A DNA stretch of 64,000 nucleotides from Meghimatium bilineatum (Eukaryota > Mollusca > Gastropoda > Stylommatophora > Philomycidae): positions 49,744,282 through 49,808,281 of the forward strand of contig CM067317.1 of assembly GCA_034231615.1 (NCBI GenBank), given 5' to 3'. The stretch's first letter is position 1; each line of letters begins with the position of its first letter. Under the pieces are notes generated by a model. That model had not been told where the DNA came from. It was given only the letters and a program-made list of their open reading frames with translations, and did no database searches. Shown here piece by piece: positions 1 through 64,000 of this stretch. Made by a program: the position numbers and the translations under genes.

Positions 1-119
1 GTGTCTAGTTCTGACGTGCTGCTACTGTGTCTAGTTCTGATGTGATGCTACTGTGTCTAGTTCTGATGTGATGCTACTGTGTCTAGTTCTGATGTGATGC
101 TACTGTGTCTAGTTCTGAT
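1..119. repeat. 26-bp tandem repeat, 4.5 copies visible
   Basis: The unit is GTGTCTAGTTCTGATGTGAT then GCTACT. Copies are nearly identical and the array runs off the left edge of the window. Confidence 0.92.
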
Positions 120-364
120 TGCAGTAATGCATCTCTAAGCCGGTTTATAGGATTAGTCTTGCTCAATAATGGGATTGTACTTACGTAAAACACAGGTTTT
201 AATATCCTCAATTATGGGAGTATCTGGCCAGTCTTAGTTTTCAATCTCTGTTAGTTGATCTAATCCCCATCTCTACTTCAAGAAGCTGACCTCAATGGGG
301 AGATATAACATGAAGATAAAATGCATCTTCTGTACTGAATGACTACATTCATTTAAACCATATT

Positions 365-601
365 CAATCAATAAACCGGTAATTACCCCTTCAGGGTCAT
401 AGGGGTACCACATTGGATGCTTCAGCACAGTCCTCCAGCGAATTCTATCCTCAGCGATGCGGATGAGTGTGGAAATATCTTGTCCTGTCCATTCCTTGAT
501 GTTGTCTGTCCATGCCTTTATTTGCCCCCCTCTGCTTCTTTCCCTATGACAGTTCCCTGCAGTATTGTTTTTGACAAGGAATCATGTCTACATACATGTC
601 G
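365..601 (-). mobile_element. 5'-truncated LINE 3' end (family L-A), TSD present
   Basis: A 237-bp insertion flanked by perfect 10-bp copies of AAACCATATT (355-364, 602-611). It contains the C-terminal codons of an endonuclease-RT protein (KTILQG, DNIKEWTG, AEDRIRW) in a slightly decayed frame and ends in a CAATCAATAAA-type 3' tail. The same family occurs at 5657-5946 and 25081-25340. Confidence 0.88.
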
Positions 602-642
602 AAACCATATTACTTCACTACGGATATCTGGTTATTAGTTAT

Positions 643-901
643 AGGTGTCGCTGGGCTCGCAAGGGAAGAATAGAATAGCAACACTATGACCTTACTTGCT
701 CGTCGTAAGTGGTGACTAAAGATGTTTTAGGGGTGGGGTTAGCTGTTTACTCCATCGAGTGTCAGTCAGTGATCAAGAATTCATGCAGAATTTGGATGTG
801 TCCGGTCTAAAAGCACAGATATCGCAGCAAAGCTGTAAATCATGATACAGCACATTATGTTCTCTTGACTACATCCTGTTAACTAGCAGGAGTTTGAGAA
901 T
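643..901 (+). mobile_element. SINE-A, old near full-length copy
   Basis: Aligns along its length with the young copy at 55992-56271: AGCAACAC, GTCGTAAG..GACTAA, GGATGTGTC, AGATATCGCAGCAA, GACTACATCCTG and AGCAGGAGTTTGAGAA. Diverged, no clear TSD. A short inverted piece follows at 915-945. Confidence 0.75.
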
Positions 902-984
902 ATTTTCTTTGCACTTGTTCTCAAACTCCCACGGATCAATCTTGCAGTAGATAATGATCCTAAGTAGTATGTATAATTACGTAC

Positions 985-2300
985 TGTAATGACTGAACTA
1001 GGCTTGAAATGCAACATTGTGAGAAATGAGCACTACTGTGTGCTTAGGAGAATGTTAATTTAAAGAACTGGAATTGTAAATCATTATGTAATGGTGGATA
1101 CACTCAAGTGGAGATCAGAGCACCTATGTCGTGTAATAATGGATACACTCAAGTGGAGATTGGAGCACCTATGTCGTGTAATGGTGGATACACTCAAGGA
1201 GATCAGAGCACCTATGTCATGTAATGGATACACTCAAGTGGAGATCAGAGCCCCTATGTCGTGTAATAATGAATACACTCAAGTGGAGATTGGAGCACAT
1301 ATGTCATGTAATGGTGGATACACTCAAGTGGAGATCGGAGCACCTATATCATGTAATGGTGGATACACTCAAGTGGAGATTGAAGCACCTATGTCATGTA
1401 ATGGTGGATACACTCAAGTGGAGATTGGAGCACCTATGTCATGTAATGGTGGATACACTCAAGTGGAGATCGGAGCACCTATATCATGTAATGCTGGATA
1501 CACTCAAGTGGAGATTGGAGCACCTATGTCATGTAATAATGGATACACTCAAGTGGAGATCGGAACACCTATGTCATGTAATGGTGGATACACTCAAGTG
1601 GAGATCAGAGCACCTATGTCATGTAATGGTGGATATACTCAAGTGGAGATCAGAACACCTATGTCGTGTAATGGTGGATATACTCAAGTGGCGATTGGAC
1701 CACCTATGTCGTGTAATGGTGGATACACTCAAGTGGAGATCGGAACACCTATGTCATGTAATGGTGGATACACTCAAGTGGAGATCAGAGCACCTATGTC
1801 ATGTAATGGTGGATATACTCAAGTGGAGATCAGAACACCTATGTCGTATAATGGTGGATATACTCAAGTGGCGATTGGACCACCTATGTCGTGTAATGGT
1901 GGATACACTCAAGTGGAGATCGGAACACCTATGTCATGTAATGGTGGATACACTCAAGTGGAGATCAGAGCACCTATGTCATGTAATGGTGGATATACTC
2001 AAGTGGAGATCAGAACACCTATGTCGTGTAATGGTGGATATACTCAAGTGGAGATCAGAGCACCTATGTCGTGTAATGGTGGATACACTCAAGTGGAGAT
2101 CAGAGCACCTATGTCGTATAATGGTGGATATACTCAAGTGGCGATTGGACCACCTATGTCGTGTAATGGTGGATACACTCAAGTGGAGATCGGAGCACCT
2201 ATGTCATGTAATGGTTGATACACTCAAGTGGAGATTGGAGCACCTATGGATGTGTCTGGAGTGCAATGGTGATGATCTGATTACTAACTAACCGCCCTAC
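985..2300 (+). mobile_element. LINE C-terminus (RNase H family, L-H) with internal expansion
   Basis: Bases 985-1090 translate as LGLKCNIVRNEHYCVLRRML and match the segment QGLRCGVARDEHFGGRRRMM of the copy at 13140. Bases 2230-2300 match its last codons and stop (a WMC-like block, then a DD-T/L-TN end) and the TAAC tail. Between them is a tandem array of the intervening 45 bp. So this is a single LINE 3' end inflated by about 1.1 kb. Confidence 0.82.
1091..2250 (+). repeat. 45-bp minisatellite, about 25 copies, 3-divisible
   Basis: The unit starts ATGGTGGATACACTCAAGTG and codes VDTLKWRSEHLCHVM in one frame; the frames stay open because 45 is a multiple of 3. Between about 1558 and 2160 variants recur every four units (180 bp): GAACACC, AGAGCACC, AGAACACC and GCGATTGGACC types. 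The long open frames here are a by-product and not evidence for a gene. Confidence 0.95.
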
Positions 2301-3084
2301 AAGATTTTCAGCAAGATGTCCAGTGAACGAGAATGTATTGTGTCGCCTTTTTTTTTTTGCTTCAATCATCCATCATGCTTCAGCTACATTTTAAAACCAA
2401 TACAGAAGAAGAAATAAAGTAACATCGCTGCACTTAGGTAGACCCATTTGTGTTCAATCTCTACCAGCAGATGTAAAAACATATGTATGTTTACAGTTCA
2501 TTTTGCTGATGCTTCAGATATTCAGTTACTGCATGAAAACGGTTCGTTTTCATATAATTTTAATCAAAAAGAAAATGCAGGTTAGAGACAAATAGGGCCT
2601 ATACATTTTAATTTACCTGAGTTTACTAGAGTCAGAAATGAAACTTTCCTGGTCTCGCTGCTGTCTTGCCTCACTAAATAAATAGAGAAATACTTTGAAT
2701 TCGCAATACTGGATGTCTGACTGAAATTAAACTGGGTTTAATAAATAGGTGTGTGAATAATCATTTAAAAAATGCATTTCCTTGTTTTGAAAAACTAATG
2801 TCTATATCTTGCAGGAAAAAAATAGTGTGCACCAAAAGATGTAATATTGCAGCTCAGTAAACGACTATGTAAACTGGTAATACAGCGTTATTGGATAATC
2901 TTTAACATTTAAATATATAAAGAACCATTTTATAAATTAAAATTATTCAAATGTTGATATATGCTGATGAAAAATGTCATTAAGTATTTTAATACAGAGG
3001 TGGCACCCATGCTATATACTTATTATCATTTGTCTTAATACTGAGGGTAACCTTGTCCTTATTCCAATTAAGACAGTGAATTGT
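2301..3084. other. No recognisable feature
   Basis: AT-rich sequence, no coding similarity or repeat structure seen. A cytoplasmic cadherin exon was looked for on the minus strand and not found. Confidence 0.5.
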
Positions 3085-3300
3085 CTATTGTCTGTCACCA
3101 GGTGAATGATAGTTGATCTTGATCACACTTGCTGTTAAGCGTAGGGATGGGAGCTCAAGCTGTCGCTCTAAGGTCAGATGTGTCGCTGTGGTTGTATTTA
3201 GTCCATGTTTGTTCAAGGCTATCTTGATGTTTTCTATCCACCGTTTTCTTGGTCTACCTTTGGCTTTATGTCCAGATATTCTTTTAAGATGGTGAATATA
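3085..3300 (-). mobile_element. LINE C-terminal fragment (GRPRKRW type)
   Basis: The minus-strand frame reads GHKAKGRPRKRWIENIKIAL and TLERQLELPSLRL, the C-terminal tail of an endonuclease-RT LINE. It resembles the better copy at 45040-45780. It is 5'-truncated. Confidence 0.75.
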
Positions 3301-3339
3301 TGTTGCAAAATGTGTGTAAATATTGTCAAAACACATTCT

Positions 3340-4263
3340 AAGATAAATATGACAGTCATTACACAGACTAAAACAGTAAATAATGTGTCATTAATGTAAT
3401 AAAAGTGTATAAATATTATGACAACATTCTCAGACAGAGTAGTAGTGTCACTGTTGAGACATGTAAATATTATCATTACAAGATTCTCAGACAGAGGGTA
3501 GCCGTATCACTGTATAGACTAAACTGTACTAATTCAGCAATACTCCACATACCTAGTTCCTTGTTGTCATCTGCCTTTCTGAAATAAGAAAGTAGTGCAC
3601 AGATTTCATACAATATTCACAAGCCCCATAATATTTTACAATATATTTTAACTAGCATAACCATACGTAAGATCAATATAGATCACATAATAACAAATAA
3701 TAATTAAAGCATGTCCTATATAGAACATTGCTCTTCAACCTTTGTTGATTTTTTAGGCATCAATTTTATGTTTCAGTATAATGTGATAAATATGGCGGTG
3801 GACAACAGTGGACATTTCTTCATCCGCTAACTTGCGAAGTTGTGTTTCCTGTGCTATTGTGATATATTTTCCTGGCATAATGAATATTGTCATGTTCTAC
3901 CTACAATAGCATGTTTACTTCTGTTTATGTGCGATTTGTGCATGTGGACTGACACGGATTGTTAGTGTAACACAAAGGTTTGAAAAATGGTGACTAGTGA
4001 TTGTGTCTTTCATTGTGTATTCCAGACAGATGGAGTTTGTTAGTTTCAGGAGGGCCATTTATCTAAGAGAAGGCCACTCTAAAATCAAACCACTGCTGTT
4101 TTGTAGATCAGGATATTTTTACCCAAAGGCTAGTAGAGAATAACAAACAAACCTGCAGAAAGTAGTGGGAAACTACTGTTGTATTATCCCTAGATAACAT
4201 TATGTTTCGTTACGACTCAGATAACAAGTCAGTTTCAATAAGCAAGTCCATCAAATACAAGTT
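3340..4263. other. No recognisable feature
   Basis: AT-rich; probably leader or flank of the decayed LINE that starts at 4264. Nothing else seen. Confidence 0.5.
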
Positions 4264-5656
4264 AATCAAGATTGCAACTTGGAACATTCAGACACTGACA
4301 GACTTATTTAAGGAAAATTAGATAATATAAAGCAGGAAATGAGCAGAATGAATATCAACATACTTGATCTATGTGAGATGAGATGGCTGGGAGCAGGTAG
4401 CATAGTATCAAAAGATCCTAGAATAATATACTCAGGAGGAGATCAACATAAGAACGGCGTGGGAGTAATTTGGATAAGCAGAGTGCAAGATCTTATATAG
4501 AATTCTGAAATATATCAGACATAGTGCTATTAGTAAAACTAAAGGGGCAGCCTATTAATATAAATATCATCCAAGTTTATGCACCAACATCAGAGAGTAC
4601 AGAAGAGGACATACAACAATTCTACAAGGATTTGAACTAAAGCTATGAAACAATGCAAACAACATGAAGTACATTTTGTCATGGATGATAATGCTAAGGT
4701 AGGGGACAGTTAAAATGAGGATTTTACTGGTAGATTTGGATAAGGCACCAGAAATGAAAGAGGTGAGGTACTGGTTGAATGGCCAGAAATAATAATATGG
4801 TGATAGGGAACACATTCTTTGCTCATCACCCAAGACGACTATGGACATGGAAAAGCCCAGATAATAAGACACACAATCAAATAGATTACATCATAATAAA
4901 TAGAAGATTCAAAAATTCATTGAAGTCTGTTAATACATGTCCAAGCGCTGATTGAAACAGTGATTATGTTCCAGTTGTGGGAAAGACTAATATTAGGTTA
5001 AAGAGATTAAAAACTAGAAAGACAGATAGCACTCCTAATGTGAATATGCTGACAAAGAACATATAATTACAGGAACAATATAACATAACAATTCAAAATA
5101 GGTACAATGCGATAGAAAAATAGAAACCATTGAAGAACAGTGAACGATGTTAAAAGAATCATTGCTGCAAACATATAAAGAGACCCTGCCACCTAAGAAA
5201 CATCTCAATAGGAAAGAATGGATGACAGAAGATATTTTGAATATGATGAAGTAAAGAAGAGAGATGAAGAATAACAATGAAGAATACAACAAAATGAACA
5301 AAGAAATTAAACAAATGCAACAAGGCTAAAGAGTATTGGTTAAACGCAAAGTGCAGTGAAATAGAAAAATATCATCATAGAAATACAAGTGATACACATT
5401 TGTAAATAAAGCAATAACAAGCAGAAGGCAGGCTCACAAGACTGTGTGCCTGAAATCTAAGCATGGGCACGTGCTAATGGGAGAAAATGAAATCATGCAC
5501 AGATGGGAAGAATATATTAAAGAACTGTATGAAGATAACAGAAATGATACTAACTGAAATTATAAGAATGAAGCTCCAAGTGTATTAAGGGCAGAGGTAA
5601 AGGAACCTATACAAAACTTGAAAAACAATAAATCATTGAGTCTGGATAATATTACA
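4264..5656 (+). mobile_element. Decayed RTE/CFDP2-like LINE: endonuclease and RT start
   Basis: Broken plus frames give TWNIQT, EMSRMNINILDLCEMRWLGA and IIYSGGDQHKNGVGVIWI, the N-terminal part of an AP-endonuclease as in craniofacial-development-protein-2-like LINE proteins; then INIIQVYAPTSES and MDDNAKVG (the GDFNAKVG block). Near 5570 the RT begins (LKNNKSLSLDNI). Many stops. Interrupted at 5657 by a younger LINE end. Confidence 0.8.
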
Positions 5657-5946
5657 ATGTCGAACTTGTATGTGACTAAGAAACGACGAAAACTAGCATG
5701 GTTCGGACATGTATGCAGGCACGATTCCTTGTCAAAAACAATACTGCAGGGAACTGTCGAGGGTGGAAGAAGCAGAGGAGGACAAATAAAGACATGGACA
5801 GACAACATCAAGGAATGGACAGGGCTAGATATTTCCACACTCATCCGCATCGCTGAGGATAGAATTCGCTGGAGGACTCTGTGTGCTGAAGCTTCCAATG
5901 TGGTACCCCTACGACCCTGAAGGGTTATGGGTTTTATTGATTATTG
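5657..5946 (+). mobile_element. 5'-truncated LINE 3' end (family L-A), nested, TSD present
   Basis: A 290-bp insertion flanked by 9-bp AATATTACA (5648-5656, 5947-5955). The open frame encodes the LINE C-terminus: RRKLAWFGHVCRHDSLSKTI, GGRSRGGQIKTWTDNIKEW, AEDRIRWRTLCAEAS, then a stop at about 5920. It splits an older RTE-like LINE between its RT N-terminal block and motif A. Confidence 0.92.
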
Positions 5947-5955
5947 AATATTACA

Positions 5956-6600
5956 AAGGAATAGTTAGAAGGTTTTAGAGATTCTGGCATTGAAATTATC
6001 ACCAAAATGTTAAAAGACATCTACAACAATGGCTTTATATCATCTGATTTGCTACAATCAATTTTCATAGCCCTACCAAAGAAACCTGGTGCAGTAGATT
6101 GTGAAGATCACAGAACAATCAGTCTTATGAGTCAGATGACCAAGATTATTTGCGCATAATAATGAGGAGTATAAGAGGAAAAATCAAACCAGAGATAGCA
6201 GAAGAACAATGCGGATTTGTAAAAGGAAAAGGCACAAGAAATGCTCTATATATAGTAAGAACATTAATGGAGAGGGCCCTAGAAGTACAAGACCTATATC
6301 TGTGCTTTATAGATTACAGCAAAGCATTTGACAAGGTGAAGCATTCAGAGATTATAAAACTGCTAGAAAATCTTGACGTTGATGGGAAAGATCTAAGAAT
6401 AGTAAAAAAATATGTATTAGAAACAAACGGCTGCGATGAGAGTTAACAACACTATAGGTAGATTTCAAAAGATAGAAATGGATGTCAGGCAAGGTTGTGT
6501 AATGTCACATTATACAAGGTTGTGTAATGTCACATTATACAAGGTTGTGTAATGTTTTCCCCTGTATACATAATACATTATGCGAAATATAGAAGATATG
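5956..6600 (+). mobile_element. Decayed RTE/CFDP2-like LINE: RT core
   Basis: Continues the RT after the nested insertion: FIALPKKPGAVDCEDHRTIS, then EEQCGFVKGKGTRNALYIV, then CFIDYSKAFDKVKH, which is RT motif A with its aspartate. At about 6485 DVRQGCVMS (motif B) starts and is triplicated. Motif C was not found. The 98-codon open frame at 6150-6446 is only a remnant. Confidence 0.82.
6491..6560 (+). repeat. 25-bp triplication inside an RT motif
   Basis: Three copies of a 25-bp unit starting GGTTGTGTAATGTCACATTA. The first coincides with the codons of the LINE motif VRQGCVMS, so the duplication arose inside the RT gene. Confidence 0.85.
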
Positions 6601-6644
6601 CCAGGAATAATACATCCCCCCAGCTGGTCTCTCATAAAACTAAA

Positions 6645-6715
6645 TGTAACCTCTAAGTCTGTTGTAAAGCGAAATTTAACCTTTAAGTCTGTTGTAAGGA
6701 TAAATTTAAATTTCA
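6645..6715. repeat. Short tandem duplication
   Basis: Three imperfect copies of a unit containing AACCTCTAAGTCTGTTGTAA, about 30-36 bp each. Confidence 0.6.
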
Positions 6716-6898
6716 ACTCATCATCTCTGTAAGGGTTTTCCTGCTGTTCCAGAATGAATTCTCAAAAATATTTCCTAATTTATGTGAAATTTGTGAATTT
6801 ACTGTATGAAAATGACATCATGACATATTGTAATTGATATGGGATATGCATAGGAATGTCTATCTGAAAAGTGACATCCAAAAAAAACATCCAACTTC

Positions 6899-7012
6899 AA
6901 CATGATTTCTTAGTCACCTACGTTTCACGCAGTTTTCTTATATTGATTATGGTTTCTTAGTCACATACGTTTCATGCAGTTTCCTTATATTGATCATGGT
7001 TTCTTAGTGACT
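6899..7012. repeat. 52-bp duplication
   Basis: Two near-identical copies of CATGATTTCTTAGTCACCTA ... TTATATTGAT and the start of a third. Confidence 0.75.
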
Positions 7013-7014
7013 TT

Positions 7015-7140
7015 GACCCTCTATGGATGTAACAGCCAACGCCACCTCTAAAACTTCCTTATTCATTTCTTATGATGTACATTGCAGATAACAATGTCAC
7101 TATTATTTGCTCCTCTTTTGGGCCCAGGGGAAACACATGG
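7015..7140 (-). mobile_element. SINE-A, partial
   Basis: Minus-orientation match to the 5' half of SINE-A (TTTGACCCTCTATGG, CAGCCAAC, CTTCCTTATTC.TTTCTTATGA, CTCCTCTTTTGGGCCC). Lies just past the donor of cadherin exon 15. Confidence 0.65.
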
Positions 7141-7260
7141 ATGAGTATGTCCACTAAGCAGGAAAGCACCCCAAATTCTAAGAAAAATGTTAGAAATATC
7201 TTCTGCTATACACAATGCAATCTATTACAGGCATAAAATGAAGCGCACAGAAGAACTCAC

Positions 7261-7484
7261 TTAATTCTTCGATGATCTGTACAGTATAAATGGAAAGTGA
7301 TTGCTCCTATTACCACAGCAATGCCAGTCATGCATCCCATAATGATAAGGGCAATGAAAGCAGGGTCTAGGGTGTTTGTTTTGTCAGCAGTATCTACACT
7401 TGTGTAGGGTAATATTGATATGATGGATGGGGAGAAGGTTGCTAAAGTGGAAACAGGAGTTCCATCTGGAGATGCTTGTAGAGG
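7261..7484 (-). CDS. Cadherin gene exon 15: stalk and transmembrane helix
   Basis: The exon is 224 nt, phase 0 in (CACTCCAG acceptor), phase 2 out (GTGAGT donor). It encodes a Ser/Thr/Pro-rich stalk (about 45 residues), then the hydrophobic helix FIALIIMGCMTGIAVVIGAI and the start of the cytoplasmic side (CTDHRRI). The helix has a GxxxG-like small-residue pattern. The remaining cytoplasmic exons were not recognised in bases 1-7260; a tail of another 100 or more residues would be usual. Confidence 0.85.
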
Positions 7485-7545
7485 CTGGAGTGATAAAAAC
7501 ATAGTTATTTGTGTTAGTCATTTTTCTATTGTGGTAATATCAAAA

Positions 7546-8459
7546 CTAGTGATGGTAGAGCATATTTAAGTGATGGTAGAATATATGAAAGTCACGGTTG
7601 AACATGCGGAAGTGATGGTAGAATATATGAAAGTCACGGTTGAACATGCGGAAGTGATGGTAGAATATATGAAAGTCACGGTTGAACATGCGGAAGTGAT
7701 GGTAGAATATATGAAAGTCACGGTTGAACATGCGGAAGTGATGGTAGAATATATGAAAGTCACGGTTGAACATGCGGAAGTGATGGTAGAATATATAAAA
7801 GTCATGGTTGAACATGCGGAAGTGATGGTAGAATATATGAAAGTCACAGTTGAACATGAGGAAGTGATGGTAGAATATATGAATGTCACAGTTGAACATG
7901 CGGAAGTGATGGTAGAATATATGAAAGTCACGGTTGAACATGCGGAAGTGATGGTAGAATATATGAAAGTCATGGTTGAACATGCGGAAGTGATGGTAGA
8001 ATATATGAAAGTCACGGTTGAACATGCGGAAGTGATGGTAGAATATATGAAAGTTACGGTTGAACATGCGGAAGTGATGGTAGAATATATGAAAGTCACG
8101 GTTGAACATGCGGAAGTGATGGTAGAATATATGAAAGTCACGGTTGAACATGCGGAAGTGATGGTAGAATATATAAAAGTCATGGTTGAACATGAGGAAG
8201 TGATGGTAGAATATATGAAAGTCATGGTTGAACATGCGGAAGTGATGGTAGAGTATATGAAAGTCATGGTTAAACATGAGGAAGTGATGGTAGAATATAT
8301 GAAAGTCTATGTTGAACATGCGGAAGTGATGGTAGAATATATGAAAGTCACGGTTGAACATGCGGAAGTGATGGTAGAATATATCAAAGTCACGGTTGAA
8401 CATGCGGAAGTGATGGTAGAGCATGTGGAAATGATGGTAGAGCATGGGGAAGTGAAGGT
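7546..8459. repeat. 42-bp minisatellite, about 21 copies
   Basis: The unit is GTGATGGTAGAATATATGAA then AGTCACGGTTGAACATGCGG and AA. It starts 61 bp upstream of the acceptor of cadherin exon 15, inside intron 14. Because 42 is a multiple of 3, frames of more than 300 codons stay open on both strands; none is a gene. Confidence 0.95.
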
Positions 8460-8930
8460 AAGTAAACATGAACTGAAAAATTCTACAGTCCCCTTTACAA
8501 GGTACAAAACACAGTCAAGTTTATAGAAGAGATAAAACTTATTAAAAGATATAAGTATGTACTGGGCGAACAAAAGAAGAAATCAAATATAGAAATGATG
8601 AGGTACTCTTTAAAGCAAATATAGAAATAATGTCGTGCTCTATAAGGAATGCACATTTTCTCCGATTTATCATGACAAGTTGCAGTATATTTTGAATTGT
8701 TTATGATAATCTATAGGAATTGTCAATAAAGAAGTTAGCAGCTAGACTACTAAAGCACATATTCAACCACATATGCATGTGATTTGAAGGTATTAGACAA
8801 TGTGTTGATACTCTCTGGAGCAACTTCTTTAGATAATGTAAATCAACATCTTTAACCACACATCTGATTGATAATATATTTGTCATTGCTTCTATGTGTG
8901 CATTATGTCAATCATTCCTAGAGAAGTACA

Positions 8931-9368
8931 TTACTACTACTGCTGCTACTACTACTATTATGACTTCTACTACTAAAACTACTGCTGTTGATTCTACCAC
9001 TACTACCAATACTGCTACTGCTATTACTACTACTATGACTTCTATTACAACTACTACTACTATTGCTGCTACTTATACTGCTAGAATGTACTACTACTTC
9101 TACTAATACTACTACTACTATTACTATTACTACTCCTATTGCTACTACTGCTGGGGCTACTGTTGCTGCTGCTGACAATACTACTACTACTACTACTACT
9201 ACTGCTGCTGCTATTATCGTTACTGTAAATAATGATGCTGCTATTACAACTACTATTATTGGCACTATTGCTGCAGCTACTACTACTGTGAACTAATGCT
9301 TCTGCTACTACAACGATACTATAATACTCAATACAGCTACAGCTGCTGCTGCTACTACTTGAGCTACT
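8931..9368. repeat. TAC/TGC-rich simple repeat
   Basis: Imperfect trinucleotide repeat (TACTACTGC type), about 430 bp, ending about 50 bp past the donor of cadherin exon 14. Confidence 0.92.
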
Positions 9369-9418
9369 ACTGCTGATGCTGTTGTTCCTGTGAAGACAAA
9401 GAACACACAGATGTTTAC

Positions 9419-9518
9419 CTTCACAACTGCATCGTTTGCAAGAAATGTCTTTGTCATGAGTATGTTGGCCATGTCATCAGCTGCATTATCTGTCACCACC
9501 ACAAAAAGAGCTTCAGAT
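9419..9518 (-). CDS. Cadherin gene exon 14 (membrane-adjacent segment)
   Basis: The exon is 100 nt, phase 2 in (GGTACAG acceptor), phase 0 out (GTAAAC donor). It encodes 33 full codons, VVVTDNAADDMANILMTK and following. It bridges exactly the phase-2 end of exon 13 and the phase-0 start of the transmembrane exon, which is the main argument for it; the sequence itself is not a standard EC repeat. A 400-bp TAC-rich simple repeat begins about 50 bp past its donor. Confidence 0.72.
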
Positions 9519-10319
9519 CTGTACCAGCAAATTTTTGTCTCAATTAATATTTCATAAATAGTAAGTTAGATGCAATTTTATGTTAACTTTGGAGCAATAT
9601 TTATATTGTTAAATGTGAGTAATACTTATACCAGATGGTCTGGGTGCACCTGTAACACATGATCCTATCGAATTGTGTTGCTACAGCGCTGCACTTTCAG
9701 CAAGACGAGTTGTTTCCTTACACTACAGATTTATATCTTTCTTATTGAATGAGTCACTTCTTAAACTTCCCTTATTGTTATTTGCATTCAATGAATTATT
9801 GTGCACAGGTCAATGTTCCCTAAAACTAGAAAATGTTCCTGCATGCACACAGACTGGACAGTTTAGACACGTACAGAACTGCATGTGTAAATCAATTATG
9901 AGCATATTTTTGAATATTATAGTCTTCATTTTGTGCACAGAATATTTCCTTATGTGTGCTGCACTTTTTTTGTGAGCAGCACAACCAGACATCCAAATGG
10001 TAGCTTTGAGGCAATGTTGATTGAAACAAGATTCACTTAGCATAGATACAGTAATTTGCAACTTTTTTTGTGAGTGAAGTGCTTATGATGGACATATTGT
10101 TTTGTCCAATGGCCTAGTGGTATCTTCTTCAAGCAGTTATAGTAGTAACCAGTTCTCAAAATAACTTTTCAGATATTGGCCACTTCTATCCTTCACCTGC
10201 AACAAATATTTCTGGTTGGAGAGGGGGGAGCTATGTAACGAGAGCTGCTCACTCACATCATTGAAAGAAATTACATATTCTTTGGATCATCATAAGATGC
10301 AATACCAGTTTGCGTAAGC
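9519..10319. other. Intron sequence, nothing recognised
   Basis: Intron 13 of the cadherin gene next to exon 14; open frames here (about 100 codons) show no domain. Confidence 0.5.
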
Positions 10320-11290
10320 AATCATGGCTCTCCACAGCTCTTTATTTCCAGTATTATGTATCAAGATCGTTGTTGTTTCCCTGCCATTCCAGGTTGTTAA
10401 ACTGTCTAATATTTTCTCACATTGTCACCCTCAGTCTCTGTTGCCTTCAATCTTGCCTGTTGTGACTATGTTTTCCAAACCTCCTTGTCTCATAACATGG
10501 CCAAAAATGAAAATGATCTTTTTCTTATATTATTGATTAAGCTTCATCTCACATTTGACTCTTTCAATACCTCCACATTAGTTTTTCTGGCAGTCCATGG
10601 TATTCTCAACATTCTTCTGTAGAACAACTTCTCTAATGCCTCTAATTTTCCACTTTCATGTTTGTTTATTGCACAAGACTCGCATCCATATGATAGTATA
10701 TGAGTTATATAGCCCTGCAGATATCCTTTCTTCAAATCTAATGACAAGGTCATATTACACAATATATTTCATTTTTCTGAATGTTGTTTTTTCCTTCCCT
10801 ATTCTGCTTCTGGATAACTACAATATTTTAGCCATATCAAACAGGATGTTGCCAGAGTGACATACCAAGAAGATGGACGCAAGATATCAAAGACCACCCT
10901 GAACATGACAGTAACAGAAGCATGAATACTGGCTTAAGATCGACAGGTGTTACAAAAGGCTGTGATGACTGCTACATTCTGTTCAGGATATGCTATCTGA
11001 TGATGATGATTCTGTTTCTTATTTCTGTTGAACTTCTTCCATCTGCTGTAATAGTTGCACCTAAAATTGTGGACTTGTTTTAATACTATATCATTCACTT
11101 TGATCTTGCAAGCTGTGGTATTTTGTTTCTTTGATATAACCATTACTTCTATTTTCTTGATATTTAGGAAGAAGCCTTTCTCTTTACTTTCTGTCATTAC
11201 TACATTCATTAATTTTTGAAGGTCTTCCTCACTTTTAGCAATCAGAACAGTGTTTTCCATGTATCTTAAATTCTTTGGATACATCATAAT
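10320..11290 (-). mobile_element. Decayed LINE, RT palm to C-terminus
   Basis: The minus strand from 11287 reads RYMENTVLIAKSEEDLQKLM (motif C, normally YADDT, here MENT) and NIKKIEVMVISKK. From 10762 it reads ILSYGCESCAINKHE and KLFYRRMLRIPWTARKTN; near 10500 it reads GHVMRQGGLENIVTTGKIEG. The order is correct for one element. It is interrupted at about 10858-11010 by a plus-strand fragment of another LINE. Confidence 0.8.
10858..11010 (+). mobile_element. LINE 3' end fragment (TQDIKDHLNMTVTEA type)
   Basis: The plus frame reads WTQDIKD..LNMTVTEA, then AVMTATF, SGYAI and a GATGATGATG tail. The same 3' end is seen on the minus strand at 37115 and 55265. It sits inside the minus-strand LINE of 10320-11290. 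Confidence 0.65.
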
Positions 11291-11649
11291 AAGTGGAATT
11301 AGGAGTAGGAAAATACCATGGGAGAAAACTGCTTAGGTTGGCATTTTGTCACAGAGAAACATTCTATCAGATGTGATTGGCAATACACAAGAAAGAATTG
11401 TATGGACAGATTAACATTATCTGGTTGGTTTATAAAAAGAATAGTTATGCTGTTTGATATCACATAGTCCAACTTACTGGCTCCCAAGTAGTCTCCTGCG
11501 ATTGTGATGTGCCACAGACTGTGTCCTCCAGATTTTAACTACTTGAGGTGGACGGAAAAATGACTGTAGTTGTGATCGCAGAGAGTCTCTGTGAAAATAT
11601 ACTAAATTGCAGGTTGGAATAAAAGATAGCTTACAGTATGGATAAATGT

Positions 11650-11950
11650 TTTCATTAGTGAATGGGTAAATGAAGACATTGATGGATGTTTCATTGGTGT
11701 TGAATGGATGAAATATGTACTTGGATTAGTGAATGGAAGAAAAATGTACTTGGATTAGTGAATGCATGAAAGATGTACTCAGATTAGTGAATGGATGAAA
11801 TATATACTTGGATTAGTGAATGCATGAAAGATGTACCAGTACTTAAATTCGTGAATGGATCAAATTTGTACTCAGATTAGTGAATATGAAAGATGTACTC
11901 TAGTCAATAGTTAAAATATGTACTTGGATTAGTGAATGGATGAAATAGGC
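11650..11950. repeat. Degenerate 27-30-bp tandem repeat
   Basis: About ten imperfect copies of a unit with GATTAGTGAATGGATGAAAT and TGTACTTG. Confidence 0.8.
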
Positions 11951-12354
11951 AGTTTTTTTTTCCCTGCAGATATGCCTATCCCCATATTTTTTTTTCTTTG
12001 GTTATTTTTATGCTAAGTATCAACCTAAAGAAAATTTCCTGTCCATTAAAACAAAAATTCTAACATGAAACACTCGAAAGGTCATCTCATTTATTTTATG
12101 TCAGTTTTTACTAAATTTTCAAGGACATTGGCTCATGGTACAGGTCTACCCTGCTAAAATATTAGGTTCTCGATTAATAGCTGACTTTGCCCACTTTTCC
12201 AAGGTAGTAAAATTGATAACAAAAATAGTTTCCTATTTAGAAATATCTTATTTTAACTTTTTCAAAAAAATTGAAAATTAAACCATGTCTTTCATTATTT
12301 ACATATGGTAGTCCTGCTGGCTAATGCTAATAATTTTATTTTTCTGGTTGCAAC

Positions 12355-12755
12355 ATACGGCTGTGAAACATGGACTCTAAGTAAAACCGCGGCGAAAGAG
12401 ATAATTTCTTTGAGATGAAATGCTACAGAAAGATACTTAGAATATCATGAAAGGAAAAAAAAATACAAATGCAGATATTATAATCACATTGAAGATTCCA
12501 GTGTTGGTTACTAAACACAATAGCAAAAACAAAACTACACCTGTTTGGTCATATAAAGAGACACACCTGTTTAGAAAGACAAATAATGGAGAGAAGAGCA
12601 CCTGGGAGGAGGAGAAAGGGCAGACCATGACGGACTGATGACATTAAAGATAACATGAATACATCATTGGAAAATGCAAGCTGCATTGCCCAAGACAGGG
12701 AAGGGTTCAAGGAGTTCATTGGGAAGACAACGTTCTGGAGAGAATACATCACATG
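12355..12755 (+). mobile_element. LINE C-terminal fragment, frameshifted
   Basis: The plus frames read ATYGCETWTLSKT, RKGRP and NTSLENASCIAQDREGFKEF, the usual end of RTE-like LINE proteins (YGCETWTL; GRPW..D; DR..F). Frameshifts and stops throughout. Confidence 0.7.
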
Positions 12756-12770
12756 ACACATGTAGAATAC

Positions 12771-12936
12771 TTCTTCTTCTTCTTCAGTGTTCATTCTCAA
12801 ACTCCCGCCAGATCTCTCTCTTGTAGCAGGACAATTGTCCTACCAGATTTCCAGCAGGATTTAGTCCAGAGAATTGAAATGCGTTGTGTCGCCGTTTTAT
12901 TTGCGCCAATGGTCCGACACATCCGTCTTCGGCGGA
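12771..12936 (-). mobile_element. SINE-A short form, TSD present
   Basis: A 166-bp insertion flanked by 11-bp ATGTAGAATAC (12760-12770, 12937-12947). It starts with CTT repeats (the GAA tail) and ends CGTCTTCGGCGG. Contains GTGTCGCCGTTTTATTTGCG, also in the copies at 24422 and 55541. It lies between a LINE fragment and the L-H copy. Confidence 0.9.
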
Positions 12937-13139
12937 ATGTAGAATACAAATTGTGTATATTGAGGACTTAGTAGCGATAGTTAGCATGTTCAATGCCACA
13001 GTACATTCCAGAATATTAGACTGATGCAAAACCGGAGAATTCACCACTATATGAATTGTACTATCATAGTGTTTTGTAAACCACTGCGAGGAATAGAGAA
13101 GTCTGACACCCTGATAGGCCTATATATTCTGTTGAAACG

Positions 13140-13772
13140 TTGAGTATATACTATAGTGCTTGGGCCTTTACAGCTCAGTGCGCAGGTAAAACGATCAAGG
13201 AGGAAAGTGGTGCCTTTGCGGTCTCTACGAGTAGTATGACCATGGAGACTATGGCGGTGACCAAGGCATTTGAGTGGCTACGCACACAGAAAGTAACGCA
13301 GGTCTGCATCTTGAGTGACTCTATGAGTATGATTAAGAAGGTACAAGTGGGTCTCGTTCGCGAACAGTGGATTGAGGCCTTGAGAAATGAGAGCTTGAAA
13401 GCGGTTACATTTATTTTCGTGCCGGGACATGTGGGCGTTCGAGGCAATGAAAGAGCGGATCAACTGGCATCGTGTGCGATTGTGGCAAAGGGCGATGGGG
13501 CAATGGATCGCGCTGACGTTTTGAACTCCTTAAGAGATATAACACGCGAGAGTGAGACGAATGTGGATGATGATTCCTTTTCAATGGCTAGGATTAAAGA
13601 TCAGGGATTGAGATGCGGTGTTGCTAGAGATGAACATTTTGGAGGGCGCAGAAGAATGATGGTCAACCAGCATAGGACCGGTACTGTCAGCAGAAGTGTG
13701 ATGGCGGATACACTCAAGGAGAGATCGGAGCAACTATGGATGTGTCCAGTTTGCAGTGATGATGATCCGACG

Positions 13773-13828
<56 letters not shown>
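13140..13828 (+). mobile_element. LINE RNase H C-terminus (family L-H) with (TAAC)n tail
   Basis: The open frame (13140-13781, 213 residues) has most of a LINE RNase H domain: ETMAVTKAFEWL with the catalytic E, ILSDSMSM with the second D, PGHVGVRGNERADQLAS with the last D. The first strand with the YTDGS aspartate is missing at the 5' end. The C-terminal part ends MADTLKERSEQLWMCPVC and DDDPTTN. The 3' tail is a 4-bp microsatellite of TAAC units to 13828. It is the best preserved copy of this family and the source model for the 45-bp array. Confidence 0.88.
13765..13828. repeat. (TAAC)n microsatellite, LINE tail
   Basis: About 15 units of TAAC/ACTA directly after the stop of the L-H LINE; it is the LINE 3' tail. 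Confidence 0.9.
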
Positions 13829-13829
<1 letters not shown>

Positions 13830-14760
13830 CAACTGGTCCTATATAGAATTCGACATGCTGAACTGGATTGTTTTGAAAAGCAAAGTATTATGTTGTCAAC
13901 ATGTTATGTGAAGAGTTTGATGTACTGAACTATAGTGTCTTGAATCTAGAGTATTATGCTTTCCACATGTCCTACACAGAGTTCAACGCACTGAACTACA
14001 TGGTGTTGAAACACAGCGTTTTAACTTGTCAAAATGCAAAATTCGACAGGTTAACTATATTATTATCAGGAGATGCAGAATCTTATAGACTGCTTTGACG
14101 TATGCAGTTCTACACGTTGAATATGTTTGCCTTAAAGATACTGAATATTATATGAATATTATATTTTCCAGCTGACTTAGGCAGAATTCCATATTGAACT
14201 ATATTCACCTAGAACATGCACTGTATTATCTTTTCATTGATGTGTGCAGAGTTCTAGAGTTGAAACCATATTATCTCGAGACACAGTAGTTTATAATTAC
14301 CACTGATGTATGCAGAGTTCTAGAGTTGAAACCATATTATCTCGAGACACAGTAGTTTATAATCACCACTGATGTATGCAGAGTTCTAGAGTTGAAACCA
14401 TATTATCTCGAGACACAGTAGTTTATAATCACCACTGATGTATGCAGAGTTCTAGAGTTGAAACCATATTATCTCGAGACACAGTAGTTTATAATCACCA
14501 CTGATGTATGCAGAGTTCTAGAGTTGAAACCATATTATCTCGAGACACAGTAGTTTATAATTACCACTGATGTATGCAGAGTTCTAGAGTTGAAACCATA
14601 TTATCTCGAGACACAGTAGTTTATAATCACCACTGATGTATGCAGAGTTCTACAACTGATCCTTATTATTATTTGGAGAGATAGACAAGTATTTCTGATT
14701 TCTTTCCTGTGCAGTTTTCTAGCAACTGAATTGTATTTTCCTGGAGATCATACACTACGA
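13829..14760. repeat. 66-bp satellite with uniform core and diverged edges
   Basis: Bases 14238-14655 hold about six nearly identical 66-bp units (TGATGTATGCAGAGTTCTAG, AGTTGAAACCATATTATCTC, GAGACACAGTAGTTTATAAT). On both sides, units keep CAGAGTTC..A..TGAA..ATATTAT landmarks at similar spacing but are strongly diverged. Confidence 0.85.
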
Positions 14761-15780
14761 CTTAGGTGACTACGGCAAGTTGGGAGATGGATTAACAGCC
14801 AGTCCCCTGTGAAAAAGTTATTGTCAATGCTGGTCTTGCTTCAATTTCTTACTTTTGTCTTCTGTCAAATGGTCCTTGTGGATGACGGAGAGATACAGCC
14901 TAGTGAATATTGCATATTTGTCCTTATGTGACAGATTCCTAGGTGACGAGGAATGATAGGTGTGCCATTACTACAGGTGGGTCAACAGATCTGATGGAAG
15001 AATGATGAACTAGTTGGTCAAGAAGTATATATTGTACTGCTGGCAGGACACTGGAATACTGCAACACTGGAAAGCTTCCCTTCAGGGACTAAGCGTGCAT
15101 CTATAAACTCTCTTAACACAACTATACCTTCGAGAAACTTTAGGCATATGCGTTTGAGTGTCATCTCAGTTATTCAATCAAGGAATTATGCTTTTTTCAG
15201 TTTGGCTATGGGCTTTTCAGACTTATATGCTTACAGCTAAAGGGGTTACTTTATTATCATATTCATCATAAAGTTCAGAAGTGTTCCAAGGTGATCTCCA
15301 TACAAAATATACCGGTAGGTTGAATGATCACACACATTAACATATATCAGCACTGTGGACAGTTACATTCCTTCACAGAATGAAAACATCTTTCAATGAA
15401 TTTAGTACTGGTATCCTTACTCAACCCTAACTCAGATTCACAGAATCTCATACGCGTCCGACCATCAATATATGAATACAGTGGTATACAATGGAACTCA
15501 ATGATTCATTTCAAGCCATGTATCAGCATGAAGTGAAACAGTTTTTTTTTACACTGATAGCAGCTCTTTTTCTCATTTATCTGTAAGATTTAGTTTTATT
15601 ACATGCTCATTTGAAGAGAAAATATATAATAACATGTTCCTAAAGAAATTGAATACATGAATTTTTCGACTGAATAAGCAAATGTAATTTATTTATTTAC
15701 TATTGTAAATTTGGATCTAGATATCAGTAAGAGCCATGGTGCATACAATAATTTAATTTACAAAATGGCATTCTTCTTTC
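14761..15780. other. Intron sequence, nothing recognised
   Basis: Unique-looking AT-rich sequence in intron 13. Confidence 0.5.
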
Positions 15781-15819
15781 TGTGTTCATTCTCAAACTTC
15801 TGCAGCGTTTGTATATTGC

Positions 15820-16045
15820 CGGGGCTTGACAGGGGAGTAAGAATTGCAACACTATTTACCTTCTATGCATGTCATATGAGGCGACTAAGGAGGTTTAGGG
15901 ATGAAGTTGGCTGTCTCATCCTATTTAGGGTCAAAGTGACACAGAAGCCATGCTGAAGCTGGATGTGTCATTTCGAAAGACACAGAAATTGGAGCTAAGC
16001 TTTAAACCATGACACAATATATTCCGCTCTCTCGACAACATTCTA
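15820..16045 (+). mobile_element. SINE-A, diverged copy
   Basis: Contains GCCGGGGCTTGACAGGGGAG, GCATGTCATATGAGGCGACT, AGGAGGTTTAGGGATG, CCATGCTGAAGC and AAACCATGACACAA in the SINE-A order. A reversed SINE-A tail piece (TGTTCATTCTCAAACTTCTG) precedes it at 15783-15805. Confidence 0.75.
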
Positions 16046-16189
16046 CTCTGGATACTATAGCTTAAACTAGAGAGAATAGGGTCGCCAACGGAAATATCCT
16101 TAAGTATGATGCGTTTCTAGTCCTTGAATCTAGATATCTGTGCCCCACATCACTACAAAATGTAAAAACCCTCATGCAAGAAACAAAAC

Positions 16190-16530
16190 AAGATTATGTA
16201 TCCACCTATATTAGAAGACGTCGCTGGAATTATATCGGACACACGCTGCGATTGGAGACCGAAAGACTCCACTGTCAAGCTTTGTTGTGATCCCCAAGGG
16301 GTAGGAGAAAACGAGGAAGACCAAGAGAAACTATGTAGAACTATTAGAAGAGAGCACTTCACCATCAGTATCAGAAACAATAAAGACCTAAAACAAACTG
16401 CAATGGAATGCGAGACATGGAAATCTATGACATTCACCCTATGTGCTGTCTTTGGCCCTAGAGGAATAACTTACTAATCTCACTACAAGGAGCTGGCCTT
16501 GCTGTGCAAGAAAAACACCATTCTCAAACT
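16190..16530 (+). mobile_element. LINE C-terminal fragment, frameshifted
   Basis: The reading RRRWNYIGHTLRLETERL is followed by GRRKRGRPRET; these match the RRW.FIGHVLR and KRGRPKTTW blocks of LINE C-termini. A 94-codon open frame here is in a shifted frame and is not a gene. Confidence 0.65.
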
Positions 16531-16604
16531 TAAACTAAAACTCTACTATCTAGCATACTTGTTGTACTTTCTTGGGGTATTTTATCATCACTACTATTAC
16601 TTAC

Positions 16605-16805
16605 GATTTTAGTCTCAGATCTTCTAAATCAGCATCCACTATCACAGAGATCAAATGTTGACGTTTCTTAAATGTATCTAGTCGAACCAAAAGTGCTGCA
16701 CGAGAGGTCGTGACACCTGCTGATGTAAGTGTAACAATAACCCACTGAAAGTATCTGGTCAGCTCAAAGATGAAAGATGGTCTGTTGATCTTCAAGATGC
16801 CTGTG
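16605..16805 (-). CDS. Cadherin gene exon 13 (last EC-like repeat)
   Basis: The exon is 201 nt, phase 2 in and phase 2 out (GTAAGT donor). STGILKINRP continues the FHVDE of exon 12, and VIVTLTSAGVTTSRAAL replaces the usual AxDxGxP block, so the repeat is degenerate and ends without DxNDN. The later part (ISVIVDADLEDLRL) could be the start of a membrane-adjacent domain. The acceptor used is the one 5 bp upstream of the most obvious CAG, because only that keeps frame. Confidence 0.82.
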
Positions 16806-17059
16806 CTGTATATGCATAGAATGCAAGAGAATAATATTAAATTAACAATTGTATTTATTTATATATATGTGCTATGTTGCAACTATGTTGGATTTCTTTG
16901 GTGTTTTTACCATTTGATGATATGATGCTTTCAAGATAAGTGAATTCTTTCATTATTGGTCATCAATGAGAATAACAGTGTTTCATTCTGTTTTTGCGAT
17001 TGACATTACCTCTGGTTTTTTTTCAGTGTTTATCTTCATGTTAAAGTCCCTACATATTG

Positions 17060-18050
17060 TGCGATGTCTATTTTTATGTTGTTGTAGTTGTTCTTCTTAT
17101 GTTGATATTATTGTTTGATCATCTGCAAAAATAAGTTCACTCAGGAGGTTGTTTATGTCTTCATTGGTGTTGGAAATTTTACATATACAATTGATATATA
17201 TGATGAATAACAAGAGAGATAGAATACATCCTTGTCGCACACCAGAGTGTATTGGTAATTTGTCTGAAAGTCCTACACTTGTTCTAACTGAAAATTGACT
17301 GCCTGTGTAACTACTCCTGCACAAGTTGATTAGGTGTTATGGAGCCCCATATTGTGATAGTATTTTCCATAGTTGTTGTCTGTTTACTCTGTCAAAAGCT
17401 TTTTCTTGCTCGACAAACGAGATATACAATTCTTGGTTGTTTTCAGTTGTTTTTGCTGCCAGCTGTCTAAGTGTTGCACATCAAAATTTCATCACAGATG
17501 TTATCAGAAAACGCGATTGGTCCTACATCGGGCATGTCTTATGCGCAGACACCAACATAATACACCACCAATCTCTTGAATGGATACATACAGGCAAAAG
17601 AGCAAGAGGTAGACCAAAAGAAACACTCAGAAGAACAATACTTAGAGAAAGTATATAAAACAACCAATATCCATACTATTCAAGAACTGCACAGAATAGC
17701 TTTGAACAGACAGAATTGGAGAGATCTGACCTCTGCCCTATCGCTAACTTCAGCGCAAAAGGAGAATGAATGTCTAAGTGTAAAAATGGCATCTGTACAG
17801 CTCTTGTTCTTTAGGAATCCCATTTGAATGTTGTTAACCTGTGGTTTGATTAATGCTCGTAATCTTCTTTCTAGATTTCTGTTGAAAATTTTTCCAGTGT
17901 AGCTTGAACCTCTGTACTTTGTATAATCTCTTTTGCTGCCTTTTATCTCCCATGTATTATGTATAGGTATTATTACAGTATATTTCTAGTCTTCTGGTGT
18001 TTCTTGTGTATTCCATATTATATTAAACAGGCAATATAACCATTTTATCC
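17060..18050 (-). mobile_element. Decayed LINE RT, interrupted
   Basis: The minus strand has, in order from high to low coordinates, FVEQEKAFDRVNR (motif A, near 17400), then LPIHSGVRQGCILSLLLFII (motif B) and LIFADDQTI (motif C, near 17130). The upstream part to 18050 contains decayed RT fingers. A plus-strand LINE end is inserted at 17475-17770. Confidence 0.82.
17475..17770 (+). mobile_element. 5'-truncated LINE 3' end, nested, TSD present
   Basis: Flanked by 11-bp TGTCTAAGTGT (17464-17474, 17771-17781). Frames read DWSYIGHVLCADTN, GKRARGRPKETLRRTILRES and IALNRQNWRDLTSALSL, the C-terminus of an RT protein, with one frameshift. The orientation is opposite to its host LINE. Confidence 0.86.
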
Positions 18051-19126
18051 CTATGATGGTACAATTGGATGAATTAGTAGTACCTAAAACTCCAACAGTA
18101 GTTCATGCCAAAAATAGTTGTGCTTGACTGGAAGCCGCAAAATAACGCAGCTCAGCTGTGAATCCAGCAGCACAAATACTTCACGCTCCCCGGTGGAAAT
18201 AACACGAACTTTCATGTTAATTATAAAAGAGTGAATGCAGAAGAAGAACAGTAGTTAAATAGCAATATCCTATAGGCTATACATGATATGCTTCAATTAT
18301 TGTTAGTATTCAAGTGTGGTCAGCAAAGTTTTCCTTGAATGCTATAGAGCAATGATTTTTAACTTCAGCAATAAGGCCAACAATAGACCACAGTTTACTG
18401 CTCAGATACCATGAAGAAAGCGTTGGCAAGTGGGAGATCACAGACTAATCTGAGTAGGCAACAGAAAGATACTGCCTGAATTTATTTGGAAAAGTATAAA
18501 TTCAGTATAAAGTATCCATTCAGTATAACTTTTCAGGTGTCATTGAAAAAACCAGTACCATGTAAGCTTTTATGTTTTAGAACACACACAAATAAATTGG
18601 GACAAGGGATAAGTATTGAAGACAGCTGGGACCAGGTTACTGAGAACAATGTAGCAGCTAAAGGGTTAACTAAAGAACTGCACTGCAACTTTCTCCTCAA
18701 ATTGCATGGCTACACATATCTATACAGAGTGCTATTTATGACATTTTTCACTATGAGCACAACATGTATGGCTGTGAACTTAAAACAAGGTTCTCAAGAG
18801 TGATTTGCACATGTAATTTTATAGTTGTCGAAACCACCACCTCATCAGTAGTTCACAAAACAAGGATTATCAGGGTTGTGAGATACAAACACTATCCAGA
18901 ATAGTACTGCTAGAATTGGTGCAGTACTTATAAATAACTATGGACTATCAGATATAAGAAAAGGTTAATCAATGAACACAATTCATACCCTGGGACATAA
19001 TTATTGAGATGAGAATCAAGACACCTGTGGAGCTATCTGAAATGCTGATAATAAGCATCCTCATAACATAGCTTTTTAATTGAATAAAATTGTAAACACA
19101 GTTTCCACACAAGAAATCAGTTGTAC
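18051..19126. other. Intron sequence, nothing secure
   Basis: Intron 12. A 105-codon plus frame at 18486 shows no domain. A GTCGAAACCACCACCTCATC motif at 18828 was examined as a ribozyme core and rejected. Confidence 0.45.
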
Positions 19127-19289
19127 CTTTCATCCACGTGAAAGATGCTATCTGAGCCAACCGTTAGAAATTTGACCACATCACCTGATTCTTGGCTAAG
19201 TCCAGCGTCTTTCGCTGTCAGATGACACACATCACCTTCTGTGGTGTCATCAGGGAACTCAGATGAGAAATAAGAGGCTGACTTCATGT
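19127..19289 (-). CDS. Cadherin gene exon 12 (membrane-proximal EC repeat start)
   Basis: The exon is 163 nt, phase 1 in (TTTACAG acceptor), phase 2 out (GTACAA donor). It encodes EFPDDTTEGDVCHLTAKDAG, which looks like the E...VxxLxAxDxG start of an EC repeat with one cysteine, and ends in DSIFHVDE. The donor is weak (GTACAA). Joining to exon 13 gives FHVDESTGILKI, an ideal FxIDxxTGxIxx cadherin motif, so the junction is secure. Confidence 0.84.
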
Positions 19290-19854
19290 CTGTAAAACGT
19301 CAACAGTGAATCATTACTTTGTATACTCATGAATAAATACATCACACTCTTCTGCAAATAAATCCTACTTATAGAGAAAGGATGATGACAAGTGGGATAG
19401 GAAAAAGCAATATGTTGAAAGAAACACTTACTAGTCTTTTAAAATGTACCATTAACACATTAGCTATTATCTGAACGGATGGTGGTACACTCTGGGTTTC
19501 CCCTAGAAGTCTGTCTCTTTCAGCTTTCAGAAACCCAATTCAGCTGAGGTAGAGTGTAGCAGAGTATAGTATGATGTGTACACTCTAGGTTTCTCCATAA
19601 AAGTTCTGTCTCTTTCAGCAGACGATAAAGTATACTGATAGTACCCATGGTCGTTGACTGTATATTTTCCTAGTCTTGTCCATCAATTTTCCCCCTCTAC
19701 TATCTCCTCGAGCAATTCCAAACTCCCTCAATATCTTAATAACGGTCTCATCCACCATGTTATCCATGTCCCAACAGACATATATACAGAATTTATAATG
19801 TCCCCCCCCCCCCCCCGTCCATTGTTATCTTTCTTGATGTGTTTTTAACAATAG
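19290..19854. other. Intron sequence, nothing recognised
   Basis: Intron 11 upstream of exon 12; contains two diverged copies of an AGTCTGTCTCTTTCAGC word (near 19508 and 19602) and the poly-C tract. Confidence 0.5.
19801..19817. repeat. Poly-C tract
   Basis: A run of C broken by a single G at its end, after GTCC; no other signal. Confidence 0.85.
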
Positions 19855-20160
19855 TCTGTTGATTCTCTCATTATCTTCAACTCCAGCATGACCTGGGCAA
19901 AATATACACAAAATAAAACAATAGTCTTTGGAGGTGTAACACCTTAATATACTACATCCACTTATGATGCAGCCATCCATTCTGAATTTTGCGGATCATT
20001 GATTGAGAGTCCGTTATTGCCTCACTTTCCTTTCTCATACTGAAGATTGTTGTACAATATACTCCACATTTTTCAGTAATGACTACCTCCTAGAAATGCA
20101 TAAAAGCAGCATTCCAATCTTGACCCTAGCCACACAGAACCATCTGTGTACCATCAAAAC
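19855..20160 (-). mobile_element. RNase H LINE fragment (family L-H), decayed
   Basis: Minus-strand translation in shifting frames shows TDGSV near 20140, SMRKESEAITDSQSMIRKIQ in the middle, and PGHAGVEDNER near 19880. These are the three RNase H blocks in correct order. Several frameshifts; no open frame. Confidence 0.7.
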
Positions 20161-20189
20161 AACAGAGAGAAAATGTTAGAAGATATGTT

Positions 20190-20745
20190 CATTATTTTCT
20201 GTACAAGATGTACTCCATCATCATCAAATGCCATCTTCGCAACAAAAGTTGGCTGAAAACAGACCTCCAACATCCCGTCTCTTGTTTTGGTGATGTACTC
20301 TGCTAGACTGTAACCTGTCCATCTTATGATGTTACTCTCCCACTTGTATCTCTGCCTACCTCTTGTTTGCTTCCCTTTGACTTTACCCTCAAGTAAGGTC
20401 TTAAATATAAAAATTGTACTTTGTTTGTTTCGTGATACATGTTTGTTGTCATTTGAGTATTTTCGCCTCTTCTGGTCAATCCATACTACTCATATCAATG
20501 TGACCGTCTGAATGTTATTACTGTTCGCTTTCTGTTATATGTTTTAATTTTGTTTCAATTGTCTGTCTTGATAAAGGCCTTTTGGTCGAAACATCAATTT
20601 GTGTGTGTCATTGTGTGTATTATCTAGTATCAGCAAAACTTTATTACCCTTTTCCTGGATCTAAGGTCTTAAATAAGGCATCATGCCTTTTAATGTGTCC
20701 AAAATATTTTATTTGCCTGAATATTTTATTCAGCTGTAAATGAGT
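20190..20745 (-). mobile_element. LINE C-terminal fragment, interrupted
   Basis: The minus strand joins IKYFGHIKRHDALFKTLLEG (above 20676) to KGKQTRGRQRYKWESNIIRW (below 20394) across an insertion at 20408-20661. Same family as the plus-strand copy at 36140-36640, which also has RYKWESNITRWTGYSL. Confidence 0.78.
20408..20661 (+). mobile_element. 254-bp insertion with 14-bp TSD, Penelope-like 3' end
   Basis: Flanked by TAAGGTCTTAAATA at 20394-20407 and 20662-20675. Contains TTGATAAAGGCCTTTTGGTC then GAAACATC near 20571-20598, which resembles the GGCC-hairpin plus CGAAAC terminus common in Penelope-like elements and degenerate hammerheads. No coding sequence recognised; the class is a guess. 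Confidence 0.5.
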
Positions 20746-20880
20746 AGGGAAGGTAAAAAAAACAGCAAGGAAGGGAGCTGGCCACCCCCACCTAATAGTT
20801 GCTGCGGCTTAGTACATGAAGAGTTATCTTCATCCCTGACGGCAGATGCCATGGGACCTACCTTTACCTTTATGAATACT
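20745..20880 (+). mobile_element. SINE body copy (relative of 58570 SINE)
   Basis: GGAAGGTAAAAAAAACAGCA, GGGAGCTGGCCACC, AGTTGCTGCGGCTTAGTACA, CTTCATCCCTGACGGCAG and CTACCTTTACCTTT match 58690-58860 closely. 5'-truncated. Confidence 0.8.
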
Positions 20881-20989
20881 AAAATAGATTATTGATTAGA
20901 AACCAGCATCGTGGCACACATCATTCCCACAAGTGCTCCGCTCTTCATTCCAACAACCAACCAAGAGTATGCAGACTTAAAGTATGATG

Positions 20990-21330
20990 TTGATTATGTG
21001 ATCTTCATAGCTTTCCAGAGAAGACACACTTTCTCCCCTTACCTCTGATCATCCCATTTCTGTCATTCTTTATATGTGCATCTTATCATTTCCAGCATCA
21101 TCTTCATTCTGTTGTAAATCAATGGCTTTCATTATTAAGTTTACCCTACTTTTTTCAATACTGTGCCATTAACCACAACATTGCCCACTAATGAGTCTGT
21201 TCTTTCATTGTCTCTGACTCCTGCACGACCAAGGCTATCTATGTAATGCTTTGAACAACCAAGTTGTTCAATGATGTGGCCCATTCTTTTCTTAACATGC
21301 ACTTTTCTAACATGCTGTGGGAGTATGAGA
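20990..21330 (-). mobile_element. RNase H LINE fragment (family L-H), decayed
   Basis: Minus-strand reading gives GHIIEQLGC, GRAGVRDNERTDSLVGN and VVNGTVLKK, equal to the GHxGVxGNERADxLA end of the RNase H domain plus following codons. Stops and shifts are present. It may be the same inserted copy as 19855-20160, split by other insertions. Confidence 0.65.
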
Positions 21331-21734
21331 ATATCACTGCGAGAGTTGATATACAGCTACCTACTGAGTGCCACCATCACCATGTTTATTTCCACTTCCA
21401 TGCTTGTAATGGAGTAGGCTATTTTTTTCTCTTCCAAGATAATTGCTAAAATAGTAAATGAGGAAGTGCAGAATTATTATTATTTAACTGAGGTCATAGT
21501 CTTAGAGTAGACACATAGATGCAAAGTCTCTTTCAGTAACAGTTGAAAGTATGAAGTGGCATGGCATACAGGATTTACTTCAGGGTACTCTGGTTACTTC
21601 CCCCCCATAGGAGCCTATGTACTCTGGCCCAATTAACAAAGAGGCATGCTGCCTGCTACGAGTTCCACTCATAGCACAATCCATAGCTTCAAACAATAAA
21701 TCCACAGGGATCACCAGAAAAATCCAATTTTTAA

Positions 21735-21810
21735 ACAAGACATCGCAAGCGGGATTAGAGTCTGTGACCTTTTGAGCACAAAGCAAAATGGCTTAAGCAA
21801 TACATCAGGG
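21735..21810 (-). mobile_element. tRNA-like SINE head, decayed
   Basis: The minus strand reads TTGCTTAAGCCATTTTGCTT, then AGACTCTAATCCCGCTTGCG, matching the 58861 head including the position of the B box. Confidence 0.52.
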
Positions 21811-21896
21811 TGCTACCTGTATTGAAAGTATGAATACTCCACACTCAGTTTTCCTTAGTTTATACTTACAATGCATAACAGGTTACATTGCTACTA

Positions 21897-22053
21897 CAGA
21901 TACACAAAATATTAGCAGGAAACTGTCCAAGAATTAATACACAAAAGATTAGCAGGAAACTGTCCAATAATTAATACACAAAAGATTAGCAGGAAACTGT
22001 CCAATAATTAATACACAAAAGATTAGTAGAACACTGTCCAATCATTAATACAC
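21897..22053. repeat. 37-bp tandem repeat, about 4 copies
   Basis: Unit ATACACAAAAGATTAGCAGG then AAACTGTCCAATAATTA. Lies about 115 bp past the donor of cadherin exon 11. Confidence 0.9.
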
Positions 22054-22167
22054 AGCAATGGTTGTGCTTAGTGATACATTTAGTGATATGTTTTGTGATA
22101 CATTGATGACAAGATGACACTAGTTGTCACTATGACTACCCATATGACTGAAACATCAACTACTTAC

Positions 22168-22525
22168 GTTTATTCTCTATAACGCTTCTTATTTCAACAA
22201 CTACTGTTGTTGTAGAAGATTGTTGAGGCATCCCTCTATCCATGGCAACAACATAAAATTTTATGAACGAAATTGTTTCGTAGAATATAGGCTTCTTAAT
22301 TTTTATAAGTCCAGAAGGTTCTATTGTAAAGTAGGTGTTTCCTGCAGAGTCAGATGGAGATATATAAAGGTCCACCTCACTGTTCACCCCTTTTTCATCA
22401 ATGTCTGAGATAGTAAGAGCACCCACAATGTTTCCTTTTGCTAGTCTTTCTACTGACTGTATTCTCAAGGTTGGTTTGTCATTAACAGGAGCATTATCAT
22501 TTTCATCCAAAACCGTAACCGTTAT
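22168..22525 (-). CDS. Cadherin gene exon 11 (linker plus a full EC repeat)
   Basis: The exon is 358 nt, phase 0 in (AAAACAG acceptor), phase 1 out (GTAAGT donor). It begins with VTVLDENDNAPV, a perfect calcium linker closing the previous repeat. It then encodes almost a whole EC repeat: ISDIDEKGVNSEVDLY, IKIKKPIFYE, VVAMDRGMPQQS and VEIRSV. This is the second longest exon. A 37-bp array sits about 115 bp beyond the donor and a CA microsatellite about 75 bp before the acceptor. Confidence 0.92.
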
Positions 22526-22601
22526 CTGTTTTAATAGAATAAAAGAGAGATTGATGATCACTTTAATAAGAAAATAACAAAACATACTGTATACATATTG
22601 G

Positions 22602-22621
22602 GCACACACACACACACACAC
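22602..22621. repeat. (CA)n microsatellite
   Basis: About ten CA units, 75 bp upstream of the exon 11 acceptor on the gene strand. Confidence 0.9.
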
Positions 22622-22664
22622 ACTAGAGATTGTCTGGTGGCCATATGTCATGTTCATCTTCTTC

Positions 22665-22700
22665 TACATTCATTCTCAAACACCTGCAGATTAGCAGAAT
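22665..22700 (-). mobile_element. SINE-A 3' piece, left of MITE
   Basis: CATTCTCAAACACCTGCAGA followed by TTAGCAGAAT is the reversed SINE-A 3' region. The remainder is on the other side of the inserted MITE at 23470-23690. Confidence 0.78.
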
Positions 22701-23469
22701 GTAGGTACTTGGACAAAATTTTCATAATATTCTACATAATTACAAATAATATAGCTAGATAGCACTTAAAAATTGCAATTCAATGATACCTCAACCAAGT
22801 CTGTACGTTAACCCTGAAAAAAGTTATGAATTTTTTTCTACTTAATTTGACATCAAAATAATTTACATGGAACATATAGGAAAATATAAATAAAGCTTGT
22901 GACCACAAAATGTAGCTGAGCTGATAATTTCTGAATTATCTTTGTTATTTTCAATAATATAATACACAAACTATACATTTTTGTGTTCGTGAAGACAAGA
23001 CGCTTATGTTGATCACATTTCTGGAATGTTCAGATGGACACAGAACTAATTTATATTCAAAATGGCTGCTAATTTGCATAATTATAATGAAAATAAATTA
23101 TATATCTATTAAACATAACAAAATACCACAAAAACTATTATATTTTTGTATTCGCAAAGACATACCACACCTGTTGATCACATTGCTGTGATTCTCAGAT
23201 GCAAGTACAGCTAATTAATATTCAAAATGTTGGTTAATTTGCATAACTTAAACAAATGTTGATGTTTTAAAAATACAATTGCTGTTTTCAGCCATGTCCA
23301 GGTCTCTTAAAAGTTACATATATAAAAAGAAAAATGGTTAAAGAACTTAATAAACCTAATTTCAAACATGAATAACAATGATATCACTAAATATAAACCC
23401 TGACACAAGAAATTTATAGCGTAAGCAAAATTTTCCAAACACGCTAATCCCAGATGTCCAAGTACCTAC
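22701..23469. mobile_element. MITE-like element with 15-bp TIRs
   Basis: Ends are perfect inverted repeats, GTAGGTACTTGGACA (22701-22715) and its complement (23455-23469). It is inserted in a SINE-A copy with a probable 5-bp TSD (AGAAT/AGGAT). AT-rich, no ORF. Two internal units of about 170 bp repeat TTGATCACAT(T/T)..CT.., CAGATG and AATTTGCATAA words. A related copy lies at 46147-47107. Confidence 0.8.
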
Positions 23470-23690
23470 AGGATGTAGACCAGAAATGAATTATCTGCAA
23501 TATCTGTTTCATCCTGACACATCCGACTTCAGCATGGCTTATGGGTTACTTTGACCTTCCATGGGATTGGACAGCCAACTTCATTCCCTAAACCTCCTTA
23601 GTTGCCTCTTATCATGTACCTGGTGAGTAACAGTATTACCATTCTTTCCTCCTCTTTTGGGCCAGCAACACACAGGCAATGATGTTGATA
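23470..23690 (-). mobile_element. SINE-A 5' piece, right of MITE
   Basis: Continues the reversed SINE-A (AGGATGTAGACC, CACATCCGACTTCAGCATGG, CCTCCTTAGTTGCCTCTTAT, TCCTCTTTTGGGCC) after the MITE inserted at 22701-23469. Confidence 0.8.
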
Positions 23691-23870
23691 AATACTGCAG
23701 AAAATATTATGAATAAGAATATGTTTGTTATAATAATAATATCCTATTATGGTCATAGGGAGACATCGGCAGTAAGAAACCCTTCCAAATAAGTCTTCAT
23801 TAAATGAGTTATTGTGAGAAAATTATACACAGTTTAGTACACAGTAAAAATAACAAGAGGCAACATGCCT

Positions 23871-24421
23871 TTAAATATAGGTGCAACAAAGAGTCAATCT
23901 AAGGCAAGTTGCAACAACTGACATGGCAAAGAAATACAGTGAGGCCAAACATACTACAACCCCGTGATAGACTAAAGACTCTGCATGGGTAAAGAAGAAG
24001 CAAAATATTATGGAGTGGCAATATAAGATACAACAGATACAAGTCACCATAGATAGCAAAAAAAGAGTAAGAGATTACTATGAAGAAGAAAACTAAAGCC
24101 TTTAAACAAATCATTAAAGGAAGCTAAGAAAGAACGCTGGGATAATTTTGCACAAGATGTTGCAGCCGACAGTGCCCTATACAAATTTTGAAATTACACA
24201 AGGCAATGAATCGAAAAACTGACACAAAATTAAACTTGTGCTTGAAGGAAAATACCCTACTCAAGAGTTTGTGAGCTGGAGGAAGTGGGAAGAGGCTGTG
24301 AATGGGTGACATTTGGCAAAGATAGAAAGTTAGTTGTGAAACAGGTAGGAAGAGAGTGAGCCAACAGAACAGAGGGAATGATCCAAGAACTCATACTACA
24401 GCACTAAAAGCCACATGATAC
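23871..24421 (+). mobile_element. LINE inter-domain fragment upstream of RNase H
   Basis: Broken plus-strand frames contain LKEAKKERWDNFAQDV then ALYKF, the segment linking endonuclease and RT in I/jockey-type LINEs. The RT itself is absent; RNase H sequence follows after a SINE insertion, so the element has an internal deletion or is a composite. Confidence 0.55.
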
Positions 24422-24583
24422 TTTCTTCTTCTTCAGCGTTCATTCTCAAACTCCCACTGGATATCTCTTGTATCAGGACCATGGTCCCATTAGATTTCCA
24501 GAAGGATGTAGTCCAGAGAATGGAAATGCGTTGTGTCGCCGTTTTATTTGCGCCAATGGCCCGACACATCCGTCTTCGGCGGG
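24422..24583 (-). mobile_element. SINE-A short form, TSD present
   Basis: A 162-bp insertion flanked by ACATGATAC (24413-24421, 24584-24592). Same short form as 12771-12936. It interrupts the LINE fragment just before its RNase H domain. Confidence 0.9.
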
Positions 24584-24592
24584 ACATGATAC

Positions 24593-25080
24593 AATAATTT
24601 ACACAGATGGCTCAGTAACACAAGAAACAAACAGGTGTGGTTTTGGTTTCATAGCCTACCAAAAAGGCAAGAAATTAGCTGAGAAATCAGCTGAGTACCC
24701 CACTACAACATTGAGTATGAGAATGGAAATAGAAACGGTGACATCAGCTGTCACTTGGCTGGCAACACAACCACCAACAGACTCGGTGATTCTATCGGAC
24801 TCTCAAAGTATGCTGCGCAAGATAGAAGTATGATCAGAACTGAATGGATCACTCTTTTCAACAACACGCAGAGCATTACATGGATCTGCTGTCTAGGTCA
24901 TGCTGAGATCAGATGAAACATAAGAGCAGATGTGTTGACTGATAAAGCCTTGGTGAACGGCACTGTGATAAGAAGAGACAGGATTGAATTGATTAGAGCA
25001 GTCATGGATACCCTATGAGAAGATGAGAAGAAGATTGAACGAGACAATGTACATATTCAGAGATATGTATGTACTTATAT
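24593..25080 (+). mobile_element. RNase H LINE fragment (family L-H), pseudogene
   Basis: It opens with IIYTDGSVTQETNRCGFGFI, carrying the first catalytic D of RNase H, then MRMEIETVTSAVTWL and LSDSQSMLRKIEV. A stop at about 24832 and another inside the GHAEIR*NIRAD block make it non-functional. Sequence continues beyond two insertions at 25624-25740 (MRGMVEMGGTRGDG). Confidence 0.85.
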
Positions 25081-25340
25081 CAATCAATCAATAAAACCTA
25101 TAACCCTTCAGGGTTGTAGGGGTACCACATTGGAAGCTTCAGCACACAGAGTCTTCCAGCGAATTCTATCTTCAGCGATGCGGATGAGTGTGGAAATATC
25201 TAGCCCTGTCCATTCCTTGATGTTGTCGGTCCATGTCTTTATTTGTCCTCCTCTGCTTCTTCCACCCTCGACAGTTCCCTGCAGTATTGTTTTTGACAAG
25301 GAATCGTGCCTGCATACATGTCCGAACCATGCTAGTTTTC
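25081..25340 (-). mobile_element. 5'-truncated LINE 3' end (family L-A), TSD present
   Basis: A 260-bp insertion, same C-terminal codons as the 5657 copy and an ATTG-repeat tail (CAATCAATCAATAAAA on the plus strand). Flanked by GTACTTATAT at 25071-25080 and 25341-25350. It abuts a tRNA-derived SINE that uses the same flanking word. Confidence 0.92.
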
Positions 25341-25350
25341 GTACTTATAT

Positions 25351-25613
25351 ATGGGAGCCACGTTAGTGCAGTGGTTAGCGCACTGGCTTCACATATGAGT
25401 GGTCCTGGGTTCATTCCCCAGTTGAAGCGGAAATGTTTTTCAGATCGCAACGGCTCCTGGGTTGACCCATCTTAAATGGGGAAGTAAAGACTGCGAGGGA
25501 GAGGAGATGGCTACCGCCCTTATTTTCAGAGCCTCTGAAATGTGAGATCGCTAACATCTCACACCCCTAAGGCATTAATAAATGCTATGGATTACTTTAC
25601 TTTTTTTTTTTAT
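25351..25613 (+). mobile_element. tRNA-derived SINE, TSD present
   Basis: The head has a polymerase III A box (TTAGTGCAGTGG near 25363) and B box (GGGTTCATTCCCC near 25406) at tRNA spacing. The body is AAGTAAAGACTGCGAGGGAG and GAGATGGCTACCGCC; the end is T-rich. Flanked by GTACTTATAT (25341-25350, 25614-25623). The same 10-bp word also bounds the LINE end to its left. Confidence 0.87.
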
Positions 25614-25623
25614 GTACTTATAT

Positions 25624-25740
25624 GTATATGAGAGGAATGGTAGAAATGGGAGGGACTAGAGGCGATGGGAAAAATGCTCCCTCCCCAGAAAGATCAGAAG
25701 AATGCATAATCAGCAACTGACTGGGAGACTGAGCTTATAT
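25624..25740 (+). mobile_element. RNase H LINE fragment, downstream remainder
   Basis: Continues the reading of the L-H element after the LINE L-A and SINE insertions: MRGMVEMGGTRGDGKNAPSP in the same frame as before. Ends in stop codons without a visible TAAC tail. Confidence 0.55.
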
Positions 25741-26329
25741 ACTTTTAGATAGCTGACGGAATGGTAAGCAGAGCATATATGGGAATGCCCCCAGTGCTGT
25801 TACACTACCCAGAATCTATCTTGGTGTCACTAATTCAATATCATATATATTTCTTCTTCTCACCCTTAACTATTTCTTATAAGCTTATATTTTGGTATTG
25901 AGATTTTCATCCTTAGAAGAATGTTATTTTCTTAATTTTTGTGAATTTTTCAATGCTTTATTTAGCAAACTATTGCAGAGTGTGATTTACCCACTTTTTT
26001 TGGGCTTATTTCCTGTACCAATAGTCATGTTGTTTTGACTACCTAAGAGGGAAGAGGGCCAAGTGTCTAAGCACAATCTCCTTTTATATACAGACTTGAT
26101 CTTGATTCCTTGCAATACATTTTAGCAAATAAACTGTGTCTCATTTCATATCTAAGGCTTACGCCATTTCATTATAGCAAAAAATGATTCTTGACAACCT
26201 AAGAATATGTTTATGTACTATTGAATATTTCTGGCCGAACAAAAAAGGCTCACAAATGTCTATTCCAGCAGTCCAACTATAGGTTTCTAGTATACACATT
26301 TCTGCAGTCTTCATAAATGTTTGTAATTA
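25741..26329. other. Intron sequence, nothing recognised
   Basis: AT-rich, no features seen. Confidence 0.5.
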
Positions 26330-26460
26330 CTGTCTCAAGCATGCTGAAGCCAGATACGCCAAGACAAAATGTGCAGATATGCAATCAAGCTGTAAACCAT
26401 GACACAACACATTCCATTCTCCAGACTAAATCCTGCCATCAAGCATGAGTTCGAGAATAA
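26330..26460 (+). mobile_element. SINE-A 3' half, diverged
   Basis: GCATGCTGAAGCCAGATACG, GTGCAGATATGCAATCAAGC, AAACCATGACACAACACATT and AGACTAAATCCTGCC match the SINE-A 3' half in order. Confidence 0.72.
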
Positions 26461-26712
26461 TAATGAAAAGAGACACATATGTGATACTGGGGCTTTGTAT
26501 TACTGGGAAGCAAACAATAGTACCACTGACAACTGTTGTCACATATAAAGTAATGTAACTAAGGAGGATTGTATGATGTTGTATACCCAACTTCATGATC
26601 TAATGCTTAGCATTTTGGGACGGAATCAACCATTTATCCTGCATCATTTTTCACGATTGCAAAGAAGTCACAGCAAAGTTATCTCCAGAATAAAAGACTG
26701 CCTAGCATGTGG

Positions 26713-26945
26713 CATTACATCCTAGTCTCATTACGTCCTAGTCTCATTGCATGCTATTTTCATTACATCAGTATCATTACATCCTAGTCTCAATACATCC
26801 TACTCACATTACATACTAGTTAGTCTCATTACATCCCATTTTCATTACATCCTAGCATCAATACATGCTAGTCTCATTACATCCTAGTCATTACATTATA
26901 ACCTCATTACATCCTAGTCTCATGACATTCTAGTCTCAATAAGTA
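26713..26945. repeat. 16-bp tandem repeat
   Basis: About 14 imperfect copies of CATTACATCCTAGTCT. Confidence 0.88.
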
Positions 26946-27387
26946 AAACAATCATCTGGGACTGGAAAGTGCTAGAACACATTCCCATAAAAAATTTGCC
27001 AGATAAATATTTATCTGAAAATTAAAGTAAAACTCTGCTGTATGACAAAGTCAACATGAGTCACAAACTTGTACTCTCTCTTGAGTTCAGTTAACATCAC
27101 TTTTAGCCCCCAAAGACACTCAAGTTTTTTAAATACCTTTAAACTGACTTTAAACTAGTGGTTGACAAAATCTGGCCTGCAAGACAAACTTTGCACCACC
27201 AAGATTTGTGTCTGACCTGCCAGTCTGATCTAAAAGTAATACATGCTCTGACACAAGAACTCTGTAAATACTACTTGAAAATTACATTTAAAAAAAAACT
27301 TTTTGGCTTCCTGATTACAGGAAAAAATATAAATCCTTCCTACCAACACAAAAATGTTGCCAATCTGTGATGTAAACTAACAGAAAT

Positions 27388-27480
27388 TATATCAGCATCA
27401 AAGCACTTACATAGTAACATCAGCAATCATTCATTATATCAACATCAAAGCACTTACATAGTAACATCAGCAATCATTCA
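27388..27480. repeat. 47-bp direct duplication
   Basis: Two copies of ATCAGCATCAAAGCACTTAC followed by ATAGTAACATCAGCAATCAT, 85 bp past the donor of exon 10. Confidence 0.88.
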
Positions 27481-27565
27481 GACATTTCAACAACACAGAA
27501 AATCCATAACTAATTCTCCGATAAGTATACTGCAAAATACATTTATATTTTATCCTAAAACTCAC

Positions 27566-27716
27566 ATAAATATCTTTGACCCCTGTATCATATTCTACCG
27601 TTACGTAGAGCTGGTAATACTCGCATTCTTCTCTGTCCAGAGCTTTGTTAGTATGTATGATTCCTTCTTTATTTGCACTTGTTGATATTCTAAAAGCAGT
27701 TCCATGGTTACCGCCG
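27566..27716 (-). CDS. Cadherin gene exon 10 (EC repeat middle)
   Basis: The exon is 151 nt, phase 2 in (TTGTCAG acceptor), phase 0 out (GTGAGT donor), 50 codons plus one base. It continues the repeat opened at the end of exon 9: AFRISTSANKEGIIHTNKAL then LDREECEYY, a clear LDxExxxxY core. A direct duplication of about 47 bp lies 85 bp beyond the donor and a LINE fragment starts about 100 bp before the acceptor. Confidence 0.88.
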
Positions 27717-27809
27717 CTGACAATACATAGTAATGGTATAGCAGACATTGCTGAATTATATCAAACATATTTAATAGAATTTAAAAAATGTAGATTTAAA
27801 CACCAAAAT

Positions 27810-28245
27810 AACACTATTAAAAACGATTATTATGCCAACACTGTGCCACCAATGTCAAACAAGAACAACGACAGCACAAAACAAACATAAACTTGTAACA
27901 GCTGAAATGGCATGCTTACGCAGAATCCTAGGAATATCGTTAAGAGATGAATTGAGAAATGAGGACATTCGACAAAAAACAGGCACCACCCCATCTTGGA
28001 ATATATTAAGAGACAACATATCAAATGGTTTGCACACATCAGCAGACTACTACCAGAGAGCATACCACAGCACGCTATACTACATAAATACAGCGAAGGT
28101 AGACCTAGAGGCCGACCACTAAAACGATGGACCACTGAAATAAAAGAGATGACAAATTGCCCAATATACTCTTCACACAAGAGGGTCGTCTCTAAAAACT
28201 CTTCTACCACTGACGCTGAAAGGCAACAAAGGGTTTAGCGAATAA
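27810..28245 (+). mobile_element. LINE C-terminal fragment
   Basis: Plus frames read PTLCHQCQTRTTT, LVTAEMACLRRILGISLRDE, IKRQHIKWFAHISRLLPES and GRPRGRPLKRWTTEIKEM, with one frameshift; the tail has AATAAATAGATAGATATT. Same family as 45040-45780. It lies about 100 bp upstream of the exon 10 acceptor. Confidence 0.84.
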
Positions 28246-28629
28246 ATAGATAGATATTAAATAGATAATCAAATTTGTCATTGCAAAAGGCAACAACTGC
28301 TCAAGTATTTAGATACGCGATTGAGGGAAGAGATGTTTGAAGTTTGATTGGTTCAATTCCCCTCTCTCCCTTCCATGAGCAGCGATAGTAGTGTAATGTA
28401 AGGTAATTCTACGCCAACCAACAAACCCAGGTTCCGAGTTTGTTATTCTTGGTTTTAAGCAAAATATACTCACATGATTCACCCAGACACAAAGAAGTAG
28501 GGTACCAGAGCTGCTCATGTTTTGGGAAGGTCTAAGAGTCGCTGTAGAGGAAGTGCAGTAATCCGCAGTTTCTGGTCATCCACTGACTAGCTGAGCACTT
28601 ATGGGAAATCATGCACTTGATCCTGGTTC

Positions 28630-31135
28630 ATAACCACAGCTTAACTTTACCTATCCCCCCCCCACTACACACACACATAACCACAGCTTAACTTTACCTA
28701 TCCCCCCACATCACACATAACTACAGCTTAACTTTACCTATCCCCCCCCCACTACACACACACATAACCACAGCTTAACTTTACCTATCCCCCCACTACA
28801 CACACACACAACCACAGCTTAACTTTACCTATCCCCCCACTACACACACACACAACCACAGCTTAACTTTACCTATCCCCCCACTACACACACACATAAC
28901 CACAGCTTAACTTTACCTATCCCCCACATCACACATAACCACAGCTTAACTTTACCTATCCCCCCCCACTACACACACACATAACCACAGCTTAACTTTA
29001 CCTATCCCCCCCCACTACACACACACATAACCACAGCTTAACTTTACCTATCCCCCCCCCCTACACACACACATAACCACAGCTTAACTTTACCTATCCC
29101 CCTCCACTACACACACACATAACCACAGCTTAACTTTACCTATCCCCCCCCACTACACACACACATAACCACAGCTTAACTTTACCTATCCCCCCCCCAA
29201 TTACACACACACATAACCACAGCTTAACTTTACCTATCCCCCCACTACACACACACATAACCACAGCTTAACTTTACCTATCCCCCTCCACTACACACAC
29301 ACATAACCACAGCTTAACTTTACCTATCCCCCCCACTACACACACACATAACCACAGCTTAACTTTACCTATTCCCTCCACATCACACATAACCACAGCT
29401 TAACTTTACCTATCCCCCCACTACACACACACATAACCACAGCTTAACTTTACCTATCCCCCACATCACACATAACCACAGCTTAACTTTACCTATCCCC
29501 CCCCCCCACTACACACACACATAACCACAGCTTAACTTTACCTATCCCCCCCACTACACACACACATAACCACAGCTTAACTTTACCTATCCCCCCACTA
29601 GACACACACACATAACCACATCTTAACTTTACCTATCCCCCCACTACACACACATAACCGCAGCTTAACTTTACCTATTCCCCCCACATCACACATAACC
29701 ACAGCTTAACTTTACCTATCCCCCCCACTACACACACACATAACCACAGCTTAACTTTACCTATCCCCCACATCACACATAACCACAGCTTAACTTTACC
29801 TATCCCCCCCACTACACACACACATAACCACAGCTTAACTTTACCTATCCCCCCCACTACACACACACATAACCACATCTTAACTTTACCTATCCCCCCA
29901 CTACACACACACATAACCGCAGCTTAACTTTACCTATTCCCCCCACATCACACATAACCACAGCTTAACTTTACCTATCCCCCCACTACACACACACATA
30001 ACCACATCACACATAACCACAGCTTAACTTTACCTATCCACCCCACTACACACACACATAACCACAGCTTAACTTTACCTATCCCCCCCACTACACACAC
30101 ACATAACCACAGCTTAACTTTACCTATCCCCCACATCACACATAACCACAGCTTAACTTTACCTATCCCCCCCACTACACACACACATAACCACAGCTTA
30201 ACTTTACCTATCCCCCCACTACACACACACATAACCACAGCTTAACTTTACCTATTCCCTCCACATCACACATAACCACAGCTTAACTTTACCTATCCCC
30301 CCACTACACACACACATAACCACAGCTTAACTTTACCTATCCCCCCCACTACACACACACATAACCACAGCTTAATTTTACCTATCCCCCACATCACACA
30401 TAACCACAGCTTAACTTTACCTATCCCCCCCACTACACACAGTACATCACACATAACCACAGCTTAACTTTACCTATCCCCCCACTACACACACACACAT
30501 AACCACAGCTTAACTTTACCTATCCCCCCACATCACACATAACCACAGCTTAACTTTACCTATCCCCCCACTACACACACACATAACCACATCTTAACTT
30601 TACCTATCCCCCCACTACACACACACATAACCGCAGCTTAACTTTACCTATTCCCCCCACATCACACATAACCACAGCTTAACTTTACCTATCCCCCCAC
30701 TACACACACACATAACCACAGCTTAACTTTACCTATCCCCCCCACTACACACACACATAACCACAGCTTAACTTTACCTATCCCCCCCACTACACACACA
30801 CATAACCACAGCTTAACTTTACCTATCCCTCCACTACACACACACATAACCACAGCTTAACTTTACCTATTCCCCCCACATCACACATAACCACAGCTTA
30901 ACTTTACCTATCCCCCACTACACACACACATAACCACAGCTTAACTTTACCTATTCCCCCCACATCACACATAACCACAGCTTAACTTTACCTATCCCCC
31001 ACATCACACATAACCACATCTTAACTTTACCTATCCCCCCCACTACACACACACATAACCACAGCTTAACTTTACATATCCTCCCACCACACACACAACC
31101 ACAGCTTATCTTTATCTATCCTCCCCCCCCCCCAC
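28630..31135. repeat. 2.5-kb satellite, about 60 units of about 44 bp
   Basis: The unit is ATAACCACAGCTTAACTTTA, CCTATCCCCCC, then either ACTACACACACAC or the shorter ACATCACAC. C-run length varies from 5 to 10. Long and short unit types alternate irregularly. Lies in the intron between cadherin exons 9 and 10. The gene strand is G-rich across the array. Confidence 0.96.
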
Positions 31136-31379
31136 AGAGTATTTAGTACAAAGAAACAAATTAAACAAGAGGGCAATACCCCCCCCCCCAATAATTTTCT
31201 CAAAATGAACATCAAAAACCACTTAAACAGAAAATTAAATGCTATTTTTCCACGAACCTTTCCTTAACACGACTATATCTATGGTCATATAAAGGTTTTA
31301 TTCCCGTGCTTCATAAACCATTAGTTATTTTATTTCCTTTTATACTCAATATCAGTGATAATGTATCTCAGAACTCTCT

Positions 31380-31570
31380 AGGGCAGCAGAGATTCGGCAG
31401 AGCATGGTGAATAACAGAGTTCTCAACTTTCTCCTTTTGTCTGTGGTGCAGATGAGTGCGGAGTATTCTATTCCTGTTCGATCCTTCATGTTGTCATTAC
31501 ATGACTTTCTCTGATATCCACTGCTTTTTTCTATCCTCCACTGTTTCCTGCAAGATAGTTTTAGACATGG
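31380..31570 (-). mobile_element. Old L-A family LINE 3' fragment
   Basis: Minus-strand translation gives KTILQETVEDRKKQ and following, a diverged version of the KTILQGTVEGG C-terminus of family L-A. No TSD was found, and frames are broken. It lies between the large satellite and cadherin exon 9. Confidence 0.6.
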
Positions 31571-32536
31571 CTGCCGTATCAGGCTTCTTCATTTAACTTT
31601 TGATGTAAGTGATTCTCCGAATCCTGTGTACATATTTTATTTGAAACATTTGTTTGTAATATGATGTAATGTTTATAAGTCAAATAACATTACAGACATC
31701 ATCATCATTTCTGTAGTGCTACATAGGACCTACTAGTGTGGCTTGCGAAGCATCTCTGTTTCTAAATTTCATTAAAGGAGTCAATTCCTTTTATCTTCAT
31801 CTCTTGTCAGTGTTATTTCTAGTATCTCTTCTGAAACTTTACTATTTAGTGGGTGTACAAATTTAGCGAAAAAAAACAGTAATATGAAATTAAATGTAAC
31901 GACAGGGAAAATAAAAGAGTTTTCAAGAGAACAAGAAGAAAGAATCTATTCTGTTGTCCAGTTGCCCCTTTATTTTATCCAGAATGAAGTCAAATGGACT
32001 CTGCTTGCCTGTCTGTCCATGTCTGTCATATGAATTTTAATTGATAACTTTTGAGATCTTTCTTGCCATTCCCATTCCACAATGTTTCTTGTTACTTTAT
32101 TTGATGCTGCCATATTACTTCCCTGGTTGTCATTGTTGTAACAATGACATCACACTGACATGTGTTTTCTGGTTTATCTAAAATAGTATGACTTTCTGGC
32201 ATTAAAATACAAATGTATTCCCACAAAACATAAATACCCATCTTATTTCTTTCCCCTAATGTCTTTATCTGAAGGATTACATTGCAATTCTTTGGCTGTT
32301 TCTTCTAATTGTTTCCTACATATGCCCTACATACTATCTTACTTTGATTTTTGATGAAGTTGTTGCATGCACAAGTCTCTTATTTCTGTATTAGACATGC
32401 ACTCTTTCTTTTCTATACAAAGTATCTTTCTGAAACATTTATTTTTTTTAAACATCTAGGTAGTTCACTCTCAATAGTTTTAATTGAATCCTAGTTTTTT
32501 AAACATACAGCACAAATATACAAATATAACACTGAC
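31571..32536. other. Intron sequence, nothing recognised
   Basis: Region between LINE debris and the donor of exon 9; no coding or repeat signal beyond short T tracts. Confidence 0.5.
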
Positions 32537-35500
32537 CTGATCATGTACTGTTTGATATGATTCAAGCTGAGATCTTGGGGTATTGTTCCTACTAACGTAT
32601 CAACAATTTGATTCTCTTTGACCTTAAAATGATAGTCACCTTTGTTTGGTTTTAAAGTTGGTGTTATTACAATGTCTATGGTCATGGTTCCGGTCAGCGA
32701 AGGAAAGCCTTGATCAATAGCTGCAATTATGAGTGTGTGAAAGCTGTTTACTGACTCTAGAGAAGTTGCTGTTTTGATCACACCTGTCATGGATTCGATA
32801 TTGTACAAGTGATCAATGTTACCACTCTGAATGATGTACGATAATTTTCCATTCCTTCCCGTGTCTCTATCTGAGGCTTGGACTTGGCCTATCGATGTTA
32901 AGATTGGTGTTTCCCTTTTGATAGTAATTTCTAATCTGGACATTCCAAACAGGGGAGCAATATCATTCACATCTCTGACTGTGATTGTCACAACCTTAGT
33001 ACCTACTAATGGCGGTGTGCCTCCATCTTTTCCCTGAACAACAAGAATATGTTGACGAGAACTCTCAAAGTCAAGGCTGGAGTTGAGAGACATAGCACCA
33101 GTATTGGGGTCAATAGCAAACTGACCATTAGAGTTACCTGACACTATTGAGTACTGTATATTTCCATTTACCCCAGAATCTAGATCATTGGCAAATACAA
33201 TTTGAAAGACCGTTCCAACCAGGAAATCCTCAGGAAGTGTAACTTCACTGGATATGTTAGCAAACACTGGAGCATGATTGTTTGAATCAATGTTTATAAC
33301 CAGTAGAGAGAAGCCAGTTCTGCTATTCATTCCAGCAATATCAGTAGCTGTGACAATGAGATTGTGACATTTAGCTATTGAGTATTCAAGTTTCTTTGTA
33401 AGACTAATATCACCTGTAGATGGATTAACAGTAAAGTATTGATTTGGCTCAATAGAATATTGAATGGTTCCATAAGATCCAGCATCTTTATCTGTAGCAA
33501 TTACTTTCCCAATAACTGTTCTCATCGAGGCTGTTACACTGACGTTCCAGATAACAACATCTGGGGAAAATACTGGGTCGTACCTGTTGACTTGTATAAC
33601 TGTGATTGTTAAAGTAAAGTTTGCGCTCAATGAAAAATTGTTCTTGTTATAAGCTGTAATAGTTAAGATATACGCAGTGCTTAATGAGTAATTAAGACCA
33701 CCAATGAGCTGCAACCTTCCAAAGTGAAGCTCCACATAGAATTTGCTAGAGTCCCCACTTGTCAATGAATACAGTAGATCTCCAGGATTTGTTGATGATT
33801 GTTCTGTCGCTCCACAATAAGTTGCATCTACATCATACAAAAGACTTGATGTGATGTGAATTTCTTCAACAGAAATGCTGTCAGTTTTTCTATCAAAACA
33901 TGGCGTCTTCAACTCTGGAGTGATTATAATCATCACGTAAGCTGTGGAGCTTCTAGGAGGATCCCCGTGATCAGTTGCCTGAACAATTAGGTCTATGCTG
34001 CTTTGAATATTAGCATCCAAAGATGCTCTATTTGTTAATGTCTTCCCATTTATAGATAATTTTCTATTAGGATCCCCACTTATGATGGTTAAAGTTAAAT
34101 CCTTATTGACATCAGTGTCAAGATCTGTTACAGAGAAAGTTACTAAATTTGTGCCAGCTCCAGTGCCATGTGGAACAACTATTTCAATGTTGCAAGTATT
34201 AAAAAATGGATCATTATCATTTGCATCAATAATTGTTACAACTAAGATTGTGTCTTCTGTTTTTCCATTTAAGTTACTCACTCGAATACCTATGTTTATT
34301 GTAGCAGCACTTTCTCTGTCCAGTTCATACATCAAATATACCACACCTGTTGTTTCGTCAATAGTAAAATTATTGCCATCATTACCACTAGTGATTGCGA
34401 AGATCAAATCTGACTTACTGCCATTACTTTTAACATCAATTTTGGCAACCATAGCACCAACTGTAGTATTTTCTGAAAGTGTTACGTCAACCTTACCTCC
34501 AGATTGCACAATCATAAAATTATTATCATCAACATGAACTACTTCCACATAAACAATCATTGTGCTGTTCAAGGGTGGAACTCCTCTGTCAATAGCACAA
34601 ACAACAATTGTGTAGAATGACTGGATATTATAATCAAGTTTAGATACTAAACGGAAAACTCCACTGACATCATAACTGAACATATGAAACGGATCTCCAG
34701 AAATTATTCTGTATTCAACATCTGCATTTTCTTGAATATCCAGATCAAACACTGAGTACTGATTTAGTAGCAATTGAGGTGTTGATGTCTCTAATATCCT
34801 GAGGTAGTCAGACGACATTTTGTATATGGGGGCATTGTCATTACTATCCTGAACTAACACAGTTAGCGTCTGCTGCACAGACTGCCCATTCATTGTTGTT
34901 GCTGTGATTGTCAACTCAAACCGGTCTTTTATTTCTCTATCAAGTTTTTGAACAACTATTAAACTTCCTGTTTTTAGATTGAGATTAAATTTCCTCTCAA
35001 TGTTTCCATTCATTATTTCGTATCGGATATTGTTCGCCCCTCTCGCTGAAACTCTATATACAATATTTCCAACACTTGTGTTCTCTGGGACTGTAATTTG
35101 TGCTGGTAGATTTAAGAAAGAGAGGATGGTCTCCACAGTAATGTGAACTTGTACCTCTGTTGTTCTTTTCGGTGTTCCCTGATCACTAACACCAATAAAG
35201 GCAACATAATAACCTTCAGATGGTGCGGTTAGTAACTTCATCTCGCCAGTAATTTTATTTACATTCACAATAATACTAGGATCACAGCTTTCAACATCGT
35301 ATTGTAAAACTGTATTAGGATTCAAATCTATACAATTAAGTTTTCCTATCGTATCTTTGTTGTTATTGTGCGCTATCGTTACTGTCTGAACTGGATCACA
35401 CATAGGATCGTTATCATTTTCATTTAAAATAAATGCGTTGATAACACCGGTAGATGATTTAATAACTGTGGTTGACTTATCTGCTGCTATCACAATCAGG

Positions 35501-35663
35501 CTGTAGAATTGGGTCAACTCAAAATCTAGTTTGATGCCCACATAAAGGTCACCAGTTTCTTTCACAAGAACAAATGGCACATTATCATCTTGAAGGTAGT
35601 ACTCAATTTTCCCATCTTTGCCATCATCTAAGTCAGTGGCTGTAACTGAAGTGACATGGGTCC
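32537..35663 (-). CDS. Cadherin gene exon 9: giant exon with about ten EC repeats
   Basis: This single 3,127-nt exon (1,041 codons plus 2+2 split bases) runs from a TTCACAG acceptor, phase 1 in, to a GTCAGT donor, phase 2 out. It completes the repeat begun in exon 8, then holds about nine more, and starts another that finishes in exons 10-11. Linkers in order, by approximate codon: NENDNDP (80), none (177), DSNDNAP (275), VDDNNF (377), DANDNDP (482), none (584), VNRYDP (694), DSNNHAP (795), DVNDIAP (897), none (1003). Motifs such as LDRE, LDFESS, AIDRGVPP and ATDHGDPP recur. Three linkers lack the calcium motif, so parts of the rod may be calcium-free and flexible (inference). No frameshift or internal stop. 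Confidence 0.95.
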
Positions 35664-36139
35664 CTGTGAATAGTTATTGCAGGAACTGTAATATGTAATA
35701 TATTATAGTAAGTAATTTGAACAAATTTGCAAATATTTTGTTACAAAATTAATAATGAATAAACACTGCAAGAAATGTATATTATAGTACGTTTGTTCGT
35801 CCGTATGCGCTGTTCACAAACTATAAGGAAGTGCAAGTTTGTAGGTCTTGTTCTCTTTGTGCCAGATATGCAATTTGACTTTTGACTCTCAGTTGTCTTT
35901 CTTACTTTTTTTCTGGGCATAAGGTTTATCTCAATGTGCTTTTAAGTTCAAAAGACTGTTTGTGAGTTCAAAGTACAGGAACAAGAATGAGGCAGCTTTC
36001 AATTCTGAAATGAGAAATCCGGTACTTTGTCATGCAATGCCATGAACTGAGCAGGTCTCTATTCCAGAAAGTGAAATGAGGTACTTTGTTATTTGATGGC
36101 AATTTTCTACTCTGTAAGGGCTAATGATGTACTTTGCCA
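35664..36139. other. Intron sequence, nothing recognised
   Basis: Upstream flank of the giant exon; a loose GGTACTTTG(C/T)CAT word recurs about every 60 bp (36022, 36072, 36131). Confidence 0.45.
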
Positions 36140-36640
36140 TGACTCACTTGAAACTTTAAGACAGGCTGCAAGAAAAATTAAAGCTTTTGATTTACTTTTG
36201 ACAGACTGAACATTTGTATCAGGCTTTATCACAGAAACATGGACACTAAATAAACAATTAAAAGACAGAATTGATGCCTTCGAGATGTGGGTATATAGAA
36301 GAATAGGGAGTTCATCATGGAAAGAGAAGAAAACAAATAAAGAGGTGTTAAAAACACTTAATATGAAGAAAGAACTACTAAGAGGAATAAAGATCAAGCA
36401 AATAAAATATTTTGGACATTAAAAGACCTTATTGAAGATCTTACTTGAGGAATAGACAAAGAGAAGCGAGCAATAGGTAGGCAGATACAAGTGGGAGAGT
36501 AACATCACACGATGGACAGGTTACAGTCTAGTAGAGTGCACCACCAAGACAAGAGACAGGGGATGTTGGAGATCAGTTGCAGCCAACCCTCGTTACGGAG
36601 ATGGCACTTGATGATGTTGATGATCACAGAGGATATTATA
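36140..36640 (+). mobile_element. LINE C-terminal fragment
   Basis: The plus frame reads ETWTLNKQLKDRIDAFEMWV, YRRIGSSSWKEKKTN, QIKYFGH, RYKWESNITRWTGYSLVE and KTRDRGCWRSV. These are the successive C-terminal blocks of RTE-like LINEs, with an internal stop after GH. It lies upstream of the giant cadherin exon. Confidence 0.82.
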
Positions 36641-37114
36641 TCAATCCAAATAATGTATTCCCATAAGCAATCTTTTTCTTCCTTTATTAGCTAAACAAGT
36701 ATGTTGGTTTAAAGCCCAAGGAAGTGGTAAGACAAGGCTCTAACCAGTATGATTCTAGTTCAGGCAATATACCCAAAGAGCTAGCTTTATTCTTATCTCT
36801 CCTAGCAAGTGGCGTACTGAACGCATGACATTATATGGATTGTGTGATCAAAAGTGACCATTGCTGATACTCCCAAATGTCTGCAGGCTTTCATGTGATT
36901 GAATGTCTGCACACAAAATGGTGGAACATGTACTTTACAAACACATATAGACCCCCTTCAGGTAGGATGCTTCTTCTCAACACATTACATTATAATCATG
37001 TGTCATAGATTAAACATCATGATCTAGTCAAAGTTAACTAGAGATTATCTAGTCAAAGATCACTCATGTCATGCTGCTTTCTTTGTTAATTTTCGTATTC
37101 TCATTCAGTCTTGC
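36641..37114. other. Intron sequence, nothing recognised
   Basis: No coding similarity or repeat seen. Confidence 0.5.
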
Positions 37115-37500
37115 CACCTAGTTACATCATCATCATCAGGTAGCATATCCTGAACAGGATGTAGCAGTTATCACAGACTTTTGAAACTTCTGTCGATCTT
37201 GAGCTATCTTCCTGCTTCTGTTACTGTCATGTTCAGGTGATCTTTGATGTCTTGAGTCAATCTTCTTATTGGTCTGCCTCTTGTTCGTCTCCTAACATCA
37301 TCCCCTCCATTATGGTCTTCTCTAGGCTGTCATGGCGTTTGATATGGCTAAAATGGTGTAATTTTCTGGAAAAAACTATGTTGTTTAGCCAGTTTTCTTT
37401 TGCACATTGCATACCAGTGAGAATTAGTCTTCTGGGTATGAAAGAAATCTCTGGACAAAGTGCCTCATTGCACATAGGAAGAAAAGTTTCATCTCTCACA
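37115..37500 (-). mobile_element. LINE C-terminal fragment
   Basis: The minus strand reads KLHHFSHIKRHDSLEKTIME, then RPIRRLTQDIKDHLNMTVTE and a tail with CATCATCATC (plus strand). Same 3' end as 10858 (plus) and 55265 (minus). Confidence 0.78.
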
Positions 37501-37551
37501 ATTCCTAGGGATCACGGCAAACATTTTTCCTCATCAAATCATCTATACACA

Positions 37552-37619
37552 TCATATTTGTATGCAGGATACGCATCATCTGTGTATGCAGGATACACTT
37601 CATCTATGTATGCAGGATA
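37552..37619. repeat. 24-bp tandem repeat, 3 copies
   Basis: Three copies of a unit with TATGCAGGATACACTTCATC. Confidence 0.85.
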
Positions 37620-37954
37620 AAGATTGAGTAAACAATGCAACATTGCTAGCGAGGTTGTGCAGTAATTAAATATATGCTGGCTGCAGGACGTGAGCTTGTT
37701 CTTCATCAGTTGGTTCTATCAGTTGCTAATTCTGGATTAGGTATTCTCAAATTCCCAGTGTGAACCAGAACATATTCAAATGAGGGAATGTGTATAGCTC
37801 TTGGATGCACTATAGATTGTGATTGTGAGATCCATTGCGAAGATTAGATATATACTTATATTTCTATCAATATTCTCTCATCAAAACCAAAGCATTTATG
37901 GGTATCACTATGGACCAGAGACACTCACTATAGGAATACTAGTAATCACTGATC

Positions 37955-38320
37955 ACAAGGGCTCAAGAATTAAGTGTAGCATGTAATGGATAAAAATGCC
38001 ATGGACAACTAAGAAAACTAATGCAGGGGTTCTCATTGATGCTGACATAAAAAGATCAATCATATCAAACATTAGGGGCAGACAGTTAAGATTCTAGGGC
38101 ATGTGCTGAGAAGAACACAGCTTGAACACTTAATAAAATAACCATTGGAATGATCAAGGGGAGAAGAGATAGGAGACGACAAAGAGAAAAGTTGCTAGAT
38201 GAACGTGTATTGTGGCACGGTAGAAGTTCACCAACCAACCATATTTACAATACAAGAGACAGAGAGTCGTGAAGAAACTTGATAGCCTACACCATTCAGC
38301 ATGGCACTTGATTGATTGAT
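37955..38320 (+). mobile_element. LINE C-terminal fragment with ATTG tail
   Basis: The plus strand reads MPWTTKKTNAGVL, SNIRGRQLRF and GTTGCTAGATGA..., ending GCACTTGATTGATTGATG. A close relative lies at 53760-54170 with the same ending. Confidence 0.75.
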
Positions 38321-38449
38321 GTCATGGATGGTACATGAAAAAATTAAATAGGCATATTACAACAGTCTCAACTTTAACAATGGAGAAAAATGGCCTCAGA
38401 TTGATGAAACAATGACAATCTTTTATACGGTCATAATTACCCTTGACAG

Positions 38450-39061
38450 ATAATGTAGAGTGGGGAATGGAATAACAAACCTTGAAATTAATCAACTGAT
38501 AGCTGATAACTCAGAAGATTATATCATAGTGTTCACATATGGATCTGTCCGTCATAGTGAGAAATCTGGCTGGGGCTTTATAGCTAGTGCAAGTGATAAC
38601 ATTATTTACAAGCACAATGGAGCATATACAACTACTTCCGGTATATGGATGGAGGTCAGGGTTTACTGCTCTCCAATGGTTCATTTTACTACGGCAGTGT
38701 CTGACTCTCAGTCCATGCTTCCAAAGAATCAAAACGGTAGGTGCTGGTACAAGTAGATGGACTCTAAAACCTGTTTGAAACTTCTTGGTGTCGCATGGAT
38801 TTAATGCCCTGGACCAGCTTTTGCTAGCGAAAATGAGAGAGCAGATGGGATTCACTGAATGCACCTAAATCAGTGAATTTAGAATGGATAAGGGGTTCAT
38901 TTTTTTGGGTTGCTTGGCATGCCTGTTGAATATAGACACTACTATAAATGATGCATCAAGGATAAGATTGAAAGAATTTGGTATTCAGTGTGGCATGAGC
39001 AGAGCATGGCATCTAAGGGGCAGAATGAGGATTGTGTTCCACCAGCGAGCCACTAGAACCA
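38450..39061 (+). mobile_element. RNase H LINE fragment (family L-H), pseudogene
   Basis: The first half reads FTYGSVRHSEKSGWGFIA (the catalytic D of TDGS is changed to Y) and VSDSQSMLPK; frameshifts follow. The second half reads FGIQCGMSRAWHLRGRMRI, matching the LRCGVARDEHFGGRRRM block. Interrupted at 39073 by another LINE. Confidence 0.8.
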
Positions 39062-39072
39062 TCAGTATGTAT

Positions 39073-39443
39073 CAGTCAGTTTCTCTTTTGCCAAGTTTGG
39101 CAGATAGGGCGGATGTCATAGTTATCCATGCATGTAGGTCAGTTGCTAGGGATTGCAGGTCTTGTACATCTATGCCTGTTGATTTTAATTCATTCATAAA
39201 TGTTCTTCTGAGTGTTGTTTTTGGTATTCCCTGTTTTCTTTTCCCTTCTGGTGTCCACATGAAGGCTTGTCGTTTGTCGTGGATCTTGTGCTATTTAGTA
39301 TTTGTTGAAATATTTATTGATGTTTTCATTTTGCTTAGAACTATAACATCCGTTACAGAAACACTGGGAGTTTTACAATGACAATTTGTTAAATCATTGA
39401 TTAACGTATCCTAAGGAATCAAGAACAGAAAAATGTATGTATG
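39073..39443 (-). mobile_element. 5'-truncated LINE 3' end nested in L-H copy, TSD present
   Basis: Flanked by 11-bp TCAGTATGTAT (39062-39072, 39444-39454). The minus strand codes the C-terminus WTPEGKRKQGIPKTTLRRTF then DLHAWITMTSALSAK, typical of R-W-TPEGKRKRGRPKTTWRR LINE ends. The orientation is opposite to the host element. Confidence 0.85.
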
Positions 39444-39454
39444 TCAGTATGTAT

Positions 39455-39540
39455 ACACTTGGATATTTCATTGGAAGGACTGAGCACCCAGGGTTTACTC
39501 AGGTTGCAGTGACGTTGACTCATAATCAATAATAATCAAA
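39455..39540 (+). mobile_element. RNase H LINE 3' end after nested insertion
   Basis: Resumes the L-H element after the 39073-39443 insertion; TTGCAGTGACGTTGACTC aligns with the coding end TTGCAGTGATGATGATCC of the 13140 copy, followed by an AATAAT-type tail. Confidence 0.55.
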
Positions 39541-39602
39541 TAGGATAAAGACTGCAGCTTACTTTTTATGGTAACATTTATGACATCAAATATAACAACT
39601 AC

Positions 39603-39833
39603 CTGGCTTGCTCAGCTCGCTGACCTGGATGTCAGACAAAAATCCAAATACAGGCTCAAATTCGTTCACTGGTTCCACTTTGATGCTGACATAAGCCTGG
39701 GCTGTTAAAGACGGTTGTCCTTTGTCCCATGCCAAAACCAGAAGTAAGTAATCAGTATCCATTTCATAATCAATGACTCCAGTGGCAGAAACATAAACCA
39801 AACCAGTGACTGGGTCCAAATCAAATGGTGAAG
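39603..39833 (-). CDS. Cadherin gene exon 8 (EC repeat end and next start)
   Basis: The exon is 231 nt, phase 1 in (CTTTCAG acceptor), phase 1 out (GTAGTT donor). It carries PFDLDPVTGLVYV, AWDKGQPSLTA and the linker VEPVNEFEPVF, in which the usual DxNDN is degraded to VNEFE. It then opens the next repeat with SDIQVSELSKPG, which continues in the giant exon. Confidence 0.9.
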
Positions 39834-40039
39834 CTGAAAGAGAAATATGATATTTACTAAGGAGCTTAAATGAAAAAAGAATGAAACGCACACAAAATTA
39901 AATAGGGCCTATTTAACAAACATAATGCAAGCTTCTATCCAAAACATGTGCTATAGTGGAGCAAGATAATGGAAAGAAGCATAAGTAGACCAACTTGTTA
40001 AATATGATCACTTCTGAGCAACAACCAGATCTAAACAGT

Positions 40040-40462
40040 AAGTGGATAAGACAATATTTTGATATCTAAGACAATATTTCTAGATCTAATTAGCAAGTGG
40101 CTCAGGCAATATTTCTAGATCTAATTAGCAAGTGGCTCAGGCAATATTTCTAGATCTAATTAGCAAGTGGCTCAGGCAATATTTCTAGATCTAATTAGCA
40201 AGTGGCTCAGTCAATATTTCTAGATCTAATTAGAAGTGGCTCAGGCAATATTTCTAGATCTAATTAGCAAGTGGCTCAGTCAATATTTCTAGATCTAATT
40301 AGAAGTGGCTCAGTCAATATTTCTAGATCTAATTAGAAGTGGCTCAGGCAATATTTCTAGATCTAATTAGCAAGTGGCTCAGGCAATATTTCTAGATCTA
40401 ATTAGCAAGTGGCTCAGGCAATATTTCTAGATCTAATTAGCAAGTGGATAAGACAATATTTA
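40040..40462. repeat. 35-bp minisatellite, about 12 copies
   Basis: Unit ATTTCTAGATCTAATTAGCA then AGTGGCTCAGGCAAT, with some 33-bp variants. Ends about 115 bp from the donor of exon 7. Each unit contains an AGATCT palindrome. Confidence 0.94.
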
Positions 40463-40575
40463 TAGACATAGCCTATCTTCAAAGTTTTAACTAATACAAT
40501 TTTTTATGTGTAGGCCTATTTTTTTTAAAAGACATAGGCCCTATCTTATAAAAATATATCAAAATGTTTACTTAC

Positions 40576-40693
40576 CTTCAGCAAATGAATAAATGAACTC
40601 TCCGTTGATGCCATTTTCCAGATCGTTGGCAGTGAGGGTAAGAACAGATGTGTACGGTGGTGAATTTTCAGCAACACTTCCTTTAAATGTTAA
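40576..40693 (-). CDS. Cadherin gene exon 7 (EC repeat first half)
   Basis: The exon is 118 nt, phase 0 in (CACCAG acceptor), phase 1 out (GTAAGT donor). It encodes GSVAENSPPYTSV, then TANDLENGINGEFIYS, the usual xxAxDxDxGxNGxxxY block of an EC repeat. A 35-bp minisatellite ends about 115 bp past its donor. Confidence 0.88.
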
Positions 40694-41519
40694 CTGGTGA
40701 AGAACATATGATGGAAATAAAGATGAGAAAACTATATTTTGTAAACCAACATGACAGTGGTAGAAGATGTGCTGTAAAATGAAAGGAGATTCCTAACTAA
40801 TACAAACCATTTATATATATATTGTATTGTCTATTTTCTAAGCTGACATGAATGATATAACTGTGTTATCCTTACTTGCTGATAAGCTTACGGATGGGAG
40901 AGTAAGTGTGCTAAATAAAATACCAGAAGCGTCATATTGATTGCCACAAATTAATATTTGTTCCATATCTTTGATATTATCTATCCAGTATGAGTATTGC
41001 CATATTCACTAAAAAAATGTTGTAAAAACATAGATGATGATGTTTTTTCACAAGTGAAGTTGAGCAAGGCATATAAAAAAGGTCTATTTGGTTTTTGTGA
41101 GTTCGCAAAAGCTAAGAAGTATAATCTGGGCTCTAAAAAATCTGTTGCAGTGTGAACAGGAACTAATATGGTCTTGAGACAAGACAAAGCTGTCTGACTT
41201 TTTGATTTTGTCTCAAATTTCCAGCAATGTTCTATACTTTTCAGTTTTTAATACACAAAGGGCATTGAAAGACTCACTGCATTTAATCAGTGCTTAATCA
41301 AATGTCATATCAAATTACCCTTCGGTTTTAATACACACAGAAATCTTACTTTATAACCTCCCCTCGCACCTGCACTTATCTGACCATGTGTTTCCTATAG
41401 TAGTATTCTCTGCTTCAGATATTCAATCAATCCAACACCTTTTTCAAAGCAATGATGATCTTTAACATTGTTAAAATATTTCACATTTCCACTACAAAAC
41501 AGATTTTCTATTCCTATAC

Positions 41520-41677
41520 CTTCGAGAAAATTGGTGGTCTGTCATTGACATCAATGAGGTCAATAACAACTTTTGTAAATGTTCTGTTCTGGAATCTATC
41601 AGAAGAATAGGCATAAATAAGACAATTGACGACTGGTGTTGTTTCCCAATCCAAAAAATTATTGACCAGAACAGCAC
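41520..41677 (-). CDS. Cadherin gene exon 6 (EC repeat second half)
   Basis: The exon is 158 nt, phase 1 in (TTTTCAG acceptor), phase 0 out (GTATAG donor). It encodes the second half of the repeat begun in exon 5, ending in LIDVNDRPPIF, a canonical DxNDxxP calcium linker. The repeat is slightly short in the LDxE region (FLDWETTP). Confidence 0.87.
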
Positions 41678-41734
41678 CTGAAAATATAATCAATAACAAT
41701 ATTATTATAATTATATTATGTCACAGAAGCATGT

Positions 41735-41870
41735 TTTTCTTCTATCACAAGTGATGATATCCATTTGTTACATCCACTTTATGAAATTCAGTTAGAGTAA
41801 TGTCCTTGCCTAAGAGTTCGTAGGTGGCTGATAAAGAGGGCCTAAGCCTTAAGGTGGCCCTAAAGGTCCT
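41735..41870 (-). mobile_element. LINE 3' end fragment with C2H2 finger (family L-Z)
   Basis: The minus strand contains the end of a LINE coding ISHLRTL-QGH and a 3' UTR with CACAAGTGATGATATCCATT (plus strand). The same UTR occurs at 48000-48070 and 61030-61090. Confidence 0.65.
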
Positions 41871-41999
41871 TGGTCAGTTTTGGTATGGGATGATCACTTT
41901 GGATAGTATATAATTTTCCCATAACTTTCTAATGGCATTAACCTACAGATTCAACTGAAAGTTTACAGAGCTGTGATGCTTCCAGTGCTGTTATATGCT

Positions 42000-42470
42000 A
42001 ATGAAAAATGGACTATATATAGATGACATGTTATAAAACTTAGTCACGTCATACAACTTTTCTTAGAAAAGTTGTGAACATCAGGTGGCAAGGCAAGATT
42101 CTGGAAAGCACTGTGTTTGACAGCTGGTATCACAACACTATTCTGATGCAATCACATGGACAGGTCATGTTGTACCCATAATGCCAGATCATCGTCTGCC
42201 AAAGATACTTCTCTATGGTGAGTTGCAGAAGAGCTTACATTCTCAAGGTGGCAAAAACAAGCACTATGATGACTCAAACATCTCACTGGAAGCCGTTGAC
42301 ACAAACCATGATACATGGGAAGTTGCTGCATGAAACAAAGTTACATGTTGTTCTAGTCAAAAAAGGTGCAGCATCTTGTCAAAAGAGGAGAAATACAGCA
42401 GCTCAACAGTGGAAAGCAGCTAGAAAGTTAAAGGCAGATCAGAAATGTCTTTAAGGTTCTTTGCAGCCAG
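42000..42470 (+). mobile_element. LINE C-terminal fragment (family L-Z)
   Basis: Plus frames read WTGHVVPIMPDHRLPKILLY, SQGGKNKHYDDS and DTNHDTWEVAA, followed by SSTVESS-type Ala/Arg-rich codons in another frame. The homologous intact order is seen on the minus strand at 48000-48457. Confidence 0.75.
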
Positions 42471-42834
42471 GATAGGGCTTATTAATGGTAAAGCAAAATG
42501 AATTAAACTGGTTACTAAAAACACTTACCTTACCTATGAATAAAAATATATTTAAAAAAGTATATAAAAAAACATACAATAAAACTACACAGGACAAATC
42601 TCAACATGTCGGTCCAAATGGGACCTTTTTCAAGAGACAAATAACTTATAAACAAAACAATAATACATAAAATAGATGATTGAAATTCTATCAAGCCATG
42701 TTTCTATGACGCAGAAATGGAAACACATCTAGTAAAAGAGAAAATGTGTGCTTTCATTATAAACAAAAACAATTACCATTTGTTCGTTCAGTTACTGCGG
42801 CATCCTCCACTTTGTCGGACACCCTCCGCCCATT

Positions 42835-42960
42835 TGGTTATTTATATAGGGCTTATTAGCCATCTATGAACTCATAGTCAAAGATATGACTCCAAATGAA
42901 TATCATAAAGTGGATGTAACAAATAGTATCCTTTGTGATGTACGAACAAAACAGATACAG
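42835..42960 (+). mobile_element. LINE 3' end fragment (family L-Z)
   Basis: Contains IGLISHL and the same 3' UTR words as 48050 (GATGTAACAAATAG...). Together with 41735-41870 it forms an inverted pair around the plus-strand 42000-42470 fragment. Confidence 0.62.
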
Positions 42961-43173
42961 TTAGTTTCTGCTGTTGAGCCGCTGCATTTAATCAGTGCTT
43001 AAAATGTCATATCAAAAGCAAACTCAGTTTCTGTTATCAACTATTTTCTGTTTGTGCTCAAATTGTGGTCAATCTCTTACAAATCATGTTCCACTCTCTT
43101 CCTCCATATTGCTTTTAGTCTTTTATGCTCCCTCCATCAGGTATCCACCCTAGAACAGTTATAGTGGCTAAAT

Positions 43174-43398
43174 GAATAATATAATTAAGAAATAGCAAGG
43201 AATTACAGAAAAAAAATCAGAAGGCTGCAAACTGGATTTGAGCCAGGTCCGTTCATTTGGCACCTATTCGCCTCGTAACTTGAGTCAATACATTTTTCAA
43301 TAACGCGGATTAGTCAAATATATAAAATATTGCGAGGCAAATCGTTGCCAGCTGAAAGGACCTGGTTCAAATGTCGTCTGTTGCCTTCTGAATTTTTC
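43174..43398. mobile_element. Foldback element with about 70-bp arms
   Basis: Left arm 43208-43278 (CAGAAGGCTGCAAACTGGAT, AGCCAGGTCCGTTCATTTGG, CCTCGTAA) is the imperfect inverse of 43331-43398 (roughly 80 percent identical by eye). A 12-bp direct repeat TAGTGGCTAAAT lies on both sides (43162-43173, 43400-43411), possibly a TSD. No ORF; class unknown. Confidence 0.65.
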
Positions 43399-43404
43399 TA
43401 GTGG

Positions 43405-43610
43405 CTAAATTAGTTTTCTCTCGCAACATATGTTTGATCTAAATTAGTTTCCTCTCAACATATGTTTGATCTAAATTAGTTTCCTCTCACAACATATGTT
43501 TGATCTAAATTAGTTTCCTCTCAACATATGTTTGATCTAAATTAGTTTCCTCTCAACATATGTTTGATCTAAATTAGTTTCATCTCACAACATATATTTG
43601 ATCTAAACAC
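43405..43610. repeat. 32-34-bp tandem repeat, about 6 copies
   Basis: Unit CTAAATTAGTTTCCTCTCAA then CATATGTTTGAT. The first unit overlaps the direct repeat at the right side of the foldback element. Confidence 0.9.
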
Positions 43611-43969
43611 CAACACCTCTTCTTACTGACATTATGCAAGAAGTTTATGGTTAGAGATAGTCTTTGAACAGAATAAATATCTGCAGGATTTTCTGCAGGC
43701 ATATTATGGAAAGCTCAAAGTTTGAACATTTCTTCTATTATTCAAAATAAAAGTTTATAAATGATAATATCCTGAAATATTAGATTTGAAGAAGCAATTA
43801 TTGAATAAGAATGAAATAGACAATATTTTACTCTGGCAAGACAAATGCTTTTGAGCTGTTATATACATGAATGAAGATATCAAAGAAGATTTTCAATTCC
43901 AATTTTTCTGCAGTATGTTCATATTCCAAACATTGTCTGTATCAAAGATAGGTTCTATCCATGCACCTT

Positions 43970-44500
43970 TCAGCTTAATGTGGAGCATAGGTCCTCATCA
44001 AATCTCCTCCATCTTGTCGTATCTTTAGCTATTACTTCCAGCTCTGTCCATATTCTACCAAGTCTTTGTGTCTCTGCATATACTTCTTCCTCTGGGTATT
44101 TCTTGGAACTTCTCTTTGTTTTCTATCTACGGGCTTCAAAACAATGCCTGTCTTACAATGCTTTCTGTCTGTCTTCTTAATGTATATAATGTCCATCTCC
44201 AACACAAATTTCCTTAGTTCTTCCTTTATGGTTATCTCGTTCATTGTGCTCCATGTTTCTGAGCCATAAAACAACACAGATTTACCATGTGAGACCAAAT
44301 ATTATCAGTTTCTTCATTTGATATTTCTTTTTATTTCCATATATTTCCTGATGCAACAAAGTTTCCTATCATTTTCTGTATTCTCATCCTGCCATCCTTA
44401 TCTGTTTCTCTCTCTCTCTGTCAATGTTACTGCCAGGTATGTGCATCATTCTATCTATTGTTGAACTGTTTGACCTAGTTTAATCTAGTTTACATTCGCT
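43970..44500 (-). mobile_element. LINE C-terminal fragment
   Basis: The minus strand reads VLFYGSETWSTMNEITIKEE and IKKTDRKHCKTGIVLKPV; upstream, RMRIQKMIGNF. The ygSETWt block is typical of RTE-like LINE C-termini. Decayed. Confidence 0.68.
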
Positions 44501-44678
44501 GCAATTCTCATAATTGAAAGATCCTCATAATCTTTTAAATAAAACTTGATCACCATGAAAGTAATTCAAGGGCTTGTTCTTTTGTCTATGCATTACACAG
44601 ATATTTATAAAATAGACTGTTTCCACATGACTTTCAGTGACATCATTGTGTGAGAATATTAATCTTTAACTTTCTTAC

Positions 44679-44825
44679 CAGTATAACTGTCTATGTGGAA
44701 CCAATCTTGTGTGCAAGGAGTTTCAAATCCATAAGTTATCTTAGATTGAGGTTTATGAGGTGAGTCATTGTCTTTGGCAGAAACATTGACCACTTGATGC
44801 CCAATGTCAGAATTCTCAAGAATAC
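44679..44825 (-). CDS. Cadherin gene exon 5 (EC repeat first half)
   Basis: The exon is 147 nt, phase 1 in and phase 1 out (GTAAGA donor). SILENSDIG at the start is the conserved N-terminal strand and E of an EC repeat; VSAKDNDSP follows as the DxD-type calcium site. The intron upstream of it is nearly 10 kb and contains the full-length LINE. Confidence 0.86.
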
Positions 44826-45039
44826 CTGCATGTCAAGAAATAAAACAATTATTCTATTTTGTTGTAACTGTTGCTACTATTATTGTTTCTGGTGTAAGCA
44901 ACTTTTTCACAATATTGAGGTATCCCACATTTTTTTTTATATCCAACGCCCCAAAAGTGCATCATTGTTGTATGGTTGCTGCACCACCAAACTAAAGTGT
45001 CAGGGACAATCCAAAGTGATGAAAAAAAATTAAAAGCCA

Positions 45040-45780
45040 CAATAACACATGGTAGATAAGCCCTCAGAAGTAATGAATATTGCAAGAGAAAAGGAGAACA
45101 TCAACATACAGATAAATAATAAACAACTAAAACAAGTAGATGAATTCAAATATCTGGGCAGCACATTGAGATATGACAACAAACAAGAAGCAGAAATAAA
45201 CGCAAGATGTAATAAGGCCTGTCAGATCATTGGTCAATTAACACCTTTACTAAGAAACAAAGATATTACACTAGAAACAAAGAAAGCGCTTTTCAACACC
45301 ATTTTCTTACCAACATTGTGTTATCAGTGTCAAACTTGGACATTTGATTCTAGAACAATACATAAGATTAACACCACTGAAATGAAATGTGTGAGACGTA
45401 TGATTGGAGTTAGCTTGAGAGACAAAATCAGGAATGAAGCACTAAGGAAACAATTAGGGATCAAGCCAACAATAGAATACATACAGAAACAACAAGTTAA
45501 ATGGTACGGCCACATAACCAGACAGAAAGAGCAAAGTATCCAAAAAACACTTAACAAACGATACGAAAACAGAAGACCTATTGGACGCCCTCGTAAAAGG
45601 TGGATAGATAATGTATTAGACACACTCGGAAATATAACAGTAGAGGAGGCAAATAGAAGGGCAAAAGACCGTACACTCACTCTCCCCTCAACACCGAAAG
45701 GTACATGAGGACAGAAAGAAGAAGAGATAGGCCCTATAACATGAATCTTTAATGCTTTAGGCAATAAATAGTTTGTGACA
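45040..45780 (+). mobile_element. LINE RT thumb and C-terminus, long open frame
   Basis: A 219-codon open frame (45049-45708) encodes DEFKYLGSTLRYDNKQEAEI, FNTIFLPTLCYQCQTW, EMKCVRRMIGVSLRDKIRNE, QQVKWYGHITRQKEQS and GRPRKRWIDNVLDTLG, ending in a stop. It is the C-terminal third of an endonuclease-RT LINE, still intact, so a fairly recent 5' truncation. It lies in the intron between cadherin exons 4 and 5. Confidence 0.88.
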
Positions 45781-45954
45781 AGGGTTCCCTAACACATGCT
45801 CAGTCTTTTAGAAATTTTGAGAATAAATGCATCTATGCCCATATTAAGGGTGTATGATTTGGGACAGGATATCTCTTTGCTACACATGGTGGTCATCGAT
45901 TCTGACATAAATTTTATCTCTTATTGAAGTAATAGAGAATTTAATGCTTCGAGG

Positions 45955-46146
45955 TAATTCATTATAACCTTTTTAAAATTAGTGAACACTGTCGAGCAGC
46001 AATTAATTTTTTTAAAGAATAACATTTGTTTTAATTATATGAATTAGTCTAATATTTAGTTGAATATTAATTAGTTCCACATGCATCTCAGAATCATAGC
46101 AAAGTTATCAACAGATGTGTCTTGTCATCGCTGACACAAATATTAA
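45955..46146. mobile_element. MITE-like element, truncated third copy
   Basis: CAGCAATTAATTTTTTTAAA, TTAGTTCCACATGCATCTCA and GCAAAGTTATCAACAGATGT match an internal unit of the neighbouring element, lying outside its terminal repeat. Probably a truncated tandem copy. Confidence 0.6.
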
Positions 46147-47107
46147 GTACTTGGGCATCTAGGATTCGCGTGAACGGATAATTTAACTTAGGTTATAAAT
46201 TTCTTGTCACCAGGGTTTACATTTAGCGGGAACATCATGAAACAGTTTTCTAGTTCTTTAACCATTTTTCTTTTTATATACGTAACTTTTAAGAGTGCAG
46301 GACATTGTAGAAAACAGCAATTAATTTTGTATAACATCAACATTTGTTTTAATTAAGAAAATTGGCCATCATTTTCAATATCAATTAGTTGTACATGCAT
46401 CTGAGAATCACAGCAATGTGACCAACAGATGTTTCTCGTCTTTGTGAATACAAAAATATATTGTTTATGTGGTATTTTATTATGTTTAATAGATATTTAA
46501 TTTATTTTCATTATAATTATGCAAATTAACCACCATTTTGAATATCAATTAGTTCTGTGTCAATCTAAAAATTCTAGAAATGTGATCAACATAAGCATCT
46601 GTCTTCACGAACACAAAAATGTATAGACTGTGTGTTATATTATTGAAAATCATTAAGATAATTCAGAAATTATCAGCTCCGCTACATTTTGTGATCGAAG
46701 TTTAATTTATATTTTCCTATGTTTCATGTAAATTATTTTGATTTTAATTATTAAAAAATGCATAACATTTTTCAGGATTAATATATAGACTTGGTTGAGG
46801 TGTCATTGAATTGCAATTTTAAGGGGCTATCTAACTATAGTATTTTTTTTACAAAAATCTTTAGTTTGTATGTTGTTTTATTGAAAATAACTAAAATAAT
46901 TCAGAAATTATTGTATTAAGTCTATTTTGTGGTCATACATTTAGTTTATATTTAGTTTCATGTAAATTAATTAGAAACATAATCATAACATATGTTTGTT
47001 TCAGGATTTATGTACGCTCAGATTTGGTTAATTAAATTGTAATTTTTAAGGGCTATCTAACTGTAGTAATATGATATTGTGCTATTTTTTAAATTTTGCC
47101 CAAGTAG
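46147..47107. mobile_element. MITE-like element, second copy (reversed)
   Basis: Homologous in reverse to 22701-23469: CTTCACGAACACAAAAATGT, TATGCAAATTAACCACCATT and TTGAGGTGTCATTGAATTGC. Ends carry TACTTGGGCA / TGCCCAAGTA inverted repeats. Longer because of an extra duplicated internal unit. No ORF. Confidence 0.75.
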
Positions 47108-47999
47108 GTCTACCTAAAAATGAAGGGAAGTTAGTTTCTGCTTAGCCTTAGATAAAGCCTAAGTAAAGCCCGTGCTTATATTCACATTCACTCACATATA
47201 ACATTGACAACCACACACCTAAAAATTGAATTATTTTTTTTATTAAAATAATTAAATATTTAGTACTGAACAAAAAATAAAAATTGAGAGCGCCCTCCCC
47301 CCTTCTTCCCAATGTTTTTTTGGTAAAACTATGGTTTAAGTCTTCACTGTGCTATAAATAATAATTAGCACATGACAATGTTTACATTTGTAAGTAGACA
47401 ACGTCACGGATTTCCGTGTAACACAATCGAAATTAATGGATGCCGTGACGTCACATCTTCCGACACAAACGACATCAAATTATAATTCATTAATTGTTAT
47501 AACCAATTTATTTTTTAACTTATAACTGACCCTTACTTACCCCCATCCATAATCTAAATACTACTTCCAAATTAATATACCTTAGTTTTAAATACAAATT
47601 CTACTAATCACGCTGCAAAGGTTAGGTAATAACTCGAAACTAGAACAAAGTTCACAGTGAGACTACTTAAAACGTAGTTGCGCCGAAACATTATCATATA
47701 TTATTAATGTCTGAGATCTTTACCCTGTATGATTGGTACGTGTTTGTGGGCTTTCTGTAGTGGGGCACACATCTTTCACCTATGAACATTTATGCATCTT
47801 GCCTATATCAGGGCATATCACAATACAATATTTATATTAGCGCAGGTAACATTTGTGTTATCCTATCAAAGATCTACAGTAAACAATTACAGATTTCCGC
47901 GCCAATTATTTTTTGTTGTTGACTATCTGCTGCCAGATTTTTTTCTCGCGCACGTCAAGACTAAAATCCACATTTTGTCTCCAACAATACTATTTGTAA
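47108..47999. other. Intron sequence, possible Penelope-like debris
   Basis: Mostly AT-rich unique sequence. GCGCCGAAAC at 47671 resembles the terminal motif of Penelope-like elements, but nothing else supports it. Confidence 0.35.
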
Positions 48000-48457
48000 C
48001 TGTGTTGTTGTGTTGTTCGTCCATCACAAGTGATGATGACCATTTGTTACATCAACTTTTGAAAATTCAATTTTAGTTATGTCCTTGATTATGAGTTCGT
48101 AGATGGCTAATGAGCCCTATTCGAGCTGTAAATGTCCTTGGACAGTTTGGACATGGAATAAGGACTGTAGACTGATCTTGGTCTATCCGTGACTTTCTAG
48201 CTGCTCTCCGCTGTTGAGCTGCTTAATTTCTCTTCTTTTCACAAGATGATGCGCTCTTTTTTATTCTAGAACGCCATGTAGATCTATTTTGTGCAAGTTC
48301 TTCCCATGTATCGTGGTCTATTTCAAATGCTTTCAGTGAGTCCTTTAACGAGTCCTTGTAGCGCTTCCTTTGGCCACCTTGAGATCGTATACCCTTCTCT
48401 AGCTCACCATAGAGAAGTATCTTTGGCAGACGATGGTCTGGCATACCATATTTGTAA
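48000..48457 (-). mobile_element. LINE C-terminus with C2H2 zinc finger (family L-Z)
   Basis: The minus strand reads MPDHRLPKILLYGELEKGIR, SQGGQRKRYKDSLKDSLKAF, DHDTWEELAQNRSTWRSRIK, then (shifted) CPNCPRTFTARIGLISHLRT before the stop. The finger CxxC...H..H is a known C-terminal feature of some LINE proteins. It lies just upstream of the Penelope-like remnant. Confidence 0.85.
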
Positions 48458-48534
48458 CTATAGACTATAAAAAGCAGTATTTTATTTTATTTTTTGGCTA
48501 CTAACAAAATTTAAAGTTTAAACGTACACCCTAT

Positions 48535-48909
48535 GTTGGAAAACACTGGTATAATATTTAAATTTATTACTGCAAATAATAACCCTGCTATTCAGTTCAC
48601 ATCTAACATCTCTACTGCGTCTGTCAACTCTCTTGACATTATTGTCACTATTCTTACCTTACCTCAGCACATCTGCTTACTGATCCACGTGGTTTTCTGC
48701 TCTATACTTCTCATCCTCCTGCTTGTCGCAACTCTGTGCCATTCTCCTAGTTTCTTTGTCTTTGTCGCTTATGTAGTGATGATGATGACGACGTTCTTGA
48801 TAAATGCTCTGAGATGATTGATTTCTTTCGTAGACGTTCGTTCCTTGACAGTGTCCTTTCTCCGGCGTGGCTTCGTGTCCGAAAGTTATCCTGTTTAATA
48901 CCTTGACTA
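48535..48909 (+). mobile_element. Degenerate Penelope-like element, 5' part
   Basis: Conceptual translation gives FTSNISTASVNSLD, then YTSHPPACRNSVPFS, then SEMIDFFRRRSFLD. These match the RT-to-thumb region of Penelope-like elements (families with F..ISxxSVxFLD and YTxxHPxxxxxSxPFS motifs). It carries at least one frameshift and a stop. The reading breaks at 48919 where the young LINE entered and resumes at 53578. Confidence 0.7.
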
Positions 48910-48919
48910 ATACTCATGG

Positions 48920-49638
48920 CCTGCGGGGGATACCGACCCCTACCAGGAGCGTCCACAGGTGGCGGATAGTGGAAAAGCCTCTTGAGGCCAGCTGTGAATA
49001 ACCCTCTGGGCAAATAAACAGCCGCTGACCAAACGGTGTCGCTGACCACGAGGACGGGGTGGGATATCAGTCGGCGCTGATATTCCCACTGAAATACCCC
49101 ATATGTCCATTGACTGGCAGCATCAAAGCGAGTATGAGCCGCTATAAGCTCAGGTTGCTGGAGTGGGGTCAGTGACCCCACTCCAGGAATGTGCCAGGGG
49201 GAGGGGAGGGGGGTAGGGATAGGGTTTAGGTATGGTTAGAGGGTTGGGTAGGGTAAATGGGAAATTATAGATATTAGAACAAGAGAGAGCAATGTTCTTA
49301 AATCACCTTCCCTGAGTGAGGGGTGTCTTAGATTACAAGAAATAAACCACAGAGGAGGATAATGAATACCTGGCAACAACAAAATTATCCTAGGAGAGGG
49401 GAACTCTACCTCAAAACCCCGGGCAGATGGTGCTCGTTAACCCTGTTAGGCAAGCTGTCTAGGAGAAGGAAAACTCCAAAATGAAACCTCCACTGCCCTG
49501 TGGACAATCCTTGGATGGATAAGGGCTAGGGAAACACATCCTGACTCAAAAGTAAGATGGAAGACGGAGACACTGGACTGAAAGGTACAAAATAGTCCAG
49601 CCAAGGCTGAAAACCACAGTGTCACGCAATGACTTCAC
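48920..49638 (+). promoter_or_regulatory. LINE 5' leader
   Basis: About 720 bp precede the LINE start codon. All plus frames contain stops, so no ORF1 is encoded. The first 250 bp are GC-rich compared with the flanks, and a run of G tracts lies at 49196-49256. I infer an internal promoter here as in other LINEs, but no motif proves it. A long minus frame across the boundary (48747-49181) is taken as chance. Confidence 0.5.
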
Positions 49639-52600
49639 ATGTCAAATAAAAGGTTACAGATGATTCGTTTTGGTGCTTCATCTGTGGAATCCCGTCAGGT
49701 GGATGAAGTGCCGGGCTCTAAGCCTCGAAGGAGCCCACCCTCAGCGACTGGTGGTACCTCTGTCTCAATTTGTGGAGCCAGGAAAAGAGATCAGAGGAAA
49801 AAAACTACTGGTTCAAAAAAATCACATATAGATCATGATGCAGACAAAAATAAGCACTTAAAAATATTGCAGTGGAATGCAGAGGGCGTGTACAATAAAA
49901 AGACTGCACTTGCAAACCGATTACACACAGAGGAAATCGACATAGCATGCATACAGGAAACACACCTCACAAACAACAATAGATTCAACATCCGAGAATA
50001 CCAAACATTTCGGAACGACAGAGAAAAAAGACATAAAGAAGGAGTTCTTATACTTGTGAAAAACAATATCGTTGCCTCTGAAATTCGAGTAGACACAGAA
50101 GAACAGGCTGAAATCATTGGAACCTGTCTAACCCTTCCAACTAAAGAGGTCACAGTATATAACTATTACTGTCCACAAGACAAGAGCCTATCTCTACACA
50201 CAATTAACACAGAAAAAGATAACTGTCTTGTAATTGGTGACTTCAATAGCCACTCACAGAGTTGGGGATATACAGAACAAGATACTAGAGGAGAAGAAGT
50301 GGAAGACTGGCAGTGTGAGGTGAAACTTCAACTGCTTAACGAACCTGAAGACCACCCAACTTTCTACTCTAGAAGATGGCACACCACCTCAACCCCTGAC
50401 CTAGCCTTTGCAACAGACGCCTTAGCGAAAATAACATACAGGGAAGTGCTGGAGCAGCTTGGTGGAAGTGACCATCGCCCCATCAAACTCACCATTGACA
50501 TTAACCATACCCCTGCTGGCCCTACAACCACACCCAGATGGAACTTCAAGAAAGCAAACTGGAGTAAGTTTGCTGACCTGACAGACAAATTCACAAAAAC
50601 CTTAAATCCAAGGATTAAAAACGTGAACAAAACTGCACAACTCCTGGCTTCTGCACTTCTTCAAGCAGCCAAGCAAACCATACCAAGAGGTGCTAGGAAA
50701 AATTACAAACCGTACTGGTCTGACGAACTCGATGAGTTGGAGAAAGAAGTGTCAAAGGCCAGAGACACAGCAGAAAAAAGCCCATCCACAGAAAACAACA
50801 TATCACTAAAAGCTGCTGTAGCCAAACTAAGAAAAACAACAATTACAAACACAAGGAAAAGCTGGCACGAAAAAACAGAAAATTTAAACTTCGACAAAGA
50901 GGGAAGAAAGCTATGGAAAATAACAAAAATGCTCAACAATGAAGATAACAAAACAGCACCAGTAGCTATAGAGAATGGTGGAGATGTACTCACAGGAAAG
51001 AAGGCTGCAAATCACTTTATACAGCATTACCAAAGTACTGCCTGCCACAAAGTCGATGAAAATAGGAGAAGAGAAGTAAGAAAAGAACTACGGAATATCG
51101 AAAAAGAGATCAGCAAAGACAAACAAGATGTCATGAATATTCCTTTCACGATCAATGAACTAAATGAAGAACTAGCAGTATTAAAACTTAGGAAATCACC
51201 TGGCCCTGATGACATACCAAATGAACTGCTAATTCACATCGGACCATCAGCAAAAAAGAAATTAATAAAAATTTTTAACAACTGTTGGGATAGAGGTCTA
51301 GTGCCACAGGTGTGGAAAACCGCCATAATGATACCCATCCACAAGAAAGGCAAGCCAAAAAATAAGGTGGACAGCTATCGCCCAATAAGTCTGACCAGCT
51401 GTGTTTGCAAATTAATGGAGCGCCTGGTAAACAAAAGAATGATGTGGTTCCTAGAAAAAAATAAAATCCTGCTAAATCAGCAAGCTGGCTTCAGAAAGTG
51501 TAGATCAACTGAAGACCAGATTACACTAATTGCCCAGGAAGTAGAGGATGCTTTCCAGGAAAAAAAGCAGACATCAGTGGTGTGGGTAGATATGGAAAAA
51601 GCCTTTGATTGTGTATGGAAAAATGGACTCCTCCTTAAACTACAACAAAACAAAGTGACAGGGCGCATGTATTACTGGATAAAACACTACCTGCACAACC
51701 GAAAAGCAGCAGTGAAGCTTGAAATGAAGCATAGCAGAAAGAAACTCTTTAAGCATGGAGTACCACAGGGAGGTGTTCTATCCCCCACTCTGTTCCTTAT
51801 ATTTATGAATGACATTGACCAAATTCTCTCGCGTAAAGTAAATGCTGCAATGTATGCAGACGATCTGGCGATATGGTGCAGTGAAGAGAGCGTAGGCACA
51901 ACAAAAATAAGGTTGCAAGAAACTATGGACAATTTGGCCAAGTGGACAGACCAATGGGCCATGTCTATCAATGCCCAAAAAACTACCTATACCATCTTCA
52001 GCATGTCCACCAAACCACAGAAAATCCTACTAACCATAAATGGTCAAACATTGCCAAAAGATGAGACACCTACATACCTTGGAGTCACTTTTGATCCAAG
52101 ACTTACATGGAAACAGCACATAGACAAGTGCCAAACAAAAGGTACAATGAGGACAGCACTCCTTAAAAAATTGGCTGGAACAGATTGGGGTGCAAATGGA
52201 AAAATTCTAAGTAGAGCATATACAGGTTATGTAAGACCAGCTTTGGAATATGGAATGTCAGCATGGGGGACTGCAGCCAAGAGTAACACTCAAAAGATCT
52301 CAAAGATACAAAACCGCAATCTCAGAATTATAACAGGTGGTATGAATACTACCCCAATCACAGAAATGGAAACATGCACAGGTTTGCCATCAATGGAAGA
52401 AAGAAGAAATGAAAAAATCCTCACACAGTATGCAAAGTTCAAATGTTTGGAGAGTCATCAAATGAACCAAAGACTAAGCAGACCTACAAAAGAGCGACTC
52501 AAAAGAGGTAGCTTTCTACACTCCGCTAAACAGCTCCAGAAATCACTCACAGATACAGACCTACAAAACCTAAAACCACTAAACACCTTTAACACATACC

Positions 52601-53535
52601 CAACATGGGACAGGAAAAACTTCCCAAGAATTATGGACAATATACCAAGCATCATTTCGAAAACAGAAACTACTATACAAGTACTAAAGGAGACAACTAA
52701 GAATCACATACAGAAAGCATACCCAAAGGATATATGGACACATGTATATACAGATGGATCAGCGAAAGAGGCAGTATTAGATGGAGGATCAGGAATATAT
52801 ATAGTAACACCAGATGGAAAAGAAATAGAGAAATCCATACCCACAGGCAAACATTCCACAAATTTTAAAGCAGAAATGGAAGCCATAATAGAGGCAGCCA
52901 AAATGCTCATAAATTGCTTGCCGAGTCACAACAGACATGTAGTATTTCTAACGGATGCAAAATCAGTATTGCAGGCATTGAAAGATCCAAAGAACACGAG
53001 CATGAATGAACTTACGGCCTGCTTACTACACCTCAGCAGTACCACCAAAGAAACAGTACTGCAGTGGATCCCAGGTCACTGTGGTATACCTGGAAATGAA
53101 AAAGCTGATCTCCTGGCAAGGAAAGGGGGATCACTGGAACAAATAGAAAATGATAATACGTACTATGAAAGTAAGACCATGTTAAAAGCAGAATATAAGA
53201 AAAAGTGGAAGCAAATGCACCCAACTGCAGAACCAAATGACCCCTACCACCAAATGTCACGCAAGGAACAAACCATCATTTTCAGACTACGAACTGGTCA
53301 CAACAGACTGAGAAGTCACATGTTCCGAAAGCTGAAGATTGGTGAGACAGACCTGTGCAACTGTGGACTGAGCCCAGAGACTGCAGAACACATTCTTCAT
53401 GCCTGTCAACTCTACCAAGAAGAGAGGGAGAAAATATGGCCTACTGAGACGGCACTGCTTCCAGACTTGAGGGGTTCCATGGATGACCTGAAGCGAATCA
53501 CACAATTCATTGAAGCTATTGGTGCTGTAACCTGA
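49639..53535 (+). CDS. LINE polyprotein: AP-endonuclease, reverse transcriptase, RNase H
   Basis: This protein would nick target DNA, reverse-transcribe its own RNA at the nick and degrade the RNA strand. Residues 74-295 form an exonuclease-endonuclease-phosphatase domain (LQWNAEG, IQETH, GDFNSH, GGSDHRPI, i.e. N, E, D/N and H catalytic positions). The RT spans about 500-800: PGPDDIPNE, YRPISLTS, DMEKAFDCVW (motif A), GVPQGGVLSP (motif B), YADD at 739-742 (motif C). RNase H lies at about 1033-1165: YTDGSA with D1039, KAEMEA, LTDAKS, and GNEKADLLA with D1157. The C-terminus has a CxCx..H..C knuckle from C1240 (CNCGLSPETAEHILHAC). All catalytic residues are present and no stop interrupts. The first Met was chosen; upstream frames are closed. 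Confidence 0.95.
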   Translation: MSNKRLQMIRFGASSVESRQVDEVPGSKPRRSPPSATGGTSVSICGARKRDQRKKTTGSKKSHIDHDADKNKHLKILQWNAEGVYNKKTALANRLHTEEIDIACIQETHLTNNNRFNIREYQTFRNDREKRHKEGVLILVKNNIVASEIRVDTEEQAEIIGTCLTLPTKEVTVYNYYCPQDKSLSLHTINTEKDNCLVIGDFNSHSQSWGYTEQDTRGEEVEDWQCEVKLQLLNEPEDHPTFYSRRWHTTSTPDLAFATDALAKITYREVLEQLGGSDHRPIKLTIDINHTPAGPTTTPRWNFKKANWSKFADLTDKFTKTLNPRIKNVNKTAQLLASALLQAAKQTIPRGARKNYKPYWSDELDELEKEVSKARDTAEKSPSTENNISLKAAVAKLRKTTITNTRKSWHEKTENLNFDKEGRKLWKITKMLNNEDNKTAPVAIENGGDVLTGKKAANHFIQHYQSTACHKVDENRRREVRKELRNIEKEISKDKQDVMNIPFTINELNEELAVLKLRKSPGPDDIPNELLIHIGPSAKKKLIKIFNNCWDRGLVPQVWKTAIMIPIHKKGKPKNKVDSYRPISLTSCVCKLMERLVNKRMMWFLEKNKILLNQQAGFRKCRSTEDQITLIAQEVEDAFQEKKQTSVVWVDMEKAFDCVWKNGLLLKLQQNKVTGRMYYWIKHYLHNRKAAVKLEMKHSRKKLFKHGVPQGGVLSPTLFLIFMNDIDQILSRKVNAAMYADDLAIWCSEESVGTTKIRLQETMDNLAKWTDQWAMSINAQKTTYTIFSMSTKPQKILLTINGQTLPKDETPTYLGVTFDPRLTWKQHIDKCQTKGTMRTALLKKLAGTDWGANGKILSRAYTGYVRPALEYGMSAWGTAAKSNTQKISKIQNRNLRIITGGMNTTPITEMETCTGLPSMEERRNEKILTQYAKFKCLESHQMNQRLSRPTKERLKRGSFLHSAKQLQKSLTDTDLQNLKPLNTFNTYPTWDRKNFPRIMDNIPSIISKTETTIQVLKETTKNHIQKAYPKDIWTHVYTDGSAKEAVLDGGSGIYIVTPDGKEIEKSIPTGKHSTNFKAEMEAIIEAAKMLINCLPSHNRHVVFLTDAKSVLQALKDPKNTSMNELTACLLHLSSTTKETVLQWIPGHCGIPGNEKADLLARKGGSLEQIENDNTYYESKTMLKAEYKKKWKQMHPTAEPNDPYHQMSRKEQTIIFRLRTGHNRLRSHMFRKLKIGETDLCNCGLSPETAEHILHACQLYQEEREKIWPTETALLPDLRGSMDDLKRITQFIEAIGAVT

Positions 53536-53577
53536 TATCTGACTGAAGAACGATGAAGAAGAAGAAGATACTCATGG

Positions 53578-53735
53578 TACTTCGTCCTCTTCTGATAGAG
53601 TTAAACTTGCCCTTACTTTTTATCCCCATAACTCTTTTGTCCGTCGAATCTTATTCAAGCATTATTCCCTTCTCCACGCTGATCCTCAATCTTGTGCCGC
53701 TTCCCTAAAACAAATCGATCTAAACATGGCCAATA
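53578..53735 (+). mobile_element. Degenerate Penelope-like element, 3' part
   Basis: Resumes the Penelope-like reading after the LINE: DRVKLALTFYPHNSFVRRIL then HADPQSCAASL, matching the (I/V)PLxLTYHPxN...LxxNPE motif that follows the RT core in such elements. The GIY-YIG endonuclease is not recognisable. It ends near a fragment of another LINE. Confidence 0.68.
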
Positions 53736-53759
53736 TCCGACTAAATTCATGGTAATTGA

Positions 53760-54170
53760 TCGTAGAATAAACATTTAACCAACACTTTTATATGGATGTA
53801 AAGCAGGAACTGACATAAACAAAAAATCTGGGGAATACCAAAACTTGAAGTTTATTCTTAGAAGAATGCTGAAAATATCAGGACATTCAATAAAACTAAT
53901 TTAGAGGTTCATATCAAACATTAGAGGCAGATAGTCAAGCTTTCTTTGGCATGTGCTGAGAGGAACACATCTTTAACACTTGATAACCACTGGGAAAATT
54001 CAAGGGGAGAAGAGGTAGGGGACGATAAAGAGAAAAATTGCTAGATGGACTAATATTGTGGCACGGTAGAAGTTCAGCAAGCGAGCTTATTGACAACACA
54101 AGAGACAGAGAATTGTGGAGAAACATGATAACCTACACCATTCGGCATGGCACTTGATTGATTGAATTTA
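53760..54170 (+). mobile_element. LINE C-terminal fragment with ATTG tail
   Basis: The plus strand reads FLYGCKAGTDINKKS, FILRRMLKISGH, SNIRGR, and WRNMITYTIRHGT before a GATTGATTGA tail. Frameshifted relative to a working LINE. Pairs with 37955-38320. Confidence 0.76.
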
Positions 54171-54179
54171 GAGGTAATA

Positions 54180-54475
54180 AGAGACGGTAGAGTAAGAGAC
54201 ATATAGCAAAATTCGAAGCATATTCAAGATTCTTAGAGCATATGATGAGAAGTAGAAATCTTGAGAAAATTTATTGCTCCCTATCAGAGAAAAGTCAGAG
54301 AGACAAACAGAGAAAATTGTTGTATGGATTGTCATCATGGCATTGGAGACTATCGCCAGTTGAATTTATTAACAACACAAGAAGCAGGAAGTTCTGGAGA
54401 AACATTATTGTTTACGTCACTTGGCACGGTATAACAGCACAAGAAGCAGGGAGTCACTTGGATGGCACCTGATTG
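54180..54475 (+). mobile_element. LINE C-terminal fragment, older copy
   Basis: Shows the same blocks as the preceding fragment in more decayed form (FLEHMMRS, REKLLYGLSSWH, NNTRSRKFWRNIIVY) and again ends GGCACCTGATTGATTTA. Tandem placement with 53760-54170 suggests two insertions or a duplication. Confidence 0.65.
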
Positions 54476-54785
54476 ATTTATATATTGGTTGAAGGGCCGC
54501 ATTTATGATTACCTTAAGGAGGGGGTTTCAACCTAAAAAGTAACTCGTCAATTTTCGTGGCTAAATTGTACTATATGACGAGAAATGTGAAGACCTCTTT
54601 GTGAAAAATGCTAAGGAAGGGGTTTTTACAGACCTTTTGGCTATGTTACTAGTACTAAAAGTCATGTTCAGATTTGCTAGGGAGGGAATTTGAACACCCC
54701 AAACCATTTCCTTATCTATGGTCATGGTCTTGATTGGTTGATTCACTGATTGATTAATTGATTAATTAATTGAATGTGAACTCAC

Positions 54786-54916
54786 TGACAGAATACAGGC
54801 TCTCCAAAAAATATGGTGGCTGATCATCAACATCAATAACACGAAAGTCAGCAGTAACAATTGTCCACATTCGTGGCTGTCCCTTGTCAGTCACATTCAC
54901 AACAATGTTCATTTTC
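54786..54916 (-). CDS. Cadherin gene exon 4 (EC repeat end and next start)
   Basis: The exon is 131 nt, phase 2 in (TCTAG acceptor), phase 1 out (GTGAGT donor). It holds the end of an EC repeat: VTDKGQP, matching the (A/V)xDxGxP motif, then DVDDQPPYF, the calcium linker. It opens the next repeat with SLYSV. The joined reading across exons 3-4-5 is smooth cadherin sequence. Confidence 0.87.
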
Positions 54917-55264
54917 CTAGACATCATACAGAAATAGAACACGATATATTTACTTACATGCGTGACACACAGAAAGTGGACTTTTATCACGGACATCTAG
55001 ATACACAAAAGGGAAGAGCATGAGCGCCACAGAAAAGGTCGATTGTGGCCAAAATTATTCTGGATTTCACGTAATCCTATTATAGTATTTAGAAAATCCT
55101 TCTCCGGAATAGTCTTAGCTGATCTCACAAAGATGTCGCTCATATTGGCTGATGCCACAGAACATTCGTCGCTTTGTGTATGATGCTTTGTGCCAGCAAC
55201 CAATGAAAATCACGGTTAAAGTTGGATATACCAAGATGAATGATGCTATATGAGATCAGAAACG

Positions 55265-55480
55265 GCCACATATATCATCAGGCAGCATATCCTGATAGGA
55301 TGTAGTCATCACAGATTTTCGAAACTCCTGCAGGTCTTCCTGCTCTGATAATGTCATGTTCAGTTGGTCTTTGATATCTTTAGTCTATCTTCTTCTTGGT
55401 CTGCCTCCTTTTCGTCTTTCTGGCATAATCCAGAATATATATATTCTCTTGGTCATGCTTTTATATATAGGCGCGCCATC
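55265..55480 (-). mobile_element. LINE C-terminal fragment
   Basis: The minus strand reads PERRKGGRPRRR, TKDIKDQLNMTLSE and FRKSVMTTSYQDMLPDD, with one stop in place of W. Same family as 10858 and 37115. Confidence 0.78.
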
Positions 55481-55540
55481 TTACCCCCGGCTCCCCTAAG
55501 CCTACTATTTGATAGTTCAAAGTTGTTCGTTGCGTAATAA

Positions 55541-55705
55541 CATTTCTTCTTCTTCGGTGTTCATTTTCAAAATCCTACTGGATCTCTGTTATAGCAGGAC
55601 AATTATCCTACTAGATATCCGACAGGATGTTGTCCACGGAATGGAAATACTATGTGTCGCCGTTTTATTTGCGTCAATAGCCCGACACGTCAGTCTTTGG
55701 TGGGT
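55541..55705 (-). mobile_element. SINE-A short form
   Basis: Starts TTTCTTCTTCTTCGGTGTTC and ends GTCTTTGGTGGG, like 12771 and 24422 but more diverged. No TSD found; a second reversed tail piece lies at 55727-55760. Confidence 0.8.
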
Positions 55706-55799
55706 AAAATTTGAAATATTATACTTTCTGTGTTCGTTTTCAAATTCTTGCTAATATATGCTGATTATATACATGTATATATATATATATATATATATT

Positions 55800-55979
55800 C
55801 ATATACATAGCAACATTGTGCCATACTATGCATGTCGTAAGTGACGATTACAGAGGATTGAGGATAATGTTGCCTGTACCACCCTCACATGACAAAGTGA
55901 CTAAAAAAATCACGACGTTAGATTTATCGAACCAAAAGACACATATATCGTAGCTAATATGTGAACGATTACACCATTC
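55800..55979 (+). mobile_element. SINE-A old copy, left part
   Basis: AGCAACATTGTGCCATACTA, CATGTCGTAAGTGACGATTA and ACCAAAAGACACATATATCG follow the SINE-A order. Interrupted at 55992 by a younger SINE-A; the 3' end lies at 56284-56330. Confidence 0.74.
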
Positions 55980-55991
55980 ATTACTCCGTAC

Positions 55992-56271
55992 GCCCGTGTG
56001 TTACCGGGGCCAGAAAGGGAACCAAAGAATAGCAACACTGTTTACCTTCTACGTATGTCGTAAAAGGCGACTAAGGAGGTTGTGGGATGGAGTTGGCTGT
56101 CCCAACCCATATAGGGTCAGTGACCCAAAGCCATGCTGAAGTCGGATGTGTCAGGCCAAAAGGCGCAGATATCGCAGCAATGCTGTAAACCATGACACAA
56201 CTCATTCCGTTCTCAGGACTACATCCTGCTAATCTGCAGGAGTTTGAGAACTAACGCAGAAGAAGAAGCAT
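55992..56271 (+). mobile_element. SINE-A, young full-length copy, TSD present
   Basis: A 280-bp insertion flanked by perfect 12-bp ATTACTCCGTAC (55980-55991, 56272-56283). The order is GTTACCGGGGCCAGAAAGGG, GTCGTAAAAGGCGACTAAGG, GCTGAAGTCGGATGTGTC, ATCCTGCTAATCTGCAGGAG, then TTTGAGAACTAACGCAGAAG plus GAA units. I could not recognise tRNA-type A/B boxes. It serves as the reference for the family in this window. Confidence 0.9.
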
Positions 56272-56283
56272 ATTACTCCGTAC

Positions 56284-56330
56284 TACAGCCTGTTAACCAG
56301 CAGCAGTTTGAGAAAGAAAGCAGAAGAAGA
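56284..56330 (+). mobile_element. SINE-A old copy, right part
   Basis: CAGCCTGTTAACCAGCAGCA then GTTTGAGAAAGAAAGCAGAA plus GAA units is the 3' end of the older SINE-A split by the younger one. Confidence 0.76.
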
Positions 56331-56707
56331 ATTCACATCATGTCTGGTCAACCATCTCGGAATCTTATGTATAGAAAAACCCTCGTGAGTTGACTGGTGG
56401 ATAACTTAAGTTAACTTTTACTCTCGCATACTAAAGTCAGATCTAACAAAGACTGAAATATTATTTAGTCACATGTTAAAATAATCGTCAGCGACAATAT
56501 ATCTTCTGAAGTTGATTGAAGGCGGCTCAGTTCATATTTTAAATTGTATAACTTAACATTAACTGTTAGATCACCATTTTAACTTACACAATGTACACAT
56601 TAACATTCACTGTTTGTTATACCCCCATCTTTACTTACATAATGTACAACTTAATATTCTCTGTTATACACCCATCTTAACTTACACAATGTACAACTTA
56701 ACATTAC

Positions 56708-56795
56708 CTGTTTGCTAGATCCCCATCGAAATCAAGGTCCTTTGTTAGAATAATCTCTCCAGAAACCTGGTTGACGATCAATGGGGAAGAGGTAC
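56708..56795 (-). CDS. Cadherin gene exon 3 (EC repeat middle)
   Basis: The exon is 88 nt, phase 1 in and phase 2 out (GTAATG donor). It continues the EC repeat with VSGEIILTKDLDFDGD, matching the TGxIxLxxxLDxE core of cadherin repeats. It was found by phase-matching rather than from an open frame. A long C/T-rich minisatellite begins about 130 bp upstream of its acceptor. Confidence 0.82.
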
Positions 56796-56924
56796 CTAAT
56801 CGAAAATAAACTCAACAAATCAATAAACCATCAACATTCAATTGATGCCGCAATATAAACATGGACGTTTATTGTAGTTGATCTGTATGATGCATGAGCG
56901 GAAACAAATAGCAATGTTATATCT

Positions 56925-57610
56925 GTCGGTCTAATCTGTCGGTCTGGTCTGTCGGTCTGGTCAGTCGGTCTGGTCAGTCTGTCCTGGTCTGGTCTGGTCT
57001 GTCCTGTCTGGTCTGGTCTGTCCTGGTCTGGTCTGTCCTGTCCTGGTCTGGTCCGGCCTGTCCTGGTCTGGCCTGTCCTGGTCTGGTCTGTCCTGGTCTG
57101 GCAGGTCCTGGTCTGGCCTGGCCTGGCCTGGTCTGGCCTATCCTGTCCTGTCCTGTCCTGGCCTGTCCTAGCCTGTCTTAGCCTGGCCTGTTCTGTCCTG
57201 GCCTTGCCTGGCCTGTCCTGGCCTGGCCTTGTCTGTCCCGGTGTCTTGTCTTGTCTGTCCCGGTGTCTTGTCTTGTCTGTCCCGGTGTCTTGTCTTGTCT
57301 GTCCCGGTGTCTTGTCTTGTCTGTCCCGGTGTCTTGTCTTGTCTTGTCTGTCCCGGTGTCTTGTCTTGTCTGTCCCGGTGTCTTGTCTTGTCTTGTCTTG
57401 TCTGTCCCGGTGTCTTGTCTTGTCTTGTCTGTCCCGGTGTCTTGTCTGTCTTGTCTTGTCTTGTCTGTCCCGGTGTCTTGTCTGTCCCGTCTTGTCTTGT
57501 CTGTCCTGTCTTGTCGTGTCTTGTCTGTCCCGTCTTGTCGTGTCTTGTCCCGTCCCGTCCCATCCCGGCCTGCCTGCCTAATCTAATCTAATCTAATCTA
57601 ATCTATCTGT
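56925..57610. repeat. C/T-rich composite minisatellite
   Basis: Three zones: CTGGTCTG/TCCTGG repeats to about 57228; a 22-bp unit TGTCTTGTCTTGTCTGTCCC plus GG to about 57540; then CTAAT and TCTG units. Strong pyrimidine/purine strand bias. Starts about 130 bp upstream of the exon 3 acceptor. Open frames on both strands (up to 131 codons) are artefacts. Confidence 0.95.
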
Positions 57611-57654
57611 CTGTCTGTCTGTCTATATGTCTATATATCTATCTTTCTGCACGT

Positions 57655-57850
57655 CTTTCTATGTTTCTTCAGCACCGAATATGGTGCATAGGGCAGACAC
57701 AAGTGCTCTCCAGTTTGAGCGATGTGATGCTACTGTGTGTAATTTTTGTTTATTGTTGAGACTCATATAGTCATACCCTCTTTGATGGTTGTTTTGCGAA
57801 TAGTTTCTCTTGGTCTTGCCATTTTTCTTTTGCCATCTGGTAGCCATTAA
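57655..57850 (-). mobile_element. LINE C-terminal fragment
   Basis: The minus strand reads ASHRSNWRALVSALCTIFGA then EET and a stop, the terminal RW(R/K)xLVxALC block of LINE proteins. It directly follows the C/T-rich minisatellite and its TCTG/TCTA simple repeat. Confidence 0.72.
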
Positions 57851-58119
57851 TGCTTATAGTGGCATTTAAATTCGTATTCCACCTGCTGGATCAGCAACCA
57901 ACAAACTAAATATTGTATCCCATAGACAATAGACTATGCGAATAAAAAAAACCGACATCATGACATTACATACAAAACAACTAAATAAATTAAAATTACA
58001 TCATCGTGTGCCGCGTCGGGTAGCGTAAACGATCATTAATTTCACAACACTCAATCCGCTGTACTGTGTAATTGTTTCACTGACGACTCTTTACCATACT
58101 TTTAATACAAATTATCCGG

Positions 58120-58200
58120 TATCTTCTCTTTTTTATGCCCTCTGTCTCTTGTTCCCACAATTTTGCCTATTGTAACTTTGTCATATTTGTATGGAGGTTG
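58120..58200 (-). mobile_element. LINE C-terminal remnant
   Basis: The minus strand reads TIGKIVGTRDRGHKKEKI, a decayed GKIEGxRxRGRQK block. Possibly one element with LFKRMLRIPRI-like sequence near 59140-59200, separated by SINEs. Confidence 0.45.
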
Positions 58201-58569
58201 TAGTGACTGGATTACCAGATTAGATTTTCCACTTTTCTATGATGTTTAAAAGCTCTAATTTAAACAATCTATACTTAGATCTCCGCCTCAGTAAATCTTT
58301 CAGCGTATAACGGCTGGTGGTTCCGGTTCGATGTGTGTTCAATGCTCTTGTTGAAATCGTTCATATGAGATTTCTGCCGGAGCCGAAGGAATATGTTTTA
58401 TGTAACCAAACTAAAATTTTTAACATTGTATTCTAAACAGCCTTTTCTAACGGTGTGGCCTTTAAACATAGACTGTTCTTTTATGTTGATAAGTAACTTT
58501 CTTCTGGTATCTGTCTTGCGCAGCTTCACTTATTTTTGGTTCATTTTTCTAACCAAGAGTTAACATAAT

Positions 58570-58860
58570 TGATAGTAAGGCTTGCTTACTATCACAGGGT
58601 TACAGAGTGCCTGGTACGAAACCTCGTCTGGACATTAAAAGAATATCTGGATCGTGATTTCTCGCCTGACACGAGCGCTCCTCCAGTCTACCCAATGGGT
58701 AAATGGGTACCTGATGCATGAGTTAGGGGAGGTAAAGACAGCAAAGAAGGGAACTGGCCACCTACCTAATAGTTGCTGTGGCTTAGTACATGAAGAATAA
58801 TCTTCATCCCCGACGGCAGGTTGCTGCCATGGGATCTACCTTTACCTTTGGTTTTTCTAG
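58570..58860 (+). mobile_element. SINE sharing the body of the 25351 SINE
   Basis: CCCAATGGGTAAATGGGTAC, GAGGTAAAGACAGCAAAGAA, GGGAACTGGCCACC, then AGTTGCTGTGGCTTAGTACA, CTTCATCCCCGACGGCAG and CTACCTTTACCTTT. The GTAAAGAC..GGCCACC body is shared with the 25351 SINE, but the 5' head differs. A second copy is at 20745-20880. Confidence 0.75.
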
Positions 58861-58945
58861 TTCTCAGGGGAATCTCTCTTACGTATTGGTTAAGCCGTTC
58901 GTTTTGTGTTAAATATGTCGCGGATTCAAATCCCGCTCGCAACGT
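58861..58945 (+). mobile_element. tRNA-like SINE head
   Basis: TTGGTTAAGCCGTTCG (A-box-like) and GGATTCAAATCCCGC (B box) at tRNA spacing. A decayed minus-strand relative lies at 21735-21810. No cloverleaf acceptor stem or CCA context, so not a working tRNA gene. Confidence 0.6.
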
Positions 58946-59544
58946 TGTGTTTACAAATTGTATTTTTTCGTAGATTCCTGGTGTTTATCGCTTGAAGATA
59001 CGGAATTACTTGCCATTAGTTATACTCCCAACAGACGGCGTGCCACTTCTCTGAGACGGATGGAGTACATATGGAGTAACTCGAGTACAATTAAGTCAAT
59101 CATATCACCCTTTCGACCTTATCTTTATTCATTTTTCTAGTAAATCCTTGGTATTCTCAACATTCTTTTAACGAGCCGCATCTCCATGACCTATTGTTTA
59201 GTATTTATTTATTTATATATTGTCCATGAGTCACTTTATGGACAATGATAGAGTGATATAGAAGTGGTTCTGTGTACCATTCAAATATTCGATTCATTAC
59301 TTCTACTGATAAAAACCTACCTAAAATAAAATGAAAATTAAAATTTAACGTAAACTAGAATACCTTTGCCAATCAAAGAAGATAAGAATTCATGTGCTGT
59401 TGTTTCAAAGTGCGCCATGTTGTGTTCATATCTTGTCTTTTTTTAAATCTCCTTTCACTTTCATAATAAAACATTAGTCGAAACGTTCAATTGCAGTTGT
59501 ATTCAAATATAGTGTTAGATTGCGATACCTTCGAGTGTCATCCT

Positions 59545-59690
59545 GATACATCCGTCTTCAGCATGACGTTTTGGGTCACTATGACACGAATGGGACTGTC
59601 AACTAGACCCAAATCTCCTTATTCGTCTCTTGCAATACGCATGCATGGCTAAGCGTTGCTATTCTTTGCGTTCCTTTTGGAGTGCGGCAT
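59545..59690 (-). mobile_element. SINE-A, partial
   Basis: Reversed copy: ACATCCGTCTTCAGCATGAC, GGACTGTCAACTAGACCC, CTCCTTATTCGTCTCTTGCA, GCTATTCTTTG. Lies upstream of a 23-bp tandem array next to exon 2. Confidence 0.75.
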
Positions 59691-59734
59691 CGCTCAAGCG
59701 ATAAGTGGTATAACGATCCCTATTATTTAAACAT

Positions 59735-59905
59735 AGAACCACTATTGTCTATATCATGCAACCACAATTATCAATAACATACAACCACTATTATCTATAA
59801 CATACAGCCACTATTATTTATAACATACAACCACTATTATCTATAACATACAACCACTATTGTCTATACAAATACACCCACTATTGTCTATAACACATAC
59901 AATGA
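59735..59905. repeat. 23-bp tandem repeat, about 7 copies
   Basis: Unit TATAACATACAACCACTATT then ATC. Ends about 60 bp from the donor of exon 2. Confidence 0.9.
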
Positions 59906-59963
59906 CTACTGCGTATTGCATATAGACACAACTATCCCGTAATGACAACTAAAATAAAACTAC

Positions 59964-60096
59964 CTCCTGATATCTTAGTGTACTCTATGGTACCACTCAA
60001 TTGAGAATCGGCATCCGTACAGTTCAGCTTCAGTACAACGTCATTTTTTACTTTATCCTCAGCCACGTCCATGATAATGTTGTAGGGCGTACATTT
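59964..60096 (-). CDS. Cadherin gene exon 2 (EC repeat start)
   Basis: The exon has 44 codons plus one base, enters phase 0 after a TTCTAG acceptor and leaves phase 1 at a GTAGTT donor. It begins the EC repeat that follows the DVNDNKP linker of the previous exon; CTDADSQLSGTIEY corresponds to the conserved xxATDxD...GxxxY block. No long open frame marks it, so it is easily missed. A 23-bp tandem array ends about 60 bp beyond its donor. Confidence 0.85.
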
Positions 60097-60879
60097 CTAG
60101 AATACAAATTACACAGCAATAATATAGTAATCAAGGATACATCGTCATTTTGTATCGCTTTATATACTAAACAACTGTTTTAACTTTAAAAAGAATATTA
60201 TTGTTTGTGTCACAAAATCTGAAAACCAACATCGCAAAACTACCACTCACTGTGTGAAGGTTGTGTATACCAATTATATATATATATATATACCAATAAT
60301 ACCGTTGGCTACCCCAGTCCATGATCTCTGCTGTGAAAGTCTACTGAACACTCATGATTTGGACTGTTTAGAGAACAATCAACCATTTCTATCTGCAGCA
60401 TGTCTCGGGATGGCAACAAAAGTCACTGCAATATTTCCTTCTGATTTCAAAGATCGTCTAGTTCAGTGTTCCCACGCCCCTAAGATGGGCAATTTTATTG
60501 TTGAGAAATGCTGTTCAAGGGGTAATTATTCCCTAAATTGTAGGGAATAATTCAATTCTTTAATGTAAAAAATATGCATATGTTGCTCGGAGGGACATCA
60601 GAATTTAAGGTTAGGGTTAGGTGGGGGCATTATTTTTAAAAAGTTGTGAAACACTGGTCGAGCTCCATACATTGCTCCAATTAGCCGAAGTGTCAACAGT
60701 TATCTGGAAAAAATAACTGGAGAACTGAAAAAAAAACTCCACAGCCTGATACTAGAGAAAAGAGTGCCGAGCTCGTATTCCCTTGAATGTTCTACCATCA
60801 TAATCATGAGTCTGTATATCTGAACTTGTAAAGTCAGTTACTTTTCCATTTGGCAACAGTGGGCGAACATTAAGCAACC
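60097..60879. other. Intron sequence, nothing secure
   Basis: A 98-codon plus frame at 60254-60550 has no recognised domain. (TA)n at 60276-60293. Confidence 0.45.
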
Positions 60880-61090
60880 AGCATCAAACACAAAGCGGAG
60901 AATAGCTAGAAAGTAACGGAGTGACCAAACAATCCATCTACAGTAGTCATCCCATGTCCGAGCTGGTCAATGACAGTTGTGGTTAGAATGTGTCTTATTA
61001 CTCATTTACCAATGATATAACTCTAACTGAATTTCAAAAGTCAATGTAATAAATGGTCATCATCACTTGTGATAAATGAACAACAACTAT
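60880..61090 (+). mobile_element. LINE 3' end fragment (family L-Z), decayed
   Basis: GCGGAGAATAGCTAGAAAGT near 60897 and the UTR words AATGGTCATCATCACTTGTG near 61051 align with the minus-strand copy at 48000-48240. Coding is lost. Confidence 0.62.
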
Positions 61091-61142
61091 CATAATTATC
61101 ATATAAAAACATAATTTAAAAAGAAATTAACGATTCTTGTAA

Positions 61143-61215
61143 TCCGGGTAAGATATACTCAGTCCACTTCATTTGTCTACCAGAGATACATTTTTATGGT
61201 AATCCGGGTAGACAT
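61143..61215. repeat. Short direct repeat
   Basis: TGGTAATCCGGGTA-type words occur twice, about 62 bp apart. No other function seen. Confidence 0.6.
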
Positions 61216-61609
61216 TTCTTTATATTTTGTGGGATTTTTTATGACTGTTTTTCTTTCTTCACAAATAGTCAATTAATCCTAATTGTTTCCTACGAGGAAT
61301 AGTTTGAGATACCCAATTATTAGATTAAATAACACTAGTTTGTCCAGGTTTCAGAGAATTTTCGTTTCATATCAACAGAATGACAGCTCTTGTACATGAA
61401 ACATGTTCTGTACTTTCATTTGGGTGCAATTTGATGCTTTCAGTGTTACCCAAAGCCCATTCACTTCTATCTCAACACCGATCCTTGAATTTCCTCATTG
61501 CCATTCGTCCAGAAGTCTCTCTCCGTCCATGCGGCGTTTTCGTCCACTTTGAGAAATCATGATTTACCACATTAATGGAACACATGTCTGTCTGTCTGTC
61601 TGTCTATTG

Positions 61610-62830
61610 ACTTTACTTTTGTTGTAATGTGTCACAGGATTGGATAACGATCGGTTTTCGGGCTATGGCACATTTGGTCAATTGAAATGCAGTAATACTC
61701 TGTCGTGTCAGAATGTTAGTAACTCCTTCAATCCACCTTCTTCTTGGTCTTCCTCTGCATCTTGCTGTTTCCATTTTCATGTTGAATGCTCTTTCCGCTG
61801 GCCAATAATTATTCATTCTCAATAAGTGGCCGAACCATTTAAGTCTTGGGTTTTTTTCTCAATATCTTTGACACAGATGTTGTTCCAACAGTTCTTGTAA
61901 TATATTCATTCCTCATATGATCTCTTCTAGCTCTTTTTGCTTCTTTATTTAGACATCTAATTTCACAAGTAGATGCCTTTCTCTCTCTTTTTTTTTAATT
62001 TTTTCTTTTTTGTTTTGTTTTGTTGGTGTCTATGTCTGACATTGATAACACAATGTTGGTATGAAGATTGAATTTATGATTTTTATTTTAGTTTACATTG
62101 GGATAGATACGTGTTCCACAATTGGTGTAAGTTCATAAATCACGTAGTCTTTTAACTCTTGGCTCGGCTCTCTGTCCATTCTTCCGTTGTCTGTAAAACT
62201 GCATCCAATATATTTAAATTCCTGCACGTGTTTCAGTAACTGATCATTTATCTTCATGTTGGTTATAGTGGGTTCTTTGCTATACTTAAACATTACTTCT
62301 GTCTTTTCTGGATTGATTTTCATGTTGTGATTCAGAAAACTTTCGCTGAGTAAGTTTATGTGACCTTGCAACTCTTCACTTGAGCCGTGGAGTGGTCACT
62401 GATCGTCAGCAAATAGTAGTTCAGTTAGTTCATGTGGATTGTCTGGTGATGTTTTTACTATTATTGTAATAATATCCATATAAATAATAAACAATAATGG
62501 TGATAAGACACACCCCTGTCTAACTTCTGATGTTCACTGAAAACCACTTTATAAGTCTTGCAGTTGTTTTAGCTTCACTTTCAATTTTTTGTATATAGCT
62601 CTTACAGTCTAACAATGGTCCTTTTGTTCCATACTTTTATAGAATACTCCTTAATAACTCTCTATTTATTCGGTTGAAAACAATCTCTTGGTCTATGAAA
62701 GCAATTTTCATTTGGTTTTTTTTTTGTATTCTATTGTTGTTTTTTTCACTAATTCATCGTAGCGAAAATAGTACATGGGAACACCGTCTTCAGTTCCTTT
62801 TCTAAACCCGAAACATGGAACATCACAGTG
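61610..62830 (-). mobile_element. LINE RT and C-terminus, decayed but long
   Basis: From high to low coordinates the minus strand reads GFRKGTETEDGVPM, a degenerate motif A region (AFIDQE), VRQGCVLSPLLFIIYM-like (motif B, frameshifted), ELLFADDQ (motif C, near 62410), LLSESFLNHNMKINPEKTEV, VQEFKYIGCSFTDNGR and CRGRPRRRWIEGV. This is most of an RT plus thumb. Frameshifts make it inactive. It lies upstream of cadherin exon 2. Confidence 0.83.
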
Positions 62831-62912
62831 TTTTTATTCTTGCAATCCCCTCCCCTTTTTTAATTTTTAGTTTCCTTGAGATAAAAAGAAAAGGCACATC
62901 TATACGACGATT

Positions 62913-63154
62913 CCTTTACCGATTGAGGATCTCATTCACAGATGAATGTCCATGACTGAACCCAGTCCCCGGAACACATACTTTAGGACTGCCCAACATA
63001 CAAAGAGCAGAGACAGCAGACCTGGCCAGAGGGTACAGACTTGAGGCAAAAGCTATGGGCAGCCGCTCTGACCTGGAGAAAGTGGACTTCGTCTTGACGA
63101 CAGGCCTGGCGGTATAGCATGACCACAGATGCTGAACGCAGAAAAAGAAGAAGA
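62913..63154 (+). mobile_element. Young 5'-truncated I-like LINE 3' end, TSD present
   Basis: Flanked by perfect 11-bp ATACGACGATT (62902-62912, 63155-63165). Plus frames read PEHIL, DCPTYKEQRQQTWPEGTDLR and QKLWAAALTW, matching the C-terminal knuckle region of I/jockey-type LINEs. The 3' end is GCTGAACGCAGAAAAAGAAG plus GAA units. Related to, but a different family from, the full-length LINE at 48920. Confidence 0.88.
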
Positions 63155-63165
63155 ATACGACGATT

Positions 63166-63590
63166 GAGATAATTCGACCTCGAACATAAGAGAAACACAA
63201 CTGTGAGGTCACATTTGAAAAAAACATGTGAAAACAGTGAACAAATAAACATTGAATAAAAACACCGAACACACAACATTGAATAAACAACATTGAATAA
63301 ACAACATACAACACAAAATATTTTTTAAAGACATTCAACAAGGCCAATTGAACATACATTAATGAAACAACACCGTGTAAACATTGAATAAAAAAGATTG
63401 AAACAAGCAACATTGTCAAACAGCGCTGAACATATTGAACAAATAAGGTTTAACACACAATATTCCACAAAGAACATTGAGAAGAAAAAAAGCATTGGAC
63501 AAACAATATTGAACCAACAGCATTGGACACAGAACAAGACAGAGGTGAAAGGTAAACACATGTGAGATCATGACAGGTGAGAACACTTAC
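63166..63590. other. Intron sequence with ACATTGAA(T/C)AAA words
   Basis: Loose, irregular repeats of AACATTGAATAAA-like words at 63240-63520, next to the donor of exon 1. Minus-strand frames here are low complexity. Confidence 0.5.
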
Positions 63591-63778
63591 GGGCTTGTTG
63601 TCGTTGACATCTAGAATTTTGATGGTCACTGTCTTAGTTGTTGCTGTGGGATCTTTGAGGAAGTTGTACGCTCTCAATGTTAAAGTAAATGAATTTCGAG
63701 TTTCGAAGTCCAGAGAACCAACTAGTCGAATTTTACAGGTTTTGTAGTCGACAGCGAATGTATTGTCAATGTTTCCAG
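63591..63778 (-). CDS. Cadherin gene exon 1 of those visible (EC repeat end)
   Basis: This is the most upstream exon visible. It enters in phase 1 after an acceptor at 63779-63780 and leaves in phase 0 at a GTAAGT donor (63590-63585). It encodes 62 full codons with the second half of an EC repeat: a GNIDNTFAVD stretch, GSLDFE, and the calcium linker DVNDNKP at its end. The length is 2 + 62x3 nt, which fits the phases. Earlier exons are outside the window. Splice positions were read by eye but are supported by the next junction. Confidence 0.85.
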
Positions 63779-64000
63779 CTGTTGGTGCAATGGTAAGCAA
63801 TTCTCGATTATATAGATGACACGAGAAACATACAGATAAGGAAAGAGAAGAAGGACGAGAGTGAACAGTCTTAAGGTAAATGAAGAACCTTAATAGTTAA
63901 AATTTCTTTTTTATAGTGAAGCATAAGCCCTACAAAGATATAGCGTTGTTCCATATAATTACCTCATTAATTATACAAATTCGCTATTAAATATGGCCGC

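Follow-up and report, generated by a model that had tools for sequence, protein, structure and literature searches.

The tandem array at positions 1086-2248 (forward strand) of the window, by which we mean the whole 64,000-nucleotide stretch of Meghimatium bilineatum DNA that was analysed, is very probably an ordinary minisatellite, which was born in place inside a dead LINE copy and was then partly re-copied in blocks. An in-place amplification of LINE sequence had been put forward in the original prediction, and it is supported by the LINE flanks of the array, by empty insertion sites, and by single-copy relatives of the amplified segment.

Structure of the 45-bp array and its LINE surroundings

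The array was delimited by TRF, unit parsing, and junction mapping. TRF gave a period of 45 bp and 26.0 copies with 91% matches over 1086-2248, in agreement with the roughly 25-fold amplification of a 45-bp unit that had been predicted. The core motif occurs 26 times, 24 of the spacings being 45 bp and one 40 bp; owing to this 40-bp unit (1188-1227, forward strand, by unit parsing), the array has gained 1120 bp net, a length not divisible by three. Minisatellites, or VNTRs, have tandem units of approximately 10-100 bp, and 26 copies of 45 bp fall within this size. Satellite DNA forms very long homogenised arrays with one unit common to many loci, whereas the present array spans 1.16 kb, and the 39 loci described below have 2-67 units with locus-specific unit lengths.

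The unit of the array is the LINE segment TC(A/G)TGTAATGGTGGATACACTCAAGTGGAGATCGGAGCACCTATG. Each unit holds 45 contiguous LINE bases, from TC(A/G)TGTAATGG to CACCTATG, which are arranged head to tail 26 times. The unit consensus and the LINE copy at 13.1 kb are identical at 34 of 38 bases, so that the derivation of the unit from the LINE stands as predicted, and the LINE piece VMADTLKERSEQLW had been named correctly. A model of the junction that assumed filler bases where units meet was given up, since other copies carry TCATCATG there; the 45-bp unit is thus a plain duplication. At the best junction split of the window array, no base was common to both ends.

Between the 22 consecutive full units the mean difference is 8.9%, and 19 distinct unit sequences were counted among all 26, the final one of which runs into the right flank. 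As revealed by a lag-4 test, the part at 1543-2172 (forward strand) has a higher-order period of four units (180 bp), with the unit order KLMN KLON KLM PQN. The mean mismatch in this part was 1.6 at lag 4, compared to 3.3-4.2 at lags 1-3 and 5-7, and a lag-4 mean as low was reached by 9 of 5000 unit-order shuffles; when the 22 consecutive full units were taken, the count was 18 of 5000. Furthermore, an exact 179-bp repeat at lag 180 starts at 1669. The 180-bp period that had been noticed earlier is therefore real, and the second round of block duplication read from it is borne out by the lag-4 similarity together with the exact run.

LINE sequence was found on both sides of the array, as had been claimed. 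The left flank (963-1085, forward strand, by translated match) corresponds to the part of the LINE that follows the RNase H domain and precedes the C-terminus, and it is degenerate, with a stop and a 6-bp deletion. Its translation, GLKCNIVRNEHYCVLRRMLI--*RTGIVN, was aligned to GLRCGVARDEHFGGRRRMMVNQHRTGTVS of the 13.1-kb copy with a score of 65, compared to 45 for the best of 3000 Markov sequences, and the alignment extends up to the unit with a single two-codon gap. In a six-frame scan of the window, this flank ranked third, preceded by the LINE and by a related copy located at 38.9 kb. At the DNA level, the left flank matched the 13.1-kb copy, taken alone, weakly: 11 of 1000 shuffles were as good, and of 2117 stretches scanned across the window, with the neighbourhood of the flank included, 34 scored as high. 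This comparison was replaced by the translation and a family consensus. The right flank (2249-2292, forward strand) comprises the last codons and the ACTAACTAAC tail; with the tail included, 35 of its 44 bases are identical to 13739-13782, and none of 1000 shuffles was as good. Against the consensus of 33 old single-copy LINE ends, the left flank scored 99 and the right flank 175, values that 0 of 500 shuffles equalled in each case. The array therefore lies inside a TE copy, with single-copy LINE on either side.

The array can be read through without a stop in two frames (384 and 369 codons from stop to stop), which can happen with a stop-free 45-bp unit. The array has no coding role, and nothing points to its translation. 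The amplification had been described as in frame, and this is correct for the 45-bp unit alone; it fails for the array, whose net gain is 1120 bp, whose left flank carries the stop and the deletion, and whose two flanks are in different frames.

The LINE fragment is itself enclosed by an older interspersed repeat. The left part of this host repeat (897-962, forward strand) aligns to 12764-12842, and 895-962 also aligns to 24416-24489 and 55535-55610; the right part (2294-2401, forward strand) aligns to 12837-12951, 24484-24596, and 55607-55693. For either part, 0 of 3000 random window stretches outside the known copies scored as high. By alignment, the repeat lacks the LINE in three copies, at 12770-12945, 24423-24582, and 55544-55703 (all on the forward strand), in which the left and right parts abut with an overlap of 4-6 bp. 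Since the two parts abut in these other copies, the LINE fragment (about 963-2293) was inserted into the older repeat, and the overlap is a possible target-site duplication. Without the 1120 bp of extra units, the fragment measures about 211 bp; the array-bearing LINE is a 5'-truncated, dead copy.

The copy at 13155-13828 (forward strand), recognised by its RNase H match, is a young, 5'-truncated LINE copy, in which the unit segment is single and which ends in an (ACTA)14 tail. An RNase H domain (PF00075, E=1.7e-9) is thus present on the relative of the source LINE, although the match covers only profile positions 34-139 of 141; no RT domain was found in this 5'-truncated window copy. The original prediction took it, from position 13140, as the intact counterpart of the array. 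This does not hold, because the copy is truncated and belongs to a young subfamily, and it is a relative rather than the parent. When 36 old single copies were compared with it for their match to the window unit, 8 matched better, 5 equally, and 23 less well, the best being L070 with a score of 181 against 154 for the 13.1-kb copy. The proposal that the old copies as a group are closer to the unit was withdrawn, since it is true of only 8 of the 36.

The LINE family is very large, with 82,845 first-look candidates in the genome. At least 150 copies of the young form share 97-100% protein identity over 179 residues (scored matches, the young copy included), and the 149 other matches listed for the young copy have 97-99% identity; this form probably stems from a recent burst of the family that includes the array's LINE. 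Open frames of up to 1195 codons occur in the young form among the matches listed. An uninterrupted 1300-codon LINE ORF at 49633-53535 encodes endonuclease, RT, and RNase H domains, and its family apparently differs from that of the array's LINE. In viral contigs, tblastn detected no relative of the LINE protein, and the unit pattern had no match.

Arrays reported by TRF cover approximately 13% of the window, a share that seems high and that indicates tandem growth to be common here. The largest is a 2.5-kb array of 44-bp units at 28629-31126. At 7568-8460, a 42-bp array of 21 copies has long open stretches on both strands. A 66-bp array lies at 14238-14652, about 400 bp after the young LINE, and the stretch just upstream of it matches 13836-13903 with 72% identity over 68 bp, which suggests that a young, homogenised core sits within an older, decayed array. 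Besides these arrays, a cadherin gene occupies 32491-35673 on the reverse strand; its open frame of 1060 codons contains eight stretches that match cadherin.

The same LINE segment elsewhere in the genome

A genome search for other copies had been proposed as a check. The 1.61-Gb assembly (32 contigs) was searched with a query made of the flank and approximately seven units, and the 89 matches obtained were grouped into 39 loci including the window, a lower bound since scoring covered 40 of the 1506 candidates. This LINE segment is thus tandem at at least 38 further loci. Fourteen modal unit lengths, ranging from 32 to 52 bp, were observed at the 39 loci: 40 bp at 18 loci; 45 bp at six (the window, L009, L014, L018, L019, and L043); 35, 39, and 47 bp at two each; and 32, 38, 41, 42, 43, 49, 50, 51, and 52 bp at one each. 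The number of units varies from 2 (L041) to 67 (L020). With LINE sequence taken as recognised when at most 2 of 500 shuffles were as good, both flanks were LINE at 24 loci (window included), the left flank at 30, and the right flank at 31; one or both flanks were not recognisable as LINE at 15 of the 39 loci, and neither was at L011 and L038. The 67 copies at L020 have a 52-bp unit (2919-6426 in the LINE direction), and this locus has its right breakpoint deeper in the LINE end than the majority of the others.

When the junctions of each locus were mapped against its own flanks, the left and right boundaries of the units were found to differ between loci. Bases common to both ends were ATG at L034 (35 bp), AGTG at L040 (41 bp), and TAAATG at L027 (39 bp). 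Private flank variants recur inside the locus's own units, as at L027, where TAAATG is in the left and the right flank. At L021, L035, and L041, the flank starts with a partial unit, which gives meaningless overlaps of 12-14 bases, and loci with eroded flanks have poor junction splits with up to 12 mismatches. The raw number of 22 junction classes therefore overstates the number of events, and it is the clean junctions alone that clearly differ. A second, upstream LINE segment is also tandem at 7 of the 39 loci (0 of 300 shuffles as good) and is borderline at L018, L032, and L046 (1-2 of 300). L046 also has a 39-bp array at 2647-2945 (LINE direction), the unit of which resembles, by eye, the older repeat at 12770-12945; this repeat may seed arrays too.

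In the young copies, one unit was found in 20 of 20, sampled from the 149 matches listed. Old copies were collected without use of the unit, the query being the LINE sequence before it; 38 of the 39 other matches listed were examined, C20:19749200-19749635 being left out, and the sample is non-random in favouring copies with an unbroken alignment to L017. The segment was present in 36 of the 38, L068 and L095 being without it. It is single in 35 of these 36, and L103, which ends 32 bases after its unit, is undecided. No second unit above chance was detected in the 38 old copies, where the runner-up match never scored higher than 64 and shuffles reached 71. The core pattern did not pick up L069 and L078, which were assessed by eye and by alignment scores. 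Right beside the unit segment, L088 carries a 21-bp tandem duplication of 2.3 copies (bases 79-126 in the LINE direction), which, in a copy chosen regardless of arrays, is a possible newborn array. L082 has a 16-bp array of at least 11 copies at bases 124-301, from the LINE's own 3' tail region.

The relationships between the flanks were examined for the 24 loci flanked by LINE on either side together with 33 single copies drawn from the 38 old ones, L041 being left out as too short. For 23 array loci, the nearest flank relative was a single copy in 21 cases, an array of another unit length in two, and an array of the same unit length in none; for the window array it was the single-copy L099. 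The flanks are short and diverged, with a median distance of 0.37 over approximately 110 compared bases. Closeness within a length class was not evident for 40 bp (p=0.12, 10 loci) or 45 bp (p=0.74, 5 loci), a comparison of little power. An earlier form of the test with 72 rows, which included loci without LINE flanks, gave p=0.81 for 40 bp (n=18) and p=0.38 for 45 bp (n=6); in it, L041 was the nearest relative of 20 of 39, with a median of 76 compared bases against 110. The mean flank distance was 0.34 among single copies, 0.38 from single copies to arrays, and 0.43 among arrays. Since single copies make up 33 of the 57 rows and have less diverged flanks, they are favoured as neighbours, and the nearest-relative result thus supports independence without proving it.

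Origin of the arrays and alternative explanations

The best reading of these comparisons is that the arrays arose in many independent births, in which a tandem duplication with little homology would have been followed by slippage or unequal exchange. Most likely, the first step was a single tandem duplication, produced either by slipped replication or by end joining that used little homology or none; the array would then have grown through slippage and unequal exchange, blocks of units being duplicated as well. For the first step, a slip while the LINE was being inserted is a possible alternative, because the segment is near the LINE 3' end; however, duplication of the segment was seen in 0 of 20 young copies, which bears against it.

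Local amplification agrees with the single state of the segment in all 20 young copies and in 35 of 36 old ones and with the single-copy nearest relatives at 21 of 23 loci. If, on the other hand, the tandem structure had been inherited from a LINE source copy by retrotransposition, the copy number being changed locally afterwards, the recurrence of 40-bp and 45-bp units at 18 and 6 of the 39 loci would be accounted for. We consider this improbable, since the same single-copy counts speak against an inherited array, no nearest flank relative has the same unit length, and the 14 unit lengths come with differing boundaries. The arrays that share 45 bp (6 loci) or 40 bp (18 loci) could nevertheless partly descend from one tandem source. 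The capture of an unrelated satellite beside or in the LINE draws on the tandem nature of the array and nothing more; it is refuted by the unit being the missing LINE piece, collinear with both flanks, and retains practically no probability. No more can be granted to the idea that the array is translated into a repeat protein or is a coding expansion under selection. The two frames that run through the array are what it has to offer, but both are open at once, the net gain is no multiple of three, the left flank contains a stop and a deletion, and the element is truncated. Mis-assembly can affect tandem arrays, yet a copy number produced by the assembly is very unlikely here, given that the units are of 19 distinct sequences and follow an ordered pattern, and that similar arrays exist at at least 38 other loci.

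A separate question is whether the segment is a true hot spot, in the sense that its sequence, or reverse transcriptase slippage near the LINE 3' end, leads to duplications far above the rest of the element. At least 39 loci came from 40 scored of 1506 first-look candidates, whereas a control query, the 25-bp array of L023, gave 17 matches including itself from 15 candidates, the best other match having E=9e-29. This control array is doubtfully LINE (14 of 300 shuffles as good), the loci were found with the array as the query, so that the segment was preselected, and 7 of the 39 loci have other LINE segments in tandem. Moreover, duplication was absent from the 20 young copies, and a second unit from the 36 old ones. 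We therefore regard a hot spot in this strict sense as unlikely. The related proposal, that the 40-50-bp segment near the LINE 3' end truly serves again and again as a birthplace of minisatellites, with dozens of independent first duplications that have their own breakpoints and are driven by the sequence or by the insertion, is put forward tentatively, as a possibility that we do not favour at present.

Relation to known systems and significance

It is established that minisatellites can be derived from TEs in place (PMC3389668); satellites derived from SINEs have been described (PMC10702118), and LINE ORFs have been reviewed as sources of satellites (PMC9659126). According to Ahmed and Liang 2012 (PMC3389668), 23% of human minisatellites and satellites are TE-derived, 5,747 of 5,932 clusters are single-locus, and flanking direct repeats account for some births only; known mechanisms cover just 6% of the human TE-derived cases (section 3.4), and a section heading presents TE regions as tandem-duplication hot spots. 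Like the human cases, the present unit is part of a TE copy and was grown locally; unlike them, dozens of loci here draw on one short segment of a LINE family with differing unit boundaries.

The squamate SINE-derived satellites (Vassetzky 2023, PMC10702118) likewise have units made of retroposon parts and end units extending into the element, and their origins are mostly independent, as they appear to be here. They differ in having a SINE source, up to 1000 units, and a subtelomeric preference, whereas the present arrays stem from a LINE coding segment and have units of 32-52 bp. As cited in the review PMC9659126, chicken HinfI (CR1) and Phodopus PROsat (L1) resemble our case in that LINE coding sequence is the source of the unit; they are satellites, in contrast to the short arrays at single loci here. 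Among the papers listed in literature searches, none was recognised, by its title and the start of its abstract, as describing dozens of independent arrays from one LINE segment, which is no proof of absence.

TE-derived minisatellites as such being known, the point of interest is the recurrence at one LINE segment. The start of minisatellites is mostly unexplained, and one LINE family here gives many apparently independent births from the same starting sequence. Since the single-copy relatives represent the 'before' state, breakpoints, homology lengths, and rates could be directly measured instead of being inferred. If the segment were indeed a repeatedly used birthplace, each first duplication in this one genome would keep its own readable breakpoint.
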